Source of the DNA: Pleodorina starrii
Taxonomy: Eukaryota; Chlorophyta; Chlorophyceae; Chlamydomonadales; Volvocaceae
Length of the DNA: 64,000 nt
Assembly: GCA_030267565.1 (NCBI GenBank)
Contig: BRXU01000086.1
Location: 22,276 to 86,275 of the forward strand
Direction of reading: 5' to 3'
The notes beneath the pieces were generated by a model. The model worked only from the letters and a program-made list of their open reading frames with translations. It ran no database searches and was not told where the DNA came from. Both the position numbers and the translations under genes were made by a program. Positions 1 to 64,000 of the stretch are shown one piece after another. Position 1 is the first letter of the stretch, and every line of letters begins with the position of its first letter.

Positions 1-475
1 AGATGCGGAACATCACCTGGCCGAGCTTCTTCTGGGTGCTTGGGCTAAGGCGTGCCAGCTTGTCGTTCCACTCCGCCTTGTCATGAAAGAAGACGTCGAA
101 ACTCTCGGGTGGAAGGTCTAGGCGGTAGGAGAGGTATCGGTCGATGACGACCTCCCGCACGAATTCCTCAATGAACCGATAGGTTCTGCAGATGGCCATC
201 CAGAGCAGGGCCTGGGCCTCGTCATGGTCAGCCTCGTCGGCAAGAAATGCCAATTCCTCGGCGGACAGAGCTGACAATCGTAGGACGATTTCATTCAGGA
301 CCCGCCGGTTCGACGCAACCTTCGGCAGGGCCGTCGCCCCAGCATCTCGGGCCCGCTCAAGCGTCGCCGCCCAAGCCTCGCCCGGAACGTACAGTTTGGC
401 CACGGCTCGGCTTTCGAGCAGCAGGAGACCACCCGTCGTGAAGGACATTCGGTAGGAAGTCATATCTGACGACAT
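1..475 (-). CDS. brxA: BREX protein BrxA (DUF1819), 3' end cut by window edge
   Basis: BrxA is a small DNA-binding protein usually encoded first in BREX anti-phage operons. The frame starts at an ATG at 475 (a second ATG at 463 is possible) and stays open without a stop to base 1, giving about 158 residues of a roughly 200-residue family. The N-terminus reads SYRMSFTTGGLLLLES, followed by a helical middle containing WMAICRTYRFIEEFVREV and then FDVFFHDKAEWND. These match the order and wording of the DUF1819 family as I know it. No strong Shine-Dalgarno sequence is visible. The exonuclease gene upstream ends 46 bp away on the same strand. The following BREX genes would lie beyond the left edge. 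Confidence 0.85.
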   Translation of the reverse strand, partial: MSSDMTSYRMSFTTGGLLLLESRAVAKLYVPGEAWAATLERARDAGATALPKVASNRRVLNEIVLRLSALSAEELAFLADEADHDEAQALLWMAICRTYRFIEEFVREVVIDRYLSYRLDLPPESFDVFFHDKAEWNDKLARLSPSTQKKLGQVMFRI

Positions 476-521
476 CACAGGAGCGGATGCCCCAGAGGGT
501 TGCAGCCTTTTTCGCTGTTTG

Positions 522-1556
522 TCATGATGAGCCGCTCGCCTCGACAGGCCTTTGCCTCGGCTGCGCAATGACACGATAGCAGTAAGGGGCAATCTCTTCG
601 ACCAGGACCAAGTCCCCCGCCCGCACGGCATTCTGCTCGAAAAAGGATCGGATCCAACCCCGCTTTCGGAAGAGCCGCTTGGCACCATCGAGATCGGTCA
701 TGACCGCAGCGTCACCGCCCCAGTCCACGGTGATTTCACGCGAGGCTGCCAGGGCGCGGTTTGAGCCGCCAATGGCGTCTTCCGGAAATGCCTCGAAGAA
801 GCTTTTCAGGTAGATGTGGCTATTGTTCAGATTGCCTTGTGTAATCTCTGTCGTTCCAAGAGCCCGGGGTGCCGGAGCCTGTTGTGACGGCGTTGGTGCA
901 GGGCATGGGATCACACGCTTCGTGGTGACATCCAGGCTGTCATCGCCGTTATCGATCAAATCAAAGTCTTCGGTATGTCGGGCCTTTTTCACGACAGCCA
1001 CCATGGAGTATCGAGGTTTGTGGATCTGGACACGTTCCGCTTTCAGAACGACTTCCGCAGCCGCACGGGCATCCTCGCCCGCGTCATGGTGCTCGAAGAC
1101 AAGCCCAAGATGCCGCTTGAGACTGGCCAATCCATGGCCGCCATTTCCTCGCAGTTCCGGCCAGGCGCGGCGCGCGACCTGAACACTGTCTCGCCACTCC
1201 CAGTCTGGAACGGCAAGGTTCGCGTGGTGACAAGCGGCAGATACTGCACTCCGGTCGAAGCCTGAATGCTGATAGATCGTGTAACCGATAAGTGCCTCGC
1301 GCAGGACCGGCATCACCTCCGCAAATGTCGGAGCACCTTGCACGGTCCTGCCACTGATCCCATGGAGATAGGTGAAGACCCAACGGTCCACCTGCGGGTC
1401 GACATAAGTCATCCATGTCTCGATCGAATGGTCGGGCCGCACGCAGGCGACACCGATCTGACAGATGCTGCCGCGGTCGTTATTGGCTGTTTCGACATCA
1501 AGCGCCACAAACCGGAACGGACCTTTGGGAAATGGGGGTAGCAAAGCCAAGGTCAT
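522..1556 (-). CDS. DEDD-type 3'-5' exonuclease with extra C-terminal domain
   Basis: This is a 344-residue protein. Its N-terminal half is a DnaQ-like exonuclease: ALDVETAN supplies the first Asp and Glu, YQHSGFDRSA the second Asp region, and HHDAGEDARAA the His and final Asp of a DEDDh site. Residues from about 250 form a separate domain (SHIYLKSFFEAFP, DWGG, RKRGWIRSFFEQ, GDLVLVEE). Its spacing of 'RGW..FF ... GD.V..E' recalls B3-like DNA-binding folds; that link is inference. The start overlaps the ParE stop by 4 bp (ATGA), and brxA follows 46 bp downstream, so the genes probably share a transcript. A role in degrading foreign DNA or in repair is plausible but not shown. Confidence 0.8.
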   Translation of the reverse strand: MTLALLPPFPKGPFRFVALDVETANNDRGSICQIGVACVRPDHSIETWMTYVDPQVDRWVFTYLHGISGRTVQGAPTFAEVMPVLREALIGYTIYQHSGFDRSAVSAACHHANLAVPDWEWRDSVQVARRAWPELRGNGGHGLASLKRHLGLVFEHHDAGEDARAAAEVVLKAERVQIHKPRYSMVAVVKKARHTEDFDLIDNGDDSLDVTTKRVIPCPAPTPSQQAPAPRALGTTEITQGNLNNSHIYLKSFFEAFPEDAIGGSNRALAASREITVDWGGDAAVMTDLDGAKRLFRKRGWIRSFFEQNAVRAGDLVLVEEIAPYCYRVIAQPRQRPVEASGSS

Positions 1557-1870
1557 TCCAAAATTTCCAGTAATCTTGGCCAGTCCTGACGACCTCCGAG
1601 AATGCGCAGCACATCAAGTTGATCACCAATGGTCCGATAGATGATCATATGAGCTCCGGACGGATGAATGCGTACTGGCGGGTTAAACTCCAGGCGTTCT
1701 CGTGCAATTCCCGGCATGGCACAGAGCAGATCAAAGACAGCCGTGATCCCATCGACATATCTGTCTGCCTGCTCGGGGGACCACTCCGCCGCGCCGTGCA
1801 ACCAGATCTCCTCCATGTCACCTTCAGCTTGGGGCGTAAGCCTGAGGTTGTAGTGTCCCTCAGCTGGCAT
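1553..1870 (-). CDS. parE: ParE/RelE-family toxin of a type II toxin-antitoxin pair
   Basis: This is a protein of about 105 residues of the ParE/RelE superfamily. Visible family signatures are YNLRLTPQAEGDMEEIW near the N-terminus and HMIIYRTIGDQLDVLRILGG in the C-terminal strands. The family includes gyrase inhibitors and ribosome-dependent mRNA interferases; the sequence alone does not say which. I chose the ATG at 1870 because it overlaps the end of the antitoxin gene by 11 bp and gives the usual family length, whereas the longer frame to 1990 would add 40 residues antisense to nothing conserved. On a plasmid the pair probably stabilises inheritance, or is linked to the neighbouring BREX genes. 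Confidence 0.82.
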   Translation of the reverse strand: MPAEGHYNLRLTPQAEGDMEEIWLHGAAEWSPEQADRYVDGITAVFDLLCAMPGIARERLEFNPPVRIHPSGAHMIIYRTIGDQLDVLRILGGRQDWPRLLEILE

Positions 1871-2102
1871 GCTTGCGGCGCATCTTCGCCTTGAAGGCTG
1901 AGGCATCGAACGGTTTAGGTTCGCCGCTTTGCAGTCCCTCCGTGATGGCAGCTTGAAGCTGCCCGATCGCATGGGCGCGTTCTTGGTCACGCCGGATCAG
2001 ATGTCGAACGTAGTCACTGGCGTTGCTGAAGCTGCCCCCGCGGGCACGTTCTTCGACCCAGACCTTCATAGGATCGGGAATTGAGACGTTCATCGTGGCC
2101 AT
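1860..2102 (-). CDS. parD: ParD-family antitoxin
   Basis: This is an 80-residue ribbon-helix-helix antitoxin. MNVSIPDPMKVWVEERA forms the N-terminal strand and first helix, and FSNASDYVRHLIRRDQ the second helix, both typical of ParD. The C-terminal tail (PFDASAFKAKMRRK) would wrap the toxin. The start at 2102 is supported by a GGAGG five bases upstream; ATGs at 2129 and 2117 are also in frame. It precedes and overlaps the toxin gene, the usual order, and would autoregulate the promoter in the 2103-2336 gap. Identification rests on sequence pattern. Confidence 0.82.
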   Translation of the reverse strand: MATMNVSIPDPMKVWVEERARGGSFSNASDYVRHLIRRDQERAHAIGQLQAAITEGLQSGEPKPFDASAFKAKMRRKHAS

Positions 2103-2336
2103 CAGAACCTCCATCGGATTGCTCCGCAATTATGACAATCTTTGCCATGATGATCTAGCACTCATTGGCCGAATTCGAGGGTGTTTCCGCACTCCTGATC
2201 TCCACGTTTTTGGACACCAGAAAACCTCATGTCACAGCTTCCGTCGCTGTCCGATTTTCAGGCGTCAGCTTACTCCGTAGCCATGCCTTCTTCTGTATCA
2301 AGTACCGAAATTCGTTTCTTAACCTCGTCACTTAGG

Positions 2337-2825
2337 TCAGACGAGCAAGGGGTGGATCATCGCGCGGGGTCGACTGGCCTCTTCCCATAGGAAGGCCAGC
2401 GTGATCGGCAAGCGGAAGCGGCGGGGGCCGGCGGCGCCGGGGTTCAGCCAGAGGGTGCTGCCGGCTTCCTTAATGCTGGGCTTGTGGGAGTGGCCCGAGA
2501 TGACGACGTTCCACCCCGCGGCTCTTGGATCGGCCTGCAAAGCTTCGCGGTGATGGATCATGTGGATCCACAGGCCTCTGATCGTGAGGCTCACCGTTTC
2601 AGGAAGGGCCTCAGCCCAGTGCCCGCGATCGATGTTGCCCCGGATTGCCGTTACCGGGGCGATGTGCGCCAGCGCGTCAAGATGGTCAGGGTCGCCTATG
2701 TCGCCCGCGTGCAGGATACGGTTTACGCCTTTCAGGGCCTCCAGCGCCTCGGAGCGTAGCAGACCGTGAGTGTCAGCAATGACACCGATGCACTCCCTAG
2801 GAGATGGCTGGCAAAGTGGTTGCAT
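2337..2825 (-). CDS. Metallophosphoesterase, YfcE/MJ0936-like
   Basis: This is a calcineurin-like phosphoesterase of about 162 residues. The metal-binding series is complete: GVIADTHG (Asp, His), HAGDIGD (Asp), IRGNID (Asn), MIHHRE (His) and VISGHSHKP (His-x-His). The length and simple fold match the YfcE/MJ0936 group of small phosphodiesterases, which hydrolyse model phosphodiesters with Mn2+. The start at 2825 is preferred for an AAGGA about nine bases upstream, but starts at 2846 and 2894 are possible. It lies on the same strand as the regulator and exonuclease genes but with a 230-bp gap before the antitoxin, so it may be its own unit. Confidence 0.82.
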   Translation of the reverse strand: MQPLCQPSPRECIGVIADTHGLLRSEALEALKGVNRILHAGDIGDPDHLDALAHIAPVTAIRGNIDRGHWAEALPETVSLTIRGLWIHMIHHREALQADPRAAGWNVVISGHSHKPSIKEAGSTLWLNPGAAGPRRFRLPITLAFLWEEASRPRAMIHPLLV

Positions 2826-2935
2826 AAGGCAGGTCCTTTTGGTCATCGCACCTTGGTGCTTTGTCAGCCCGGTGGCTGCCGTCTTTGCTGGCAAAGGCCC
2901 CTGGAGCGGTCATAGCAGGCTTCTCGGCTGGTCTT

Positions 2936-3097
2936 CTATCTGCGGGAGACTGTCCGGTCGTCGCCAAGGCGAGCGCGGAGGACTGACGCTATCTCTTCGT
3001 TCAGTTCTCGTGTCTTTAACGCCGTCGCCGCCTTTGCGGCTCCCGGCCTATCAAAGCCCTGCTTCATGTCGTTCAAGCACTGCAACAGCATGCACAT
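2936..3097 (-). CDS. Small 53-residue protein downstream of the WYL regulator
   Basis: This short frame starts at an ATG with a clear AGGAGA seven bases upstream and begins 37 bp after the regulator's stop on the same strand. The product is mostly helical (LLQCLNDMKQGFD near the start, ELNEEIASVLRARLG near the end) with no domain I recognise. The ribosome-binding site and position in the transcript favour a real gene. Its size and lack of known relatives keep confidence moderate. Confidence 0.5.
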   Translation of the reverse strand: MCMLLQCLNDMKQGFDRPGAAKAATALKTRELNEEIASVLRARLGDDRTVSRR

Positions 3098-3134
3098 TGC
3101 GTCTCCTGCATGCGGAGGTTCCCATGTCCTTGGG

Positions 3135-3968
3135 TCAGGACCGCCCGGGCTTGGACTTCCGACCTGGATCCTCTTTGCTGACCGGGTCGGGGTCCAGATA
3201 GCTTCCGATGAGCTCATCGCGGAGGTAAGGAAGGAATGCCTCCCGGACCTGGATCTCGCCGTAGCCTTCGTCTTCGTCCTCTTTGTCGCTGAACGCATAC
3301 ACCTCATTGTCCGGCCCGGCATCGCTCCTCCGGGTCACCACGGTGCTGAACCGCTTCCATGCCTCGTCAAGCCGAGCATCCCTGTAAGGTTCGGTCCCGG
3401 GCGCAAGGACGACCCGGGTGATCCGCGCCAGGGCAGTATCCCAGTACTGCATCGTCAGGTGTTCGTATCCCCGCATGAGGAACCGTCCCTTGATGCGGAA
3501 GATGGCGTGGGGCGAGACCAGACGATCTTGCTCTCGTCCTCCGCCATCTACAGTGACGAGAAGGGGCGTTTCGGTGCGGATCGCACGGACCACCGTCCGC
3601 ACGACGGCAAGGTCCGGATCTGGCTGCCGGAGATCCGCCTCGACGTACCCCCTACTGCCCAGCATGTCGTCCAACCACCGTTCCAGGCGCGGCATGGAAG
3701 AAAAGACCGGCGCCTCTGGCAGCCTGGCGCTCTCGTCCAGTGTCAGCCGACCGCCCTGCACCCGACCCTCTTCGTCACGCAGGAAGACCGGTCCGCAAGC
3801 CTGCTCGAACAGCATCTCGAACTCCGCCTGGTGTCGGGAAACGGTCGGCTCCGACAGGCCGAAGATCTCCCGATAGACGAGTTTCTCGGCCGCACCGAAG
3901 ACCCCGCCATATCGGATTGCCGCCTCCACCCAACCAAAGGACAGGTTCCTCTTCGTCACCACGGCCAA
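3135..3968 (-). CDS. WYL-domain transcriptional regulator (BrxR-like)
   Basis: This is a 277-residue protein. Residues 10-55 contain a winged-helix segment (RYGGVFGAAEKLVYREIFGL followed by SEPTVSRHQAEFE, the probable recognition helix). The middle holds a WYL-type segment, PLLVTVDGG ... VSPHAIFRIKGRFLMRGY ... DTALARITRVVL, matching the WYL pattern of 'R.isPh.l....RW.l.ay' and 'f.l.Ri'. The tail is acidic and then basic. Proteins with this wHTH-WYL layout (BrxR, CapW, Cap-type regulators) repress anti-phage operons and sit just in front of them. Here it is upstream of brxA on the same strand with four genes between. BREX control is an inference. Confidence 0.72.
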   Translation of the reverse strand: MAVVTKRNLSFGWVEAAIRYGGVFGAAEKLVYREIFGLSEPTVSRHQAEFEMLFEQACGPVFLRDEEGRVQGGRLTLDESARLPEAPVFSSMPRLERWLDDMLGSRGYVEADLRQPDPDLAVVRTVVRAIRTETPLLVTVDGGGREQDRLVSPHAIFRIKGRFLMRGYEHLTMQYWDTALARITRVVLAPGTEPYRDARLDEAWKRFSTVVTRRSDAGPDNEVYAFSDKEDEDEGYGEIQVREAFLPYLRDELIGSYLDPDPVSKEDPGRKSKPGRS

Positions 3969-4018
3969 TAATCTTTCATTTTGAAAGTTTTCTCTTCCAT
4001 GTCCCTTCGAGAGGCCGT

Positions 4019-5317
4019 ATGACCAACAGACCTGAAGACGAGCCGGAAGCGCATTCCGACACCCCTGCCCCGTGCGATGATACCGGTATCCAAATGGGTC
4101 ATCCTGAGCCGGATGGCCCGCATTACGAAACCGAAGCTCATGCGCGACATCGTGATGAGCCTGCGCCGAACGGTCGTTTCGCCGTGCAAGGCTCTCTGGA
4201 CCTGCACCTGATCACAGAGAATGCGGGAGCGGCCGCCGAAGAAAGTGGCGACTGCCGGCCGTCTGACGGCCTGGAAAGAGTCATCCTGCAAGAGAAGTCC
4301 GTCCCCCGTGGTTCGTCGATGATCATCTACCGTGCCACGAACCGGATAACCGGAAAGATCTACATCGGTAAGACCGTCCGGCACCTCTACCATGCAAAGG
4401 CCCGCCACCGCCAACGGGCGATGCGCCGCGATCTCTACGGCAGCGACAGTTATTTCTATGCCGCGATCCGCAAGCATGGCTGGAGCGCCTTCGACTGGAC
4501 GATCATCGACCAGGGAGAGAATGATACGGAGTTGCAAGCACTCGAGCGGGCGTGGATCGCCCAGACCGGAAGCTACCGGGACCGATCCATCGGCTACAAC
4601 ATGACGCCGGGCGGCGATGGTGGGGCCGGGCGCAAGTTGTCACCCGAGCAGATCGCCGGCATCAGCCTTCGGTCGTCCGGCAAAGGAAACCCGGGTTGGG
4701 GCAAGTTCGGCAAGGCGCATCCCGCCTATGGGCACATCAAGTCCCCCGAAGTACGCGCGGCCATCTCCCGGGCGCATAAAGGGAAGAAGGTGTCGAGCGA
4801 AACCCGCGCGAAGCTGTCGGCCACGCGGGTCGCGATGTTTGCCGAGCAGCGCAGGGAAACCTTGCGCCGCCAGGAGGAGGAGCGGTGTGCCCGACGCGCA
4901 GCGCAGGCAGCAAAGAAAGCCGCGGGGGGATTCAAGGGTGAGAAGGCGCGAGCTTCCAAGGTGACGGATCAGCAACGGGCCGAGATCTGCCGGCGCCGCG
5001 CGGCCGGCGAGAGTTACAGCGCGATCGCCAGGGATGTTTCCCTTAAACTGACCGGGGTCCGGGCGGTGGTGCTGCACTGGGGGCCGCTCAACGGCTACCC
5101 GTTCCTACGCGTCGTAGCTGCGTCCAACCATCGTGCGAAGCTGACCGACAAGGACCGCATGACCATCATTTCGCGCTACAACGATGGCGAGGCGATCGCT
5201 GCCCTGGCGTCGGCCTTCAATGTGGGCGCAACCGCGATCTACATGACAGTATCCGATTGGGGTCCGAAGCACGGGTTCCCCTACCTGCGCCGTAAGGGTG
5301 GGTGGAGGGCGACCTGA
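4019..5317 (+). CDS. GIY-YIG endonuclease with NUMOD3 motifs (homing-endonuclease-like)
   Basis: This is a protein of about 432 residues. After an acidic, low-complexity N-terminal 100 residues comes a GIY-YIG nuclease domain, MIIYRATNRITGKIYIGKT, with the second motif and catalytic Arg/Glu region in ARHRQRAMRRDL ... ALERAWIAQ. Then come NUMOD3-type DNA-binding repeats (GKGNPGWGK, SPEVRAAISRAHKGKK, SSETRAKLSATR). Two C-terminal helix-turn-helix segments end in similar tails, WGPLNGYPFLR and WGPKHGFPYLR. The start at 4019 follows a GAGAGG and clears the divergent regulator gene; an ATG at 4319 exactly at the nuclease domain is an alternative. The architecture is that of phage-borne free-standing homing enzymes, so transfer is likely. 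Confidence 0.82.
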   Translation: MTNRPEDEPEAHSDTPAPCDDTGIQMGHPEPDGPHYETEAHARHRDEPAPNGRFAVQGSLDLHLITENAGAAAEESGDCRPSDGLERVILQEKSVPRGSSMIIYRATNRITGKIYIGKTVRHLYHAKARHRQRAMRRDLYGSDSYFYAAIRKHGWSAFDWTIIDQGENDTELQALERAWIAQTGSYRDRSIGYNMTPGGDGGAGRKLSPEQIAGISLRSSGKGNPGWGKFGKAHPAYGHIKSPEVRAAISRAHKGKKVSSETRAKLSATRVAMFAEQRRETLRRQEEERCARRAAQAAKKAAGGFKGEKARASKVTDQQRAEICRRRAAGESYSAIARDVSLKLTGVRAVVLHWGPLNGYPFLRVVAASNHRAKLTDKDRMTIISRYNDGEAIAALASAFNVGATAIYMTVSDWGPKHGFPYLRRKGGWRAT

Positions 5318-6210
5318 GGTAGCGCCACCGCGCAGATGATCGCAAAACTTCTTTGGCGGACAAAGTATTACGGTGTGGTTGTTTATCAGAATCCTTCAGG
5401 AAGCAAACTGTGCGGAAAAGAGCGGCGTTTCCGCTTCTGCCTCTTTGCCGGAACAGGTCATCACCGCCGCTCTGACAGTTGCGGCGGCTGGAACCGCTTG
5501 CCGGCAGCCCGCCATGCTAAAGGCTTCGGCAGGTAAGGCGCTTCCCTTTTTACACGGCGGCAACGATAGGGACGCAAACCCGCTTCGGGGATCCAAAAGT
5601 AAGGCCGCCAGTCGCCTGGAGGACCCGGAGCGGAAGAGGACCTGAACCCGGGTAGAACGGCGCGGTGCACTTTGGTGCGCCTGGAAATCAGAAATTTTCT
5701 GGGAGCCGTCAGGCGATCCGTCAAAAGTCCCATGGCCCAATGCGTAAAAAAAGGGTCCCACCTCCCCTGTCGAACCGTCCTATGATCTGCGTGCGCAAAA
5801 AATTCCGATTTTTACCAGCGTGAGGCATGTCAGCCCGTGTATTATACGTGATGCGGCGGCTGACATGTTCGACGCGTTCATGCGCTGTCCGGACGAACGG
5901 TAAGCCTCGGATAGCCCCTTCTAAAGCCAAGTCTCCCCACTAGCCCTGTCATGAGAGACATATGCATCGCCATGACACTCGTTCTTCCGGCGCTCTTCCC
6001 ACAGCCCATAAGGGTTACGTCGGATCGCTCACACTGCTGTCGTCCAACCAGACCACAAGTGTTGCCAACGCGCACAAAAGCGCAAAGTAGGCTGCAAAAA
6101 GCGTCTTTCTCCTAAGTTGTTTACCCTGCCGTCGCGGCCTTTGGAGGCACACTGGATCTTGCAATGGGTGATCCAGGAACGTGGTCTTCAACAAGCAGAG
6201 GACTCGTCTT
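5318..6210. other. Gene-poor stretch with one 10-bp inverted repeat
   Basis: I see no convincing gene here. Several open frames occur on both strands but none carries a recognisable motif or a good ribosome-binding site. A perfect 10-bp inverted repeat lies at 5826-5835/5858-5867 and is listed separately. Confidence 0.5.
5826..5867. repeat. 10-bp inverted repeat with 22-bp spacer
   Basis: CATGTCAGCC at 5826-5835 is exactly complementary to GGCTGACATG at 5858-5867. The spacer is AT-containing (TATTATACG). There is no T-run, so it is not a normal terminator. It could be a protein-binding site or the remnant of a mobile-element end. Confidence 0.45.
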
Positions 6211-6501
6211 TCAGGAAAACGTCTTTACTATGTAGGCCGTCCCCCCAATCAGAACGATGGCCAAAAGCATCGGAAAAAGGAGGGACGTCAGCCAGAAGCG
6301 CCATCCGTCTTCCGGAGACTTGGCTCTGTGGGGAAACCCGACAGGCCTTGTTGTCACCTGGCGATGCGTAGCCGCGGCCAGCTTGTGCGTTTCGGCGACC
6401 AGGGCATGGATATCGGCTAGCCGTGTCTCAAGGTCGGCAAGTCGATGATCGTTTTCATCAGACGGTTGGGTGTCCCGCGCTGCAGATCTTTGATTGGTCA
6501 T
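6211..6501 (-). CDS. Small coiled-coil protein with C-terminal membrane segment
   Basis: This is a protein of about 96 residues. The N-terminal half is polar and predicted helical with heptad-like spacing (HRLADLETRLADIHALVAET). The C-terminus has one hydrophobic span (LTSLLFPMLLAIVLIGGTAY). The start at 6501 follows GAGGATCTGAAGCC; a longer frame to 6594 exists. The arrangement resembles small phage or plasmid membrane proteins, but I do not recognise a family. It stands alone, convergent with nothing nearby. Confidence 0.5.
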   Translation of the reverse strand: MTNQRSAARDTQPSDENDHRLADLETRLADIHALVAETHKLAAATHRQVTTRPVGFPHRAKSPEDGWRFWLTSLLFPMLLAIVLIGGTAYIVKTFS

Positions 6502-7011
6502 GGCTTCAGATCCTCGTGACGAACCCTCTTGGAGTGACACTATGACTGCATCAGGAACACGCGTCGAGAAATTGTCGCCAAGGAATTGTTGCACGGTTCG
6601 CAGATTGACAGGTCACCAGTCTCGAAAGGGACATCCGCGTGAGAGAACAGCGGGGCACACGATGAGGAAAGCATGCTACCTTAACCAGAGGCTCCCCCCA
6701 GAGCTATAGCAAGGCCCACCAGCGGCCTCTTGCACTGGCCGCTACCCCACACGCCACCGCACCTGTTTGGGGCCTCTTGATAACCTCTTGGAGTAGATCA
6801 CTACCAGCGGCTGTATGAATATTCTCCTGAAAGCCCATTCACCTAACCGCACTGCGTACGAGTAAACCAACTCGACCCGCAGACAAATAAGGAAGATACC
6901 GTTCTCGCGATGACATGCGGTTACTCTGGCCGCGAACCGAAACCTGGAGCTAGTCCTGACACGGTGAATCAAGTGCTCCAGAATTTGGTTCTGGATCTGA
7001 CTCTGGTCTAA
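6502..7011. other. Stretch without recognised genes
   Basis: Open frames here are short and show no motif. The last 60 bases already carry the 'ggttctggatctga'-like words that recur through the repeat array that follows. Confidence 0.4.
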
Positions 7012-7110
7012 ATGGCAGACATGAACCTTGCGGATCTAAAAGCGATCCAGAGCCGGGCGCAGGATCTGGTTCAGGCGAAGGTGGACCAGAAGCTGGACAA
7101 CGCGGCCTGA
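7012..7110 (+). CDS. 32-residue peptide, copy 1 of the repeat array
   Basis: An ATG frame of 32 codons encodes an acidic, fully helical-looking peptide (start MADMNLADLKAIQSRA, end VDQKLDNAA). Copy 2 at 7317 keeps the same length, start (MADM) and end (DQKLD.AA) while differing at about a third of positions. Most of the differences are conservative, which suggests selection at protein level. A GC hairpin with a T-tract follows the stop immediately. The function is unknown. No good Shine-Dalgarno sequence was found, so translation is unproven. Confidence 0.5.
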   Translation: MADMNLADLKAIQSRAQDLVQAKVDQKLDNAA

Positions 7111-7142
7111 CCGAGGGCCCCTGCGGGGGGCTTCTCTTTTTT
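7111..7142 (+). terminator. Rho-independent terminator after peptide copy 1
   Basis: GCCCC-TGCG-GGGGC forms a short GC stem directly after the stop codon, followed by TTCTCTTTTTT. The same arrangement recurs after copy 2. Confidence 0.6.
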
Positions 7143-7316
7143 CGCGGGGGCATGCCCGTAGACCCGTAAGAAAAGCTCCAGAACCGTGCGAAGCCGGGAT
7201 TTTTATGGCCGCCTACCTGAAACGGAAAACGGCCCTCAGCGGCCCTTATATAGGCTCTCAGATGCTATTCGAGATCTTGGGCCGGTTGCCGTTCCTCGGC
7301 TACTACGGTGGCCTAC

Positions 7317-7415
7317 ATGGCGGACATGGGTGTCGATGCGCTGGAAGCGATCCAGAACCGGGCCAAGGAACTGATCGACGCCCAGATGGACCAGAAACTG
7401 GACGACGCGGCCTGA
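7317..7415 (+). CDS. 32-residue peptide, copy 2 of the repeat array
   Basis: This is a second intact 32-codon frame (start MADMGVDALEAIQNRA, end MDQKLDDAA). Relative to copy 1 it swaps K/E and Q/K in ways that keep an amphipathic helix. Its stop is again followed at once by a GC hairpin and a T/C-rich tail. It may be a small regulator, a structural peptide or a decoy. Neither the strand neighbours nor the spacing reveal a partner. Confidence 0.5.
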   Translation: MADMGVDALEAIQNRAKELIDAQMDQKLDDAA

Positions 7416-7446
7416 TCTGGGCCCCTTCGGTGGCCCTTTCTCTTTT
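7416..7446 (+). terminator. Rho-independent terminator after peptide copy 2
   Basis: GGGCC-CCTTCGGT-GGCCC forms a stem with a stable TTCG-type loop and is followed by TTTCTCTTTT. Confidence 0.6.
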
Positions 7447-7789
7447 CGCGCGTGGGCATGCCCGTAGCGTGGAGCAGGAAGCTCCAGAACCGCGTGAAGC
7501 CGGATTTTGGGATCACCCTACCTGAAACAGAAACAGGCCCTCAGCGGCCCTATATGAGGACTGAAATCATGACCTGCACCTGGCTCCCCGTCTCCATCCT
7601 CTCGGGAACCTGCATCTGGGCCTGCTTCGGCATCAGCATCTGGTTCTGAGAGCCAGTTTCCAAAATTAGCACTTTGACCAGATCCAGATCCAAGATATCC
7701 AGGGACTGGGGGCTGGATCTAAAACAGGTTCGGGTTCGGCCAGGGGTATCGCTGTCGGCGACCCCGAAGCTAACTTCTAGAACTTGAGA

Positions 7790-8000
7790 ACTCTTTTTTT
7801 CTCTAGAAGAAGTCAAGGATAAGAAAGAATAGTTTAGACTTTAGAAAATCAGAACTTCCAGAAGTTAATTTTATATATTTATGTTTCGGAAAAGTTTGTC
7901 CTCTGCTTCTTTTTATAGCGTCCTCGGGGGTCAAACGCTATTCTGAGCATTGTCTCTACATCTTACCCACCGTTCAAGTGTTTGTTAAATATATTCAAAT
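7790..8000. other. AT-rich island inside a GC-rich replicon
   Basis: Runs such as ctttttttctctaga and ttaattttatatatttatg make this stretch clearly AT-richer than its surroundings. No gene was found in it. It separates units 2 and 3 of the repeat array. Confidence 0.5.
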
Positions 8001-8087
8001 TTAAACTTCGCGAAGTCAGGTAGTGGTTAGCACTGACCAATGTTCAGGTTGGAACTAACCCGTTCTCTTGTCGGCAGAAGAGCATGA

Positions 8088-8165
8088 ATGGCCAAGAAAA
8101 AGTTCTTTTACATTTCCGACAAATTAAGTAATGGCGCTTTCTTGACCGTCATCGCTATGGCCTGA
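8088..8165 (+). CDS. Possible 25-residue peptide
   Basis: A short ATG frame (MAKKKFFYISDKL ... TVIAMA) has a basic start and a hydrophobic end. The ribosome-binding site is weak and there is no homology I can name. It lies between units 2 and 3 of the array and may be chance. Confidence 0.2.
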   Translation: MAKKKFFYISDKLSNGAFLTVIAMA

Positions 8166-8809
8166 GAGATCTAGTTTGCCATACTCCATCGAACTGATGA
8201 AGCAGAAGTGGGACACCGCGGCTTATCGGTCACCCTTTCAGGAGTGCATCTCCTTTTGCACGAGAGCATGCCCGCAGGGCAGTGATGGTCAGCTCCAGAT
8301 CCGCGTAAAGCAAAGTTTTGGCATCACCCTACCTGAAACTAAAACGGGCTCTCAGCAGCCAGACCGAGGCGCTGAAATGCCATTCGAGATCCTGAGCCGG
8401 ATGCGGCTCCTGAACTCTGATAACCAGCGGTCCTATGATCGCCAAGTCAGCGTCATGCACCATGCCGCCCCGTCCTTAAACCTAAACCGGGCTCGGACGG
8501 TCACGATGTAAGAAGCGGCAGTTAAATCAACATATCTGTCATTGCAGGAACTGGCATCTAGTTCGGGTCAAGGTTCCAAAAGCGAACTAGACCTGATGTG
8601 GGGTCTGGCGCTGATCCAGAACCGGGCACGGGGACAAGCTTAGCTGAAAGAGGACAATAAGCTGAACGACAAAGTTTGACCGCATGCCCCTACTGGGTGC
8701 GCACTTCTCGTTTTGCATAAACATACCCTCAGAGGTGTAGGCTGAAGCCCAAGAACGACGCAAAGCCTAGTTTGGTGCCATCCTACCTAGCGTCAGGACT
8801 CGTTCTTGA

Positions 8810-9199
8810 TCACAGCCAGAACAGAACTGTTGCGGCCAATGCGATTGCGGAAAGGTAGGTCTCCGGGCACCTGTCGTAACGTGTGGCGACACGTCTCCAG
8901 TCCTTCAGACGACCGAACATGATCTCGATGCGATTGCGCCTTCTGTAGCGGCGCTTGTCGTATTTCACGGTCTTCTTGCGGGACATCCTGCCGGGGATGC
9001 AGGCTTTTATCCCTCTGTCCTGCAATGCTTTTCGAAGCCAGTCAGCGTCATAGCCCCGGTCTGCCAGAAACCAGTCGGCCTGCGGCAGGCTGTCCAGAAG
9101 CGCCGCCGCGCCGGTATAATCACTGACCTGCCCTGCCGACATGAAGAACCGGATCGGTCTGCCTTTCGCATCGGTGACGGCGTGCAGCTTTGTGTTCAT
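8810..9199 (-). CDS. IS5-family transposase, C-terminal frame (OrfB)
   Basis: This 129-residue frame carries the second half of a DDE transposase. ADRGYDADWLRKAL contains the second Asp, and RNRIEIMFGRLKDWRRVATRYDR is the IS5 family's Y-(2)-R-(3)-E-(6)-K-like signature with the catalytic Glu. It overlaps the upstream frame by 4 bp. In this group the full enzyme is made by programmed frameshifting, so the frame alone is not expected to be active. Confidence 0.85.
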   Translation of the reverse strand: MNTKLHAVTDAKGRPIRFFMSAGQVSDYTGAAALLDSLPQADWFLADRGYDADWLRKALQDRGIKACIPGRMSRKKTVKYDKRRYRRRNRIEIMFGRLKDWRRVATRYDRCPETYLSAIALAATVLFWL

Positions 9200-9567
9200 G
9201 CCGCCTTTCGTTCGACCGATCTGGCGACCGCGCCCCCCTTTTTCGCACGCAGGCTACAAGCCGTGCGGTGCGCCTTCAGATACGTCGCGTCGATCATGAT
9301 CGTCTTGGGATCGGTGTCCTTTGCGGCCAGGCCGCCCATGATCCGTGCAAAGACCCCGTTGTCACTCCAGCGCCTCCAGCGATTGTAGAGCGTCTTTGCC
9401 GGTCCATATTCCCTCGGTGCGTCGCACCATCGCAAGCCATTGCGGTTGATGAAGATAATGCCGCTCAGAACCCGCAGATCGTCCACGCGTGGGCGGCCAT
9501 GGCTCTTGGGAAAGAACGGGCGAAGGCGCGCCATCTGCGCTTCGGTCAGCCAGAACAAGTTGCTCAT
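9196..9567 (-). CDS. IS5-family transposase, N-terminal frame (OrfA)
   Basis: This 123-residue frame starts MSNLFWLTEAQMARLRPFFP, the standard IS5/IS427 N-terminus. It contains LSGIIFINRNGLRWCDAP and YNRWRRWSDNGVF, and ends with the first catalytic Asp in KTIMIDATYLKAHRTA. It provides DNA binding and the first active-site residue. OrfB continues in another frame. Confidence 0.87.
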   Translation of the reverse strand: MSNLFWLTEAQMARLRPFFPKSHGRPRVDDLRVLSGIIFINRNGLRWCDAPREYGPAKTLYNRWRRWSDNGVFARIMGGLAAKDTDPKTIMIDATYLKAHRTACSLRAKKGGAVARSVERKAA

Positions 9568-9777
9568 CGATCAGGTCTCCTTGCGGCGGCCTGAATCACG
9601 CAAAGGGCGTAAAATCAATGGGTCTGGAACCTAAGGCAGATGTGCTTAACAAGACAGAAGCGGCGATTGCCGCCAAAGAAATTCGTAACATGAAAAAACT
9701 CCGAACAAGACGACGGACTGATATTCGCAGCCTGTTGCAACCTGTCCAGTCATTTCACCCGATCCTGTCCAAATTAT

Positions 9778-9803
9778 AGCCCCGCCACCGTGCGGGGCTT
9801 TTT
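9778..9803 (+). terminator. Rho-independent terminator upstream of the amidase remnant
   Basis: AGCCCCGC at 9778-9785 pairs with GCGGGGCT at 9792-9799 and is followed by TTTTTC. It closes a short open region downstream of the IS element. Confidence 0.8.
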
Positions 9804-9830
9804 CATGTTAACACCCACGAGGAGGTAGCC

Positions 9831-10428
9831 ATGCCGCACTTTCCCATCAAGTACATCGTGCTGCACTACAGCGCGACCTATCCCAACCAGGATTACGGCG
9901 TGGCCGACATCCGCAAGATGCACCTTGCGCGCGGGTTCAACGACGTCGGCTATCACTACGTCCTTCGGCGCAGCGGGGCGGTCGATAAGGGCCGCCCGGA
10001 CACGGTCGTCGGTGCGCATGTCTCAGGCCGTAACACCGGCAGCCTAGGCATCGGGGGCATCGAGCGCGCCACCAGCCCCAATGTTGGCGTCGACAACCGC
10101 ACCGAGGCGCAGAAAGCCGCAACGGTGAAACTAGTCCGCGATCTTCTGGCCAAGCATCCCGGCGCCCAGATCGTCGACCACCGTGATCTGGCAACCGACC
10201 CAGTGCTCCGGCTTCGACGTGCGGAGCTGGTGGGCCGCGGCTAACGCCCGGCCGCCTGTCATCAACAGCGGTCCGCCGAGGCCCCTGCCCTCTCCGGCTT
10301 CCGTCGTCACTATGCCCTTAAAGAACCGCTGTTCGAATTCGATGCCTGAGACTTCTGAGGAGGTTCGGTCACGAGCGTCCGACAAGTGGGGCTACAAGCC
10401 TCATGGCTGGCCGGACGACCGCAAGTAG
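9831..10428 (+). pseudogene. N-acetylmuramoyl-L-alanine amidase (phage endolysin type), frameshifted
   Basis: The product would be a T7-lysozyme/PGRP-like amidase that cleaves peptidoglycan. The first frame (9831-10244) starts MPHFPIKYIVLHYSATYP, with a zinc-ligand His, and runs through GYHYVLRRSG and HPGAQIVDHRDLA, with the second His. It then shifts. The expected continuation with the third zinc ligand (QCSGFDVRSWW) is in the next frame, which runs on to 10428. The break lies at about 10190-10195, where one extra base in GGCAACCG explains the shift. A good GAGGAGG precedes the start. Without the Cys, the protein made from the first frame should lack a complete zinc site. It looks like prophage debris. 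Confidence 0.75.
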
Positions 10429-10465
10429 CCCCCTGCCCTATTCACTAGCATCTTCCACCACCACC

Positions 10466-10496
10466 CCTCGGGTCTAACCGGGGGGCGGTTCTTTTG
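10466..10496 (+). terminator. Probable terminator after the amidase remnant
   Basis: CACCCCTCGGGT and ACCGGGGGGCGG form an imperfect GC stem followed by TTCTTTTGTG. It separates the amidase remnant from the origin region. Confidence 0.5.
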
Positions 10497-10813
10497 TGTT
10501 TGGGGATAAGCATTTTAGTTTCTTATATTTCTTCCTTTTTAGCGGGTCTAAGCATTTGTCTATAAACATTAATCCAGCCTGAAAGTGACCTATCGGGCGA
10601 GGTATCGAGACTTTATGGGCGAGGAATGGTGACCAATGGGGCGAGGTAAGGTGACTTTTTGGGCGAGGCCCCTGCCCTCGAATGTTCCCCATAGCTCTAT
10701 CATGACTTTTGGGGCGAGGTCCTCACCCCGCTGTTAGATATTTTCGGCAGTGGCTTCCAAAGAGACGACTTTTAGGCCTACTGTGACACGCAAATAGGGA
10801 CAGGTCACAATGC
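10497..10813. other. Plasmid origin region (AT-rich block plus iterons)
   Basis: An AT-rich block (10497-10575, with tttcttatatttcttcc and repeated taagcattt words) is followed by five direct iterons and then the rep promoter region. AT-rich DNA beside iterons is the usual layout of a theta-replicating oriV. A DnaA box was not identified with confidence. Confidence 0.7.
10585..10719 (+). repeat. Iterons of the replication origin (five direct copies)
   Basis: The best copy is gtgactttttgggcgagg (10651-10668). Related copies lie at 10585-10602, 10607-10624, 10629-10646 and 10702-10719. The first four start at exact 22-bp intervals, two helical turns, and the GGGCGAGG core is invariant in all five. 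They should bind the Rep protein encoded just downstream. Confidence 0.88.
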
Positions 10814-11653
10814 ATGCGGGATGAACCTCGCCCAAAAAGTCACGATAGCTCTACGGGCACGCTTGCGGCTTTTCAGCGTCGCGGCGAGGTCATCAAGCCT
10901 GCCGAACTGATCGAGGTTCGTGGAGGCGAGAAGATAACGCTGGCCGCACGCAGGATCTATAACCAGCTCCTGTCCAATGCCTTCGGTCCGGACATGGCCG
11001 CCGAGGGGCAGGAATACCGCATCCCCTTCTCCGAGTTGCGCGGCAACCACACGTCAAACGACCGGGTGACAGAGGCAATCCTCAGCCTCATGCAGACGGT
11101 CGTGCGCGTCAGAATGTCTGATGGATCAACTCGCAACGTCCACCTCCTCGGCCCGACCGATGTTGAGAAGTTCGGCCCAGGCATCGCCACGATGCTCACC
11201 TATGAGCTTCACCCGAAGCTATTGCCGATCCTACGGGACAGCCAGATCTTCGCGCGCCTAGAGATGCAGATCCTCCACGGCTTTGGCACCAAGTACGGCA
11301 TGGCGCTCTATGAGATCATCGCCAAGCGGATCGGCTTGAAGCACGTCTTCTACAACGACTTCGAGACCGATGAGCTACGAGACTATCTCGGCGTTCCTCA
11401 TGGCAAGCTAGGGCCCTTCGCCGCGCTGCGCCGCAAGGCTATTGAGCCGGCCGTGGCAGAGGTGAACGCCCTCGCCCCCTTCTCGTGCCGTGTCGACACG
11501 ATCGAGACGCAGGGCCGGAAGGTGACGAAGCTGCGGCTGTCCTGGTGGATCAAGACTGTGGACGAGAAGAAGGCGCAATGGGAGGCCCAGCAGGGCAAGC
11601 AGGCTAACTTGTTCGTGGACCAGCTCCCGGAGGTCTCTCTCTGGGAACCATGA
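10814..11653 (+). CDS. Plasmid replication initiator, Rep_3-like
   Basis: This 279-residue protein is of the winged-helix initiator type. It contains LAARRIYNQLLSNAF and an N-terminal wing region with FSELRGNHTSNDRVTEAILSLM. A second module includes FGTKYGMALYEIIAKR and DELRDYLGVPHGKLGPFAALRRKAIEPAVAEVN, the signature C-terminal winged helix of Rep_3/RepB initiators. It lies directly after five iterons. Its first codons overlap an inverted copy of the iteron (10826-10843), a likely operator for autorepression. The initiator melts oriV and sets copy number. ParA follows 60 bp downstream. A start at 10814 is used; in-frame alternatives nearby would remove the operator-coded residues. Confidence 0.87.
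   Translation: MRDEPRPKSHDSSTGTLAAFQRRGEVIKPAELIEVRGGEKITLAARRIYNQLLSNAFGPDMAAEGQEYRIPFSELRGNHTSNDRVTEAILSLMQTVVRVRMSDGSTRNVHLLGPTDVEKFGPGIATMLTYELHPKLLPILRDSQIFARLEMQILHGFGTKYGMALYEIIAKRIGLKHVFYNDFETDELRDYLGVPHGKLGPFAALRRKAIEPAVAEVNALAPFSCRVDTIETQGRKVTKLRLSWWIKTVDEKKAQWEAQQGKQANLFVDQLPEVSLWEP
10826..10843 (-). promoter_or_regulatory. Inverted iteron copy over the rep start (likely Rep operator)
   Basis: This 18-bp site is the exact reverse complement of the iteron at 10651-10668. It lies within the first ten codons of rep and faces the iterons. In iteron plasmids, Rep dimers bind such inverted sites to repress their own gene. Confidence 0.75.
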
Positions 11654-11686
11654 TCGTGCAGTTAATCAAAGATGCACAGTTGCAAA

Positions 11687-11694
11687 TGTGCACA
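11687..11694. promoter_or_regulatory. TGTGCACA palindrome upstream of parA
   Basis: This is one of three TGTGCACA palindromes, each in a gap of the partition locus, here 18 bp before the parA start. Half-sites (tgcac, gtgca) cluster around it. It is a candidate binding site for the RHH partition protein. Confidence 0.6.
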
Positions 11695-11711
11695 AATGCA
11701 AAGGAGCAGAC

Positions 11712-12338
11712 ATGCAGGTGATCACGATTGCAATGCAGAAGGGTGGCGTGGGCAAATCCACTCTAGCCCGCTCGCTGGCAGTAGCCGCGGTCAGAGACGG
11801 CCTATCGGTCCTGATGATCGATATGGATTCGCAACAGAGCGTGAGCCAATGGGCGGAGCGGCGCGAAGGTGACATGCCGGTGGTGGTGTTCTCTACAGAG
11901 AACGAACTGCCAAAGAAGCTGGCCCAGGCAAAGGGCGCGGCCGACCTGGTGATCATAGATACCCCCCCTGCCCGCTCGACCGAGGCACCGGCCGCCGTTG
12001 AGGTCGCCGACCTGGTGCTGATCCCGACAACACCCGATGTCGAACCTCTTGAGCAAATGCCCAGGACCCTGCGCTTGTGCCGTGGCTTCTCCCGCCGGGT
12101 GTTTGCGGTGGTGAATATGGCCAACCCTACTGGCCCGGCCGAGGTCGCTTATACGCGCGAGGTCATCGAGGCTATGGGCGCCAAGATGGCCCCCGTCGTG
12201 CTCCACCGCCGGAAGGCTCACCGGGACGCCAGCGCATCCGGACAAACGGTCCAAGAGGTCGATCCGAACGGTAAAGCTGCTGCGGAGGTGGCCAACCTTT
12301 GGGCGTGGGTTCGTGCAGAATTGCAGGGCAGCAAATGA
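11712..12338 (+). CDS. parA: ParA-family partition ATPase
   Basis: This is a 208-residue ParA/MinD-type ATPase. It has the deviant Walker A MQKGGVGKSTLARSLA near the start, the A' motif VLMIDMDSQQSVSQW and the Walker B region LVIIDTPPARS. The lack of an N-terminal helix-turn-helix and the short length place it with type Ib plasmid ParA proteins, which move plasmid copies over the nucleoid. The start at 11712 has AAGGAG eight bases upstream; an in-frame ATG at 11688 overlaps the TGTGCACA site. The partner RHH gene follows 70 bp downstream. Confidence 0.92.
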   Translation: MQVITIAMQKGGVGKSTLARSLAVAAVRDGLSVLMIDMDSQQSVSQWAERREGDMPVVVFSTENELPKKLAQAKGAADLVIIDTPPARSTEAPAAVEVADLVLIPTTPDVEPLEQMPRTLRLCRGFSRRVFAVVNMANPTGPAEVAYTREVIEAMGAKMAPVVLHRRKAHRDASASGQTVQEVDPNGKAAAEVANLWAWVRAELQGSK

Positions 12339-12359
12339 GCAATAATGCATTAGTGGGAT

Positions 12360-12367
12360 TGTGCACA
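12360..12367. promoter_or_regulatory. TGTGCACA palindrome between parA and the RHH gene
   Basis: This is the second TGTGCACA copy, in the 70-bp gap between the two partition genes. Related gtgca half-sites follow it. Confidence 0.6.
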
Positions 12368-12408
12368 TCGGCACAAGTGCAGTTAAGCAAAAGGGCAGGG
12401 GTGCAGAA

Positions 12409-12711
12409 ATGAGGAAACTTAATCCGCTTCTTGCGGCCATGATGGCCAAGGAGCCTGAGCCAGAGGCCGCCGCCACGCCCGCAGCGCCGAAGCCGACTGC
12501 GAGGGGGGCACCAGCACGCGTCGCCGAGAAGCCTGTCGCCAAGAGGGCAGGGCAGAAGCACCTCGGCGCATACTTCGACAAGGGCGACCCGATCTTGGAG
12601 CGTGTAGCTATCCTACGTGCCCGCCTGGACATGAATAACTCCGAGCTGATCGAGCATGCTCTGCACGAGCTATGGAAGCGCCATGAAGCGGGTAGGGCGT
12701 TTGGGGAGTAG
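12409..12711 (+). CDS. Ribbon-helix-helix partition protein (ParB/ParG-type)
   Basis: This is a 100-residue protein. The N-terminal 50 residues are Pro/Ala-rich and basic, probably flexible (AATPAAPKPTARGAPAR). The C-terminal half has an RHH-like layout: a short strand (HLGAYFD) and two helices (PILERVAILRARLDM and NSELIEHALHELWKRHE). This is how small type Ib centromere-binding proteins are built, the flexible tail stimulating ParA. The start at 12409 gives this length; a frame to 12361 overlaps the palindrome. It would bind the TGTGCACA sites; this is inferred from position. Confidence 0.72.
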   Translation: MRKLNPLLAAMMAKEPEPEAAATPAAPKPTARGAPARVAEKPVAKRAGQKHLGAYFDKGDPILERVAILRARLDMNNSELIEHALHELWKRHEAGRAFGE

Positions 12712-12725
12712 TGCAGGTGTGGGTA

Positions 12726-12733
12726 TGTGCACA
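12726..12733. promoter_or_regulatory. TGTGCACA palindrome after the RHH gene
   Basis: This third TGTGCACA copy begins 14 bp past the RHH stop, again with flanking gtgca half-sites (gtgcag, cgtgcat). With the other two it brackets both partition genes. Confidence 0.6.
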
Positions 12734-13308
12734 CGTGCATAATATCAAATCTGTACATTTAAACAAAAAGTCTCGCGGCGTTATGAGCGCTCCGAGGCAA
12801 GTAGAGATGAGTCCGCAAGGGACTTGTGAATGATACCGGAGCCAGAATCAAAAGGAAGGTTTCAGTGCTACCGGCAGGGCAGGGGGGTGTCATCAGCATG
12901 GGCGACTACTACGGTTGAACTTATAGACTGCCGCCATAAGTTCACCCATGACCGACGACCACAAAAGCCCGACCAAGACGATACATCCTAGTGGAAGCTT
13001 CCACTCAACGCTGCCTGCAACGGCGCGGGGTGTTACCTTCGACCACCCAGTCTACAATCAAACGACGGCTGCGCATCCTCGCGATGACCGCCTCCATCCG
13101 CGCAACTGGGCCGGAGAGCATCTTCGTTCGTTGGCTGTGCCTCATCCGAAACTCCGGAAGTAGACGGACTGCTTTCCGGCGCCAGGTCATGCGTCCCTCT
13201 CCTTTTCGATGACGGCATAGCTGCCTCACTAATCAGCATCGGTATCTGCCACGCTTTCATGAATTCGGCTGCGGATCATCCAGCGGTCCGGCCGTGACCG
13301 AGCGCGCT
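12734..13308. other. Stretch without recognised genes
   Basis: No convincing coding frame was found. It contains one 9-bp inverted repeat, TGAACTTAT at 12916-12924 and ATAAGTTCA at 12936-12944, with an 11-bp spacer, of unknown role. Confidence 0.45.
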
Positions 13309-13510
13309 CTATTCTTTCAACTCGTTGCTGCCACGTTCCGGCTCTGACAGCATGTTCTTCGCCACTAGTTGCAACAGGCCGCGCAGATAGAAACCGGCGG
13401 CCTTGAAGGCAGGCTCGTCGAACTAGAACGGCTGGACGATCTGCGGGGCAGGGAGGTCGGCTGGTAGGCGGTCCCTGGCAAGGTCGTTCGTGGTTTCATA
13501 ACCCACGTAG
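13309..13510 (-). pseudogene. Coding remnant next to the resolvase
   Basis: On the minus strand one frame reads YETTNDLARDRLPADLPAP, meets a TAG at about 13420, and continues in the same frame as FDEPAFKAAGFYLRGLLQL to a stop at 13309. Both halves look coding in composition, so this may be the 3' end of a gene with a nonsense codon. It overlaps the end of the resolvase gene in another frame. I do not recognise the family. Confidence 0.35.
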
Positions 13511-14392
13511 CGACAGCATCCCGAGCTTCTCGGCCTGTGCCAGCAGCATTTTGACCGACGAGGGCTGCCACGTTGTCCGCCCGCGGGGGGTGCGCTCACG
13601 CATCGCCTCCAGGCGATCGCAGATGGCCTGCAGGGTAATTTGGGGATCAGCCCCCTTTATCGCAGCCACGATCGCCGGCAGACGGTCGTTGCCAACGCGC
13701 CGGGCGGCACGCCCAAGGACTTCTTCGGGCAGGAAGCCGTCCCGAACATAGGCTCGCACAGCCCTCAGGAGCCGCGGCTGTGTCCATTGTCGGTTTCGGG
13801 GCAGGGATGCATTGATGATCCGCAGGATATCCTCCCAGGCCATGTGTGGGCGCAGCCTGCGTACATGGGGAACCCAGTCCCCTGCGGTCTGGGTAACGCG
13901 TTCCATGTAGCCGTCGTGCCGTGCCAGGCGTACCTTGCGAAGCGCCTCCGGGTTTCGGGCACGCAGCCCGGGATTTCCGCCGATCCGCCCTTCAAGACGT
14001 GCGCTGGCCAGTCCCGCCTTGGTGCGCTCGCGGATCAATGCCCGCTCGAACTCTGCCGCAGCCCCCAGCACCTGGAGCGTGAACTTGCCTTGGGGCGATG
14101 CCGTATCGATCGGATCCTCGATCGAGCGAAAGAACGTGCCCTTGGCTTCGAGCTGCTCGATGATTTCCAGCAGATGCGAGAGGGACCGGGCCAGTCGGTC
14201 GATCCGAACGACGACCAGTGTGTCTCCCTTGCGGATACCTTCCAGGACGCTCGTCAGGACGGGGCGGGCGCGATTGCCACCGGACCCATGCTCTTCGCGG
14301 ATGACTGAGCAACCTGCGGCTCTCAGAGTTTGGGCCTGCGGCAGCAGTGTCTGATCGTCCGTAGAGACGCGGGCATAGCCAATCAGCGGCAT
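13496..14392 (-). CDS. Serine resolvase/invertase with long C-terminal extension
   Basis: This is a 298-residue protein. Residues 1-140 are a serine recombinase catalytic domain: IGYARVSTDDQT with the nucleophilic Ser, VVRIDRLARSLSHLLEI, and EFERALIRERTKAGL leading into the E-helix. Typical Tn3-type resolvases end at about 190 residues. Here about 110 more residues follow, with LRPHMAWEDILRIINASL, RRVGNDRLPAIVAAIKGADPQIT and a last helix-turn-helix-like segment (WQPSSVKMLLAQAEKLGML). Such extended enzymes accompany Tn3-family transposons. No transposase gene is present, so this may be a transposon remnant or a multimer-resolution system. An inverted-repeat site lies just upstream. Confidence 0.87.
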   Translation of the reverse strand: MPLIGYARVSTDDQTLLPQAQTLRAAGCSVIREEHGSGGNRARPVLTSVLEGIRKGDTLVVVRIDRLARSLSHLLEIIEQLEAKGTFFRSIEDPIDTASPQGKFTLQVLGAAAEFERALIRERTKAGLASARLEGRIGGNPGLRARNPEALRKVRLARHDGYMERVTQTAGDWVPHVRRLRPHMAWEDILRIINASLPRNRQWTQPRLLRAVRAYVRDGFLPEEVLGRAARRVGNDRLPAIVAAIKGADPQITLQAICDRLEAMRERTPRGRTTWQPSSVKMLLAQAEKLGMLSLRGL

Positions 14393-14416
14393 GGAGGGCC
14401 ATCTTTCACAATATGT

Positions 14417-14450
14417 AGATGTCAGTAAACGACCGTTTGTAAACAGATGT
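14417..14450. promoter_or_regulatory. Possible res site of the resolvase
   Basis: AAACG at 14427-14431 and CGTTT at 14434-14438 flank an AC dinucleotide, within a longer stretch of related words (gtcagtaaac, gtttgtaaac). Serine resolvases cut at a central dinucleotide between inverted half-sites placed just upstream of their gene. Its position 25-50 bp before the start fits, but subsites II and III were not resolved. Confidence 0.4.
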
Positions 14451-14617
14451 AATGGCCCATTCTGTGATGCTGCTCCGCAAGAAGCCCGGGGTTTTCACCC
14501 TAGGTGCACATCCAGAGAGCTAACCGAGGATCATTGCGCAGACAGGCTCCACGAGGGCCGCTAGCACGGCAAATTTAAACCCTTAGGTAAAATGCAAAAG
14601 ATGTGTATTCTGCATCT

Positions 14618-15685
14618 ATGAAGACCCAAGTACCCGCTATTCCGTGTTATTTTGGCGACGCTCTTCCTGATACCGGAGAGGTCGATGAGACACCCGAGGA
14701 CGACCTGTGGTTTCTGCCCGGTGCGATCGACGACGAGCCCGACGACCTGCCGCCCGGACCACGGGCTGAACCGCGTGAGATCAAGGTCATCGATGACTGG
14801 CAGACCGCAGAGGCGGCCAGTGCAGCCCGTCTTGCCCGTATTGCGGGCAGGCTCGGGGCACTGGACGATCGGCTGCGGCGCGGCCCGAAGGGCTGGCGGC
14901 ACAGGCTGGCGCTGCTTGAGGCAGCCGATCTCAGCTGGTTTGTCGGTGACCGCATCGGGGCAGACCGGCTGGCACTATGGATCTCCCTGCGCCTGTCCGG
15001 CGTGCACGACGATACCGGAGCACTCGCGGGTGTCGGGTGGGCGGTTCGCCGTCTTACAGGCGGGCCAGGTCCGGAAGGGGACCTGTCCGCCTTCCTCGAC
15101 CGCCGCGACCCGGAGAACATGGAGGCTGATGCGGAGCCCTTTGCGGATCGCGCAGGCGGTTGGCTTGACCTGATGGCGCATGCAACGGCTCTGCACCCGA
15201 TCACCCGCGCTTGCATGGGCTTTCACCTCTGGAGCCTTGCTGGGCTTGGGCACCAGGGCGATCAGATGGAAAAGGCGGTCACAGCCGCACGGATCGCGGC
15301 CGGCGACGGCAAGGGTGCGGTCTTTGCGCCTTTGGCCATGGGCGGGGCAGGGGGGCTGCGCGCTGGCGGCCCACCCGCTGAGCGTCTGGCGCGGTGGCTC
15401 GACGGGATGGAGACGGCATGTCTGACCGCGATGCGCCATCTTGATGATATCGAGGCTTGGGCGGAGAGGGCGCAGATTGCAATGATCCCGCTGTCGGGCC
15501 GCACGACCCCGGCCTTGCGCACCGTGCTGACCGAATGGCCGCTCATCTCCGCCCCAATGGCTGAGGCCCTGACCGGCGCCAGCCGAGCAGCCGTTCAGCG
15601 CAACCTCGCGTGGATGGAGGAACAGGGTCTGATCCGGGAGATGACCGGGCAGGGGCGGTATCGGATGTGGCGCGCGGCGATTTGA
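14618..15685 (+). CDS. RHE_PE00001/DUF1612-like protein with C-terminal winged helix
   Basis: This is a 355-residue protein. An acidic N-terminal 60 residues are followed by a helical domain (KGWRHRLALLEAADLSWFVGDR) that I associate with the plasmid-borne RHE_PE00001/DUF1612 family of rhizobia and relatives. The C-terminus (LSGRTTPALRTVLTEWPLIS and APMAEALTGASRAAVQRNLA, ending LIREMTGQGRYRMWRAA) is a winged-helix DNA-binding segment typical of that family. The function is not established. The family is common next to plasmid or integrated-element boundaries. The start at 14618 was chosen over 14603 because conservation would begin there. It is transcribed away from the resolvase. Confidence 0.65.
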   Translation: MKTQVPAIPCYFGDALPDTGEVDETPEDDLWFLPGAIDDEPDDLPPGPRAEPREIKVIDDWQTAEAASAARLARIAGRLGALDDRLRRGPKGWRHRLALLEAADLSWFVGDRIGADRLALWISLRLSGVHDDTGALAGVGWAVRRLTGGPGPEGDLSAFLDRRDPENMEADAEPFADRAGGWLDLMAHATALHPITRACMGFHLWSLAGLGHQGDQMEKAVTAARIAAGDGKGAVFAPLAMGGAGGLRAGGPPAERLARWLDGMETACLTAMRHLDDIEAWAERAQIAMIPLSGRTTPALRTVLTEWPLISAPMAEALTGASRAAVQRNLAWMEEQGLIREMTGQGRYRMWRAAI

Positions 15686-16312
15686 CGGTGGCAGGGATGT
15701 GCCTCGCCTTTCGGGCTTCCCCTCCGCTACGGGGGCGGATCTCAGTCCAGACAGAGACCCGAAACTGTGCCCTTGTGTCGCGTAGCACTTAAATGCGGCA
15801 TACGAAACTCAATAAAATCAATGGAGCAGCTTTGCCATCAAAGGCGGTATCTTGCCGTTAAATTCGACATTCTTGCCATTAAAACTGACACAAGGTGCGC
15901 GGAGTTGGACGGTTGGCAGCGATGGAAGGTGATGACGAAGACTTTGGCGATGCATGGGATTAGACGCTGCCCGCTGCAGTCTACCGTATTATCGTGCGGA
16001 ACAGGAGAAGACTTCCGCGAGCTGGCGCCTGAGTATTATATTTAAGGGAAACAAACGCCGCCCAATGCGTCGTGTGCCGGAATTAAGGACAACGCGACAC
16101 CTACCGATGCTTCGGATGCGAAGATCTGATTTGGTGCCTCGCCCGCCGGGTCTTGCCGCTGCGGGCGGAGCAATATGATGACCAAACTGCCGCGTTCCCA
16201 CCTCCAAGGACCCTTCCCTACTTTGGTCAGGTCACCCCGTCCCAGATCAGGCCTGGCATGGCGGTTTGCTATGCCCCCTGAGCACTAAACCGTATGGAAC
16301 TGGAACTATCGG
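15686..16312. other. Gene-poor stretch containing three direct repeats
   Basis: No gene is recognised. Three TTGCC(A/G)T-(C/T)AAA words begin at 15832, 15852 and 15873, that is 20-21 bp apart on the same face of the helix, which could be a regulator-binding array. Confidence 0.4.
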
Positions 16313-16816
16313 TTAACTTTCCTTGTCAGTGGCACGATCCGGTGCTCCGAACAGCCGTGTCCCCACACCCACAGACTCTGCCAGCACCATGGTCAGATCT
16401 TCCTGCCCAAGATCGGGCCTTGCATGGCGGCTGAGAAAACAGAACATTCCAAAGACGCTGCCATCGGCCCGCCTGACCGGCACGGACAGATGGCTGCCGA
16501 TCGGGATCATCTGCGTGATCGGCAAATCAGTCGCTATGGCGTGCTGACTGGTATCGGTGATCAAGCTGGGCAGACCGCCATCCAGGATGTGTTTGCAGTA
16601 GACTTCCCTCAGATCCATGCTCTGGCTCGGGCGGATCATCGCCTCGAGGCCAGGGGCACTGACCGCTCGAAATACCGCCCGTTCCTGTACGAATTCGGAG
16701 AGATAGGCGACTTCCATCCCCAGTGTCTCGCGCACGGTATCAAGTGCATTTTGAATTGCAGCACTATCGGCCGGGCTGGCGGAGAGAGCGGACTGTGGGA
16801 TGGACTCTTGTGGCAT
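16313..16816 (-). CDS. GAF-domain protein, possibly truncated
   Basis: This is a protein of about 167 residues that is essentially a single GAF sensory domain. AIQNALDTVRETLGMEVAYLSEF opens it, VYCKHILDGGLPSLITDT lies in the middle, and the core ends HLSVPVRRADGSVFGMFCFLS. This wording is typical of GAF domains that precede EAL or GGDEF output domains in c-di-GMP enzymes, but the frame stops shortly after the GAF, so the output domain may have been lost. The start at 16816 follows GAGGATCGCC. The ligand cannot be told from sequence. Confidence 0.72.
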   Translation of the reverse strand: MPQESIPQSALSASPADSAAIQNALDTVRETLGMEVAYLSEFVQERAVFRAVSAPGLEAMIRPSQSMDLREVYCKHILDGGLPSLITDTSQHAIATDLPITQMIPIGSHLSVPVRRADGSVFGMFCFLSRHARPDLGQEDLTMVLAESVGVGTRLFGAPDRATDKES

Positions 16817-16828
16817 GGCGATCCTCAA

Positions 16829-17635
16829 GATGAGTGTTACAAGTCCATCATATGTGAAGCGCGCAACTTCATCGTACGCAAAGCATGACGCATTCTATGT
16901 ATCAAAAGACACGTCGCCACGGGGGCGTATTGCGACGGATAACAAGTTTCAGGCAGCAATCTTGCGTCCCGCCATCACGCCCAAGTGCAATGCTTCATCA
17001 CAGAGACATGATGAACAGGATGTGTCTGGCAGTGTCAGGCCGCCGATAAGGGGCGTAGAGGCATAGCAGATCGTCTGTTCGCATAGGGGCTCGACAGCCT
17101 TCTTCCGAAATTTGCTGAGCCCGCACTGCCAATGGGTAATTGGAATTGGCTCAGGACAGCGACCAACTCGTTGGAGTACTGCCGAAGAGTACCGGCCGTT
17201 GTAGTCTTCTGCTCTGCTACGGCGGCTTTGTGATGGGTCACGTGATCAAGGAGGGTCACGCCGGCACTGATCTCCTCCAGACCGATGAGCAACTCCCCGG
17301 AAATAGCAAAGTGACGAAAGCTACGATCTGACGCCTGCTGGTCTTCAAGGACGAGGATATCGGAACAGCTGACTGTCAGCATGGCGCCAGTTGTGGCCGG
17401 TTTTGTCGTGTGGCGGAGCTGACCCGCGACTGTTTCTACCCTGCGCGTGCAGTCGGGCTGGCGCTTGAGGCCCGCGTCGTGGCAGGGCGCACCGGTGGCA
17501 GCGTAGATCTCCTGTTCGAAGGTAGCGTCACTAAGCGTCAAATGATCGCCAATAAAGGCTAAACCCTCAGCAGAGACTTCTGGCTGCGTTGCTCACGCGG
17601 CCAGTGCAAGGGCCCCTGCGTAAGACAGGGTCAGG
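16829..17635. other. Stretch with only an uncertain open frame
   Basis: A 168-codon minus-strand frame (17035-17541) and several others occur, but none shows a motif, signal peptide or good ribosome-binding site. I do not call a gene here. Confidence 0.4.
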
Positions 17636-17773
17636 CTAAGCCTTTTTATCCCGCCTCAGAAGATGTTTCACCAGCGCCATAATGGCCAGCGTAAGTACCA
17701 CCACCACGAGCAGCATGAACAGCCCGCATGCCAGCATCATCGTTCCCATTCCTGGACCCTCCATCATTCCCAT
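17636..17773 (-). CDS. 45-residue single-span membrane protein
   Basis: This short frame begins MGMMEGPGMGTMMLACG, continues with one strongly hydrophobic span (LFMLLVVVVLTLAIMALV) and ends with a basic tail (KHLLRRDKKA). The Met-rich N-terminus followed by a span is common among small proteins near copper genes. It lies 80 bp downstream of the SCO1 gene on the same strand. No clear Shine-Dalgarno sequence is visible, but the composition and position favour a real gene. Confidence 0.55.
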   Translation of the reverse strand: MGMMEGPGMGTMMLACGLFMLLVVVVLTLAIMALVKHLLRRDKKA

Positions 17774-17851
17774 GCACTCACTAGCTGCAGTAAAAGGCGA
17801 TGCCCCACTCGCGGAATGCCTTACGCTGACACAATCGGATTTTGCGTTTTT

Positions 17852-18454
17852 CTATTTAATGATACGAGTTATTTTCGGGACCGCATAACGAGGGTCCTCA
17901 TGATAGTCGATGATGTTGGCAAAACGACCATCGGCATCAAACAAGAACACGCCTGCAGTGTGATCCATTGTATAATCACCCTCCTCTGCGGGCACCTTTC
18001 TGTATGTGGCCCGAAATCCCTCCGCAGCCGCCTCAATCTGGGGCAGGGGGCCCGTCAGCCCCGTTATGCGGGGATCGAAATTAGACAGGTAGTCGTCGAG
18101 CACTTCCGGTGTGTCACGTTCCGGATCCACTGAAATCAGAACCGTATTCATCTGGTCCGCTTGGGGCCCGAGGGCCTCAAGCCAGCCGGAGATGTCACTG
18201 AGCGTGGTGGGGCAAATATCCGGACACCAGGTGAAACCGAAGAACACCATTGTCGGGCGACCCAGCCAGTCCTGTGGCTCGACCGTTTTTCCATTCTGAT
18301 CCATCAGCGTGAATGACATGCGATCGATCGAGAGGGGCAGAACGCCCGCAGCGTCCTGTGCCCGATCACGCGTTTGCCACCAGCCAACAGACAGCATGAA
18401 CACCACCGCAGCCCCCGCCATGGCAACACCGCGCAGCAGGGTTGCCGATCTCAT
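17852..18454 (-). CDS. SCO1/SenC-family copper chaperone (first copy)
   Basis: This is a 200-residue protein with an N-terminal membrane anchor (residues 8-25) and a thioredoxin-like periplasmic domain. The copper ligands are present: FFGFTWCPDICPTTLSD holds the CxxxC pair and TMDHTAGVFLF the distal His. SCO proteins deliver copper to the CuA site of cytochrome oxidase or act in copper handling. The start overlaps the stop of the PCuAC gene by 4 bp, so the SCO-PCuAC-SCO set is one operon. Confidence 0.9.
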   Translation of the reverse strand: MRSATLLRGVAMAGAAVVFMLSVGWWQTRDRAQDAAGVLPLSIDRMSFTLMDQNGKTVEPQDWLGRPTMVFFGFTWCPDICPTTLSDISGWLEALGPQADQMNTVLISVDPERDTPEVLDDYLSNFDPRITGLTGPLPQIEAAAEGFRATYRKVPAEEGDYTMDHTAGVFLFDADGRFANIIDYHEDPRYAVPKITRIIK

Positions 18455-18924
18455 TCGTCGGGTGATGTGCAGGTCGGCTCGCTCGCGCCGATATTCTGGA
18501 CGGTGACGGGAATGGTCACCTCACCGGCATCGCGAAACGTCAGTGTCACAGGGAATGTCTCGCCCTCTTCCAGAACTTGGGTCAAATCCATCAGCATGGC
18601 GTGATAGCCCCCTGGTTCCAGCGCGACCTGACCCCCTGCGGGGACCGGAACCTCCATCGCATGGGGCATCGAGGCGATCCCGTCGGTCATGACCGTCTGG
18701 TGCAGCATGGGCATATCTGCTGCAGGTGTGGTGATGGACATCAATGCATCATCTGCCGTGCCGGAATTTCGGATGGTCAGATAGACCACGCCGGGCCGCG
18801 CTGTGCCAATGGAGGCACGGGACCAGGCCCGAGAGACCTCCAACGGACCGGTTGTCACGGTTTCGCAGGCCAGGGCAGGGCCCGCGGCGGCGATCAGGGC
18901 GAGGGTGGTAAAGATGCGTTTCAT
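18451..18924 (-). CDS. PCuAC-type periplasmic copper chaperone
   Basis: This protein of about 157 residues has a signal peptide (MKRIFTTLALIAAAGPALA) and a DUF461 cupredoxin-like fold. The Cu(I) motif of spaced His and Met residues is visible in MPMLHQTVMTDGIASMPHAM and GGYHAMLMDL. PCuAC works with SCO proteins in copper delivery to heme-copper oxidases. It lies between two SCO genes with 4-bp overlaps. An alternative GTG start at 18933 overlaps the upstream stop. Confidence 0.88.
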   Translation of the reverse strand: MKRIFTTLALIAAAGPALACETVTTGPLEVSRAWSRASIGTARPGVVYLTIRNSGTADDALMSITTPAADMPMLHQTVMTDGIASMPHAMEVPVPAGGQVALEPGGYHAMLMDLTQVLEEGETFPVTLTFRDAGEVTIPVTVQNIGASEPTCTSPDE

Positions 18925-18929
18925 GTGGG

Positions 18930-19523
18930 TCACAATCTGGCTTGAAGGTCGGCGACGATTTCGGATGCGGGCGTGCCGTAGGTGAACTGGCCAAGCCAGT
19001 CTCCCTCGGGGCTGATCAGGTAAAGGCCAGGGCTGTGGGACATGGCATACCCATCAAGAGCCTCCAAATTGGCTTCGCGCTCGTAATAGATGCGAAAACT
19101 GTCCGCCGCAGCGCGGGTTTGTGCCGCATCTCCGGCAAGGCCCAGGATTGAGGGATGAAACGCCTCGGTATACTCGGCAAGACCCATTTCCCGGTCGCGC
19201 TCGGGGTCGATCGAGATGAACAGTGGCTGCACCTCGCCTGCCTGATCACCCAGATCGTCCATGACCTGAGCCACCTCGGCCAAGGTGGTCGGGCAGATAT
19301 CAGGGCAGTTCGTGAACCCGAAAAATACCAGAAGATGCTTGCCCTCGAAATCGGCCGGGGTGCGCAGGCGTCCCCCCGCGTCGGGTAGGCTGAAGGTTGG
19401 ACGAAACGCCGCCTGAGCGATCGGTTCGGGGCTGCGGTCGACGAGCAGAAAGGCCGCGCCCATAGCCACCAGAGCCACGGCAACAGCCGCCCAGAGAAAT
19501 TTTTGAAGCGTGGTCAGCCGCAT
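18930..19523 (-). CDS. SCO1/SenC-family copper chaperone (second copy)
   Basis: This is a protein of about 197 residues with an N-terminal anchor (LQKFLWAAVAVALVAMGAAF) and a SCO domain carrying FFGFTNCPDICPTTLAE (CxxxC) and AMSHSPGLYLI (the His). Compared with the first copy, the Trp before the first Cys is Asn. It is the first gene of the three-gene operon. Two different SCO proteins around one PCuAC suggest separate partners or redundancy under copper stress. Confidence 0.88.
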   Translation of the reverse strand: MRLTTLQKFLWAAVAVALVAMGAAFLLVDRSPEPIAQAAFRPTFSLPDAGGRLRTPADFEGKHLLVFFGFTNCPDICPTTLAEVAQVMDDLGDQAGEVQPLFISIDPERDREMGLAEYTEAFHPSILGLAGDAAQTRAAADSFRIYYEREANLEALDGYAMSHSPGLYLISPEGDWLGQFTYGTPASEIVADLQARL

Positions 19524-19620
19524 GTTGCCTGCATCCGTGATCGTTTCCCGAGGCCTAAAGCCTCTAGCCACATGAGCTTCAAGCAAGAAAGCCTGCCGTC
19601 ACGCATTGGTGACACCAAAG

Positions 19621-20940
19621 TCAGCCCAGAACTGTCGCCAACAGGTTCACGTTCAGCACGATGATGATGACGGCGATCAGGGCGCATAGGCCGGTCAACC
19701 AGCGCGGGGATACCATCGGCCCCATCTTGGCGCGGCTGGCGGTAAACATCACCAGCGGAACAATCGCAAAAGGCAGCTGGAAGGACAGCACGACCTGACT
19801 GAGGATCAGAAGCTGACCTGTGCCTTCACTGCCATACACCAGAATTACTGCAGTTGCCGGCAGAATGGCAAAGCCTCGGGTTATCAGGCGCCGCTGCCAT
19901 GGTTTAAGGCGCAGCTTGATGAAGCCTTCCATGACAATCTGGCCAGCCATGGTCGCCGTTACGGTCGAATTCAGTCCTGAACACAGCAGCGCCAGACCAA
20001 ACAGCACTGGTGCAATCTCGGAACCAAGCAACGGTGCCAGCAGCAGATGCGCCTTGTCGATTTCGGTCACTTCAGTTTCCCCGACAGTGTAGAACGCAGC
20101 AGCGGCCAAAATGAGGATCGCGCAATTGATCAGCAGCGCGAACATCAGTGCGACGGTCGAATCCCAGGTGGCCAATCGCAGGGCCTCCCGTTTCGAGGGC
20201 AGATCGAGGCCATAGGCACGGGTCTGCACGATCCCGGAATGCAGATACAGGTTGTGGGGCATCACTGTCGCGCCGATGATGCCAAGCGCAAGATACAGCA
20301 TGTCGGGATTGCCGATGATCTCCCGGCTTGGCGCAAACCCTGCGATCACCGCGCCCCATTCGGGGTCGGCCTGCGCGATCAGGACCGCAAAACAGGCGGT
20401 GATCGTTGCCAGCATCGCAATGATGAAGGCCTCGACCCACCGGAAGCCCTTGTTCTGAAGCCACAGGATCAGGAATACGTCAGCAGCGGTGATGAAGATC
20501 CCGATTTCGAGGGGGATGCCGAAGAGGAGATTTAAGCCGATGGCGGTACCGATCACCTCAGCCAGATCGGTGGCGATGATTGCCAGTTCGGCAAAGATCC
20601 ACAGCGGAAACGACAGCCATTTTGGATAAGCGTCATGGCATGCCTGGGCCAGGTCCCGCCCCGACGCCACTGCCAGCCGCGCACATAATGACTGCAGGAG
20701 AATTGCCATGACATTGGACAACAGCGCCACGAACAGCAGCGTGTAGCCAAATGCGGCGCCGCCCGCCAACGAGGTCGCCCAGTTGCCGGGGTCCATATAT
20801 CCGACGGCGACCAGGTAGCCGGGCCCGACGGAGGATAGAAAGCGCCGGAAACGCGTCGTGCCGCCGCCAACGGCGATCGTGCGGAACACTTCCGACAGGG
20901 AAGGGGTGTCGCGCTCTTGGCGCCACGCGGAACGGGACAT
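19621..20940 (-). CDS. mntH: NRAMP-family Mn2+/H+ symporter
   Basis: This is a protein of about 439 residues with 11-12 membrane segments. The metal-site motifs are intact: [10 protein letters not shown] in the first span and [13 protein letters not shown] in the sixth. It imports Mn2+ (and Fe2+) with protons. I chose the ATG at 20940 because an AGAAGG lies upstream and because the longer frame to 20985 would begin inside the palindrome thought to be the MntR operator. mntR is divergent. Confidence 0.92.
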
Positions 20941-20967
20941 TCGGCGCAACCTTCTTTGAAAGGAAAA

Positions 20968-20983
20968 GTTAGCTGTGGCTAAC
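20968..20983. promoter_or_regulatory. Palindrome in the mntH-mntR gap (likely MntR operator)
   Basis: GTTAGC-TGTG-GCTAAC is a perfect inverted repeat in the short gap between the divergent mntH and mntR genes. Its position fits manganese-dependent repression of mntH. Confidence 0.65.
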
Positions 20984-21033
20984 AATCTACCCGTTGGCTT
21001 TACCCGTCAATCGATAAGTGCGACACTTGCGAG

Positions 21034-21486
21034 ATGACCGCAGACAATCATGCCACCGCAACCGCCAGCGATACTGTGCATCCGGACAATCGGGCAGAGG
21101 CCTTTCATGGCGTCCGTGCTGCCCGGCGCAACGAGTTGGCCGAAGACTACGTTGAACTGATCGCAGAGCTGATCCATGAACAGGGTGAAGCCCGGCCGGT
21201 GGATATCGCGGCACGATTGGGGGTGCGCGCGCCGACGGTCACCAAGGCCCTGGATCGCCTGGCCCGTGAGGGGCTGATCACCCGCGAGCGATACAGGTCC
21301 GTCTTTCTGACAGAAGAGGGACGACGACTGGCACTGGAATGCCGCCGCCGCCATGCCATTGTGCTGCGGTTCCTGATCCGCCTCGGCCTGGATGCCGAGA
21401 CGGCGGAACGAGATGCCGAAGGGATCGAGCATCACGTCAGTGAGCGCACACTGGCCTTGTTCGCGGCCTACGCCGATCGGGCCTAG
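21034..21486 (+). CDS. mntR: DtxR/MntR-family manganese-responsive regulator
   Basis: This 150-residue protein has an N-terminal winged helix (EDYVELIAELIHEQGEARPV, then RLGVRAPTVTKALDRLAREG) and a helical dimerisation and metal-binding region (RRRHAIVLRFLIRLGLD and AEGIEHHVSERTL). The His and Glu residues in HHVSE are typical metal ligands. It lacks an SH3-like third domain, as in MntR. It is divergent from mntH with an inverted repeat between, so it most likely represses that transporter when Mn2+ is ample. Confidence 0.9.
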   Translation: MTADNHATATASDTVHPDNRAEAFHGVRAARRNELAEDYVELIAELIHEQGEARPVDIAARLGVRAPTVTKALDRLAREGLITRERYRSVFLTEEGRRLALECRRRHAIVLRFLIRLGLDAETAERDAEGIEHHVSERTLALFAAYADRA

Positions 21487-21495
21487 GCCGCCCGG

Positions 21496-22155
21496 TCAGG
21501 ATGCCTCCACGGCACTGCGCACATCCGCAAGCAGGCTGTCCATGCTGATATCCCTCATCTGGCGACCATTGAGAAAGAAGGTCGGTGTCTGGCGTACACC
21601 GATCGCCGCGATATCGGCCGCGTCCTGATTGAGGATGCCGACGATATCGGGGGACAGACGGGCTGTCTGCGCCTTTTCCATATCCAGACCGGCCGCAGCC
21701 GCAATTTGCCATGCAAGGTCCATTCGCGGTGCGCCATGGACAGCCCATTCCGGCTGCCGTTCCAACAGCGCATCGAGGACAGGCTCGAACTTGTCCTGCA
21801 TGCGCGCAGTCTCCAGGATGCGGACCGCCTCGTCGGACCCCTCGTGAAACACCGCATAGCGCATCACGACGCGGACCTGATCGGGAAACTGCTCGCGGAT
21901 GTCCTGAACGACCGGATGAAAGGCGCGGCAAGCCTCACAAGATGGATCGAAGAACTCGACCAGCGTTACCGGGGCGTCTTCTGGTCCAAAGCTGGGCGCG
22001 TGACCGCGGACCAGCATGTCTGTTTCCACAGCCGGGGCAGCAGCGGCCAGAGTGTCCGCTTCGGCCTGACGATTGCGCGTCAGCACGAGCGCGCCGCCGG
22101 CAAAGGCGGCAATCCCGATGGCAGATGTTCCGATGAGCACGGTGCGGCGGTTCAT
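21496..22155 (-). CDS. DsbA/BdbD-like thiol oxidoreductase
   Basis: This is a protein of about 219 residues with a signal-anchor sequence (MNRRTVLIGTSAIGIAAFAG). The thioredoxin-like domain has FFDPSCEACRAFHP (CxxC active site) and the cis-Pro loop VRQTPTFFLNGR. It inserts disulfide bonds into exported proteins, with the DsbB-like protein encoded just upstream as its oxidase. The start overlaps that gene's stop by 4 bp. It is the last gene of the metal-ATPase operon. Confidence 0.88.
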   Translation of the reverse strand: MNRRTVLIGTSAIGIAAFAGGALVLTRNRQAEADTLAAAAPAVETDMLVRGHAPSFGPEDAPVTLVEFFDPSCEACRAFHPVVQDIREQFPDQVRVVMRYAVFHEGSDEAVRILETARMQDKFEPVLDALLERQPEWAVHGAPRMDLAWQIAAAAGLDMEKAQTARLSPDIVGILNQDAADIAAIGVRQTPTFFLNGRQMRDISMDSLLADVRSAVEAS

Positions 22156-22589
22156 GGGCGTTTTCCTTTCGACAAGATGAGGCAGGCCAGAACGGCTGCA
22201 AAGGCGGCGAATGCAAGATAGGGGATGGGCAGGCTCAGGATCGTCTGTGCCTGGTCGGTGCAGGACGGGCCGTCCTTGGTGCAAGGCGCGATGCTCTGCG
22301 GGATCAGGCCGGCATAGAGGCCGGAATGCCAGCCGGAAAGGACCAGCCCGGCCAGCGCCAGCGGCAATCCGTAGAGACGTGCCAGACCGTCACCGCGCCA
22401 CAGCGAGATGGCCAGGACAGGAACCAGCGGAAACATGGCAATGCGCTGGTACCAGCACAGGGTGCAGGGCATCTGCCCCAATACCTCGCCGATGAACAGC
22501 GCGCCGAGCGTAGCCGCGAGTGCGACCAGAAAGGCAGTTGATATTGCGATATCATTCCGGGACAGGCCCCGGGGGTCAGGTGCGGTCAA
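22152..22589 (-). CDS. DsbB-like quinone-dependent disulfide oxidase
   Basis: This is a 145-residue protein with four hydrophobic spans. The N-proximal Cys pair lies in QMPCTLCWYQRIAMFP and the second pair in APCTKDGPSCTDQA, the DsbB layout. It reoxidises the DsbA-like partner and passes electrons to quinone. It overlaps lspA by 14 bp upstream and the DsbA gene by 4 bp downstream. The reason a disulfide system travels with a metal ATPase is not evident; protection of cysteines from Cd or Zn is possible. Confidence 0.88.
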   Translation of the reverse strand: MTAPDPRGLSRNDIAISTAFLVALAATLGALFIGEVLGQMPCTLCWYQRIAMFPLVPVLAISLWRGDGLARLYGLPLALAGLVLSGWHSGLYAGLIPQSIAPCTKDGPSCTDQAQTILSLPIPYLAFAAFAAVLACLILSKGKRP

Positions 22590-23061
22590 AAGAGAGTTCC
22601 TTCGAGCGGGAGGGACGGAGCATGGCTGTCAGCACAAGCAAGGCGCCGAGGCTGATCGCGATGTCGGCCCCGTTAAAGGTCGGCCAGTGCCAATCACGCC
22701 AGTAGACATCCAGAAAATCGGTCACGGCACCTTGCCGCAGGCGGTCGATGATATTGCCCACAGCACCCCCCACGATCAGCGCGAGGCCTATGCCTTCGCG
22801 CCTCGTGTCCGCCCGAAAGGCCATTCCCGCAAAGATGATCGCCAGGGCACCCGTCAGGGCAACCATCAGCAAGGGACGACCTGCCATAAAGTCCGACATC
22901 ATGCCGAAACTCGCCCCCTCGTTGAAACCAAGTGTCAGATTGAAGCCGGGAGCGAAGGCATGAACTTCCCCGGGAGACAAACTCCGCAGGACCGCGAGCT
23001 TGGTGATCTGATCGGCAGCCGCAGTGGCGACGATCATCGCCAGGATCAGGAGCGTCTTCAT
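22576..23061 (-). CDS. lspA: Lipoprotein signal peptidase (SPase II)
   Basis: This is a 161-residue membrane protease that cuts prolipoprotein signal peptides. Both catalytic aspartate regions are visible: GGAVGNIIDRLRQGAVTDFLD. ADQITKLAVL near the N-terminus is the other family signature. The start at 23061 overlaps the upstream methyltransferase stop by 4 bp. Plasmid-borne lspA beside cadA/zntA-type ATPases is a recurring arrangement, as in some mercury and lead clusters. Confidence 0.9.
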   Translation of the reverse strand: MKTLLILAMIVATAAADQITKLAVLRSLSPGEVHAFAPGFNLTLGFNEGASFGMMSDFMAGRPLLMVALTGALAIIFAGMAFRADTRREGIGLALIVGGAVGNIIDRLRQGAVTDFLDVYWRDWHWPTFNGADIAISLGALLVLTAMLRPSRSKELSFDRT

Positions 23062-23678
23062 TGCAGTGACCTTTCCCGGATGCCGATCCAGCGCGGAACC
23101 GACTGGCAATAAATGTCGTAAGCAGGGCCTAGCGTCCGCCGCAATTCACGTTCTTCTGTGCGGACCTGAACAAGCGCCGAGCCTGCAAACAGCAGGACCC
23201 CAAAAATTGCCGGGATGGAGGGCACGGCCAGAGCGGTTCCGAGCAGCAACATGAGCTGACCCACAAAAACGGGGTTGCGGCTGAAACCGAACAATCCAGC
23301 CGTGACAAGTGCGCCGGTCGCCCCCTCGGCCACCCCGATCCGCCATGACGCAGCCATCGACATCTGGGCGGCAAATGCCAGCATCGCACCCAGGCTGGCC
23401 ATGAACAGTCCCACCAGACCGATCCACACAGAATTCTGGAAGGACCGCAGGGGATCAAGATCGCCCATGCTCGGCATGAGACGCCATGCCAGCGACCCAA
23501 GGAGGGCCAGAGCGAACGCAGCTCGGAAGCCTAGCGCTGCAAGACGGTCGCCGCCCGTGGCGAGACGGAACAACCAGACCGGACGATGCGCCTCCCGGGC
23601 ATTGATCGCAGATCCCCAGAAGAACAGGGCCAGATAGGCGCCAAGAAGAACCAGCGCTGCACTGCCCATTCCAGTCAT
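23058..23678 (-). CDS. Isoprenylcysteine-methyltransferase-like membrane protein
   Basis: This 206-residue protein has five or so membrane spans. The C-terminal third carries the family signature: GLFGFSRNPVFVGQLMLLLG and EERELRRTLGPAYDIYCQSV, the S-adenosylmethionine-binding pattern of ICMT/PEMT-type enzymes. Bacterial members with this context are often annotated as metal-cluster methyltransferases of unknown substrate. It starts 7 bp after the ATPase stop and overlaps lspA. Confidence 0.8.
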   Translation of the reverse strand: MTGMGSAALVLLGAYLALFFWGSAINAREAHRPVWLFRLATGGDRLAALGFRAAFALALLGSLAWRLMPSMGDLDPLRSFQNSVWIGLVGLFMASLGAMLAFAAQMSMAASWRIGVAEGATGALVTAGLFGFSRNPVFVGQLMLLLGTALAVPSIPAIFGVLLFAGSALVQVRTEERELRRTLGPAYDIYCQSVPRWIGIRERSLQ

Positions 23679-23685
23679 TATCGCC

Positions 23686-25941
23686 TCAGCGCTTCTGTTC
23701 GGGATTGTAGCGCAAGAGGCGCAGGGCGTTCAGGGTCACCAGGACCGTCGCGCCCGTGTCAGCCAGGATCGCGATCCAAAGACCGGTCATGCCAAGGACG
23801 GTGGTGACCAGAAAAATAGCCTTTAATCCTAGAGCAATACTGACGTTCTGCCGGATATTGGCCATCGTGGCCCGCGCCAGCCGGATCTGGGCCGGAATGT
23901 CGGTAACCCTGTCGCGCAGGATGGCCGCATCAGCGGTCTCCAGTGCGACATCCGTGCCGGAACCCATCGCGACACCGATGCTGGCCTGTTTCAGGGCAGG
24001 GGCGTCATTGATGCCATCCCCGATCATCATGACGCCACCTTGAGCGTTCATGTCGCGAATGGCGGCCAGCTTGTCTTCTGGCATCATCTCGGCCTCGAAC
24101 CGGATATTGAGCCCCTCGGCGATGGCGGCAGCTGTGCGTGGGTTGTCGCCGGTCAGCATGATCGAGGAGATGCTCATTTCGGCCAGCTGGCGCACAGCCT
24201 CCGCCGCATCGGGCCGCAGCTCGTCACGCATGGCGATAAGACCGAGCGGGACACCTTTGCGATAGACGGCGACGGCCGTCTTGCCCTCTTCCTCGAAGAT
24301 GGTCGCCTGACGCAGGCCAAGACCATCCAGGCCATCGTTCTCCGACGCGTGCCGGGGTGAACTTACCCATGCCGAGGCATCTCCTACGGTCGCCTCGACC
24401 CCTCGTCCGGTCAAGACGCGTGCATCGCGGGCGGGCAGGGGTGTGACGCCCGCCGTTTTGGCCCTGTCCAGGATCGCCACGGCGAGGGGATGGCTCGATC
24501 CGCTCTCGACACCAGCGGCGACCTCCAGCAGCTGCGCCTCAGTCGTGGTTCCGAACGTCACCAGGTCGGTGACCTGCGGGCGTCCGTGGGTCAGGGTCCC
24601 GGTCTTGTCGAAGGCGACATGGGAAACCTTGGCCGCGGCTTCGATCACCGCGCCGCCCTTCATCAGCATTCCCCGGCGCGCGCCGGTGGACAGGCTCGAT
24701 GCGATCGAGGCCGGAACCGAAATCACCAGCGCACAAGGGCAGCCGATCAGCAGGAGCGCCAGTCCACGATAGATCCAGGTATCCCATGACTGACCGAACA
24801 TCAGCGGCGGGAGCACGATGACAAGCGCCGAAACCGCAACGATGGCAGGCATGTACCACCGGCTGAACCGGTCGATGAAGCGTTCCGTGGGGGCGCGGGC
24901 TTCTTCCGCCTCCTCGACCAGCCGGATGATCCGGGAAATGGTGTTGTCCTCGGCCGCTTTCGTCACGGTGACCCGCAAGACCGCTTCCGTGTTGATCGAA
25001 CCGGCAAAAACATTTTCGCCCGGGCCGCGGGTCCGGGGAATGCTTTCTCCGGTCACCGGGCTTTCATCGATCCCGGACGTGCCGTCTGAAATCTCTCCGT
25101 CTGCGGGGATCCGGTCGCCGGGACGGACCAGCACCGTCTGACCGATCGTCAGGCTGGACGCGGCAACCTCCCGGGTCACGCCGTCCACCTCCAAGAGCGC
25201 CGTTTTCGGAACCAGGTTTGCCAAGGCGCGGATGCCGTCTCTTGCCTTTCCGGCCGCGACACCCTCCAGGACCTCGCCCACGGCAAAGAGAAAGACCACC
25301 AAGGCAGCCTCTTCGGCGGCATTGATGAACAACGCGCCCAAGGCTGCGATGGTCATCAATCCCTCGATCGTGAAGATCTGACCCAACCGCGCAGCGGCGA
25401 AAGCGCGACGCGCGACGGGGGCGACACCGATAAGGCAGGCCGCGACGAAGGCCCAGCTCCCGATCTGCGGGGCGATCAGCTCCATTGCCCAAGCCGCCGC
25501 CAACAGCAGTCCGGTCAGGATGACCAGCCTGCCCTTGCCAGTCTGGTACCATGCCTTGCCGCGGTCTGCAGGGTCGTCATGGACGTGACCGGGACTGCCG
25601 TGGCCGGAGTGGTCGGTCTTCGCCACAGCGGGGTGATCGGCGTGACTGTGGCCATGATGGCTCTCCGGCGCACTCCCCGGGATCACGAAATCCTTCTTTC
25701 CCGCTGCACGGGTCTGAATGCCGTATCCGAGCGCACGCACGGTCTTCTCGATCTTATCCGTGTCGGTAAGGCGTTCATCAACGGTCAGGCGCAGGCGTTC
25801 GGACATGATGCCGATCTCCACATCCCTGACGCCAGGCAAGCGGGACACCGCGCCGCGCACCTTTGTCGCGCAGGAGGCGCAATCCATTCCGGACACTGTC
25901 CAGTCGCACAGGGTCATGCCGGGTTCATTTGCGATCGTCAT
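23686..25941 (-). CDS. zntA: P1B-type heavy-metal ATPase (Zn/Cd/Pb exporter)
   Basis: This is an ATPase of about 751 residues. The N-terminal HMA domain has SGMDCASCATKVRGA. It is followed by a His-rich linker (HHGHSHADH, HSGHGSPGHVH) and then eight spans with the IGCPCALVIS ion site, phosphorylation motif DKTGTLTHG, the TGE loop (PVTGES) and [13 protein letters not shown] His-rich linker and CPC site fit ZntA/CadA-type exporters of Zn2+, Cd2+ or Pb2+. The start at 25941-25944 is supported by a GAGGAG. It heads the ATPase-ICMT-lspA-dsbB-dsbA operon behind a MerR-type promoter. Confidence 0.93.
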   Translation of the reverse strand: MTIANEPGMTLCDWTVSGMDCASCATKVRGAVSRLPGVRDVEIGIMSERLRLTVDERLTDTDKIEKTVRALGYGIQTRAAGKKDFVIPGSAPESHHGHSHADHPAVAKTDHSGHGSPGHVHDDPADRGKAWYQTGKGRLVILTGLLLAAAWAMELIAPQIGSWAFVAACLIGVAPVARRAFAAARLGQIFTIEGLMTIAALGALFINAAEEAALVVFLFAVGEVLEGVAAGKARDGIRALANLVPKTALLEVDGVTREVAASSLTIGQTVLVRPGDRIPADGEISDGTSGIDESPVTGESIPRTRGPGENVFAGSINTEAVLRVTVTKAAEDNTISRIIRLVEEAEEARAPTERFIDRFSRWYMPAIVAVSALVIVLPPLMFGQSWDTWIYRGLALLLIGCPCALVISVPASIASSLSTGARRGMLMKGGAVIEAAAKVSHVAFDKTGTLTHGRPQVTDLVTFGTTTEAQLLEVAAGVESGSSHPLAVAILDRAKTAGVTPLPARDARVLTGRGVEATVGDASAWVSSPRHASENDGLDGLGLRQATIFEEEGKTAVAVYRKGVPLGLIAMRDELRPDAAEAVRQLAEMSISSIMLTGDNPRTAAAIAEGLNIRFEAEMMPEDKLAAIRDMNAQGGVMMIGDGINDAPALKQASIGVAMGSGTDVALETADAAILRDRVTDIPAQIRLARATMANIRQNVSIALGLKAIFLVTTVLGMTGLWIAILADTGATVLVTLNALRLLRYNPEQKR

Positions 25942-25989
25942 CATTCTCTCCTCTGCAGAAAGCAGGGCCGTTGCCATCATCGATTCGGA

Positions 25990-26020
25990 GGTTTACTCCC
26001 TCTAGCAGCTATAGGTTCAA
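25990..26020 (-). promoter_or_regulatory. MerR-type promoter/operator for the Zn/Cd/Pb ATPase operon
   Basis: Read on the minus strand, TTGAAC and TAAACC hexamers are 19 bp apart, the over-long spacer typical of MerR-family activation. The spacer contains the imperfect dyad CTATAG-ctg-CTAGAG, close to known PbrR/CadR operators. It lies in the gap between the ATPase and the divergent regulator. Confidence 0.8.
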
Positions 26021-26031
26021 GGAGAATGTTC

Positions 26032-26469
26032 ATGCTGACGATTGGAAAGCTGGGAACGTCGACGGGGGTCAAAGTGCCAACGATCCGCTACTACGAGCAA
26101 ATCGGCCTGCTGCCCGAAGCCGAGCGCAGCGCCGGTAATCAGCGCCTTTATACGCACAAGGCCCATGAACGACTGGCGTTCATCCGACACGCCCGCGAGC
26201 TTGGCTTTTCCCTCGAAGCCATCCGCGACCTTCTCAGCCTGTCCGACGATCCCGATCAGCCCTGTGCCGCAGCCGACGCAATCGCCAAAGCGCAGCTTGC
26301 CGAGGTTGAAAGCCGTCTTGCCCGCCTGACGGCCCTGAAGACCGAACTTGAGCGTATGGTGGTCCAGTGCGCGGGTGACCGGATATCCGATTGTCGGGTC
26401 ATCGAGGTCTTGGGCGATCATTCGCTGTGCGTTACGAACCACCCCACGATCGACGATGCCGGTCAGTGA
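26032..26469 (+). CDS. MerR-family regulator, CadR/PbrR/ZntR type
   Basis: This 145-residue protein begins MLTIGKLGTSTGVKVPTIRY, the MerR winged helix, and continues through YEQIGLLPEAERS. A dimerisation helix (LARLTALKTELERMV) is followed by metal-site cysteines (VQCAGDRISDC and, near the C-terminus, HSLCV). The Cys spacing fits the Cd/Pb/Zn branch. AAGGAG lies seven bases before the chosen ATG. It should twist the 19-bp-spacer promoter it shares with the ATPase operon. Confidence 0.88.
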   Translation: MLTIGKLGTSTGVKVPTIRYYEQIGLLPEAERSAGNQRLYTHKAHERLAFIRHARELGFSLEAIRDLLSLSDDPDQPCAAADAIAKAQLAEVESRLARLTALKTELERMVVQCAGDRISDCRVIEVLGDHSLCVTNHPTIDDAGQ

Positions 26470-26674
26470 TTAGCTGGCGATGACGGAAACGGATGCTGGG
26501 AAGTGGAGGGCTCGGATGCAGTGGGAATTAGATCAGAGCATCCGATCCCCTAACAAGACCGTGATCGAGAGGCATTTCATCTTGAACCTCTAGCTGCTTT
26601 AGGTCGCAGACACGCGCGTGTCGATGACGAGAGGCGAGATACGACATGAACCAACAAACGCTGCGACAATTCCG

Positions 26675-26845
26675 ATGCTGACGGTCATTGCGGCCCTGAT
26701 CGGCGGCGTGCGAGGGGTCCAGCGTGCGCGCGCCCTCGGCGGCACCCGACTGGACAGGGTTCAATATGCGGGTGGATACGCGATTGCTTTCGGCTTGGCC
26801 GGAACAATCATCGGTGTCTGCATCGCCCGCCTTTTCGAACTGTAG
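26675..26845 (+). CDS. Small two-span membrane protein
   Basis: This is a protein of about 56 residues with two hydrophobic segments (MLTVIAALIGGVRGVQ and YAIAFGLAGTIIGVCIAR) joined by a basic loop (RARALGGTRLDR). Similar small proteins occur widely in Rhodobacteraceae, sometimes mislabelled as apolipoprotein acyltransferases. The frame extends to 26618, so the start is uncertain. It lies between the metal regulator and the peptidase without overlap. Confidence 0.55.
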   Translation: MLTVIAALIGGVRGVQRARALGGTRLDRVQYAGGYAIAFGLAGTIIGVCIARLFEL

Positions 26846-26919
26846 ACAACCTATCGATGCTGCGTGGGGAGCCTGCTCCCCAATGCCAGACCTTATTGCC
26901 TGACGGGAAACCAGACCTG

Positions 26920-28098
26920 ATGATCTTGCAAGCCTTGCTGACTGCCGGCGCGATTGCCGTCACGACATCATCGCACGCCGAAACCCCGGCTGAGCTAACT
27001 CACCTCACCGAGGCAGTTGCCCCCATGTCGCGACATGAGGTCGTTCCGGGAGACACGTTGGATTCGATATTGTCGCATGCTGGTATCGGCGCACCTCTCC
27101 GGACCGAGGCCGCACTGGCGATTTCAGATGTCTTCGACCTGTCGACCCTTAGCCCGGGGCAAATCCTCAGATGGAGTGTGTTTTCCGACGATCCCTCCCA
27201 ACTTGCGCGTCTTTCGCTTCTGACCCAAGACGGAACGGACATCGTTCTGGATTTCACGCAACCTCTCGAAGCATCCTTGATCAAGACGGAGATCCTGCTT
27301 CGGGACCGCCGGGAAACTTTTATCCTGGACAGCTCTCTCTTTGAGGCGCTCGCCGCCCGCGATGCGCCCGAAAGTTTCGCAGTTGACCTTGCGGCGCTCC
27401 TGGCAGGCCAGATCGACTTTCGGGACCTTGAAGGAACCGAGCGCATCGCGTTGATGTGGAGCGAAAATATCCTGCCTGATGGAACAGTCGTAGGTGACCC
27501 GCAACTCGCCTATGCGCGGGTCGAAAAGAACAAGGACATCTTCGAGCTCGTGACCGGCTCGGTTGAAGAGCCCTTCATCCTGTTTCGGAATGGTGCGCAG
27601 GTCCAGCAGTCCGCGCGGCCTGTCGCGGGAGCCCGGCTGTCTTCGGTCTTCGGCAAACGCCGGCACCCCGTGCTTGGCACGCAACGAATGCACACGGGGG
27701 TCGATTACGCCGCACGGACCGGAACGCCGGTCAGCGTCACCGGCGCAGGAACGGTCGTGTTTGCAGGAACCATGCGGGGATATGGTCGGACGATCGATGT
27801 CGATCACGGCGGGGGCGTCTTGACCCGCTATGCGCATCTCTCGCGTTTTGCAGCGGGGATCGCTCCAGGTGTCGAGTTGAATGCCGGGGCCAGGATCGGT
27901 GACGTGGGCGCAACCGGTCTCGTCAGTGGACCTAACCTTCATTACGAAGTTCGCATCGACGGCAAGCCAACGGATCCGATCAAGAAAACACCGGCGCCCC
28001 GAACAGCGATCGCCAAACCGACTGACCGCGTCATGTTGACAGTAGCGCGTCTCTCCACCGGCTATTTTCTTCGCGACGACACGGGAACGGAAAGCTGA
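26920..28098 (+). CDS. M23-family peptidoglycan endopeptidase with LysM-like segment
   Basis: This is a protein of about 392 residues with a signal peptide (residues 1-22). An N-terminal segment, VVPGDTLDSILSHAGI, recalls LysM or OapA domains of envelope endopeptidases. The C-terminal M23 domain has HTGVDYAARTGTPV (His and Asp ligands) and GPNLHYEVRIDG (HxE-type site). It cleaves peptidoglycan cross-links. A longer frame from 26857 lacks a signal sequence. It is followed by a DUF411 gene and two L,D-transpeptidases, so the group looks like a cell-wall module inside the metal island. Confidence 0.87.
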   Translation: MILQALLTAGAIAVTTSSHAETPAELTHLTEAVAPMSRHEVVPGDTLDSILSHAGIGAPLRTEAALAISDVFDLSTLSPGQILRWSVFSDDPSQLARLSLLTQDGTDIVLDFTQPLEASLIKTEILLRDRRETFILDSSLFEALAARDAPESFAVDLAALLAGQIDFRDLEGTERIALMWSENILPDGTVVGDPQLAYARVEKNKDIFELVTGSVEEPFILFRNGAQVQQSARPVAGARLSSVFGKRRHPVLGTQRMHTGVDYAARTGTPVSVTGAGTVVFAGTMRGYGRTIDVDHGGGVLTRYAHLSRFAAGIAPGVELNAGARIGDVGATGLVSGPNLHYEVRIDGKPTDPIKKTPAPRTAIAKPTDRVMLTVARLSTGYFLRDDTGTES

Positions 28099-28140
28099 TG
28101 GCACTCAAACATCCTCATCGTACGGATCGAGGGGCATAAA

Positions 28141-28608
28141 ATGATCAAACTGACACGACGCGCCGTGATGATGGCAGCCGCAGCCAGCGGTCTGCCATCT
28201 TTATCCTGGGCTGAAAGCCGCCCTGCCATCCATGTCGTGGAGGGCAGCGGCTGCGAATGCTGCAAACAGTGGACCAATTACCTGCGGGAGAACGGCTTCC
28301 AGGTAACGAGTGAAGAGCGGTTTGGCACCTTGCTGATGCAGCACAAAATCGATCTGGGCGTACCGATCGAACTGACTTCCTGTCATACCGGCAGCGTCGA
28401 TAGCTACTTCCTGGAAGGACATGTCCCTGCTGACGATATTCGGCGCTTGCTCCAAGAGCGCCCTGAAGCTCTCGGCCTGACGGTTCCAGGAATGCCATAC
28501 GGCAGTCCCGGTATGGGCCCGGAAACAAAGCGCGACGCATACGATGTCCTGCTTGTTCGCCGGGACGGTACCAGTGAAGTGTTTACCCGCTATCCTGAAG
28601 CATCATAA
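28141..28608 (+). CDS. DUF411-family metal-associated protein (copy in the cell-wall module)
   Basis: This is a 155-residue secreted protein with a Tat-like signal (TRRAVMMAAAASGLPSLSWA). The DUF411 core has GSGCECCKQWTNYLRENGF, TSCHTGSVDSYFLEGHVPA and GLTVPGMPYGSPGM. The Cys residues in CxCC and SCH and the Met-rich end suggest Cu(I) binding. Two closer-related copies occur at 34199 and 42501; this one is more diverged. It sits 42 bp after the peptidase gene and before a transpeptidase, in one direction. Confidence 0.85.
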   Translation: MIKLTRRAVMMAAAASGLPSLSWAESRPAIHVVEGSGCECCKQWTNYLRENGFQVTSEERFGTLLMQHKIDLGVPIELTSCHTGSVDSYFLEGHVPADDIRRLLQERPEALGLTVPGMPYGSPGMGPETKRDAYDVLLVRRDGTSEVFTRYPEAS

Positions 28609-28635
28609 AAAAACATCCGAGCAGGAAATAGATCG

Positions 28636-29181
28636 ATGCCAAACTTCTCCCGGCGCCATGCCTCGCTGGCTTTGCTTGCTCTTCTCGCTGCATGTGGAAA
28701 ATCCGCGCCGTCGACGACGCCGGCAAGAGGAGCGATACCACAGTTCAAACGGTACTCAGGGCCCCCTGTTACTCAGGTCGTGGTCAACAAGGCTGAGCGG
28801 CGGATGTTTCTGTTGAACGGGCAAACCGTTCTGAGATCGTATAACTTTGGCCTCGGAAACCAACCGCTCGGCCCAAAACAATTCGAGGGCGACGGAAAAA
28901 CGCCCGAGGGGCTATATTACATAGACCGTTTTAATCCACGGAGCCGATATCACCTATCAGTGGGCATATCTTATCCAAATGAACAGGATAAAGCTTATGC
29001 AGCTCAATTCGGTCGAAGTGCGGGCAGCGATATCATGTTCCATGGCCGCGGCCCCGAAGGCAATGTCTTCGCACCGAAGAATCGGGACTGGACTGCAGGC
29101 TGTCTGGCATTGACTGACCAGGAAATAGAAGACGTCTATGCAATGTTGCAACCCGGAATTCCGGTTATGATCTATCCCTAG
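28636..29181 (+). CDS. L,D-transpeptidase (YkuD family), lipoprotein
   Basis: This is a 181-residue protein with a lipobox-like signal (ALLALLAACGKS). The YkuD domain includes TQVVVNKAERRMFLLNGQ and the catalytic stretch MFHGRGPE ... RDWTAGCLALTD with His, Gly and Cys. These enzymes make 3-3 cross-links in peptidoglycan or anchor proteins. It follows the DUF411 gene by 27 bp and probably shares its transcript. Confidence 0.87.
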   Translation: MPNFSRRHASLALLALLAACGKSAPSTTPARGAIPQFKRYSGPPVTQVVVNKAERRMFLLNGQTVLRSYNFGLGNQPLGPKQFEGDGKTPEGLYYIDRFNPRSRYHLSVGISYPNEQDKAYAAQFGRSAGSDIMFHGRGPEGNVFAPKNRDWTAGCLALTDQEIEDVYAMLQPGIPVMIYP

Positions 29182-29327
29182 AAGCATGGACATTGGCTAG
29201 ACAAAGATTCAAAAATTCATATAAAAAAAGGCGAAAGGGAAAAAATAAAAAGTTTAATATGACGGGCGGTTTATCATATTAAACTGAATTAATAACCGAT
29301 ATCGAGTTAAGCAAAGGAGCCTCATAT
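29182..29327. other. AT-rich gap between the two transpeptidase genes
   Basis: This 146-bp stretch is AT-rich (aaaaaataaaaagtttaat) and probably carries the promoter of the second transpeptidase. No gene is present. Confidence 0.4.
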
Positions 29328-29993
29328 ATGTTAAGCAGACGACACTTCATACAAACGACCACCGCGCTTTTCTCGGCCGCAATTTCCACCCCCCTGCTTG
29401 CGGCGTCTTGGCCAACAGAGCGGCAAAAAGCTGCTTGGGATGCGCAGGTCACCCCTTCCGGATATGATGCCTTCACATCCAATCCTTGGGGATTGCACCC
29501 GCGCTTTCTCCCGCAAAGAGTGCAAGCCAATAGCGGCTTAGTGCCGGGCGACATTCACGTGGATGCTGTTGCGAAATACCTCTACCATATTGAAGCTGGT
29601 GGAACGGCAATGCGCTACGGCGTGGCCATCGGTAGGGGAGATCTATATGAACCTGGTGTCTATACGATAAAGCGAAAAGTCGAATGGCCGCACTGGACCC
29701 CGACGCAGAGTATGATTGCTCGGGAACCAGAAATCTATGGCCAGTTTGAAGGGGGCGTAGAGCCAGGCCCAAGGAATGCGCTCGGCTCTCGCGCTCTTTA
29801 TCTCTACGTCGGCGAGAGAGATACGTATCTGCGCATTCATGGTACCCCGTTTCCAACAAGCATTGGGACGAGTGCGAGCTCTGGCTGTGTCCGGATGGTC
29901 ATGGCACATATCAATGACCTATATCCAAATGTCGAAACAGGCTCTACCGCGTTTCTCTATTCGACAGCAGAGAGCGTGACATCCCGCAGCTAA
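29328..29993 (+). CDS. L,D-transpeptidase (YkuD family), second copy
   Basis: This 221-residue protein has a Tat-like signal (SRRHFIQTTTALFSAAIS). The YkuD domain is typical of the ErfK/YbiS group: DVDAVAKYLYHIEAGGTAMR-like core and the catalytic region RIHGTPFPTSIGTSASSGCV with Cys and downstream Arg (CVRM). It is more distant from the first copy than a recent duplicate would be. It has its own AT-rich upstream region. Confidence 0.87.
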   Translation: MLSRRHFIQTTTALFSAAISTPLLAASWPTERQKAAWDAQVTPSGYDAFTSNPWGLHPRFLPQRVQANSGLVPGDIHVDAVAKYLYHIEAGGTAMRYGVAIGRGDLYEPGVYTIKRKVEWPHWTPTQSMIAREPEIYGQFEGGVEPGPRNALGSRALYLYVGERDTYLRIHGTPFPTSIGTSASSGCVRMVMAHINDLYPNVETGSTAFLYSTAESVTSRS

Positions 29994-30022
29994 AAGAATC
30001 TAGATTCTTTTATGTCCTCTAA

Positions 30023-30298
30023 TTAACTTGAGGGCTGTGATTTCTGACATATAGGACTGCCTGCAGCGGTGGTGAGCGGAAGCAAGGTCGTTTCCACTTG
30101 CCCACGATGTTCGTACCAGTAGCAATTATCACTTGGAAGAAGTCTCGCTGTAGACACATCTTGCCCCGGCGCAGCAAGAGAGATCAACTCTGGGGGAAGC
30201 TCCTGCGGATTGCTCCCAGCCACGGTATTTACCGCTGTAGTTCCGCAACCCGCAGTGACCAAGACGGCTGCAAGTACAGCGTAGGATCCAATTTTCAT
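30023..30298 (-). CDS. Small lipoprotein of unknown function
   Basis: This is a protein of about 91 residues with a lipoprotein signal (MKIGSYAVLAAVLVTAGCGT). The mature part is short, with two cysteines (DNCYWYEH, SPICQKS) that could pair. It is convergent with the second transpeptidase gene. No family is recognised, but the clear lipobox supports a real gene. Confidence 0.6.
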   Translation of the reverse strand: MKIGSYAVLAAVLVTAGCGTTAVNTVAGSNPQELPPELISLAAPGQDVSTARLLPSDNCYWYEHRGQVETTLLPLTTAAGSPICQKSQPSS

Positions 30299-30534
30299 AT
30301 CACGCTCCAACAACTGGCTCATATCCAATTATTAATCTTCCACTAAATTTCAATAGACTCAAGTCCTTCACGGAATTTTTTGTGAGAAGTCTTATTTCAT
30401 TCAACGCTGTATCAAGTATCCATTCGATAATCGATGGATATATAAAATATTTGGGTCAAATTGGATATCTTGAAAAGAACTTCACTGCACGCATAAGCGC
30501 CTCTTGACGGTCTGTCTGGTTCAGCAGATCAACG

Positions 30535-30560
30535 ATCAAACGAATCTTGTAGTGTTTGAT
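30535..30560. promoter_or_regulatory. ArsR operator-like inverted repeat
   Basis: ATCAAAC at 30535-30541 and GTTTGAT at 30554-30560 form a perfect 7-bp inverted repeat with a 12-bp spacer. It ends four bases before the ArsR start codon. ArsR/SmtB repressors bind this kind of site over their own promoter. Confidence 0.75.
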
Positions 30561-30564
30561 TGAT

Positions 30565-30930
30565 ATGGAAGAAAAAGCTGCCCTGGCCGGATTTGCGGCC
30601 CTGTCTCACGAAATCCGCCTGCGGATCATCCGGCTGCTGGTCTTTGCAGGTGCGAAAGGCATGGCGTCCGGGGCCATTGCCGCAGCCTTGGGCGATGCCA
30701 GCCCATCGCTCGTTTCCTTCCACCTCAAAGAGCTGGAAAGCGCAGGCTTGGTCGAAAACTGGCGTGACGGGAAATCCATCATCTACAGCGCCAAATTCCC
30801 TGCGCTTTCGGATCTGGTCGCTTTTCTGATGCACGATTGCTGCGAGGGCCATTGCGCATGGTGCGACCAGGCCATCGCTCTTTTCGCCAAGTGCAGCGGA
30901 CGTCCCACAAACGCGAACTGTGACATTTGA
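30565..30930 (+). CDS. ArsR/SmtB-family repressor
   Basis: This 121-residue winged-helix repressor has FAALSHEIRLRIIRLLVFAG, then SPSLVSFHLKELESAGLVEN (recognition helix) and DGKSIIYSAKFPAL (wing). The C-terminal Cys/His cluster (HDCCEGHCAWCDQ) is a likely As(III) or other soft-metal site. The start at 30565 leaves the operator upstream; a TTG at 30556 is in frame. The transporter gene begins 1 bp after its stop, so the two are one unit. Confidence 0.88.
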   Translation: MEEKAALAGFAALSHEIRLRIIRLLVFAGAKGMASGAIAAALGDASPSLVSFHLKELESAGLVENWRDGKSIIYSAKFPALSDLVAFLMHDCCEGHCAWCDQAIALFAKCSGRPTNANCDI

Positions 30931-30931
30931 C

Positions 30932-31873
30932 ATGCGCAAGCTTCTTGGATTCGTCGAAAACAATCTGCTGTTCATGGCGGTTGCCACCACAGCTTTCGGA
31001 CTTGCCGTGCCCTCTATCGGGATAGGGCTTGAGGCGGGGATCAGCCCCCTTCTGGCGCTCCTGATGTTGGTCATTAGCCTGACCTTCGACGCGGCGGCCG
31101 TTCGGATCGTTTTCCGCAAGCCGAGCCGTCAGATTTGGGCTCTGGGTCTGGTCTATGGGCCAATGTCGCTGGCAGGCTGGCTGACCGGGCGCATCTTCTT
31201 CGGCAGCGGGCACCTTGCGGCGGGACAGACGTTGGTCGGCATGCTCCCGACTGACGTATCCGCACCCCTCCTGGTGCTGCTGGCACGCGGCAATGTCGCC
31301 TTGGCTGCTGTCCTGAATGCCGTGAACACGGCCTTGTCCCCGTTCATCATCCCATTCCTGTTTCTGTGGCTGACAGGCATCGAGCTGACCGTTCCTGTTG
31401 GCGCCGTGGTTCTGGAGCTGGTGCTGGTTGTGGTGGTGCCGACCGTCGTCGGCGTCTGGCTGCGGACCAAGTTTCTGAAGCAGGTATCGCGGTTCGACTA
31501 TGCGTGGCCTGGGCTGGGGTCCGTATTGTATCTGGTTCTTCTGCTGGCCGTGATCGGGCCGAATTCAGCGACGATCCTTGGCTACGGCTGGTACGCGCTG
31601 GTGATCGCTCTGGCAGCTTTGGCACTGAACCTGATCGGCTATGCTGTCGGCATGATTGCCAAGCTGTTCGCGGAGGATCGCGCGGAGCTGATCGCCTATC
31701 TGTTCACCACGAGCAAAAAGGAATTCAGCATCGCGGCCGCATTCGTTGCAGCATCGGGTCTTCCTTCTGAAATCGCGGTGCCCGCTGCTTTCTTTGCAGT
31801 GATCCAGATGATCACGTCACCGATTGCGGCAAAGATGATGGCGTCAGAGCGTGAAAGCCTGTTGGGGGTCTGA
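30932..31873 (+). CDS. Bile-acid:sodium symporter/ACR3-like transporter (arsenite-type)
   Basis: This is a protein of about 313 residues with ten hydrophobic spans of the BASS superfamily. Visible signatures are PTDVSAPLLVLLARGNVALA and FTTSKKEFSIAAAFVA. Linked to an ArsR-type repressor with a cysteine cluster, it is most likely an arsenite/antimonite exporter, but other organic-anion substrates of the superfamily cannot be excluded. There is no arsC or arsH nearby. ATG at 30932 directly follows the ArsR stop. Confidence 0.78.
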   Translation: MRKLLGFVENNLLFMAVATTAFGLAVPSIGIGLEAGISPLLALLMLVISLTFDAAAVRIVFRKPSRQIWALGLVYGPMSLAGWLTGRIFFGSGHLAAGQTLVGMLPTDVSAPLLVLLARGNVALAAVLNAVNTALSPFIIPFLFLWLTGIELTVPVGAVVLELVLVVVVPTVVGVWLRTKFLKQVSRFDYAWPGLGSVLYLVLLLAVIGPNSATILGYGWYALVIALAALALNLIGYAVGMIAKLFAEDRAELIAYLFTTSKKEFSIAAAFVAASGLPSEIAVPAAFFAVIQMITSPIAAKMMASERESLLGV

Positions 31874-32280
31874 GATAGACCAATGATCCACCGAAGGCGG
31901 CAGGGTCAACTTCGACCTCCATACCCATAGTGGCGACGAGTCCATCGACTACGAGCGCGGCAGTGGCGCGACTAATGGCGAGGGCAACATCGAAGCGCCC
32001 TTTGATGGTGGTAGCGTCTGGTTCTGCGAAATCGCGATAGCACGTCGATCAACATGACCATCAACGTATGCAGCGATTAAAGCGCCATCGTCGAAACTTA
32101 TTGAGCCTCGGGTAGCCATTCGTAGGCGAATGGCTTCCTTTTCCCTTCTGCAGTCTCTGCTGCCCTGCACGTGAAGAAAGCCGAAATGCTGGTAGCAACA
32201 TCTTACTGAGACGGTAACATTCATGCGCGAACCTCTGGAAATCCATTGATGTGGAACTTTGACCTCAATAGACATCACTC
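31874..32280. other. Stretch without recognised genes
   Basis: Short frames only, with no motifs. It separates the arsenic-type pair from the copper block. Confidence 0.4.
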
Positions 32281-32688
32281 ATGATCCGCGTGCTGCGCCA
32301 GCTTGCTATGATCTTCATCGTGACCTTGGTCTCGATGGGAATTACTGCATCCGCTGGAAATGCTTCGATGGATCTGAAATGCGACATGATGCTGACAGCG
32401 GCCTCTGCCGATAGCTCGGAGGATCATTCGCAGCACCGTGCTGGTGACCCTTCAGACCATTCTCTTCAGAATATCGTCATTGTCGAAGATCATATCCATG
32501 ACGAAGACACTTCCTCCGAAGAGCAAGGATCGCACTGCAAGGCCCATGCGTGCCCTATAACCGCGTTTTTGGCTTCCAGCGACATTGCCCAGGCTTTTCT
32601 GTTCAGCCACGCCCTTTATGCCTTGCGCACGGCCCCACTGGTAGACCTGACCTTCTCAGAAAGACTGCGCCGCCCTCCGCGGGTCTGA
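32281..32688 (+). CDS. Secreted His/Cys-rich protein of the copper block
   Basis: This 135-residue protein has a signal peptide (LRQLAMIFIVTLVSMGITAS). The mature part is rich in possible metal ligands: CDMM, HSQH, DPSDHSLQN, EDHIHDED and HCKAHACP. A last hydrophobic stretch follows. It resembles short DUF2946-like proteins found in front of copper operons. Periplasmic copper binding is inferred from composition and place. Confidence 0.65.
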   Translation: MIRVLRQLAMIFIVTLVSMGITASAGNASMDLKCDMMLTAASADSSEDHSQHRAGDPSDHSLQNIVIVEDHIHDEDTSSEEQGSHCKAHACPITAFLASSDIAQAFLFSHALYALRTAPLVDLTFSERLRRPPRV

Positions 32689-32760
32689 TCCGAACGCTGG
32701 CTGCCGTGGTCTGAGCGACTGCGGCCTTCATTATTCTGATCCATAAGCGGAAACGTTTCA

Positions 32761-33015
32761 TGAAACTCGTGTTTGCAGTTGCGATGCCGCTGCTTGCGGT
32801 GGCCTGTGCGCCGTTGCCCCCTGTGGATACGTCCGCCGGGCTTGTGGGCGTCGACGATGCTACGTCGCCGGTCTCAACCCTGAAGGCTGGTCCTGCCGTC
32901 ACCTATCGAAGTCGCAGAGCCGGAAATGCTCGATGACCTGAGCGAGGGGCAGAACGTTCGTTTTGCTGTCGACCGGGTCGCGGGAACCCTGACCATCACT
33001 GAACTTCTGGAATGA
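32761..33015 (+). pseudogene. Lipoprotein fused by deletion to the 3' end of cusF
   Basis: The first part encodes a lipoprotein signal and short mature segment (MKLVFAVAMPLLAVACAPLP). Near 32905 the sequence changes, in another frame, to VAEPEMLDDLSEGQNVRF and TLTITELLE. These match the C-terminal end of CusF encoded at 44391-44672 (VAEPEMLDGLSEG ... TITEILE). The N-terminal half of cusF is missing, so a deletion appears to have joined two genes and shifted the frame. The lipoprotein frame stops within the fused part. Confidence 0.75.
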
Positions 33016-33044
33016 TCCGGAAAATCGAACATCGGAGAATGACA

Positions 33045-33593
33045 ATGATCTCGTACAAAGCTCTTATCGTTGCGGCTGTCGCTGCAAGCAGTCTCGCAAC
33101 GCCGCTTTTTGCCCAGGATGCTGATTTCCAGATGCCTGAGCAATGCGCCATGGCAGCACCGGCCGGAGAAATGCCCGCCACTGGTGAAATGCCTGCAGGA
33201 GACGCCCCTGTCGCCGGAATGCCCGCTGGCGATATGCCGATGGGAGGAATGCCCCAAGGCTCTGCCCATCACGGCAACAATGCAGGCGGCATGGGCGCCA
33301 TGATGGGTATGGGCGGCATGGATATGGAGACCATGCCCGAACATGTTCAGGAAAACATGCGCCGCATGATGGTCACCATGCCCGCCATGCACGACGGCAT
33401 GATGAATGAGAATGCCGACGTGGCCTTTGCCTGCGGGATGATTGCCCACCATCAGGGCGCCATCGACATGGCGGAAGTGCTTCTGGAGCATGGCGAGGAC
33501 GATCAGATGCGGACCCTGGCGCAAGAGATCATCGACGCCCAAGTCGGTGAGATCGAGCAGATGACTACCTGGTTGGCTGAAAACGCCAACTGA
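33045..33593 (+). CDS. DUF305-family Met/His-rich periplasmic protein (arm A)
   Basis: This protein of about 182 residues has a signal peptide (ALIVAAVAASSLATPLFA) and a Met-rich repeat region (GEMPATGEMPAGDAP, GGMGAMMGMGGMDM), followed by the DUF305 helical bundle with FACGMIAHHQGAIDMAEVLL. Met and His clusters suggest Cu(I) binding in the periplasm. GGAG lies seven bases before the start. The related copy at 43550-44035 has a shorter Met-rich region. It is followed by a strong terminator. Confidence 0.85.
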   Translation: MISYKALIVAAVAASSLATPLFAQDADFQMPEQCAMAAPAGEMPATGEMPAGDAPVAGMPAGDMPMGGMPQGSAHHGNNAGGMGAMMGMGGMDMETMPEHVQENMRRMMVTMPAMHDGMMNENADVAFACGMIAHHQGAIDMAEVLLEHGEDDQMRTLAQEIIDAQVGEIEQMTTWLAENAN

Positions 33594-33603
33594 GCCCACT
33601 TTG

Positions 33604-33634
33604 AGCCGCGCGGCATTGCCCGCGCGGCTTTCTC
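33604..33634 (+). terminator. Terminator after DUF305 (arm A)
   Basis: AGCCGCGCGG at 33604-33613 pairs with CCGCGCGGCT at 33620-33629, followed by TTCTCT. A similar hairpin follows the arm B copy. Confidence 0.85.
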
Positions 33635-33680
33635 TCGGACATTCCTAGGATGACATCCTCAGAAGGGGACCGTGCAGCTT

Positions 33681-33711
33681 TTGACCTTCCCATGATAGGA
33701 AGCCCCATATA
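33681..33711 (+). promoter_or_regulatory. CueR-type promoter upstream of cueR (arm A)
   Basis: TTGACC and a CATATA-type -10 are separated by 19 bp that contain the dyad CTTCCCATGATAGGAAG. This is the CueR/HmrR pattern. It lies 30 bp before the regulator gene and probably gives autoregulation. Confidence 0.82.
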
Positions 33712-33740
33712 TGTCTTATAGACAACACGGAGCTAAGCCC

Positions 33741-34202
33741 ATGAACATCGGAGACGCGTCTTATCGTTCGGGCGTATCGGCCAAGATGATCCGCTACTAC
33801 GAGCAGATCGGGCTGATCCCCGCAGCCGCGCGCACGGCTTCAGGGTATCGCGATTATGCCGATGCCGACGTCCACATGCTGCGGTTCATCGCGCGGGCGC
33901 GGGATCTTGGTTTTCCGATCAGTGAGATCACCGAACTGCTGGATCTGTGGCGTAACACTGACCGGCGCAGCGCTGACGTGAAGGCTCTGGCGCAAGCTCG
34001 GGCTCAGGACTTACGGCAGAAGATCATGCACCTGAAGGAGATGGCCGATACCTTGGAGGAACTGGCCCGATGTTGTGCAGGTGACGATCGCCCGGACTGC
34101 CCCATCCTGCAGAACCTGGAGACGCGGGCAGATCCGACGCAGGCCAACCGCAAACGGCGGATGCAAAAGCCAATGACGATCAAGGAAAGGCTTATATCAT
34201 GA
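33741..34202 (+). CDS. cueR: MerR-family copper regulator CueR/HmrR (arm A)
   Basis: This 153-residue protein starts MNIGDASYRSGVSAKMIRYY and continues EQIGLIPAAARTASGYRDY. The metal loop near the C-terminus, CCAGDDRPDCPIL, has the two cysteines spaced as in Cu(I)-sensing CueR/HmrR. A longer N-terminus from 33711 would read through the promoter and is unlikely. It overlaps the DUF411 gene by 4 bp (ATGA), so both are translated from one message. It probably also controls the other CueR-type promoters at 35081, 35147 and 43442. Confidence 0.9.
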   Translation: MNIGDASYRSGVSAKMIRYYEQIGLIPAAARTASGYRDYADADVHMLRFIARARDLGFPISEITELLDLWRNTDRRSADVKALAQARAQDLRQKIMHLKEMADTLEELARCCAGDDRPDCPILQNLETRADPTQANRKRRMQKPMTIKERLIS

Positions 34203-34654
34203 TCAACAGACGTCTTTTTATCGGAACGCTGGCAGCGGCTCTGGCACCGGCAAGCGCTGTCCTGAGCGCCTTACCCATGCCTGAAAGCACCCTGATTGCA
34301 GTGGTTCGATCACCCGCCTGTGGCTGCTGCGGCGCGTGGATCGATCATTTGCGCGACGCCGGATTCACGGTCGAGGAAACCCTCTCGGATGACGTCGACG
34401 CATTCAAGGATCAGCATGCTGTGCCTCAGCCTCTTCGGTCCTGTCACACTGCTCTTGTCGATGGCTATGTCCTTGAGGGCCACGTTCCGGCAGACGCGAT
34501 CCGCACCCTTCTGGATCAGAAGCCTGATGCGTTTGGTTTGGCGGTTCCCGGAATGCCGATCGGGTCGCCCGGCATGGAGATGGGCGATCAGACCGAACCG
34601 TTCGATGTCATCCTCTGGAACGCATCGGGCACTGACGTCTTTGCGCGATATTGA
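34199..34654 (+). CDS. DUF411-family copper-associated protein (arm A)
   Basis: This 151-residue secreted protein has a signal peptide (RRLFIGTLAAALAPASAV). The DUF411 core contains SPACGCCGAWIDHLRDAGF, RSCHTALVDGYVLEGHVPA and GLAVPGMPIGSPGM. The CxCC and Met-rich loop are possible Cu(I) ligands. Close to the arm B copy at 42501-42956. It is coupled to cueR by a 4-bp overlap and ends before a bidirectional terminator. Confidence 0.87.
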   Translation: MINRRLFIGTLAAALAPASAVLSALPMPESTLIAVVRSPACGCCGAWIDHLRDAGFTVEETLSDDVDAFKDQHAVPQPLRSCHTALVDGYVLEGHVPADAIRTLLDQKPDAFGLAVPGMPIGSPGMEMGDQTEPFDVILWNASGTDVFARY

Positions 34655-34817
34655 AGGTTGTCATGGCACAGCCTGCGTCGGGACGTGGCCGATCTGGAGA
34701 CGAAATCTGATCTCAAAACCGGATCGCCTGCCGATCTGAGCGGGCAGGCCACTGCCCCCCGATCAGGTCGTTGATCACATCAGTGTTCCATGCGCTTGCA
34801 CAGGATCACTCGGTGTC

Positions 34818-34846
34818 AGGCCCTTCCTTGCGGAAGGGCCTTTCGT
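34818..34846. terminator. Bidirectional terminator between DUF411 and copZ
   Basis: AGGCCCTTCC at 34818-34827 and GGAAGGGCCT at 34832-34841 form a perfect 10-bp stem with a TTGC loop, followed by TTCGT. It lies between convergent genes and can serve both. Confidence 0.82.
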
Positions 34847-34856
34847 CTGCCGTTCC

Positions 34857-35045
34857 TTATGCCGGTGCGAAACCAGCATCCGTCAGCACTGCGACCAACT
34901 GCTCACGCGACGCGGTCGAAGTGACATCGACCGTGTGCGTTGCAGGATCAGCTTTCACATCTGCTGCCGGATCGACGGACTGGATGGCCTTGGTGACGCC
35001 GCGCGCACAACCGCCACAGGTCATGGTTTCAATGTGGAACTGCAT
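34857..35045 (-). CDS. copZ: CopZ-type copper chaperone (HMA domain), first copy
   Basis: This 62-residue protein is a single HMA domain: MQFHIETMTCGGCARGVTKA carries the CxxC, and LVAVLTDAGFAPA ends the fold. AAGGAGG precedes the start. It delivers Cu(I) to the P-type ATPase encoded divergently at 35212. Its own CueR-type promoter lies at 35081-35111, back to back with that of copA. Confidence 0.9.
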   Translation of the reverse strand: MQFHIETMTCGGCARGVTKAIQSVDPAADVKADPATHTVDVTSTASREQLVAVLTDAGFAPA

Positions 35046-35080
35046 GAGGACCTCCTTTGAACATTGATCTCATCAGGCTC

Positions 35081-35111
35081 GAGATAGGGTTTCCAATGCT
35101 GGTAAGGTCAA
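35081..35111 (-). promoter_or_regulatory. CueR-type promoter for copZ
   Basis: On the minus strand TTGACC is followed after 19 bp by a CTATCT-type -10, with the dyad CTTACCAGCATTGGAAA between. It is weaker in symmetry than the copA and cueR boxes. Confidence 0.72.
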
Positions 35112-35146
35112 TGACAGAGCGCGCGATTGTATTCCGGCCTTCACGC

Positions 35147-35177
35147 TTGACCTTCCCATGATGGGAATGCCCATCTG
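35147..35177 (+). promoter_or_regulatory. CueR-type promoter for copA
   Basis: TTGACC, then the dyad CTTCCCATGATGGGAA within a 19-bp spacer, then CCATCT. It lies 35 bp upstream of the ATPase start. Confidence 0.82.
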
Positions 35178-35211
35178 TAAAAGCGGAACAAGCTTTAGAA
35201 GGTGATCCGTC

Positions 35212-36591
35212 ATGAACATCAGCAGCAGCGACATGAAACCCGACCTGCATTCGACAGTCGTCTTGGACATAGAGGGCATGACCTGCGCGTCCTGTGTCGG
35301 ACGAGTAGAGCGGGCGCTGAAGGCGGTACCGCGGGTCGAGACGGCATCCGTGAACCTCGCCACGGAACGGGCAGAGATCGCTGGTCTAAATCTGGACCGG
35401 TCAGCGCTGGTCAGGGCGGTCGAGACCGTCGGCTATGATGTCCGCTCACCCGCAATCGATCTGGCTATCGAGGGGATGACCTGTGCGTCCTGCGTGTCCC
35501 GGGTGGAACGCGCGCTGAAATCCGTGCCGGGCGTGACCGAGGCCACGGTCAACCTGGCCACCGAACGGGCCCATATCACTGGTCAGGCGGATGCCGCAGC
35601 CCTGATCCGCGCGATCGATAGCGCCGGCTATGACGCGCGGATCGCTGTCTCGGCCTCTGCGGTGTCGGATGAAGTCGCGGACCGGAAGGCAGCCGAGGAG
35701 GCAGCCTTGAAGCGCGACCTGTGGATCGCCGCGGCGCTGACGTTGCCCGTCTTCCTGCTTGAGATGGGCTCGCACCTGTTCACATGGGTGCATATGGCGG
35801 TGATGAACACCATCGGCATGCAGAACAGCTGGTATCTGCAGTTCGCCCTGACCACAGCAGTGCTGCTCGGCCCCGGGCGACGGTTCTACACCAAGGGCTT
35901 TCCCGCATTGGCCCGGCTGGCTCCGGACATGAACAGCCTGGTCGCGGTTGGCACTTCGGCAGCCTATGGCTATTCTCTGGTTGCCACCTTTGTTCCTGCC
36001 CTGCTGCCCGCAGGCACGGTGAATGTCTATTACGAGGCGGCGGCGGTCATCGTCACCCTGATCCTGCTTGGCCGGTATCTGGAGGCCCGCGCCAAGGGCC
36101 GGACCTCCGAGGCGATCAAGCGGCTTGTCGGCCTGCAGGCCAAGACGGCCCGGGTGGTCCGCGCCGACATCGTGATTGAAGTGCCGATTGCCGAAGTGCG
36201 GCCGGGCGATATCGTTGAGGTCCGCCCGGGCGAGCGGGTACCTGTCGACGGCGACGTGACGGACGGCGCCAGCTGGATCGACGAGAGCATGATCTCGGGT
36301 GAACCCGTCCCGGTCGAAAAGACCATCGGCAGCACCGTCACCGGCGGCACCATCAACCAGACCGGCGCCTTCACCTTTCGCGCCACTGCTGTCGGCGAGG
36401 CCACGATACTGGCGCAGATCATCCGCATGGTCGAGGCCGCTCAGGGCGGCAAGCTGCCGATCCAGGCGCTGGTGGACCGGGTGACGATGTGGTTCGTGCC
36501 GGCCGTGATGGCCTTGGCGACGCTGACCTTTGCCGTCTGGCTGATCGTCGGCCCCGATCCTGCACTGACCTTTGGGCTCGTAAATGCCGTG

Positions 36592-36629
<38 letters not shown>

Positions 36630-37695
36630 TGCGACACCGACCTCGATCATGGTCGGCACCGGGCGGGGCGCAGAGCTGGGGATTCTGTTCCGGAAGGGAG
36701 AGGCGTTGCAGGCCCTTCAGGAGGTTCGCGTCGTGGCCTTCGACAAGACCGGAACGCTGACCGAAGGTCGCCCCCGACTGACCGACCTGAACCTCGCCCC
36801 CGGTTTCGATCGCGCCTCCGTGCTTGCGGCTGTTGCCGCCGTGGAGGCAAAGTCCGAACATCCGATCGCGCGCGCCATCGTTGCGGCAGCGGCCGAAGAG
36901 GGTCTGACATTGCCGCATGTGTCCGGGTTCACGTCGCAGACCGGCTATGGCGTCCAGGCGCAGGCGGGAACCCAAACGGTCGACATCGGCGCCGATCGCT
37001 TCATGACGAAGCTCGGTCTAGATGTAGCACTTTTCGCCGACGTCGCAGCGCAGTTGGCCGAAGAGGGTAAGTCCCCGCTCTATGCGGCCATCGATGGCCG
37101 TCTGGCAGCGATCCTGGCCGTGGCCGACCCGATCAAGAAGACGGCGCCGCAGGCCATCCGTGCCTTGCACGCGCTTGGCCTGAAGGTCGCGATGATCACC
37201 GGCGACAACGCCCGCACGGCGCAGGCCATCGCGCGCCAACTGGGCATCGATGAGGTCGTGGCCGAGGTGCTGCCCGACGGAAAGGTGGCCGCGGTCAAAC
37301 GGCTGCAGGCACTTGGCCGGGTCGCTTATGTCGGCGATGGCATCAACGACGCCCCGGCCCTGGCCGAGGCTGATGTCGGTTTTGCCGTCGGCACGGGCAC
37401 CGATATTGCGATCGAGGCCGCGGATGTGGTGCTGATGACCGGTCGTCTGACCGCCGTGTCGGACGCGATCGCGCTCTCTAAGGCCACGATGCGCAATATC
37501 CGGCAGAACCTGTTCTGGGCGTTCGCCTATAACGCCGCCCTGATCCCGGTGGCAGCAGGCGTGTTGTGGCCGGCCTTTGGCGTTCTTTTGTCACCAGTCT
37601 TTGCGGCCGGGGCCATGGCGCTGTCGTCCGTCTTTGTCCTTGGAAATGCCCTTCGGCTGAAGCGTTATTCACCTGGAGTGTTGCATGAAGTCTGA
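35212..37695 (+). CDS. copA: Cu+-exporting P1B-type ATPase with two HMA domains
   Basis: This 827-residue ATPase has two N-terminal HMA domains ([16 protein letters not shown], then [16 protein letters not shown]). The membrane core follows, with the [11 protein letters not shown] copper site at about residue 467, phosphorylation motif DKTGTLTEG near 509, TGE-equivalent SGEPVPVEK, and [20 protein letters not shown]. It pumps Cu(I) from cytoplasm to periplasm. The divergent copZ and CueR-type promoters on both sides form a classic copper-export unit. A hairpin follows its stop. Confidence 0.95.
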
Positions 37696-37711
37696 AAACC
37701 TCTAAAGAGCG

Positions 37712-37734
37712 GGGCCTTCCAGAGGCCCGGTTCT
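37712..37734 (+). terminator. Terminator after copA
   Basis: GGGCCT at 37712-37717 pairs with AGGCCC at 37723-37728 and is followed by GGTTCTTT. Confidence 0.65.
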
Positions 37735-38438
37735 TTGCCAATATGATCCGCAGCTATGGGCGACCCCCCTGATCTTGCAGGGCGGTCGCCCCCGGCATGT
37801 GTTGGAAGGATGCCGTGCCGGGATACTCGCTAATTTCATGACATCGGCTTACAAAGATGATGTTAGATCAGAAGCCCATGCGGGCATTCTCATTCCAACG
37901 CGCCTTCATCCTAATGGATTTCAACAACATGATATTTTTCATCTTTCCCCAGAAGCATCCCCGAAATTTGTGGATAACTTCGTACCATCCAACAGCCTTC
38001 GATCCTAAGAGTCGTTTTAGTTAATAATCGTAATCAAGCTTGCTGAGTCGGCATGAACAGAGCGGAAAAGTTACATAATAAAGCTTATAAAATTTCTTGG
38101 TGACGCGGGGGGGTCTATTCTGAAATGCGACAAGCCATGATTTATTGGTGTTTTCAGATCGAGGATCTCCCCCGTGATGTCGCATCTCAGGGGGCATCCG
38201 CATTCATCTGGCCACGCCCCGTCTGCGCGGATTGCTGGCGCTGACCATGGCCGCCGCGGCGGCGGCCATGGTCCTGGTCAACTCGGTCATGCTGGTGCGG
38301 GATACGCTTGATAACCTACAGCCTCGTGTCTGGATAAGCACGAATGAGGTATGAGCATGATACATTTTGATAAGGCAGATGGGCCAGACGCCTGATACGC
38401 CCATTGCGGCGACTGAACATCCGGCCCAACACTTTAAT
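37735..38438. other. Non-coding stretch with a gene fragment at 38190-38355
   Basis: Most of this region holds no gene. Near 38190-38355 on the plus strand one frame reads IRIHLATPRLRGLLALTMAA and VLVNSVMLVRDTLDNLQP before a stop, like the N-terminal anchor of a membrane protein such as a sensor kinase. It is cut short, so it is probably a fragment. Inverted words GGGCGACC/GGTCGCCC occur near 37756-37791. Confidence 0.4.
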
Positions 38439-38636
38439 TCAGGCCAGAGTGGCGGGGTATCCTGCTGCGGCCAGTGCCACTTGAAGGTTGTCCGGCTTAG
38501 CCCGGCTTTCCAAAGCGATCGTTCGTAACGCCATGTCGAACTCGATCTGTGCCTCGGGGTCGATTGCATGGATGGTCTTTTCAACCGTTGCCTTGCAGTG
38601 GCCGCAGCTCATGTTGGGGATATTGAACGTTGTCAT
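38439..38636 (-). CDS. copZ: CopZ-type copper chaperone (HMA domain), second copy
   Basis: This 65-residue HMA domain begins MTTFNIPNMSCGHCKATVEK (CxxC) and ends LQVALAAAGYPA. It differs clearly from the first copy and belongs to the branch usually linked to YHS-containing CopA. It starts 21 bp after the ATPase stop on the same strand, so it is co-transcribed with it. Confidence 0.9.
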   Translation of the reverse strand: MTTFNIPNMSCGHCKATVEKTIHAIDPEAQIEFDMALRTIALESRAKPDNLQVALAAAGYPATLA

Positions 38637-38657
38637 CTGTCTTTCCTTTTTGTTTTC

Positions 38658-41009
38658 TTAGAGATCCACCCGCCGCAGGCGGAGGGCGTTGGTGATAACC
38701 GAGACGGAGGACAGGCTCATTGCTGCGGCTGCGATCATTGGCGAGAGCAGGAGGCCGGTGACAGGGTACAGCAGACCCGCAGCGATTGGCACGCCTAGAG
38801 CATTGTATGCGAAGGCGAAGAACAGGTTCTGCTTGATGTTGCGCAACGTCGCCCGCGCCAGCTTGCGCGCCCTGACGATGCCCATCAGGTCACCACCCAG
38901 AAGGGTTATCCCGGCACTCTCCATGGCCACGTCCGCGCCCGTACCCATGGCGATGCCGACATCGGCAGCGGCCAGTGCGGGCGCGTCGTTTACCCCGTCA
39001 CCCGCCATGGCGATCTTGTGCCCGTCGCGGCGCAACTGGTCGATCAGCTCCTTTTTGGCTTCCGGAAGAACTCCTGCGCGCACTTCGTCAATGCCAAGCG
39101 TGCCCGCCACAGCCTGTGCTGTCCGCTCGTTGTCGCCCGTCGCCATGATGACGCGCAGTCCCTGAGCATGCAGTTCGCGGATTGCCTGCGCTGTCGATGG
39201 CTTGATCGGGTCGGCAACAGCCACGATGCCGGTAAGTGCTCCATCGACCGCGATGAACATCGCAGTCTTGCCCTCGGCGCGCAGAGTGTCTGCCTTCGCT
39301 TCGGCCGCGCCCGTGTCCAGTCCCATCTCCTGCATCATCGCAGCATTTCCAAGCGCCACTGCCCGTCCGCCAACCGTGCCGCGGACGCCCTTGCCGGTGA
39401 CGGCCTCAAAATCCACCGCCTCTTGCCGCGTCGCACCCTGCGCTTCGGCACCTTCGACGATCGCTTCGGCCAGCGGATGTTCCGAACCGCGCTCGAGCGC
39501 TGCCGCCAGCGACAGCAAGTCCGCTTCGGTCCCGTCCCCCAGCACCACGGTATCCGTCAGCTTTGGCTTGCCCATGGTCAACGTGCCGGTCTTGTCGACG
39601 ATCAAGGTATCGACCCCAGCCATCCGCTCCAGCGCCTCGGCGTCCTTGATCAGCACCCCCGCCTGCGCGCCGCGCCCCGCCGCCGTGGTGATCGAGATCG
39701 GCGTGGCCAACCCAAGGGCGCAGGGACAGGCGATGATCAGCACTGACACGGCCGAGGCGATGGCAAAGACCAGCGAGGGCTCGGGGCCGAAAATCAGCCA
39801 GACGACGAAGGCGAAGATTGCGATACCGACCACCGTTGGCACGAACACTGCCGAGACCCGATCGGCCATCCCCTGGATCGGTGCGCGGGACCGCCGCGCG
39901 TTCGAGACCATCGCCACGATCTGCGCAAGAACGGTGTCGGCGCCGACCTTGCCCGCCTCGATCACAAGGCTGCCGTTCTTGTTGATCGTGGCCCCGGTCA
40001 CCGCATCGCCGGGACTTTTTTCCACCGGCATCGACTCGCCGGTCAGCATGCTCTCATCCAGGGATGAGCGGCCCTCGATCACTATGCCGTCCACCGGCAC
40101 TGCATCGCCCGGGCGCACGCGAAGCCGGTCACCTTCCATGATGTTTTCCAAGGGGGCGTCATATTCCGACCCATCCGGCAGGATACGCCGCGCGGTCTTG
40201 GGTGCAAGGTCAAGCAGCGCGCGAATGGCATCCCCGGTACGTTCACGTGCGCGCAATTCCAGAACCTGGCCCACGAAGACCAGTGCAATGATCACCACCG
40301 CCGCCTCGTAGTAGGTGCCGACGCCATGACCCATTCGATAGGCATCGGGAAATACGCCGGGCAGGAAGGTCGCGACGAGCGAATAAAGGTAGGCTGCCCC
40401 CACACCCAGGCTGATCAACGTCCACATGTTCGGTGATCGGTTCACAAGTGAATCCCAGCCTCGCCTGAAGAATGGCAAGGCGGCCCAGAGGATGATCGGT
40501 GTCGCCAAGATGAATTCGAGATAGCTTGCAGTTTCGTGGCCAATCCAATCCCGCACCGGCAGAGCGACCAACTCGCCCATTGTCAGGATGATCAGCGGCA
40601 CTGCGGCGGCTGCTGAAATCCACATGCGCCGAGTGAAGTCGGTCAGTTCCTCGCTCGGCTCGTCCGAGGGCAGCATCGGTTCGAGCGCCATGCCGCAGAT
40701 CGGACAGTCGCCGGGCACATCGCGGACAATCTCCGGGTGCATCGGACAGGTATACTGAGCGTTGGCCGGAGCGGCCTTTTTCTGTCCTGCGGCTCTGCCG
40801 GAAGCGTAGAACCACGGATCTACCTTGAACTTGGTCTGGCATTTTTCCGAACAGAAATGGAAAGTCTTGTCTCCGAACTCCGCTCGACGCCCGTCAGCCT
40901 TGACCGCGACCGTCATCCCGCAGACCGGGTCCTTTGCCGTCTCGGTCCCCGCAGGGATGTCGGTCCCCGCAGGGATGTCGGGCGTCGCGGGATGATGATC
41001 GTGGTCCAT
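38658..41009 (-). CDS. copA: Cu+-exporting P1B-type ATPase with YHS and Met/Cys N-terminal domains
   Basis: This 783-residue ATPase has no HMA domain. The N-terminus is His-rich ([11 protein letters not shown]), with an exact tandem DIPAGT repeat, then a YHS domain ([11 protein letters not shown] ... [12 protein letters not shown]) and a heavy-metal-binding segment ([20 protein letters not shown]). The core has [21 protein letters not shown] and [18 protein letters not shown]. The architecture is that of CopA proteins of the CopA/FixI or silver/copper resistance branch. It is downstream of a DUF305 membrane protein gene and upstream of copZ. Confidence 0.94.
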
Positions 41010-41080
41010 AGCGTACCAACTTTCTACTGATTTTCGTCCATCTAAGATGCCGGGCGAGTGACACCCTGATTTGACGTGAT

Positions 41081-41566
41081 TTAGTTAGCTTCGATGCGGG
41101 GAGTGCCTGCAGGTGCGTCGCCATTTGCCTCGATATCGGCGATGTACCGTTTCATTTCTGCGATCTCGTTGCGCTGCGCCTCGATGATCGCGTCAGCAAG
41201 GTCCCGGACCCTTGGATCGGAAATATCCGCGCGCTCACTGGTCAGGATAGCGATAGAATGGTGGGGGATCATCGCCTTCATCCAGGCAAGATCCTCGACC
41301 GTCTCCTGGCTTCGCACCAGCCAGAGGGACAGAACGAACGCCAAACCAGCGCCAACGAAAATCGCAATGTTCTTCTTTCGATCGGTATACATGCCCAACA
41401 TGAAGGCGAGCATGATGACCGCCATGACCGATCCCATGTAAATCGCCATCCACATGCGGGTCTGCGAAAACTCGATGTGATCAATCGAGTAGGTATTGAG
41501 GTACATCAGCCCATACATGACGATGGTAGAGGTCGCGATCATCGCGAAAAAGCGGCCATATCCCAT
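41081..41566 (-). CDS. Membrane-anchored DUF305 protein
   Basis: This 161-residue protein has three hydrophobic segments ([55 protein letters not shown]) and then the DUF305 motif [20 protein letters not shown] with Met and His residues. It is thus a DUF305 domain tethered to the membrane, unlike the soluble copies at 33045 and 43550. It starts the unit with the YHS-CopA 71 bp downstream. Confidence 0.85.
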
Positions 41567-41729
41567 GATATGTCTCCGTTTCTATTTTAGGTTTCTCTTG
41601 AAGCCGGAACATTGAGGCTGTGCCTCATGGTCGGAATGATCCATTTTCATCTTCGGCTACAGGCACAGTAGAACTTTTCGCCTGCAGCCGTTTGCGCTGC
41701 AAAGCGCGGCTCTCTATCGAATAGCGTGC

Positions 41730-42491
41730 TCAATGCCCGAGCATCGTAACCTTGATCAGCATCCAGATGGCCATGGCGATCATCATCAGGTTCTCTGTCA
41801 GCGAGACGAAGCCTAGGGGCACGTTGCTGTCACCACCGACGCAGGCGCATTTGATCTCTCGCTTGTCGATGTAGACCGCTTTGTAAACCGACACAGCGCC
41901 AATGGTGCCGATGAAGAGGGCCACCGGGATCGACAACCACATCAGCGCGCCCGCGACCATCAGGACGCCTGCCAGACCCTCGGCGAAGGGATAGACGTAG
42001 CCGTAACGAACCCACCTCTGGGCCAGCAGATCATAATTCAGGAACATCGTGGCGAAGCTGTCCACGTCCTTCAGTTTCTGCAAGGCCAGGAGACACATCG
42101 CGAAGGCCACGAACCATTCCGCCGCAGCCACCGTGAAGAGCTGGCCGAACGCCGCCCAACTGGTGGCCAGGGCCATGGCGGCTGCCATGGCGAACAGGGC
42201 GATCACTGGCCGATAGGTCGTCGCGGTCTTGTCGCGAACGGTCTTGCCGAAATGACGCCGCAGGTCGTCATAGCCGCCGATCCGCTGGCCGCCGATGAAG
42301 GTCTGCGGCGTGGTCTGGACGTCATGCTGCTCCTTGAAGGCATCGACCTCGCCGCGGGTCGTCAGATGATGGTCCTCGACGCGGAAGCCTTGGCGCTTGA
42401 GCAGATCGAGCGACTTGAGTCCGTAGGGACACATGTGTTTGGTCATGACCATCCGATGGAGGGTCGCGGTTCCAGGCGATGCTGATGGCAT
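41730..42491 (-). CDS. Glutaredoxin-MauE fusion protein
   Basis: This 253-residue protein has an N-terminal glutaredoxin domain: TKHMCPYGLKSLDLLKRQGF has CPYG with only one Cys, then TTPQTFIGGQRIGGYDDLRR. It is fused to a MauE/DoxX-like four-span membrane domain (EWFVAFAMCLLALQKLKD and FAEGLAGVLMVAGALMWL). The conserved Cys pair in EIKCACVGG near the C-terminus could exchange electrons with the glutaredoxin half. Such fusions recur in copper and mercury clusters; the substrate is unknown. It is transcribed 9 bp after the DUF411 start region in the same strand direction, so it may be part of the arm B unit. Confidence 0.82.
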   Translation of the reverse strand: MPSASPGTATLHRMVMTKHMCPYGLKSLDLLKRQGFRVEDHHLTTRGEVDAFKEQHDVQTTPQTFIGGQRIGGYDDLRRHFGKTVRDKTATTYRPVIALFAMAAAMALATSWAAFGQLFTVAAAEWFVAFAMCLLALQKLKDVDSFATMFLNYDLLAQRWVRYGYVYPFAEGLAGVLMVAGALMWLSIPVALFIGTIGAVSVYKAVYIDKREIKCACVGGDSNVPLGFVSLTENLMMIAMAIWMLIKVTMLGH

Positions 42492-42500
42492 GGGGCCCCC

Positions 42501-42956
42501 TTAATAGCTTGCGAATATGTTTGTGCCGGAATCGCTCCAGAGAATGACTTCGAACGGCTCCGTTTGATCGCCCATCTCCATGCCGGGAGATCCGATCGGC
42601 ATTCCCGGAACTGCCAGACCAAGGACATCGGGGCGCTGATCCAGCAGGGTGCGGATGGCCTCGGCCGGAACATGGCCCTCGATCACATAGCCCTCGACAA
42701 GGGCGGTGTGGCAGGACCGAAGAGGCTGGGGCACGGCATGCTGATCCTTGAAGGCCTCGACGTCATCGGACAGAGTTTCTTCGACGGCAAAACCACTGTC
42801 TCGCAGGTGATCGATCCAGGCTCCGCAACAGCCGCAATCGGGTGATCGAACCACCGCGATTAGAGTGTCTTGGGATGTGGACACCGCCCCCAGCACCGAT
42901 GTTGCGGGAATGAGGACCGCGGCGAGCGTTCCGATGAACAGGCGTCTGTCGATCAC
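42501..42956 (-). CDS. DUF411-family copper-associated protein (arm B)
   Basis: This 151-residue protein is the close relative of the arm A protein. It has a signal peptide (RRLFIGTLAAVLIPATSVLG), SPDCGCCGAWIDHLRDSGF, RSCHTALVEGYVIEGHVPA and GLAVPGMPIGSPGM. Main differences are in the signal peptide and C-terminus. It overlaps the cueR stop by 4 bp as in arm A. The glutaredoxin-MauE gene follows. Confidence 0.87.
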   Translation of the reverse strand: MIDRRLFIGTLAAVLIPATSVLGAVSTSQDTLIAVVRSPDCGCCGAWIDHLRDSGFAVEETLSDDVEAFKDQHAVPQPLRSCHTALVEGYVIEGHVPAEAIRTLLDQRPDVLGLAVPGMPIGSPGMEMGDQTEPFEVILWSDSGTNIFASY

Positions 42957-43414
42957 GATGTGATCCTTTCGTTGATGTTGGCGTGGGGACCGGCATGATT
43001 TGAGCGTCTGCCCGAGGCAGGGAATGCTTCCGTTTCCAGATTATGCAGGATCGGGCAGTCCGGGCGCTCGTCTCCGGCGCAGGATCGCACCAGCGTCTCC
43101 AACGTGTCGGCCATGTCCTGCAGGTGGGTAATCTTGTGGCGGAGATCCTGGATCCGGGCTTGTGCCAGTGCTTTGACATCGGCGCTACGCCGGTCGGTGT
43201 TACGCCACAGATCCAACAGGTCGGTGATTTCGCTGATCGGAAAGCCCAGATCCCGCGACCGTGCAATGAACCGAAGCATGTGAACGTCTGCATCGGCGTA
43301 GTTTCGATACCCCGAGGCTGTGCGCGCAGCTAGGGGGATCAACCCGGTCTGCTCGTAGTAGCGGATCATCTTGGCCGATACACCCGAGAGGGCAGAGGCG
43401 TCTCCGATGTTCAT
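42953..43414 (-). CDS. cueR: MerR-family copper regulator CueR/HmrR (arm B)
   Basis: This 153-residue protein starts MNIGDASALSGVSAKMIRYY and continues EQTGLIPLAARTASGYRNY. The metal loop SCAGDERPDCPIL has two cysteines at the CueR spacing. In arm A the first position is CC, here SC; the sensing pair is kept. It shares a promoter type with arm A. Two CueR proteins may differ in sensitivity or simply reflect duplication. Confidence 0.9.
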   Translation of the reverse strand: MNIGDASALSGVSAKMIRYYEQTGLIPLAARTASGYRNYADADVHMLRFIARSRDLGFPISEITDLLDLWRNTDRRSADVKALAQARIQDLRHKITHLQDMADTLETLVRSCAGDERPDCPILHNLETEAFPASGRRSNHAGPHANINERITS

Positions 43415-43441
43415 GGGCTGGGCTCCGTTCGTTGTGCGGAA

Positions 43442-43474
43442 CAGATATGGGGCTTCCCATCATGGGAAGGTCAA
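43442..43474 (-). promoter_or_regulatory. CueR-type promoter for cueR (arm B)
   Basis: On the minus strand TTGACC is followed by the dyad CTTCCCATGATGGGAAG within a 19-bp spacer and a CATATC-type -10. It is nearly identical to the arm A site. Confidence 0.82.
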
Positions 43475-43511
43475 GGGCCGCCAGTGTTCTTTATGAGTGT
43501 CTTCCGGTTGA

Positions 43512-43540
43512 GAACCGCGCGGCGTCATGCCGCGCGGTTC
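43512..43540 (-). terminator. Terminator after DUF305 (arm B)
   Basis: GAACCGCGCGGC at 43512-43523 pairs with GCCGCGCGGTTC at 43529-43540 in a 12-bp stem just past the DUF305 stop. Confidence 0.8.
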
Positions 43541-43549
43541 AAGGCAGGC

Positions 43550-44035
43550 TCAGTTGGCGTTTTCAGCAAGCCACGTGGTCATCTGCTCCATCTCACCGAC
43601 CTGGGCATCGATGATCTCTTGCGCGAGGGTGCGCATCTCATCGTCCTCGCCATGTTCGAGAAGCACCTCGGCCATGTCGATGGCACCCTGGTGATGGGCA
43701 AGCATGCCGCAAGCAAAGGCCACGTCGGCATCCTCGTTCATCATGCCGTCGTGCATGGCTGGCATCGTTACCATCATGCGACGCATGTTTTCCTGAACAT
43801 GTTCCGGCATGGTTGCCAAATCCACGCCGCCCATACCCATCATGGCGCCCATGCCGTCAGACTGCGCATCGCCGCCCATCTGTGACCCGTCCATGCTTTC
43901 CGCGGGCATATCACTGGCGGGTGCAGCCATGGCGCACTGCTCAGGCATCTGGAATTCAGCGTCCTGAGCAAAGACGGGCGCAGTAAGGCTGGTCGCAGCA
44001 ATCGCTGCGGCAATAAGGATCTTAACAGAACTCAT
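43550..44035 (-). CDS. DUF305-family Met/His-rich periplasmic protein (arm B)
   Basis: This 161-residue protein has a signal peptide (ILIAAAIAATSLTAPVFA), a shorter Met-rich segment (GAMMGMGGVDLATMP) and the DUF305 motif FACGMLAHHQGAIDMAEVLL. The C-terminus is nearly identical to the arm A copy (EQMTTWLAENAN); the missing Met-rich repeat accounts for the 20-residue difference. Confidence 0.85.
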   Translation of the reverse strand: MSSVKILIAAAIAATSLTAPVFAQDAEFQMPEQCAMAAPASDMPAESMDGSQMGGDAQSDGMGAMMGMGGVDLATMPEHVQENMRRMMVTMPAMHDGMMNEDADVAFACGMLAHHQGAIDMAEVLLEHGEDDEMRTLAQEIIDAQVGEMEQMTTWLAENAN

Positions 44036-44083
44036 CTCAGTCCTCCGTAAATTTGAGACATATGACGATGCTAAGCCTGTTCC

Positions 44084-44365
44084 TCAGAAAACTGAAACGT
44101 GCATGACGACATCATCGGGTTTTAACCCTGCTCTTCTCAGTTCCTTGTTCGACATGATACGCCCTGCCGGAACCGGTATCGTGTTTGTGGGGCGAGCCAG
44201 TCTTGACGAAGGCTCTGGTCTCTCCGGCGTGTTATCCACGGAAACTGATATTCCGCCCCCAGCATTTGGATTTGATCCTCTTGTGCTATGACTTCCTTCC
44301 TCAGCATAACCGACGCTTGCAGTGATACTGGCAGCCGCCAGTACGGACATGAACAACGTTCTCAT
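44084..44365 (-). CDS. Small secreted protein of unknown function
   Basis: This 93-residue frame has a signal peptide (RTLFMSVLAAASITASVGYA), then a Ser/Asn/Pro-rich middle and a short C-terminal segment (RIMSNKELRRAGLKPDDVV). No family is recognised. It lies between cusF and DUF305 in arm B only, so it is either an insertion or lost from arm A. Confidence 0.55.
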   Translation of the reverse strand: MRTLFMSVLAAASITASVGYAEEGSHSTRGSNPNAGGGISVSVDNTPERPEPSSRLARPTNTIPVPAGRIMSNKELRRAGLKPDDVVMHVSVF

Positions 44366-44390
44366 TCTATAACCTCCAGCGCTTTCTGAT

Positions 44391-44672
44391 TTATTCCAGA
44401 ATTTCGGTAATGGTCAGCTTGCCGTTCACACGGTCAGCGGCGAAGCGGATGGCGGCACCCTCGCTGAGGCCATCGAGCATCTCAGGCTCCGCGACCTGGA
44501 AAACCATCTTCATGGCCGGCATATCCAGGTTCTTCAGCTCCTCATGATCGACGGTCACCTTGCTCCACTGGGTGTCGACCTTGGTGACGGTCCCATTGGT
44601 GATGTGTGTGTCAGCAAAGGCGCCTCCAGCAGAAAGGATCAGCGCAGCGGCAGTCAGTTGGATAAGTTTCAT
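44391..44672 (-). CDS. cusF: CusF-like periplasmic copper-binding protein
   Basis: This protein of about 93 residues has a signal peptide (MKLIQLTAAALILSAGGAFA) and the small OB-like CusF fold: VDTQWSKVTVDHEELKNLDM and PAMKMVFQVAEPEML. The His and Met ligands and a Trp-containing Cu(I) site (W, H, M, M) are present. GAGG precedes the start. CusF hands periplasmic copper to efflux systems. It follows the cupredoxin gene by 17 bp. A broken copy is at 32905-33015. Confidence 0.88.
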   Translation of the reverse strand: MKLIQLTAAALILSAGGAFADTHITNGTVTKVDTQWSKVTVDHEELKNLDMPAMKMVFQVAEPEMLDGLSEGAAIRFAADRVNGKLTITEILE

Positions 44673-44689
44673 GGTCAGGTCCTCGGGGT

Positions 44690-45169
44690 TCAGGATTCGG
44701 TGACGTTCAGGGGGCCGTGCATGCCGGACTCGTAATGACCCAGCATCAGGCAGGCGAATTCGTACTCGCCCTCGTTTTCGAAGGTCCAAAGGATCTCGCC
44801 GGTCTCGCCCGGCTGAAGACGGACCGCGTTCGGGTCGTCATGTTCCATCTCGGGGAACCGCGCCATCAGCTCCTTGTGCTCGGCATTGGCCTCGACGGTA
44901 TCCATGACGAACTCATGTTCCAGCTCGCCATCGTTGGTGATGACCAGACGGACGGTTTCACCGGACGCAAAAGACAGTTCCGAAGGCTCGAAGATCATCG
45001 TGCCCTCATCAGTCTCCCGCATCGAAATCTCGACGGATTTCATGTCTGCGGCGCCTTCGGCGGCCGGGGTCCCCATAGCATATTCGTCATGGCCGCCTTC
45101 ATGGGTACCCGCTGCGAGCGCGAGGGCCGGGAAGAGAGAAATGGCAGTAACCAGCATCAACGATTTCAT
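44690..45169 (-). CDS. Cupredoxin-domain copper protein
   Basis: This protein of about 159 residues has a signal peptide (MKSLMLVTAISLFPALALAA). The cupredoxin fold reads IFEPSELSFASGETVRLVIT, then GELEHEFVMD (first His), and GEYEFACLMLGHYESGMHG, which holds the Cys, His and Met of a type 1 copper site. A N-terminal HEGGHDEYAMG adds possible ligands. It is encoded 34 bp after the oxidase fragment and before cusF in one direction. Confidence 0.87.
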   Translation of the reverse strand: MKSLMLVTAISLFPALALAAGTHEGGHDEYAMGTPAAEGAADMKSVEISMRETDEGTMIFEPSELSFASGETVRLVITNDGELEHEFVMDTVEANAEHKELMARFPEMEHDDPNAVRLQPGETGEILWTFENEGEYEFACLMLGHYESGMHGPLNVTES

Positions 45170-45203
45170 CGCGTTTTCCTTTATGGTGCTCGATAGGGTC
45201 AGA

Positions 45204-45995
45204 TCAGCCCAACCGCTTGCCGCCACGCGGCGTCAGGATGGTTTCGGGGCTGTAGTTGCTGGCATGCTCGGGCAATTCGCCCGTCCATTCCCATGCCTGC
45301 GTACCGGGAGGGTTTTCATACCAACCCGGATCGGAATAGTCGTCAGGAGCGATGCCTTCGCGCACCTTCATGACAGAGAACATGCCGCCCATCTCCAGCG
45401 GACCATGCGGACCCCAGCCTGTCATCATCGGGATGGTGTTCTCAGGGATTTCCATGGACATCTCGCCCATGTCACCCATGCCTGCTGTTCCCATCGACAT
45501 GTATCCGGGCTGGTGCCTGCGAACCATGTCGGTGACGCGGGTCTTGTTGGCGCCGATGATCGTGGGCAGTTCGTGACCCATGGCGTTCATGGTGTGGTGT
45601 GACTTGTGGCAGTGGAACGCCCAGTCCCCTTCATGAACGGCATCGAATTCGTAGGCACGCATCGCGCCTACCGGAATATCGATGCTGACCTCAGGCCAGC
45701 GGGCCTCCGGCCGGACCCATCCTCCATCCGTGCAGGTCACCTCGAAATCATAGCCGTGCATGTGGATGGGGTGATTGGTCATTGTCAGATTGCCGACACG
45801 CACCCGGACACGGTCGCCTTTGCTGGCGACAAGCGGGTCAATGTCCGGGAAAATGCGGCTGTTGAAGGTCCACATGTTGAAGTTCGTCATCTCGGCAACG
45901 CGCGGGATGTAGGTCCCGGGGTCGATGTCATAGGCGGCCAACAAAATCCCGAAATCCCGATCCACGGGCATGAAGGCCGGGTCTTTCTTATATTG
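45204..45995 (-). pseudogene. Multicopper oxidase (CopA/PcoA-like), N-terminal half missing
   Basis: The preserved part is the third cupredoxin domain of a CopA-type multicopper oxidase. It contains HPIHMHGYDFEV (type 2/3 copper ligands) and WAFHCHKSHHTMNAMGHE, with the HCH motif and type 1 ligands. The reading frame enters at about 45995 (YKKDPAFMPVDRDF) right after a stop codon, where a full-length enzyme would have some 250-350 more residues. The first internal ATG is at 45971. The other ligand His residues are lost, so an active oxidase is not expected. Confidence 0.78.
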
Positions 45996-46790
45996 TTAGA
46001 TGTCATATTTTGGCGCGATTTACGTAGTTAAGCGGCAAATTACGTTGTAAGAAGCATATCGTTCGCAAAAATACGGACAAAATATGTCAGAAGATCGTAA
46101 TGCGTATGTTTGCACACGAGACTGATTCGAATATTTCCATCCACCCGCGGCCAAGACTGAGCCGCGGGCCAAGTTGATCGACCGGCACTATGCTATCAGA
46201 GGTGTGAAGTCTGACGGCCTGAGTAGTAGGTCCGCAAGTTTGGCGGCCCCAAATGGCAACTGGAAGAAGTCCAGGATTAGAAGTGGGTCATCGCGAAACA
46301 ACTCGAGAGTTTGTCCGTACAGACGCCAGCAGCAGATGCGGCCATGCTGTGCGATAGAACGAACAGCCGCTTCAGAAGCCGCGCTTTACAGCATCAATGA
46401 TGAACGGGTGTCCGCTAAGGGCCGATCACTCTTTCTGCATCTGCATTGGCTGCGGGAGAGACTAATGTCCGAGGAGGGCTTTTCGCGCCGATCTGTGGCG
46501 CTATCTGACGCGCGGAAGTTGTTTGCAAAGCAAAAAATCTGGCTCCCAAAGCGGTATTATAATACCTAGTAATCTGACTTATGCAACATTAATGCGCAGA
46601 TGGTTGTGTTAGCGTTGATGCTGCTGGCATGCATGCAGATCTAGCTCATGTCCGTGCCGGCCTGAGGAAGGCGATCAATTGCACCCCATTGCGATGCCCG
46701 TAAAGAAATTCCAGAGCTTCCTATATCAATCCGAAATTGGAGCGTACATAATGCGCGCAATGACTTACACTTCAACTCTGGAGACCAGCC
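45996..46790. other. Junction region without recognised genes
   Basis: Starting at the point where the oxidase gene is cut, this sequence contains no gene I can support. A 131-codon plus-strand frame (46174-46569) has no motif. The words near 46010-46050 (ttacgtagttaag, aaattacgttgtaag) might be a transposon end but I cannot name it. It separates the metal island from the defence island. Confidence 0.45.
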
Positions 46791-46970
46791 TTGAGTCAGA
46801 AAACGATCGACGTAAACCCATCTCTCATTTGGTCCATCCCTCACTGGCTGCGTGGCGGTTTCAAGAAATCTGACCAGGGAAAGATCGTTTTTTCCTTCAC
46901 AATCCTGTTGCTCAAGGCCGGCACCATCTCGGCTTTTGTTGATAGGATCAAAGAAAAGATGCTGGCATGA
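46791..46970 (+). CDS. 59-residue protein heading the GmrSD-like operon (TTG start)
   Basis: This short frame starts at TTG, seven bases after a GGAG, and its stop overlaps the ATG of the next gene (ATGA at 46967-46970). The peptide reads SQKTIDVNPSLIWSIPHWLR, then SFTILLLKAGTISAFVDR, and ends with a basic helix. The composition is typical of a coding sequence and there is no stop in frame back to 46763. The overlap implies translational coupling with the nuclease. No family is recognised; a partner or control peptide of the nuclease is possible. Confidence 0.6.
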   Translation: MSQKTIDVNPSLIWSIPHWLRGGFKKSDQGKIVFSFTILLLKAGTISAFVDRIKEKMLA

Positions 46971-49069
46971 AGGCGACCGACGCAAACCTTCTAGCCTTCA
47001 TCAGCAAGGCCCCGCAATTTGTTATCCCAATTTACCAGCGGACCTACAGCTGGACGGAAAAGGAATGCCGTCAACTATGGGAAGATGTGCGCCGTGCTGG
47101 TCGAAGGGATCATATCCCCGTGCATTTCCTTGGCTCGGTCGTGTATGTCGAAGAAAGCCTATCGACTAACACCAGTCGCTCTCCGCAGCTGGTGATCGAC
47201 GGGCAGCAGCGCCTGACGTCGGTCATGCTACTGCTTGCCGCCCTTTCACGGATTATAAAGAATGGTGAGCCTGTCGACGGCTTCTCGGCTAAAAAGATAC
47301 GCAACCGCTATTTGCTCGATCCAGACGAGGATGGGGAGCGAGCTTTCAAGCTGCTCCTGTCAAAGACCGACCGTACGACCCTGAATTCTATTGTTGCAGA
47401 AGATGACCTGCCCGAGGCTGTATCGATCCGGGTAAAGGAGAACTTCGATTTGTTTTTGCGTTGGCTAGAACAGGACCCGGAGGCGGTGGCCGAGATATGC
47501 ACTGGGCTGAACAAGCTAATGATCGTCGATGTTGCACTTAGCCGTGAACATGACAATCCGCAGCTGATTTTCGAGAGCATGAACTCGACTGGAAAGGAGC
47601 TTTCGCAGGCCGATTTAATTCGGAACTTTGTGTTGATGGGACTGGAGCCAAAGCTGCAAACGCGGCTTTACGAGCAATACTGGCGCAAAATGGAGGAAGG
47701 GTTCGGTCAAGGGGCTTATGTGGCCCATTTCGACAGTTTCATGCGTCATTACCTCACTAGCGTAACCGGGATGATCCCGCGACAAGGCGATGTTTACATC
47801 GCCTATAAGACTTATTCGCACGAGCAAGCCGCCAAAGATCGCGATGTCGAAGAGCTTGTTCGCGAAGTATGGGAGTTCTCTCGCTACTACCGTGCGTTAG
47901 TGCTCGGACAAGAGAAGGACAAGACGCTGGCCTTCTCATTTAAAGATCTGCGAGAGCTAAAGGTAGATGTCGCATATCCTTTCTTGCTGGAAGTCTATCG
48001 TGATTATGACGCCAACCTGCTTACCGCCGAAGATTTTATAGAAATTGTTCAATTAGTCGAAGCCTACGTCTTTCGTCGGGCAATCTGTGCTGTACCGACC
48101 AATTCACTAAACCAGACCTTTGCTTCCTTCGGGCGCGAGCTGAAGAAAGACAGGTACTTGGAAAGCGTGAAAGCGAACTTCTTAAAATTGCGGTCGTATC
48201 GCCGTTTCCCCCGAGAGGAGGAGTTTGTCGCACGCATTCAAGAGCGCGATCTCTACAATTTTCGGAACCGCTCCTACTGGCTGCGCAAGTTCGAAAACTA
48301 CGGCAGGAAGGAGCGTGTCAGCGTCGATGACTACACGATCGAGCATATCCTACCACAGAATGAAAACCTGTCAAAGGAATGGCGCGAAGCACTGGGCGAT
48401 GACTGGGCTACAGTACAGGAGAAATGGCTGCATACTCTCGGAAACCTGACGCTGACTGGGTACAATTCCGAGTACAGCGACAACTCCTTTGCCCTGAAGC
48501 GTGATATGGAAGGAGGCTTCAAGCAAAGCCCTCTGCGCGTCAATCAAGGCCTCGGCCAGCTGGAAACGTGGAATGAGACCGAGATCAAGGTACGTGCTGA
48601 AAAGATGGCGCGGCAGGCTGCTATGGTATGGGACATGCCTAACCTTCCTCAAGATATCCTTAAGGCCTATCAGGAACAGGCGGAGACCTCGACTGGATAT
48701 TCAATCGAAGATCATCCTTATCTGATAAGCGGAAAGATGCGCCAGCTATTCGACGATTTCCGCCGTGAGGTAAAGACGCTGGACGCTTGTGTGACTGAAC
48801 AATTTTTAAAGCTCTACGTTGCCTACAAGGCTGAAACGAATTTTGTTGATGTGGTGCCACAGGCCAAAGCATTGCGACTGTCTCTCAATATTAATCCTCA
48901 AGAACTTTCGGACCCTAAGAATATGGTTGTTGATGTTACGGGAGTTGGCCGATGGGGGAATGGAAACTCTGAGGTAAAGCTCACAGAACCGCAGGACCTG
49001 CACTATGTTTTGGGGCTAGTGCGCCAAGCGCTTGAGCGACAGTTTGGGGCAGAGGACAGCAATATATGA
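46967..49069 (+). CDS. DUF262-DUF1524 protein (GmrSD/BrxU-like type IV restriction enzyme)
   Basis: This 700-residue protein fuses both GmrSD halves. The N-terminal DUF262 domain has PIYQRTYSWTEKECRQLWED and the nucleotide-binding QLVIDGQQRLTSVMLLLAAL. The DUF1524 HNH nuclease near residue 458 has DDYTIEHILPQNENLSKEW with the His of the active site. GmrSD and BrxU use NTP hydrolysis to cut DNA with modified (for example glucosylated or hydroxymethylated) cytosines. BrxU is typically part of BREX islands, which fits here. It overlaps both the small ORF before it and the next gene by 4 bp. Confidence 0.88.
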   Translation: MKATDANLLAFISKAPQFVIPIYQRTYSWTEKECRQLWEDVRRAGRRDHIPVHFLGSVVYVEESLSTNTSRSPQLVIDGQQRLTSVMLLLAALSRIIKNGEPVDGFSAKKIRNRYLLDPDEDGERAFKLLLSKTDRTTLNSIVAEDDLPEAVSIRVKENFDLFLRWLEQDPEAVAEICTGLNKLMIVDVALSREHDNPQLIFESMNSTGKELSQADLIRNFVLMGLEPKLQTRLYEQYWRKMEEGFGQGAYVAHFDSFMRHYLTSVTGMIPRQGDVYIAYKTYSHEQAAKDRDVEELVREVWEFSRYYRALVLGQEKDKTLAFSFKDLRELKVDVAYPFLLEVYRDYDANLLTAEDFIEIVQLVEAYVFRRAICAVPTNSLNQTFASFGRELKKDRYLESVKANFLKLRSYRRFPREEEFVARIQERDLYNFRNRSYWLRKFENYGRKERVSVDDYTIEHILPQNENLSKEWREALGDDWATVQEKWLHTLGNLTLTGYNSEYSDNSFALKRDMEGGFKQSPLRVNQGLGQLETWNETEIKVRAEKMARQAAMVWDMPNLPQDILKAYQEQAETSTGYSIEDHPYLISGKMRQLFDDFRREVKTLDACVTEQFLKLYVAYKAETNFVDVVPQAKALRLSLNINPQELSDPKNMVVDVTGVGRWGNGNSEVKLTEPQDLHYVLGLVRQALERQFGAEDSNI

Positions 49070-49455
49070 AAGAGACCATTGATGATATTAAAGCTGCCAT
49101 ACGCGAATTTCTGCGCACGTATGGCCAACCGGTCGAGGCAAAAACACCTATCAGTAAAAAAGAGCATTTGGAAGTCTGGACCATCGGCGGGCGTTATCGT
49201 GCCGCTGGTCTAGAGCTCAACCATGCCCGTTTGGTAAATTTCTGGGTCACTAGCATGAATATCCCGCCTGACCTACCCAACGCGGTCGAAATCACGCGTA
49301 AGACGCCAAAAGGTGGCAAGTGGACTGATGCGAATGGAAATGGCGCCAACAGTAATCTCAGCAGTTACGATCAGTTCCGCACCAAGCCCATCGCGCGCCT
49401 CGCCGTTACCTCGTCTGCTGACGCCTTTATTATCCTAACACACTTAAATCGATAA
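49066..49455 (+). CDS. 129-residue protein coupled to the GmrSD-like gene
   Basis: The start overlaps the nuclease stop by 4 bp (ATGA). The product is a soluble protein with a helical N-terminus (KETIDDIKAAIREFLRTYGQ) and a region LEVWTIGGRYRAAGLELNHA. No family is recognised. The coupling suggests a third component, for example a regulator or specificity partner of the nuclease. A 100-bp gap with no gene follows before the YhaO-like gene. Confidence 0.65.
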   Translation: MKETIDDIKAAIREFLRTYGQPVEAKTPISKKEHLEVWTIGGRYRAAGLELNHARLVNFWVTSMNIPPDLPNAVEITRKTPKGGKWTDANGNGANSNLSSYDQFRTKPIARLAVTSSADAFIILTHLNR

Positions 49456-49559
49456 ACTTATTTTACGTGTTATTTTAGGTATGAAATGATTCCGTGCCAA
49501 TCAAATGAGGCTAAAATGATCTCCAAGTTTGAGCGTACGCTTGGGGAGGGTCAAGAGTG

Positions 49560-50792
49560 ATGAAGTTACTCCATACTGCTGACATCCATCTGGATTCGCC
49601 GCTTCGATCTCTTGCCATGAGAAATTCCGAGCTGTGCGATGCCGTTGCCGCCGCCACGCGCGCGTCTTTCAGTCAGCTGGTCGATCTGGCGATCTCCGAG
49701 GATGTCGCGGCCCTTCTTGTCGCGGGAGACTTGTTCGACGGCCGGGAGCGCAGCGCGCGGACCGGAGCCTTCTTGATGGGTGAGCTTGATCGTCTCGGGG
49801 ATGCGGGGATCAAGGTGTTTTACACGAAAGGCAACCACGATGCCGAGAACCCGATCACTGGTACGCTGGACCTGCCCGCCCATGTTCATGTCTTTGATGC
49901 CCGCGGCGGCCGGGAACAGTTGGCTGAGAATGTCTGGATCCACGGCGTCAGTTTTGCGGACCGTCACGCCCCCGACAGCCTGCTGCCGCGCTTCAAGGCG
50001 CCGGTCCCAAATGCCGTAAACATCGCCATGCTGCACAGCTCTCTGGGTGGTGCAGCAGGCCATGACGTCTATGCCCCCTGCAGTGTCGTGGATCTGGCAG
50101 GGATGGGCTTCGACTACTGGGCCCTTGGGCATGTCCACAAGCGTCAGATCCATTCCGAAATGCCCTGGGTCGTCATGCCTGGCATTCCTCAAGGTCGCGA
50201 CATTGGCGAGGCAGGGCCAAAATCTGTAACGCTGCTGACCATCAACCATGGCCGGATCGACGTGAGCGAAAAGCGGACCTCCGTCGTCGAGTTTGCACAG
50301 AGCGATCTGAACATCACGGACGCGGACAGCGATGAGGCACTGCGTACGATGCTGCGGCAGCACCTTGCTGCGCTGCGCAGGCAGATTGCTGCCCCGACCG
50401 GCGTGATCCGGCTGTCCCTGAGCGGCCGCCCGTCGCGCCACTGGCAGATCCTCAGAGATCACGATGTTTGGCTCGAGCAGGCAGGCAATCTCGCCCGGGC
50501 CGCCGGAGATCTGTGGATCGATAAGCTTCTGTTGGATCTGACGCCGCCGGACGCCGGCACGGAGGCTGCCAGTGCGGCCGAGGAACTTGCGGCGACAATG
50601 ACCCAGATCCGCACGGAGCCTGGATTTGTGGCCACCGCCCTGGACGAGGTCGAGACCGTGTTACAGGACCTGCCGCCCGGATTGCGCGATCGACTAATGC
50701 CGGACGAGGCCGCGCGGGACGATTTGGTAGACAGATTGGCTTTGGCCGGGGCCAATCGCGTTCTTGCGCGCATGAAGGGGGCGGTCGTCTGA
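49560..50792 (+). CDS. SbcD/YhaO-like DNA exonuclease subunit
   Basis: This is a protein of about 410 residues of the Mre11/SbcD phosphoesterase family. The metal site is complete: HTADIHLDSP, VAGDLFDGRE, YTKGNHDAEN, HSSLGGAAGHD and GLGHVHK-like WALGHVHKRQ. It forms a nuclease complex with the ATPase encoded next. A GGGAGGG lies upstream; the GTG at 49557 is an alternative start. YhaO/YhaN pairs are known in Gram-positive and proteobacterial genomes in repair or defence settings. Confidence 0.87.
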   Translation: MKLLHTADIHLDSPLRSLAMRNSELCDAVAAATRASFSQLVDLAISEDVAALLVAGDLFDGRERSARTGAFLMGELDRLGDAGIKVFYTKGNHDAENPITGTLDLPAHVHVFDARGGREQLAENVWIHGVSFADRHAPDSLLPRFKAPVPNAVNIAMLHSSLGGAAGHDVYAPCSVVDLAGMGFDYWALGHVHKRQIHSEMPWVVMPGIPQGRDIGEAGPKSVTLLTINHGRIDVSEKRTSVVEFAQSDLNITDADSDEALRTMLRQHLAALRRQIAAPTGVIRLSLSGRPSRHWQILRDHDVWLEQAGNLARAAGDLWIDKLLLDLTPPDAGTEAASAAEELAATMTQIRTEPGFVATALDEVETVLQDLPPGLRDRLMPDEAARDDLVDRLALAGANRVLARMKGAVV

Positions 50793-53700
50793 TGCGGATC
50801 CGTAGTCTTTCCCTAGAGCGTTTCGGCCATTTCACCGACCGGTCATTCGATTTCGGACCGGGCGGCGATCGCGCGGATTTCCATATCATCTACGGCCCGA
50901 ACGAAGCCGGGAAGACGACCACGATGGAGGCCGCGCTTCGGCTCTTCTACGGTTTTCCGCTGCGCGAGGACTATGCCTTCAAGCATGCACGCAGCAATCT
51001 GCAGGTCTCCGCCGTGCTGGAGATCGGCGGTGCAGTACGGCGCTTTACCCGCCTGCCCAAGCGCGCGGGGTCCTTGGTGGACGAGACGGGAACAGCGCTG
51101 CCGGAGGCCGCTCTATCGGCGCATCTGGCAGGCCTGTCGCAGGACGATTACCGGCGCCTTCTCTGTCTTGACGACGACACCATCGAGCGTGGCGGCGAAG
51201 AGATCGCCAATGCCCAAGGTGATATTGGCCGGTTGCTGTTTTCCGCGGCGGCGGGCGTCGCCGATCTCAGCGGCGTTCTGGACGGGGTCCGGGACCAGGC
51301 CGACACGCTGTGGAAGCAGCGCGTGCGGAGTACCCGCATGGCCAATCTTAAGCGCGATCTGGCTGAGGTTGAGCGGCAGATCAAGGAGCGGGATGTCACG
51401 GCCAGTGCATGGAAGGCCCTCAAGAAGGACCTGACCAAGGCGCAGGAGGCAGAGCGGGATGCTCGCAGGACGCGCGACGCCTTGAACGCCGTCCGTGCAA
51501 CGATTGAAAGGCAGAAGCGTGCGCTTCCGCTGATGGCTGAGATCACCAGCCTGGAGGAAGCGATTGCGCCCTGTGCAGCCTACCCCGACCAGCTCGATTT
51601 CGACCCTGAGCGCCTGATTTTACTGCGCAGCGATCGCGGCGTCGCTTCGCAGAATGTCGATCGTCTGACCGCCGAACTAGCCGCGTTGGCGGAGTGGCAA
51701 AATCGCATGTCCGTCAACCCCGCGCTCGAGGCGCTTGCGACCGCTCTGGATGATCTGGATGATCTCAGCGCCCGCAATCGCGGGGCGCATCTGGACCTCG
51801 AGAGACGCCAGGACGAACAGCTTGTGGCAGAGGCTGCCATGACACGGGCGATGCAGGATCTTGGGGTCGCTTCGTCCGAGGCTGACCCCCAGTCGCTGGT
51901 CCTGTCGGCGGGGGGTATCGCGGCACTCGAGAGCGCCCGGGAAGCTTTGCGCGAGGCGGTTGTCCGCGAAGCGGCAGAAGCTCGCGAGACGGCCGATCTC
52001 CAAGGCAAGGCGGACGCTGCGGCGGCGGCCGTTCAAGACTGTTTGCCCCAAACGGAGGGTACTCCGCGGATCGCCGACATCCTCCTGCGCTTCCACGCCG
52101 ACGACCTGGCACCGGCGCATGCCGCCGCGCTGCAGGCCATCGAGGCCGCGAGGGCCAAGGCCGCTCGGTCGTTGACGGTGTTGGCCCATGGCACCGTCAT
52201 ATTCTACCAAGTGCCGGATTGTCCTTCGTCCCTGGTCCGCGCGACGGAGTGGGCCGACCGTCACGACGTGCTACGCGCCGATCTGCATGCTGCCATTGCA
52301 AGGCGCGATGACCACCTTGCGGATCGCGCCGCCCGCCACGCACAGGCAGAGGCGATGACACGCGGGACGAACATCGTCTCCGATGAGGAGGCCGAGGCTT
52401 TGCTAGCGGCGCGTGAAGACCGGTGGTCGGAGCATCTGGCGGCCTTGGACAGCCCTTCCGCCGCCGTATTTCATGATGCGCTGCGCAGGCATGACGCGGC
52501 AACGGATACACGACTGGGGCGGGCCAGCGAACTGGGACAGCTGCGTCAGATCGAGCAGGCAGCAGCCGAGGCAGATGCCCGTGCAGCGCAGGCGGACCGG
52601 AGCATCAAGGCCTTGCAAGCCGAGATCAGCGGCATCGAAGATGCCGTCAGTGAGGTGGCCCTGCAGGTCGGTCTGCCTGGGAGCCTATCGCCGCAAGAGT
52701 GGCTGGTATGGGTGACCCGGCACGATGAAGCCAGAGAAGAGGCCTTCGCTCTACGCGAGGCGCAGGAGGCCAACCATGGGGTTTTGCAACGCAGCGAAGC
52801 CTTGCGAGCCGAACTGGCAACGCTCCTGCCGTTTAATCCGGTTGACCTTGGCGGAGCGCTGAATGCGGCGCGGATGATGGCGGAAACGGATCGCCTGCAG
52901 ACCGATACGCGGACCAAAGCCGAAGATACGTTGCGCCAGGCGCGTCGCGATCTGGCCCAGCGAGAGGAGCGGCTCAGCAGCGCCCAGGATGCTTCGCGCA
53001 GAGCCCGCGAGGCCTGGCAGCAGCTGGTCGCCGAGCATCTGGGGGATGCGATTTCACCGGATCGCCTGATGACCACACTGGACCCCTTGCGGGCGCTGCG
53101 GGAGCATGAAACGGCCCGTGCCGCCGCTGAACAGCGCGTTGACGCCATGCGGGCGGATCAGGACCGTTTCGCCCGCGAGGTTGAAGCCTTGGCGCAGACC
53201 CATGGCGCTGAGGTCCAGCTGACGGCCATGCAAACCTATTCAGCATTGAAAGGTTTGGCGGAGCAGGCGCGCATCACCCGAGACGCTGTCCTGAAACTAG
53301 ATCAGGATATAGAGGCCGCCACGACTGAAAAGGCCTTTAATGAAGATAGTATGCGTCGCATTGCCCAGGAGGTCGCGGCGATCGCGGTCGTTTTCCCAGA
53401 CTCTGCCTCCCTGACCGACATCGACCTGCTGCGCCAAGTCGCGGCGCGGGCGCAGCAGGTCATCGCCGATCGTGCCACGTTAGCCAGCCGCCAGCGCAGC
53501 GTCCTGTTGGAACTGGGTGTCGACGACATCGCGACGGCCCGCGAACAGCTTGCCGGCCTCCCTGCGGCGGGCTTGGACGCAGCCTTGAGCAGCAACATCT
53601 CCGACCTCGAGCACGCTGAAGATAGGCTGACACAGGCAATACAGGACCGCGCCACGGCCGAGCATGCCCTGTCTCAGGTAAAAGGTGACGGGGAAATTGC

Positions 53701-54229
53701 CGCCCTCGTCGAGCGCAGGGCGACGCTGGAGCTGCAGCTCGAGGAGACCGCTCTTCAGTATCTCGAGATGTCCCTGGGCCATCACCTTGCCTCCGATGCA
53801 ATCCGCCGTTATCGGGACAGCCATCGCAGCGGGATGATGACTGCGACCGAGCAGTGCTTTGCCAGCCTCACGCATGGTGCTTATCCGTTCCTGACCACGC
53901 AAATCGAGAAGGACGCCGAGATCCTGTTGGCCGTCGACCGGAACGGCGCCAGCAAACGTGCTGCCGAAATGTCCAAGGGCACGCGCTTCCAGCTCTATTT
54001 GGCGCTGCGCGCTGCGGCCCACGAGCAGCTGGTGTCCCAAGGCACCAGGCTTCCGTTTTTTTGCGACGACATCTTTGAGACATTTGACGAAGATCGCACT
54101 AGTGCTGCCTGCCGAGTCATGGAAGCTATTGGAGGGAGGGGGCAAGCGATTTACCTAACGCATCATCGCCATGTCGTCGACATCGCCAGGAGCGTTTGCG
54201 ATGTGCAACCCATTCTCCATGAGCTTTGA
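50792..54229 (+). CDS. SbcC/YhaN-like SMC-type ATPase
   Basis: This 1145-residue protein has a Walker A (YGPNEAGKTTTMEAALRLF) near the start and long coiled coils in between. The C-terminal ABC signature is MSKGTRFQLYLALR, followed by Walker B (LPFFCDDIFETFDEDR) and the H-loop YLTHHRHVV. This is the YhaN layout, a Rad50/SbcC relative that controls the nuclease of the previous gene. The start overlaps the YhaO stop by 1 bp (TGATG). The coiled-coil region is rich in Ala, Arg, Glu. The IS66 element lies 204 bp downstream. Confidence 0.88.
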   Translation: MRIRSLSLERFGHFTDRSFDFGPGGDRADFHIIYGPNEAGKTTTMEAALRLFYGFPLREDYAFKHARSNLQVSAVLEIGGAVRRFTRLPKRAGSLVDETGTALPEAALSAHLAGLSQDDYRRLLCLDDDTIERGGEEIANAQGDIGRLLFSAAAGVADLSGVLDGVRDQADTLWKQRVRSTRMANLKRDLAEVERQIKERDVTASAWKALKKDLTKAQEAERDARRTRDALNAVRATIERQKRALPLMAEITSLEEAIAPCAAYPDQLDFDPERLILLRSDRGVASQNVDRLTAELAALAEWQNRMSVNPALEALATALDDLDDLSARNRGAHLDLERRQDEQLVAEAAMTRAMQDLGVASSEADPQSLVLSAGGIAALESAREALREAVVREAAEARETADLQGKADAAAAAVQDCLPQTEGTPRIADILLRFHADDLAPAHAAALQAIEAARAKAARSLTVLAHGTVIFYQVPDCPSSLVRATEWADRHDVLRADLHAAIARRDDHLADRAARHAQAEAMTRGTNIVSDEEAEALLAAREDRWSEHLAALDSPSAAVFHDALRRHDAATDTRLGRASELGQLRQIEQAAAEADARAAQADRSIKALQAEISGIEDAVSEVALQVGLPGSLSPQEWLVWVTRHDEAREEAFALREAQEANHGVLQRSEALRAELATLLPFNPVDLGGALNAARMMAETDRLQTDTRTKAEDTLRQARRDLAQREERLSSAQDASRRAREAWQQLVAEHLGDAISPDRLMTTLDPLRALREHETARAAAEQRVDAMRADQDRFAREVEALAQTHGAEVQLTAMQTYSALKGLAEQARITRDAVLKLDQDIEAATTEKAFNEDSMRRIAQEVAAIAVVFPDSASLTDIDLLRQVAARAQQVIADRATLASRQRSVLLELGVDDIATAREQLAGLPAAGLDAALSSNISDLEHAEDRLTQAIQDRATAEHALSQVKGDGEIAALVERRATLELQLEETALQYLEMSLGHHLASDAIRRYRDSHRSGMMTATEQCFASLTHGAYPFLTTQIEKDAEILLAVDRNGASKRAAEMSKGTRFQLYLALRAAAHEQLVSQGTRLPFFCDDIFETFDEDRTSAACRVMEAIGGRGQAIYLTHHRHVVDIARSVCDVQPILHEL

Positions 54230-54453
54230 TATTGCGGAATAGAAGGATAATGGTGCGGCTGGTAGCAGGCGGTGATCCGGCCTTCGACAATCGGCTTTGG
54301 CACAGGCAAAACATCTGAACGCTGGCTTGAGAAGCGGCGTAATGACACTTGCCAGCCAAGCGTCAATAGCCGACACGGCAAGGGCCGAGGAAACCCGAGG
54401 GATCGATTATCTGCGTCAGGTGAGAGATGAGAAGTAAGCGTCCGGTCTAACCG

Positions 54454-55953
54454 CTACCCGTTCCAGTGCCATGGCAGCAGTTCATCGATCTTGGTGATCT
54501 TGTAGTCCGAGATGCGCGTAAGAGTGTCGGCGAGCCAAGCCTGTGGGTCGACACCATTTAGCTTGGCCGTTTCGATTAGGGTGTAGGCGATGGCGGCGGC
54601 CTTGCCGCCTGCCTCGGAGCCGACAAAGAGGTAGTTTTTACGGCCGAGGGCGACGGCGCGCATGCCACGTTCGGCAGCGTTGTTGTCGAGTTCGAGGATG
54701 CCGTGGTCGAGGTATGGGCGCAGGCGTTCCATTCTGGTCAGGGCATATCGGATAGCCGCGGCCAGCGGGGATTTGCCAGAGATCGTGGTGAGTTGCATGG
54801 CCAGCCATCGCTCCAGGTCGTCAAAGACCGGGGCCGCATGGGCGCGTCGCAATTCGGCGCGGCGTTCAGGTGGCGACCCTTTGGCCTGTTTCTCGACGGC
54901 ATAGAGTTGAGCTATCCGGCCGATGGCCTCTTCTGCAATCGGGGAGCCTTGCGACCTGTGGATGTCGACGAACTTGCGCCGGACATGGGCCATGCAGGCG
55001 ACCTCGCGGATGGCGCCGGAGCGGTAGAGATCCTCGAATCCGGCATAGCCGTCGGCATGCATCCAGCCGCGGAAGCGGGCGAGGTGATCCTTGGGGTGCT
55101 GGCCTTTCCGATCTCCCGAGAACCGATACCAAGCCGCCGGTGGCGCGGTTCCTGCCCACGGCCGTTCGTCGCGGGCATAGGTCCAGAGGCGTGCCGTCTG
55201 GGTCTTGCCGGTGCCGGGGGCGAGCATTCGCACCGGCGTGTCATCGGCGAAGATCGCTTCGGCCGACAGGACGTGGCGGCCAATGGCGTCAGCCAAGGGC
55301 TCCAGCAAGGCCGTGCTCTTGCCGACCCAGTCTGCCAGCGTAGAGCGATCCAGATCGAGCCCCTCACGGTCGAAGATCTGGCTTTGGCGGTAGAGCGGCA
55401 AGTGGTCGGCATACTTGCTGACCAAGACATGGGAGAGGAGGCCCGGCCCCGGGCGACCGCGCTCGATCGGGCGCGAGGGCAGCGGGGCTTGCACGAAGCG
55501 TTCGCAGCACGAGCAGGTCAGCCGAGGGCGGACGATCCGGTTCACGATGAAGCGCCCGGGGACGTATTCCAGCTCTTCCGTCACATCTTCCCCGATCCGG
55601 CGCAGGCAGCCGCCGCAATCGGCACAGGCATCGGAGCTAGGGGTCAGTTCCACTTCCATCCGCGAGATGTGGTCCGGGATCGGACGACGCTTGGGTTTGT
55701 CCTTCTCCTCGATGTCGGGCAGCTTCATCCGCGCCGTCATAGCAGCGGCAGCGATCTCGCTGGTCTCGAGGGCAAGCTGAAGCTGTTCCACCGTCTCGGA
55801 CGATGCCCCGAACCGATGGGCGCGGTGACCGGCCAGTTGATGGCGAAGCTTCTCGATCAGGATCGCCTGCGACTTCACCTCGGCCAGAAGCCGCGCAGTG
55901 AAGCTGCGCAGCTCCTCGGGGTCTTCCGGCAGGGTGAAGGCTTGATCGAGCAT
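54454..55953 (-). CDS. tnpC: IS66 transposase TnpC
   Basis: This 499-residue transposase has an N-terminal coiled coil and zinc-finger-like pairs (DACADCGGCLRRIGED, LTCSCCERFVQAPLP). The catalytic region includes IFADDTPVRML and GYAGFEDLYRSG, ending with YALTRMERLRPYLDHGILEL and DNNAAERGMRAVALGRKNYL, the IS66 signature. It is the enzyme that moves the element. The long plus-strand frames on top of it are antisense shadows. Confidence 0.95.
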   Translation of the reverse strand: MLDQAFTLPEDPEELRSFTARLLAEVKSQAILIEKLRHQLAGHRAHRFGASSETVEQLQLALETSEIAAAAMTARMKLPDIEEKDKPKRRPIPDHISRMEVELTPSSDACADCGGCLRRIGEDVTEELEYVPGRFIVNRIVRPRLTCSCCERFVQAPLPSRPIERGRPGPGLLSHVLVSKYADHLPLYRQSQIFDREGLDLDRSTLADWVGKSTALLEPLADAIGRHVLSAEAIFADDTPVRMLAPGTGKTQTARLWTYARDERPWAGTAPPAAWYRFSGDRKGQHPKDHLARFRGWMHADGYAGFEDLYRSGAIREVACMAHVRRKFVDIHRSQGSPIAEEAIGRIAQLYAVEKQAKGSPPERRAELRRAHAAPVFDDLERWLAMQLTTISGKSPLAAAIRYALTRMERLRPYLDHGILELDNNAAERGMRAVALGRKNYLFVGSEAGGKAAAIAYTLIETAKLNGVDPQAWLADTLTRISDYKITKIDELLPWHWNG

Positions 55954-56011
55954 ACACGCAGTTTATCCCACTGTATTCCTTGTGGGAATCATTGATTGCA
56001 CGACTGGCTGA

Positions 56012-56359
56012 CTATCCCGCGGCAAGGGGTCGCCACGTCCGTTCCGGGGTCCGCCAGTCGATCCCCTCCAGGAGCATCGACAACTGCGCCGGCGTCAGTG
56101 CCACCTTGCCCTCCTTGGCCGCGGGCCAGACGAACCGGCCCCGTTCCAGCCGCTTCATGAACATGCAGGCCCCCTGGCCATCCCACCAGATCACCTTGAC
56201 CAAGTCGCCGCGACGGCCGCGGAAGACGAACAGATGCCCGGCAAACGGGTCCTGCTTCAGCACAGCCTCGGCCTGCGCGGTCAGTGCCGCAAAGCCCTTG
56301 CGCATGTCCGTCACCCCGGCCGCCAGCCAGACCCGCGTGCTGACTGGCACCGGGATCAT
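56012..56359 (-). CDS. tnpB: IS66 accessory protein TnpB
   Basis: This 115-residue protein has the family pattern [20 protein letters not shown] and [20 protein letters not shown]. It is required with TnpA for IS66 transposition. It overlaps tnpA by 4 bp. No enzymatic motif is present. Confidence 0.94.
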
Positions 56360-56757
56360 GCTGTCAGCCCCCGGATCAGCCGCGCCAGCGCCTCAGGATC
56401 GTAGCTGCCGGTGATGCGCATCCGATGACCGCCCGCAAGCTCGACTTCGATCAGTTCCTGTGGACGTGTCGGCTCGCTGGTCACAACCAGATCATCCTTC
56501 CTGACATGGTCTATGATCTCCACGGGCAGGAAGGCAGGGGTAGCCGCCACTGCCGTTGTCTCAGGGGCATAACGCGGATCGCGCAGCCACTTGAACACCA
56601 TGTTGGCGTTCGCCGCATAACGGCGCGCCACCTGCGCAACCGAAACGCCCGGAGCCGTCGTCTGCAGGCAGATCGACCGCTTCTCTTCGTCCGTCCAAAG
56701 CCGCTTTGTCCGACGCGCCACGCTCGCACCATAGTGTCCACCATCTATAGCGGACAC
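56356..56757 (-). CDS. tnpA: IS66 accessory protein TnpA
   Basis: This 133-residue protein has an N-terminal helix-turn-helix ([20 protein letters not shown] and [20 protein letters not shown]) and C-terminal [11 protein letters not shown]. It is the first gene of the IS66 operon and probably binds the ends. Confidence 0.93.
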
Positions 56758-56813
56758 TATCTCCCACGCTCACCACGCGGCAGGGCAGTCAGACCGGACG
56801 CTTACGATGAGAA

Positions 56814-57064
56814 CAGCAGACAGGTGCTATTTCTGACTGCATAAAGGTAAGTGGTATCCTCCGTGCAAGTCTCCACAAGAAGCCGCATCGCAGCTTACGG
56901 ATTCAGCAGGAACGTGGGGTGAGGACACCGCTTACCGGTTTGCGATAGACCCGTCGCTTGATCACTCGTCGCTCCAGCCTTGGCCTTTCTGGCGACGATC
57001 TTCGGACGCGCCAAGATGAAATTAGCACGGCCATGTTGCGCCGTATAAATGAGTTCGTAAAAAC
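56814..57064. other. Gap between IS66 and the Hsp70-like gene
   Basis: No gene was found. Before insertion of IS66 a frame crossed the insertion point: it opens after a stop at 54273, passes the first target copy and would have read DENSRQVLFLTA to a TAA near 56842. It has no known family. Confidence 0.35.
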
Positions 57065-58699
57065 TCAGCACTGTTCTGACCCTATGTAGTTCTTAGTGAG
57101 GTCTCGTGCCGCATAACGTACGGCATTGGGTAGCTCACTTGGAGGGCGAATATCAGGTGCGTCATATCGAGAGTAGGAGAGTCCCATAGCTACAAGGAGC
57201 CTACCCACTCCCCTGCCTGCCGCTAGCCTTACATCAATATCGTCACGATCGGGTTCCAGTTCGCGCAAACGCAGGTCTAGGGGCGGCGCATGGTGAGTCA
57301 TACTATTCTGGCACCAAGGCACTGCAGAGCGATGTGGTTGAGAATGGCGTCCGCCACCAATAAGGATGGTTTCAAGCTCGAATGGCTTCTTCCAGTTTGC
57401 TGGATTGACGTCCATCTTTTCTCGGATCGCCTTCTTGGCTACCAGCGCAATATGACTTCCCAAGACTTTGATCGCTCGTTCACTGTTCCCGATTTCTTTG
57501 CACCATGCAGAGATTACCTCCGCTCCGAAGCACTCTACGGATTTCGCAAAAATAGTAATCGGCGGGTTGGCAGCCTCGCGGTAGATGAAAAAGACCGTGT
57601 CGACCGTTAGGCCACCGATATCGACAAGCAAATAGCGGCCATCGCGTCGTTGATGCGATGTCAGAAAGCCTTGGAGTGCTCCAGCAAGTTCTGGCTGAAG
57701 TGCGATAAGGTCGCAGTCTCCTGAACTGGACGTTTCCAAAAGGCGCAGGATAGCGGCCTCGGTTACTTCTCCACCGGACTCGAGGATGCGACCAGCGACA
57801 AGCGCCACATGCCTTTGGTCTGGATGGGCCTCCGCGATTGATGAGAAAGGCATGCCGAGGTTGACTTCGTCCACCACAACCGTGCTGTTCTTAAAAAGAC
57901 CCGGCTGCTCCTTCTGGAGCCAGCCGACCCCATGTCGCACAACGAGAACAATCCAAGCGATCATGGCTGCTTTGACAGTCTCGCGATCTCCCCCGCCAAA
58001 ATTTAAGAGATCCACTTTAAGCCGGTCCCTTGGGATTGCCCCCGCACAAGGTTCGATAGAGTACCGGCCATCATTCGATTTCCACAGAAGCGTTCGCCAA
58101 TAATAAGGATGGCCATCTGCTTGGAACCATTCCGGCGCCGGAACTGGGAGGCCGACGTTGTCAGCAAACGGTAAACGTAGTACGATTTTGGTCGCTGTCG
58201 AACCAATATCTAAACCAACAATCACGTCCGTTCGGTCACCAGCCACCTCAAGATTATGACCGAATCTTACAGAATTTGGCAAAAGCCAGCCTAGGCGGAC
58301 TGCCTCAATCTCTCCCTCTGTCGGGCGATCTTCCGGTACGTCCGCCCCCACTGCAAGCCGCCGATCCAAAGCCGACAGCGAGTCTCGATCCACATTGATC
58401 GTGGAAAGATTCCGGCCTCTCGATGCTGTGTCAAGAGCATGCGCTTCTACCTTTGGGGTCACGGTGCTGGTCGGAAGCGGCTTCTTCTTAGCTACCCTCA
58501 GAGGCAACGATCTTACAGGAGCTTTTACTCTCGTTTTCGAAGCGGAAGGCGTTTTGTGACTTATTGCCGAATGCACCTTACCGCTTGAGCCCTGCGCTTT
58601 TTTTTGCTTATTTTCTTTATAAGGTTTTTGCCCGCTCGCTTCGCCGGGAAAAAGATCTAGGAGGTCTTTGAAGGATTTAAGCAGCATGCGCTCTGTCAT
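57065..58699 (-). CDS. Actin/Hsp70-fold ATPase downstream of the SNF2 helicase
   Basis: This 544-residue protein has a basic, low-complexity N-terminal 110 residues. An Hsp70/actin-type ATPase domain follows: VGLDIGSTATKIVL (phosphate 1, residues 161-174), YLLVDIGGLTVDTVFF (phosphate 2, about 356-371) and LIGGGRHS (adenosine, about 447-454). It has no substrate-binding domain like DnaK's. The start overlaps the helicase stop by 4 bp. Partner function with the helicase is suggested by coupling; I know of no described role for this pair in BREX. Confidence 0.75.
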   Translation of the reverse strand: MTERMLLKSFKDLLDLFPGEASGQKPYKENKQKKAQGSSGKVHSAISHKTPSASKTRVKAPVRSLPLRVAKKKPLPTSTVTPKVEAHALDTASRGRNLSTINVDRDSLSALDRRLAVGADVPEDRPTEGEIEAVRLGWLLPNSVRFGHNLEVAGDRTDVIVGLDIGSTATKIVLRLPFADNVGLPVPAPEWFQADGHPYYWRTLLWKSNDGRYSIEPCAGAIPRDRLKVDLLNFGGGDRETVKAAMIAWIVLVVRHGVGWLQKEQPGLFKNSTVVVDEVNLGMPFSSIAEAHPDQRHVALVAGRILESGGEVTEAAILRLLETSSSGDCDLIALQPELAGALQGFLTSHQRRDGRYLLVDIGGLTVDTVFFIYREAANPPITIFAKSVECFGAEVISAWCKEIGNSERAIKVLGSHIALVAKKAIREKMDVNPANWKKPFELETILIGGGRHSQPHRSAVPWCQNSMTHHAPPLDLRLRELEPDRDDIDVRLAAGRGVGRLLVAMGLSYSRYDAPDIRPPSELPNAVRYAARDLTKNYIGSEQC

Positions 58700-61600
58700 T
58701 GGCGTTGCTCCTCCACTTTGATGACAATTGCTGCGACCGTCATTGCCTCCCGTTCACAACTGACCCGACGTTGAAGCTGAAGGCGCCTGTCGGCAATTCG
58801 CTCTTGTAGCGCGCGAAGCCGGCCACGGTTCGCCGCTTCCATGCGCGAACCAGCCTTCTCAATCACGCGCTCGATCCGCGCAATGTCACGCGTCTCCGCG
58901 CGGTCCAGTGATGCCATTTGGATTGTCAGTCTGTCTTCCAACTCATCTTCTCGACGTTCCGCAGCATCGTCGAAAGCCTGCATGAGCTGACCCTCGACAA
59001 GCCCTTCGAGAAAATCAGCCGTTCCGTGCAAGTCGAGCTCTTCGCGAAGGCCCGCCAGTGGCGCACCTCGCTCTACGGCAGTCCTGATCGCGGACTCTGC
59101 CTGATCTGGAGATAGCAACTCCCCCGACCGAGCGTCGAGAAGACGCCACACTAGACGTGCATCGATTTGATCGGTCCCGAAACGCCATTCCTGGACGACG
59201 CCCGCATAGAAACCGGGGGGAAGGTCGATTTCCGCAGCTTGCAATCTAATGGCAAATGCCGACTCCGGTACGCCGCCTGCATCTTCGATGCCGTCAAAAA
59301 GGAAACGGACGAACGGATGGTTTGTCGTGAGCCGCGGAAGGCGCTTTCTAGAGCTTTCTTTTCCTAGCCGGAAGCTGGCAGCTTCCGTTTTCGAGACTAG
59401 TTCTCCGCCATCAGCACGGCGAGTCTCGCACCAATTTCGGAACGAGGATCGAGCCACGCTATCAAGGCGAACGTCCAGAAGAGATCGGCCCGGATCATAG
59501 ATCACGCGTGAGGCGGGGTAGAGATGCTCAAGAGCAGTCGCGACGTAGCCAGCGAGATCAGCTTCAGTAATCCAGCGACCATCCTTGCGCTTCTTCTCGA
59601 TTTCGTGGGCAATATAGTCGCCATGTGCAATAAGAGACGCAGCGCGCGCCTCAAGTTCAAGCTCATTTCTTCTATTATTTTCATAAGCTTGTGCAGACTG
59701 GTCAAGTCTCGCCGCACGCTGTTTGGCGGAAAGACCTGGATCCATTGTGATTGCCGTCAGCTCACGTTCTAGTTCGTCAGCGAGAATCGCCTCAAACCCG
59801 CCAAGGGCCTCCTCACAGAGCTTCAGTCTGAGATACAGCCGTTGCCAAATAACCGCCTCAATCGTTCCCTGATGCACAAAATTATAGATAAAAACCTTTT
59901 CCGACTTTTGACCTAGACGGTCGATACGGCCGATGCGCTGTTCGACCTTCATCGGATTCCAAGGCAAATCATAGTTTACGACGATCTGAGCGAAGTCCAG
60001 ATCAATGCCCTCGCTGCCAACTTCAGACGACAAGAGGATAGAAGTTTCAGGGTTGTCTCTGAATTGATCAAGAACCGCACCCCGATCTTTCACGTCCCCA
60101 TCAAGCCGGACAACGCCATAGCCTTCATCCCGAAGCCGACGCTCAAGGTAACGTAGCGTGGCACGGAACGTGGAAAAAACAATGAGCTTTCGCTGAATCC
60201 TACTTGATCTGATTTCACAAATCAGCTTTTCGAGCGCTCTATACTTTGTATCCTCGACGGCAAGAACTGCGGGATTCGGGTGTAGGAGTGCCGCCTGCCC
60301 GAGCAGATGGACGAGTCGCTCCTCCTCGGCTTCAGATAGATCCTCCGGTGCGTCATCTTCATAGCTGGAAGCTACGGGGCCGCCGGTGCGCCAATGTTCC
60401 AATGCCGCCGGGATCGAGGAGGCGAGCATGCGCTGCGGCATGACAGTTAGAAAACCTGCTGGACGCCCTGACCGAGCCGCGAAATCCCGCACAACGCCCG
60501 TCATTGCCGTGTAAACCAAAGCTTCCGCTTCAGTCATTTCTAGAATTTGCCCGTGCACTTCGCGGATCACACGGTACTCTTGCACATCGCGCCGTCGAGT
60601 TCGGTTGATTACGTTGGCGAGTTGGTTAAGACCGTCCAGGCGATGCGCTAGCTCTGCACGCTGGGCTGGAGCCAGTTCGGTTTTTACGGCAACTTCCGCG
60701 CGAATGGCGGTCAGCGTCTTTGTCCCTGACAGAAGGTCGTGGCGGGATGCGTCTTCAAGATAGGATGTTATTTCCTCAATTGCTCCACCCTCGAGCACAG
60801 CATCGCGGGCTTTGATGATAGGCGTGTTGGCATCAACAATTGCCTCAAGTGCGTCCTGTTCAGCGAAAGTATCCTCGTCAAGAAGTCGCAGGAGCGAATG
60901 CAAATCTCGGTTGCTGAGGTTGATTGGTGTTGCCGACAGCATGACGACGTGTTGGGCAATTTTTGCCAGAAGCTGGCCAAGTTGATGCGTTTGCGTTCCT
61001 GAATTGCGCATGTGATGCGCTTCATCGATAACCACCATATCAAGACGGTCATCGAAAGGGTCGAGTTCCTCGATGGCGTTCGCAAGTATGTCCGCCGGTC
61101 GCCTTTCGCGGTCCTCGGGCCGTCTTGGGCGAATAGATTGCATCCCACAAATGCCGATGAAGCCGCGGTACTGTAACGTCGCTGAAGTTAACGCCTCTTT
61201 CAGGTCAGAAGGTGACATGATCCGCGCATCTAAATCGAACTTCGTCGTAAGTTCCGTGCGCCACTTCTCGCAGAGGATTTTCGGACAGACGATGAGAAGG
61301 CGGCGGTATCTGAGACGTGCGGAAAGCTCTGTCCAGATCAAACCGGCTTCAATGGTCTTGCCTAGACCGACCTCGTCGGCAATCAGCAAATGTCCTGTAG
61401 GCGAATCGAGCATCTTCAAGACCGGCTTGAACTGATGCGCGTAAAAGTCGGTGTCGGTGGCTTCAAGCGAATAGAGCATGTCTGACATCCGCCCTGAAAG
61501 CCTCACGTGGGCAAGGTGCCTGCGAAGCTCCCTGATATTGCTTAGGCTCCCGGACCGCAGAAGTTCGCTGGCAGTCTCAGTCGTTGATGGCACCCTCTCA

Positions 61601-61764
61601 AGCTGGTCGAGGGGGATCGTTTTTGTTCCGGTTGCGAATTGGACACGGGCACGTAACCGAGATGTGGAAGAAAGAATCTCCACGATCTGGCCTGCATCTC
61701 GGCTATTACTCCTCTTACGGACAAAATCTCCAGCACCGAGAGAAAAAATACCTGAACTTTGCAT
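58696..61764 (-). CDS. SNF2/RapA-like helicase (DrmD-like)
   Basis: This 1022-residue protein has Walker A in LLIADEVGLGKTIEAGLIW (residues 126-144), DEAH box VVIDEAHHMRN (about 244-254), motif III MLSATPINLSNRDL and helicase C motifs FSTFRATLRYLERRL, LLSSEVGSEGIDL and EQRIGRIDRLGQ. This is the RapA/SNF2 branch to which DrmD of DISARM also belongs. The C-terminal third (about 690-1022) is helical with no recognised nuclease. It starts 235 bp after the brxL stop on the same strand. It probably tracks on double-stranded DNA. Confidence 0.9.
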   Translation of the reverse strand: MQSSGIFSLGAGDFVRKRSNSRDAGQIVEILSSTSRLRARVQFATGTKTIPLDQLERVPSTTETASELLRSGSLSNIRELRRHLAHVRLSGRMSDMLYSLEATDTDFYAHQFKPVLKMLDSPTGHLLIADEVGLGKTIEAGLIWTELSARLRYRRLLIVCPKILCEKWRTELTTKFDLDARIMSPSDLKEALTSATLQYRGFIGICGMQSIRPRRPEDRERRPADILANAIEELDPFDDRLDMVVIDEAHHMRNSGTQTHQLGQLLAKIAQHVVMLSATPINLSNRDLHSLLRLLDEDTFAEQDALEAIVDANTPIIKARDAVLEGGAIEEITSYLEDASRHDLLSGTKTLTAIRAEVAVKTELAPAQRAELAHRLDGLNQLANVINRTRRRDVQEYRVIREVHGQILEMTEAEALVYTAMTGVVRDFAARSGRPAGFLTVMPQRMLASSIPAALEHWRTGGPVASSYEDDAPEDLSEAEEERLVHLLGQAALLHPNPAVLAVEDTKYRALEKLICEIRSSRIQRKLIVFSTFRATLRYLERRLRDEGYGVVRLDGDVKDRGAVLDQFRDNPETSILLSSEVGSEGIDLDFAQIVVNYDLPWNPMKVEQRIGRIDRLGQKSEKVFIYNFVHQGTIEAVIWQRLYLRLKLCEEALGGFEAILADELERELTAITMDPGLSAKQRAARLDQSAQAYENNRRNELELEARAASLIAHGDYIAHEIEKKRKDGRWITEADLAGYVATALEHLYPASRVIYDPGRSLLDVRLDSVARSSFRNWCETRRADGGELVSKTEAASFRLGKESSRKRLPRLTTNHPFVRFLFDGIEDAGGVPESAFAIRLQAAEIDLPPGFYAGVVQEWRFGTDQIDARLVWRLLDARSGELLSPDQAESAIRTAVERGAPLAGLREELDLHGTADFLEGLVEGQLMQAFDDAAERREDELEDRLTIQMASLDRAETRDIARIERVIEKAGSRMEAANRGRLRALQERIADRRLQLQRRVSCEREAMTVAAIVIKVEEQRQ

Positions 61765-61999
61765 GGTGTATGACTGTGCCCGCTACGATTAAATCGAAAA
61801 ATATTTTCAATGCATCAATGGAGATTGGATAAGACCGGAGGCCGGGCGGTGGGTCAAGTAGAGCTTCGAATGCTGGTTAAGCAGCGTATCGGCTAAGATG
61901 GCCTATAATATCGGGAACAGCGTATTGACGCAGCTAATTCGATAACAAACGGAGTTTAATAATAATGTTTTTTTGGGGGCTCTGGAGCATTACTTAAGC
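61765..61999. promoter_or_regulatory. Gap between brxL and the helicase, probable promoter
   Basis: AT-rich stretch (gattaaatcgaaaaatattttc at its left end in plus sense, ataataatgttttttt at its right) just upstream of the helicase on the minus strand. A separate promoter is likely because this gap is long compared with the tight overlaps downstream. No clear operator was found. Confidence 0.35.
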
Positions 62000-63997
62000 T
62001 TATGCAAACGAACCATCCGTCTTCTCCTTCAGATAGGTCACGTAAAAAGCCTTTACCATTCGATGCTCCTGAAGGCGGTCACCAAGGTTGAAACCGTTCT
62101 CACGACGCATCGGCGCCTGGAAGATATCTAGCCCACGATCAAGGACGATCTTCCAACCATTGTCCGTGACGATATCACGAGCATGGGCCGTGCCGCTGGT
62201 GTCGTATGCCCAAGTGAAATCCACGCCCGTGCCGACACAAGCTTCAGAAATGCTCTCGAGAAGCTCGCGCTGCTTCGGTACATTTCCGTCATCCGGAGCC
62301 GTGACCAGATGAACGGAAATCTGATCCTCCGGCGCCATTCGGGAAATAACCATTTCAACGAACTCCATCATATTTTTGATCTGATAGAAGTATCGAATAT
62401 AGGGATCTGTCACGATGATGCGGGATGCCCCTTGAAGGTGTTGGCCAAACAACGTGTCATAGCTGATCCCCTTGCGGTTCTCGGCAAAGACATGATGCCC
62501 TTCAGCAGGTTTCGGCGCCGTGAATGCAGGATTGTAATGTGGCAGCGGTTGCGATGGCTTGATGGCGTCAGTAGGCATTTGGACGCCGTTCACATCTGCG
62601 CTTTCAGGGACCTCAGCGCCCGGCGTGCCTTTGCGATAATAGAACTGCGGAAACTCTTCCTCTTCCACCGTGCGCACATGGCGTTTTCTGCCGTCGGAGC
62701 CGGTGTAGTAGAAGTCCACCTCTGGATAGGTCGCGTCGATGCGGAATAGCTGGTCCTTGACCCGCTTGCGGCTCTCCAAGGCAAGCTTGAGGAGCTCTTC
62801 GGTCTCTTCCTCGGTCTCGCCACCCGCAGGAAACAAAATCTTCAGCAGGCCCGACATGGTTTTCGAGATGGCATCGCGATCCCGCGTCGAGATCTGTTCA
62901 CTGAACTTGAAGTACCGATCGGGCCGGTTGGAGTAATCCTCCTGACGCAGGTGACGCAGGATCTCGGCCAGATAATCCACGATGAACCCGTAGCCCCGGG
63001 TGAACATCTCGCCGCGGATAACGTCAATTTCCCATCCCGGCAGGTAAGCATGGAGCCGGTCGATGAAGGCCGAGTCATGGAACTGCGGCGGCAGCGCTTC
63101 GAAGAGGTCGCTGTTCTTCAGCATGTAGGGCACGTTGTGATCGGTGTTGCCGACAAAGGAAAAGCTTGCCTCGGCCCCCATCGGGTTGATCCCCCGCGAG
63201 AAGGTCTTGTTCGCCATATAGTTTTTCATGATGTCGACGAGCGCCTTGTTGGCAGTCTTCTCGCGCCCCGCAAATTCGTCGAAAGCCACCACGTCCCAAT
63301 ACCCGACCAGACCAATCCGCCCGTTCGAGTTGTTCACGAATAGCTTGGGGATGCTGACCTCTCCCCCGGAGATCAGCTGCCCGTGCGGAGAAAACTCGGA
63401 ATAAATATGGGACTTGCCGGTCCCTTTTGGGCCCAGTTCGATGATGTTGTAGTTGCGTTCGACAAAGGGGATCAGCCGCATTAGCTGCAGCAGCTTGCTG
63501 CGACGGCCGAACATGTCCGGGTTGAACCCGATCGACTGCATCAGCAGGTCGATCCATTCGTCGGTGCTGAATTTTGCCCGACCCGCCTTGTAGTTCTCAT
63601 AATCCACGCGGGCGATCTGGATCGGCTTGATCGTCTCGAGGATCCAGGGCGAGGTCCGGGCATCTTCCGAGAACTCGTATTGGACGTCTGCGATGCACCA
63701 CACCCCCGTCACCAGCAGCTTGGGGTGCGCCTTGACGGTGCCACTGTCCACGGCCACTTTCTTAATCCCCAGATTATCGAAGCTCGCCTCGTAGCTGTCG
63801 GTCTTTTCGTTCAGGGACACGCTGATCTGGTCAATGACTTTGTAGCGTCCACGTTCCTTGATCGTGGACTGGATCAGGCCTGCCTCGCTGCGATGGACAT
63901 AGTGCTTGCGGAGGATCTCCTTGACCGTCTCTATGCCGGTCGCGATCGACGCCTCGTCATCTGTCGCACAATACTGACCCAGCAGGTATTCAAGCAC
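62000..63997 (-). CDS. brxL: BREX protein BrxL with MIT_C-like C-terminus, 5' end cut by window edge
   Basis: The visible 665 residues start in the conserved BrxL stretch LEYLLGQYCATDDEAS; the true start lies beyond the right edge (some 30-40 residues missing). The AAA+ core has Walker A LGPKGTGKSHIY (188-199 of the fragment), Walker B VVAFDEFAG (236-244) and VGNTDHN. In place of a Lon-type protease domain, residues about 508-660 resemble the MIT C-terminal domain of human MITD1: GISYDTLFGQHL, VTDPYIRYFYQIKNMMEFVE and TDNGWKIVLDRGLDIFQAP. BrxL is a DNA-binding ATPase required for defence in type 1 BREX. Confidence 0.85.
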   Translation of the reverse strand: MLEYLLGQYCATDDEASIATGIETVKEILRKHYVHRSEAGLIQSTIKERGRYKVIDQISVSLNEKTDSYEASFDNLGIKKVAVDSGTVKAHPKLLVTGVWCIADVQYEFSEDARTSPWILETIKPIQIARVDYENYKAGRAKFSTDEWIDLLMQSIGFNPDMFGRRSKLLQLMRLIPFVERNYNIIELGPKGTGKSHIYSEFSPHGQLISGGEVSIPKLFVNNSNGRIGLVGYWDVVAFDEFAGREKTANKALVDIMKNYMANKTFSRGINPMGAEASFSFVGNTDHNVPYMLKNSDLFEALPPQFHDSAFIDRLHAYLPGWEIDVIRGEMFTRGYGFIVDYLAEILRHLRQEDYSNRPDRYFKFSEQISTRDRDAISKTMSGLLKILFPAGGETEEETEELLKLALESRKRVKDQLFRIDATYPEVDFYYTGSDGRKRHVRTVEEEEFPQFYYRKGTPGAEVPESADVNGVQMPTDAIKPSQPLPHYNPAFTAPKPAEGHHVFAENRKGISYDTLFGQHLQGASRIIVTDPYIRYFYQIKNMMEFVEMVISRMAPEDQISVHLVTAPDDGNVPKQRELLESISEACVGTGVDFTWAYDTSGTAHARDIVTDNGWKIVLDRGLDIFQAPMRRENGFNLGDRLQEHRMVKAFYVTYLKEKTDGSFA

Positions 63998-64000
63998 GTA

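Follow-up and report, generated by a model that had tools for sequence, protein, structure and literature searches.

The stretch of DNA analysed here, which we call the window, comprises 64,000 nucleotides (G000:C86:22276-86275) of an assembly of 136 Mb in 95 contigs. The contig from which it comes, C86, has a length of 86,275 bp, and its opening 11.9 kb form a gap-rich copy of its closing 11.9 kb, with 81-86% identity. Because the two ends copy each other, we interpret C86 as a plasmid that is circular and about 74.4 kb long. Paracoccus plasmids match bases 1-25000 of the window at 91-96% identity, covering up to 46% of that stretch. The Pfam HSP70 model (PF00012) has 75 matches in the assembly, none of which lies on C86; since many of the assembly's Hsp70 matches look like fragments with the character of exons, the assembly is presumably eukaryotic and C86 a contig of bacterial origin within it. 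The features relevant to this study are given in Table 1.

Table 1. Features of the window (coordinates are those of the window)
Feature	Position	Strand	Basis
RapA/DrmD-type SNF2 helicase, 1022 aa, predicted motor of the pair	58696..61764	-	domain models, clade placement
Hsp70-like ATPase, 544 aa	57065..58699	-	ORF, fold comparison, alignments
ATGA, 4-bp stop-start overlap of the helicase and Hsp70-like genes	58696..58699	-	sequence
Gap from brxL to the helicase gene, 235 bp	61765..61999	-	
brxL, truncated at the window end; closing gene of the type 1 BREX operon (context)	62000..64000	-	
brxA, partial, at the opposite window end (context)	1..457	-	
Transposase genes, which we take to be IS66-like, downstream of the helicase/Hsp70-like pair	54454..56757	-	
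GmrSD-family (DUF262) nuclease (context)	46967..49069	+	

The helicase and Hsp70-like genes lie downstream of brxL and on its strand. That a RapA/DrmD-like helicase and an Hsp70-fold ATPase are coupled by a four-base overlap behind brxL, as the initial annotation had stated, is confirmed from the sequence. The plasmid carries brxA, brxB, brxC, pglX, pglZ and brxL, and hence a complete type 1 BREX set, of which brxB, brxC, pglX and pglZ lie outside the window and are reached across the circle junction of C86. The BREX models score 178 bits for brxA, 144 bits for brxB, 1702 bits for brxC and 967 bits for pglZ (for the piece scanned), and pglX is split into two ORFs that overlap (738 and 723 bits), where the frame break may be genuine or may stem from misassembly. 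The C-terminus of BrxL is a PLD/HKD-type domain (PF16565, 143 bits), and a BrxL variant with a C-terminal PLD-type domain is described for type 1 BREX in the available part of PMC12839542. The GmrSD-family gene lies about 8 kb from the pair.

The pair and the BREX genes differ in base composition. The GC3 values of the helicase and Hsp70-like genes are 0.548 and 0.514, against 0.72-0.78 for the BREX genes and 0.64 for the second pglX ORF, and among the 35 plasmid ORFs of at least 200 aa the Hsp70-like gene ranks lowest and the helicase gene third lowest. This contrast favours the view that the pair joined the BREX genes late, and as one piece. A scan of the gap between brxL and the helicase gene revealed no promoter- or terminator-like site on the minus strand; over the scan as a whole, the number of such sites was about equal to that in shuffled sequences.

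DrmD-family helicases are already known, and the helicase of the pair resembles them. Its SNF2 and Helicase_C domains exceed their cut-offs, and the PADLOC DrmD model PDLC02623 spans the whole protein with 673 bits (no cut-off is shown for this model). Its score with the NCBIfam DrmD model NF038317, on the other hand, is 359 bits, which is below the cut-off of 610. The best of the BrxHI/BrxHII models reaches 231 bits, against the 673 bits of PDLC02623, and BrxHII is not the top match. Its closest solved relative is RapA, and its score with the RapA model is 157 bits, far below the cut-off of 576. At E <=1e-30, 2769 of the 7997 scored candidates are relatives of the helicase. A predicted model of its structure, made with no alignment, had a pLDDT of 38.5 and was unusable. 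We considered whether the gene is the drmD of a DISARM locus at this site and ruled this out: the NCBIfam cut-off is missed, and the one DrmA model used gave no match across the whole assembly.

The Hsp70-like protein consists of a flexible, basic N-terminus (residues 1-95), a nucleotide-binding domain (NBD, about 145-525) and a conserved C-terminal tail (536-544). It has the fold of the Hsp70 NBD, and it lacks a substrate-binding domain, because the NBD ends near residue 525 of 544; this part of the initial annotation was borne out. PF00012 does not match the protein at E <=1, and it is unmatched by any model in three libraries, while a distant relative from Aminobacter has a weak match (17 bits) to the PADLOC candidate PDC-M61B. 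Literature searches for PDC-M61, PDC-M27 and ZacA returned unrelated papers only. A sequence search of the PDB gave no match, a profile search of the PDB gave weak, scattered matches that include ParM and PilM, and the profile could be aligned only weakly, over 66 columns, with DnaK from this assembly. As the Foldseek TM-scores are low (0.27-0.47), the case for the fold rests mainly on a second structure aligner, whose list consisted of Foldseek's own candidates.

Judging from the alignments, the ATPase motifs of the Hsp70-like protein are conserved: 21 columns are invariant across 19 sequences, including residues from all three nucleotide motifs, and the motif residues are invariant in 19 of 19; D164, K228, E337 and D360 are examples of invariant residues. 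The alignments contain neither L014, in which the gene is broken, nor L012, which represents the lineage of L010 a second time, and L013, with a helicase truncated where its contig stops, was dropped from the conservation count of the Hsp70-partnered clade. The long, basic N-terminus that the initial annotation had noted is indeed basic here, but it does not define the family; over 17 pairs the N-terminal extension varies from 7 to 295 residues, and in five of them K/R do not outnumber D/E. We therefore dropped it as a key feature. Thirteen relatives of the Hsp70-like protein, the window's own counted, were found at E <=1e-5. In 11 linked pairs, identity to the window's proteins is 16-32% for the Hsp70-like protein and 30-48% for the helicase; thus, the Hsp70-like protein diverges faster, which makes its relatives more difficult to detect.

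The pair recurs. At loci selected by the Hsp70-like gene, and with duplicates removed, a helicase of the same family adjoins this gene in 14 of 14 other lineages, namely Sphingobium/Rhizorhabdus, Aminobacter, a Rhodobacteraceae MAG, Rubellimicrobium (with a broken Hsp70-like gene), Xanthobacteraceae, Rhizobiaceae, Vicinamibacteria, Photobacterium, Variovorax, and the genomes G092, G1264, G1362, G1245 and G1460. By source, the helicase adjoins in 3/3 plasmids, 8/8 genome contigs and 5/5 further non-centre genomes (at L022 it is present only as a cut piece); L001-L008, the assembly's Hsp70 matches, were left out of the ORF survey. Selection by the helicase leads to the same result, because the six plasmid records among 72,556 that contain it at >=80% coverage are exactly the six with an Hsp70-like gene alongside: one each of Aminobacter, Leptolyngbya (where the Hsp70-like gene is upstream), Shinella and Cyanobacterium, and two of Sphingobium. 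In 16 co-directional cases, the window counted, the spacing between the two genes, taken as the longest ORFs, is -43 to +28 bp.

The pair is also rare. It is present in at least 2 of 385, 4 of 399 and 2 of 394 genomes in three sampled groups, the centre genomes counted, and non-centre occurrences amount to at least 5 of 1175 sampled genomes in the three groups. A search of 390 genomes with the DrmD model found only the centre genome, and one of 394 genomes with the helicase found the centre genome and G957, in which the helicase has a sacsin-type partner; both counts are lower bounds, since scoring was restricted to the two top candidates of each genome. Carriage of the pair by viruses was considered, and none of 48 pattern matches in viral contigs was confirmed as a relative.

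Such a sparse distribution bears on one possible role, namely housekeeping related to RNA polymerase or to the plasmid, in the way that RapA recycles polymerase. The identity of the nearest solved helicase relative and the presence of the pair on six plasmid records and on the window plasmid would suit such a role. The low frequency of the pair, the RapA score given above and the defence neighbours described below speak against it, and we give this explanation hardly any weight.

Based on these data, we conclude that the two genes form a real and conserved module, the combination of which is new and the folds of which are known. The proposal that this is a candidate new module was thus sound, and in the literature covered, which stopped short of supplements and most subscription papers, we recognised no description of the pair; a term search of the accessible part of PMC10853773 gave no match. 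That the pair might already be a named system was likewise not encountered in the literature, yet PADLOC would call the helicase DrmD.

The neighbourhood of the pair could be read in 14 contexts with readable flanks (the window, L010, L011, L015, L017, L018, L019, L020, L028-L030 and L054-L056), in which PADLOC was applied to selected neighbours. The pair is located behind brxL in two contexts, behind a DISARM- or ARMADA-like operon in four and near other defence genes in three, while in five the defence context is weak or absent; counted in another way, a clear defence neighbour is present in 9/14, a weak one in 2/14 and none in 3/14. A methyltransferase-linked operon precedes the pair in six of the 14 contexts (the window, L056, L018, L019, L020 and L054).

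The second BREX-linked context is that of the distant genome G1245. Its contig L056 starts with the C-terminal 306 aa of a BrxL (353 bits), after which a GmrSD gene and the pair are encoded in the same direction, and another contig, C733, encodes a BrxC (85 bits over 220-825) whose neighbours are a pglX-like ORF and two small ORFs occupying the positions of brxA and brxB. The brxL and brxC genes of G1245 are thus on separate, unjoined contigs, on which pglZ was not seen. The helicase of G1245 belongs to a different subclade from that of the window, and the two BREX links therefore look independent. The GmrSD-family genes near both BREX-linked pairs are noteworthy, as type 1 BREX is complemented by a GmrSD-type enzyme according to the available part of PMC12839542. 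GmrSD-family genes adjoin the pair in L015, L017 and L056, and L015 also has a type III methyltransferase.

In the DISARM-like context L018/L043, the helicase of the pair is additional to a canonical DrmD (PDLC02621, 1096 bits), which is accompanied by DrmMI (1245). In L020/L045, DrmMII (308), DrmA (729) and DrmB (262) are followed by a NERD-UvrD helicase, the pair and Vsr, and L054 has DrmMII (321), DrmA (739) and DrmB (278). The arrangement is shared by L020 and L054, which are closely related. The Photobacterium context L019/L044 contains an ARMADA II-like operon, and the order of genes there is a BrxHII/DrmD-like helicase, a type IIG-like methyltransferase, a DruE/YprA-type helicase, a UvrD helicase and then the pair. 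Hachiman and a restriction endonuclease are near the pair in L011, a PLD protein with weak similarity to ZacB is present in L010, and CRISPR cas1/cas2 lie about 7 kb away in L028. No clear defence system was found in the stretches read of L029, L030 and L055; the neighbours in L030 are toxin-antitoxin genes only, and in L055 the pair is followed by a 906-aa protein with no assigned family. It should be noted that neighbourhood is weak proof of cooperation, because defence islands gather unrelated systems. A defence role of the pair is nevertheless likely from its neighbourhoods.

These contexts also allow the relation of the pair to BREX to be judged. The pair could belong to a BREX subtype as one of its integral components, as may be suggested by its position behind brxL, on the same strand and next to a complete type 1 set, and by the order BrxL C-terminus, GmrSD gene and pair in G1245, given that GmrSD is also present on the window plasmid. 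However, BREX genes were found in only two of the 14 contexts, and tblastn and phmmer searches of the other 12 with the window's BREX proteins, which are of limited sensitivity (the BrxL of G1245 was recovered only at E 1e-8), gave no match. In addition, the base composition differs here, and the main text of a 2026 survey of BREX diversity (PMC12839542) mentions neither Hsp70 nor DrmD. We therefore consider an integral BREX component very improbable, and both distribution and composition argue against a constant set of BREX genes that includes the pair. The earlier suggestion that the pair is an accessory to BREX is supported only in part, by the two contexts behind brxL; the remaining contexts, DISARM-like, ARMADA-like or elsewhere, and the GC3 values point beyond BREX.

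It is also possible, although doubtful in our view, that the pair works on its own as a complete defence system, lodged beside BREX and merely residing within defence islands. The neighbours vary from locus to locus, no clear defence operon was seen in three loci (L029, L030 and L055), and in the window both the GC3 contrast (0.51-0.55 for the pair and 0.64-0.78 for the BREX genes) and the gap that separates it from brxL would be in line with an independent unit. On the other hand, scans with domain models recognised no nuclease or other effector domain in either protein, and the association with methyltransferase-linked operons in 6/14 contexts, even with L020 and L054 being closely related, speaks against a mere lodger.

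The two proteins have evolved in step. The pairwise distances of the helicases and of the Hsp70-like proteins correlate with r 0.892 over 17 pairs (0/5000 permutations as high) and with r 0.94 over the 12 of these pairs for which linkage was seen (0/5000 permutations), the other five having been matched only through contigs of identical length. One of these five, P0032/P0008, is out of step, with identities of 46% for the helicase and 62% for the Hsp70-like protein. As shared descent alone can yield such a correlation, it indicates co-inheritance and is no proof of contact. Two helicase trees were built, with 28 and 30 rows; in each of them the helicases with an Hsp70-like partner (18 and 19 rows) group into a single clade, supported at 100/99. 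Its sister clade (5 and 4 rows; support 97/93 and 97/91) has another partner: in L031, L032, L035, L036 and L037 a mutually homologous protein of 1034-1113 aa is encoded directly downstream of the helicase gene, with a sacsin domain over the cut-off in both proteins scanned. A sacsin-type partner would suit a chaperone-like job as well as motor regulation. The outgroup SNF2 loci L038-L042 have no Hsp70-like gene in a profile search (0/5), and L038 has a weak match of 28.6 bits to a sacsin-type profile. Two further helicases, the canonical DrmD of L043 and the BrxHII-like one of L044, are placed on long branches outside the Hsp70-partnered clade. Neither tree includes L022, which has only part of the helicase, or L016, which belongs to the lineage of L010, and the second one also left out L037, P0016, P0018 and P0019.

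The strict pairing and the co-divergence would equally fit a chaperone dedicated to folding or assembling the large helicase, with no role in DNA handling, and so would the sacsin/Hsp90-type ATPase in the corresponding slot of the sister clade, as if any ATP-driven chaperone fold sufficed. However, an NBD that is not followed by a substrate-binding domain is not what a folding chaperone leads one to expect, and the five outgroup SNF2 loci do without an Hsp70-like gene, the weak sacsin-profile match of L038 being kept in mind. We find this explanation quite unlikely.

The reading that we prefer, with a probability of about 0.48, is that the pair is a mobile module of a motor and a chaperone-class ATPase that serves as a portable helper of modification-based defence. 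According to this reading, a RapA/DrmD-type SNF2 DNA motor would be bound, in a physical complex, by the Hsp70-NBD protein, and the latter would act as an ATP-driven regulatory or remodelling subunit of the motor. While travelling along incoming DNA, the motor would, jointly with its partner, displace or remodel bound proteins, letting the neighbouring system act; the Hsp70-NBD protein may sense ATP or the bound target and gate or power the stripping of proteins from foreign DNA. Marking and cutting would be supplied by the neighbouring system, the motor and the chaperone-class ATPase would be the constant unit, and the module would have an anti-phage effect. Actin and Hsp70 have a common fold, and INO80 may serve, in principle only, as a precedent for actin-family subunits on an SNF2 motor. 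A bolder version holds that the pair is a prokaryotic SNF2 remodelling complex on the principle of INO80 and SWI/SNF, in which a permanently attached actin/Hsp70-fold ATPase would gate the motor, and which would serve as a plug-in for several modification-based defences, stripping or remodelling protein-DNA complexes on invading DNA, with a sacsin/Hsp90-type ATPase as the gate in the sister clade; this we regard as unlikely.

Three points make the module worth pursuing. First, the module is masked by current tools, because PADLOC labels the helicase DrmD and leaves its partner unmatched. Second, that the pair follows BREX in two distant lineages and elsewhere follows operons resembling DISARM or ARMADA points to a step shared by modification-based defences, and this step is poorly understood for BREX. 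Third, the change from an Hsp70-type to an Hsp90/sacsin-type partner between sister clades makes the need of a defence motor for a chaperone ATPase testable.

Among known systems, the helicase resembles DrmD of DISARM in its full-length match to PDLC02623 and in the DISARM-like operons adjoining three relatives; in contrast to DrmD, it stays below the NCBIfam cut-off, and the canonical DrmD of L043/L018 is not part of its clade. The BrxHII and BREX-Related (DUF499) helicases are likewise RapA-like SNF2 proteins in defence operons, as described in the available part of PMC12839542, but their models score lower on the helicase of the pair and the outgroup loci have no Hsp70-like gene. ARMADA type II is comparable in that the Photobacterium pair lies behind an ARMADA II-like operon; unlike the pair, it has no Hsp70-like protein among the four proteins named in the available part of PMC12458937, and the terms hsp, chaperone and DnaK are absent from the main text of that paper.

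With regard to the Hsp70-like protein, CnuD of CoCoNuT is also an Hsp70-like NBD protein within a defence operon, and according to the accessible sections of PMC11090510 it combines an NBD with a substrate-binding domain, has degenerate Walker A-like motifs and accompanies McrB/McrC. The protein described here differs in that it has no substrate-binding domain, its motif residues are invariant and its partner is an SNF2 motor; in the subset of neighbour ORFs scanned, no match to McrB/McrC was found. The GTPase-centred conflict systems, predicted conflict systems as far as the available text of PMC7159879 goes, contain an HSP70 reduced to the NBD, the peptide-binding domain being missing, but their companions in that text are HSP70, GrpE, DnaJ and GTPases, and not an SNF2 helicase. 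Finally, the N-terminus of Arp8 binds DNA and controls coupling in INO80, according to the available parts of PMC6098158 and PMC5969521. The Arp subunits of SWI/SNF and INO80 belong to different families, no docking helix is shown for the pair, and no nucleosome is involved; as an analogy only, they may nevertheless resemble the module described here in that a subunit with the actin/Hsp70-superfamily fold is placed on an SNF2 motor.

The distant genome G1245 provides a second BREX link of the helicase/Hsp70-like pair: on one strand of L056 (1-6980), the end of BrxL, a GmrSD nuclease, the helicase and the Hsp70-like protein are encoded in this order, and BrxC is encoded on a different contig (L061). 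A GmrSD nuclease is also present in the window (46967-49069); it comprises both halves plus a DUF5655 domain at the C-terminus, and it shares PADLOC family PDLC02693 with the GmrSD adjoining the pair in L017. Beside this GmrSD gene, a metallophosphatase gene overlaps an AAA_27 ATPase gene (49557-54229), and the two possibly constitute an SbcCD-like nuclease pair.

In the contig carrying the window, the first 11.9 kb (G000:C86:1-11911) duplicate the last 11.9 kb with many errors, pointing to a circular plasmid whose overlap was left unpolished. The pglX gene of its BREX operon is split over two overlapping ORFs in different frames (L009 2233-5731), reflecting a real break, phase variation or an assembly error. 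The brxA gene is closely preceded by a co-directional DEDDh exonuclease gene (window 522-1556).

In cyanobacterial L028, the Hsp70-like gene (7641-9875) precedes the helicase gene, and its product has a 295-residue N-terminal extension beginning with a hydrophobic-looking stretch. In two related genomes, the Hsp70-like gene is followed by one encoding a 906-908-aa protein of no recognised family (L055 5089-7809, L057 1337-4063), possibly a third component.

A second motor-chaperone pairing is found in the sister helicase clade, where a sacsin/Hsp90-type ATPase of 1034-1113 aa is encoded directly downstream of the helicase.

Sister-clade helicase and sacsin/Hsp90-type ATPase genes
Locus	Coordinates
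L031	7818-14138
L032	7977-14461
L035	5827-12559
L036	5324-11660
L037	5321-11661

Finally, two genes lie behind the pair in Sphingobium (L010 15220-19267), one encoding a 533-aa protein with weak similarity to ZacA, and the other an 822-aa PLD protein with weak similarity to ZacB.
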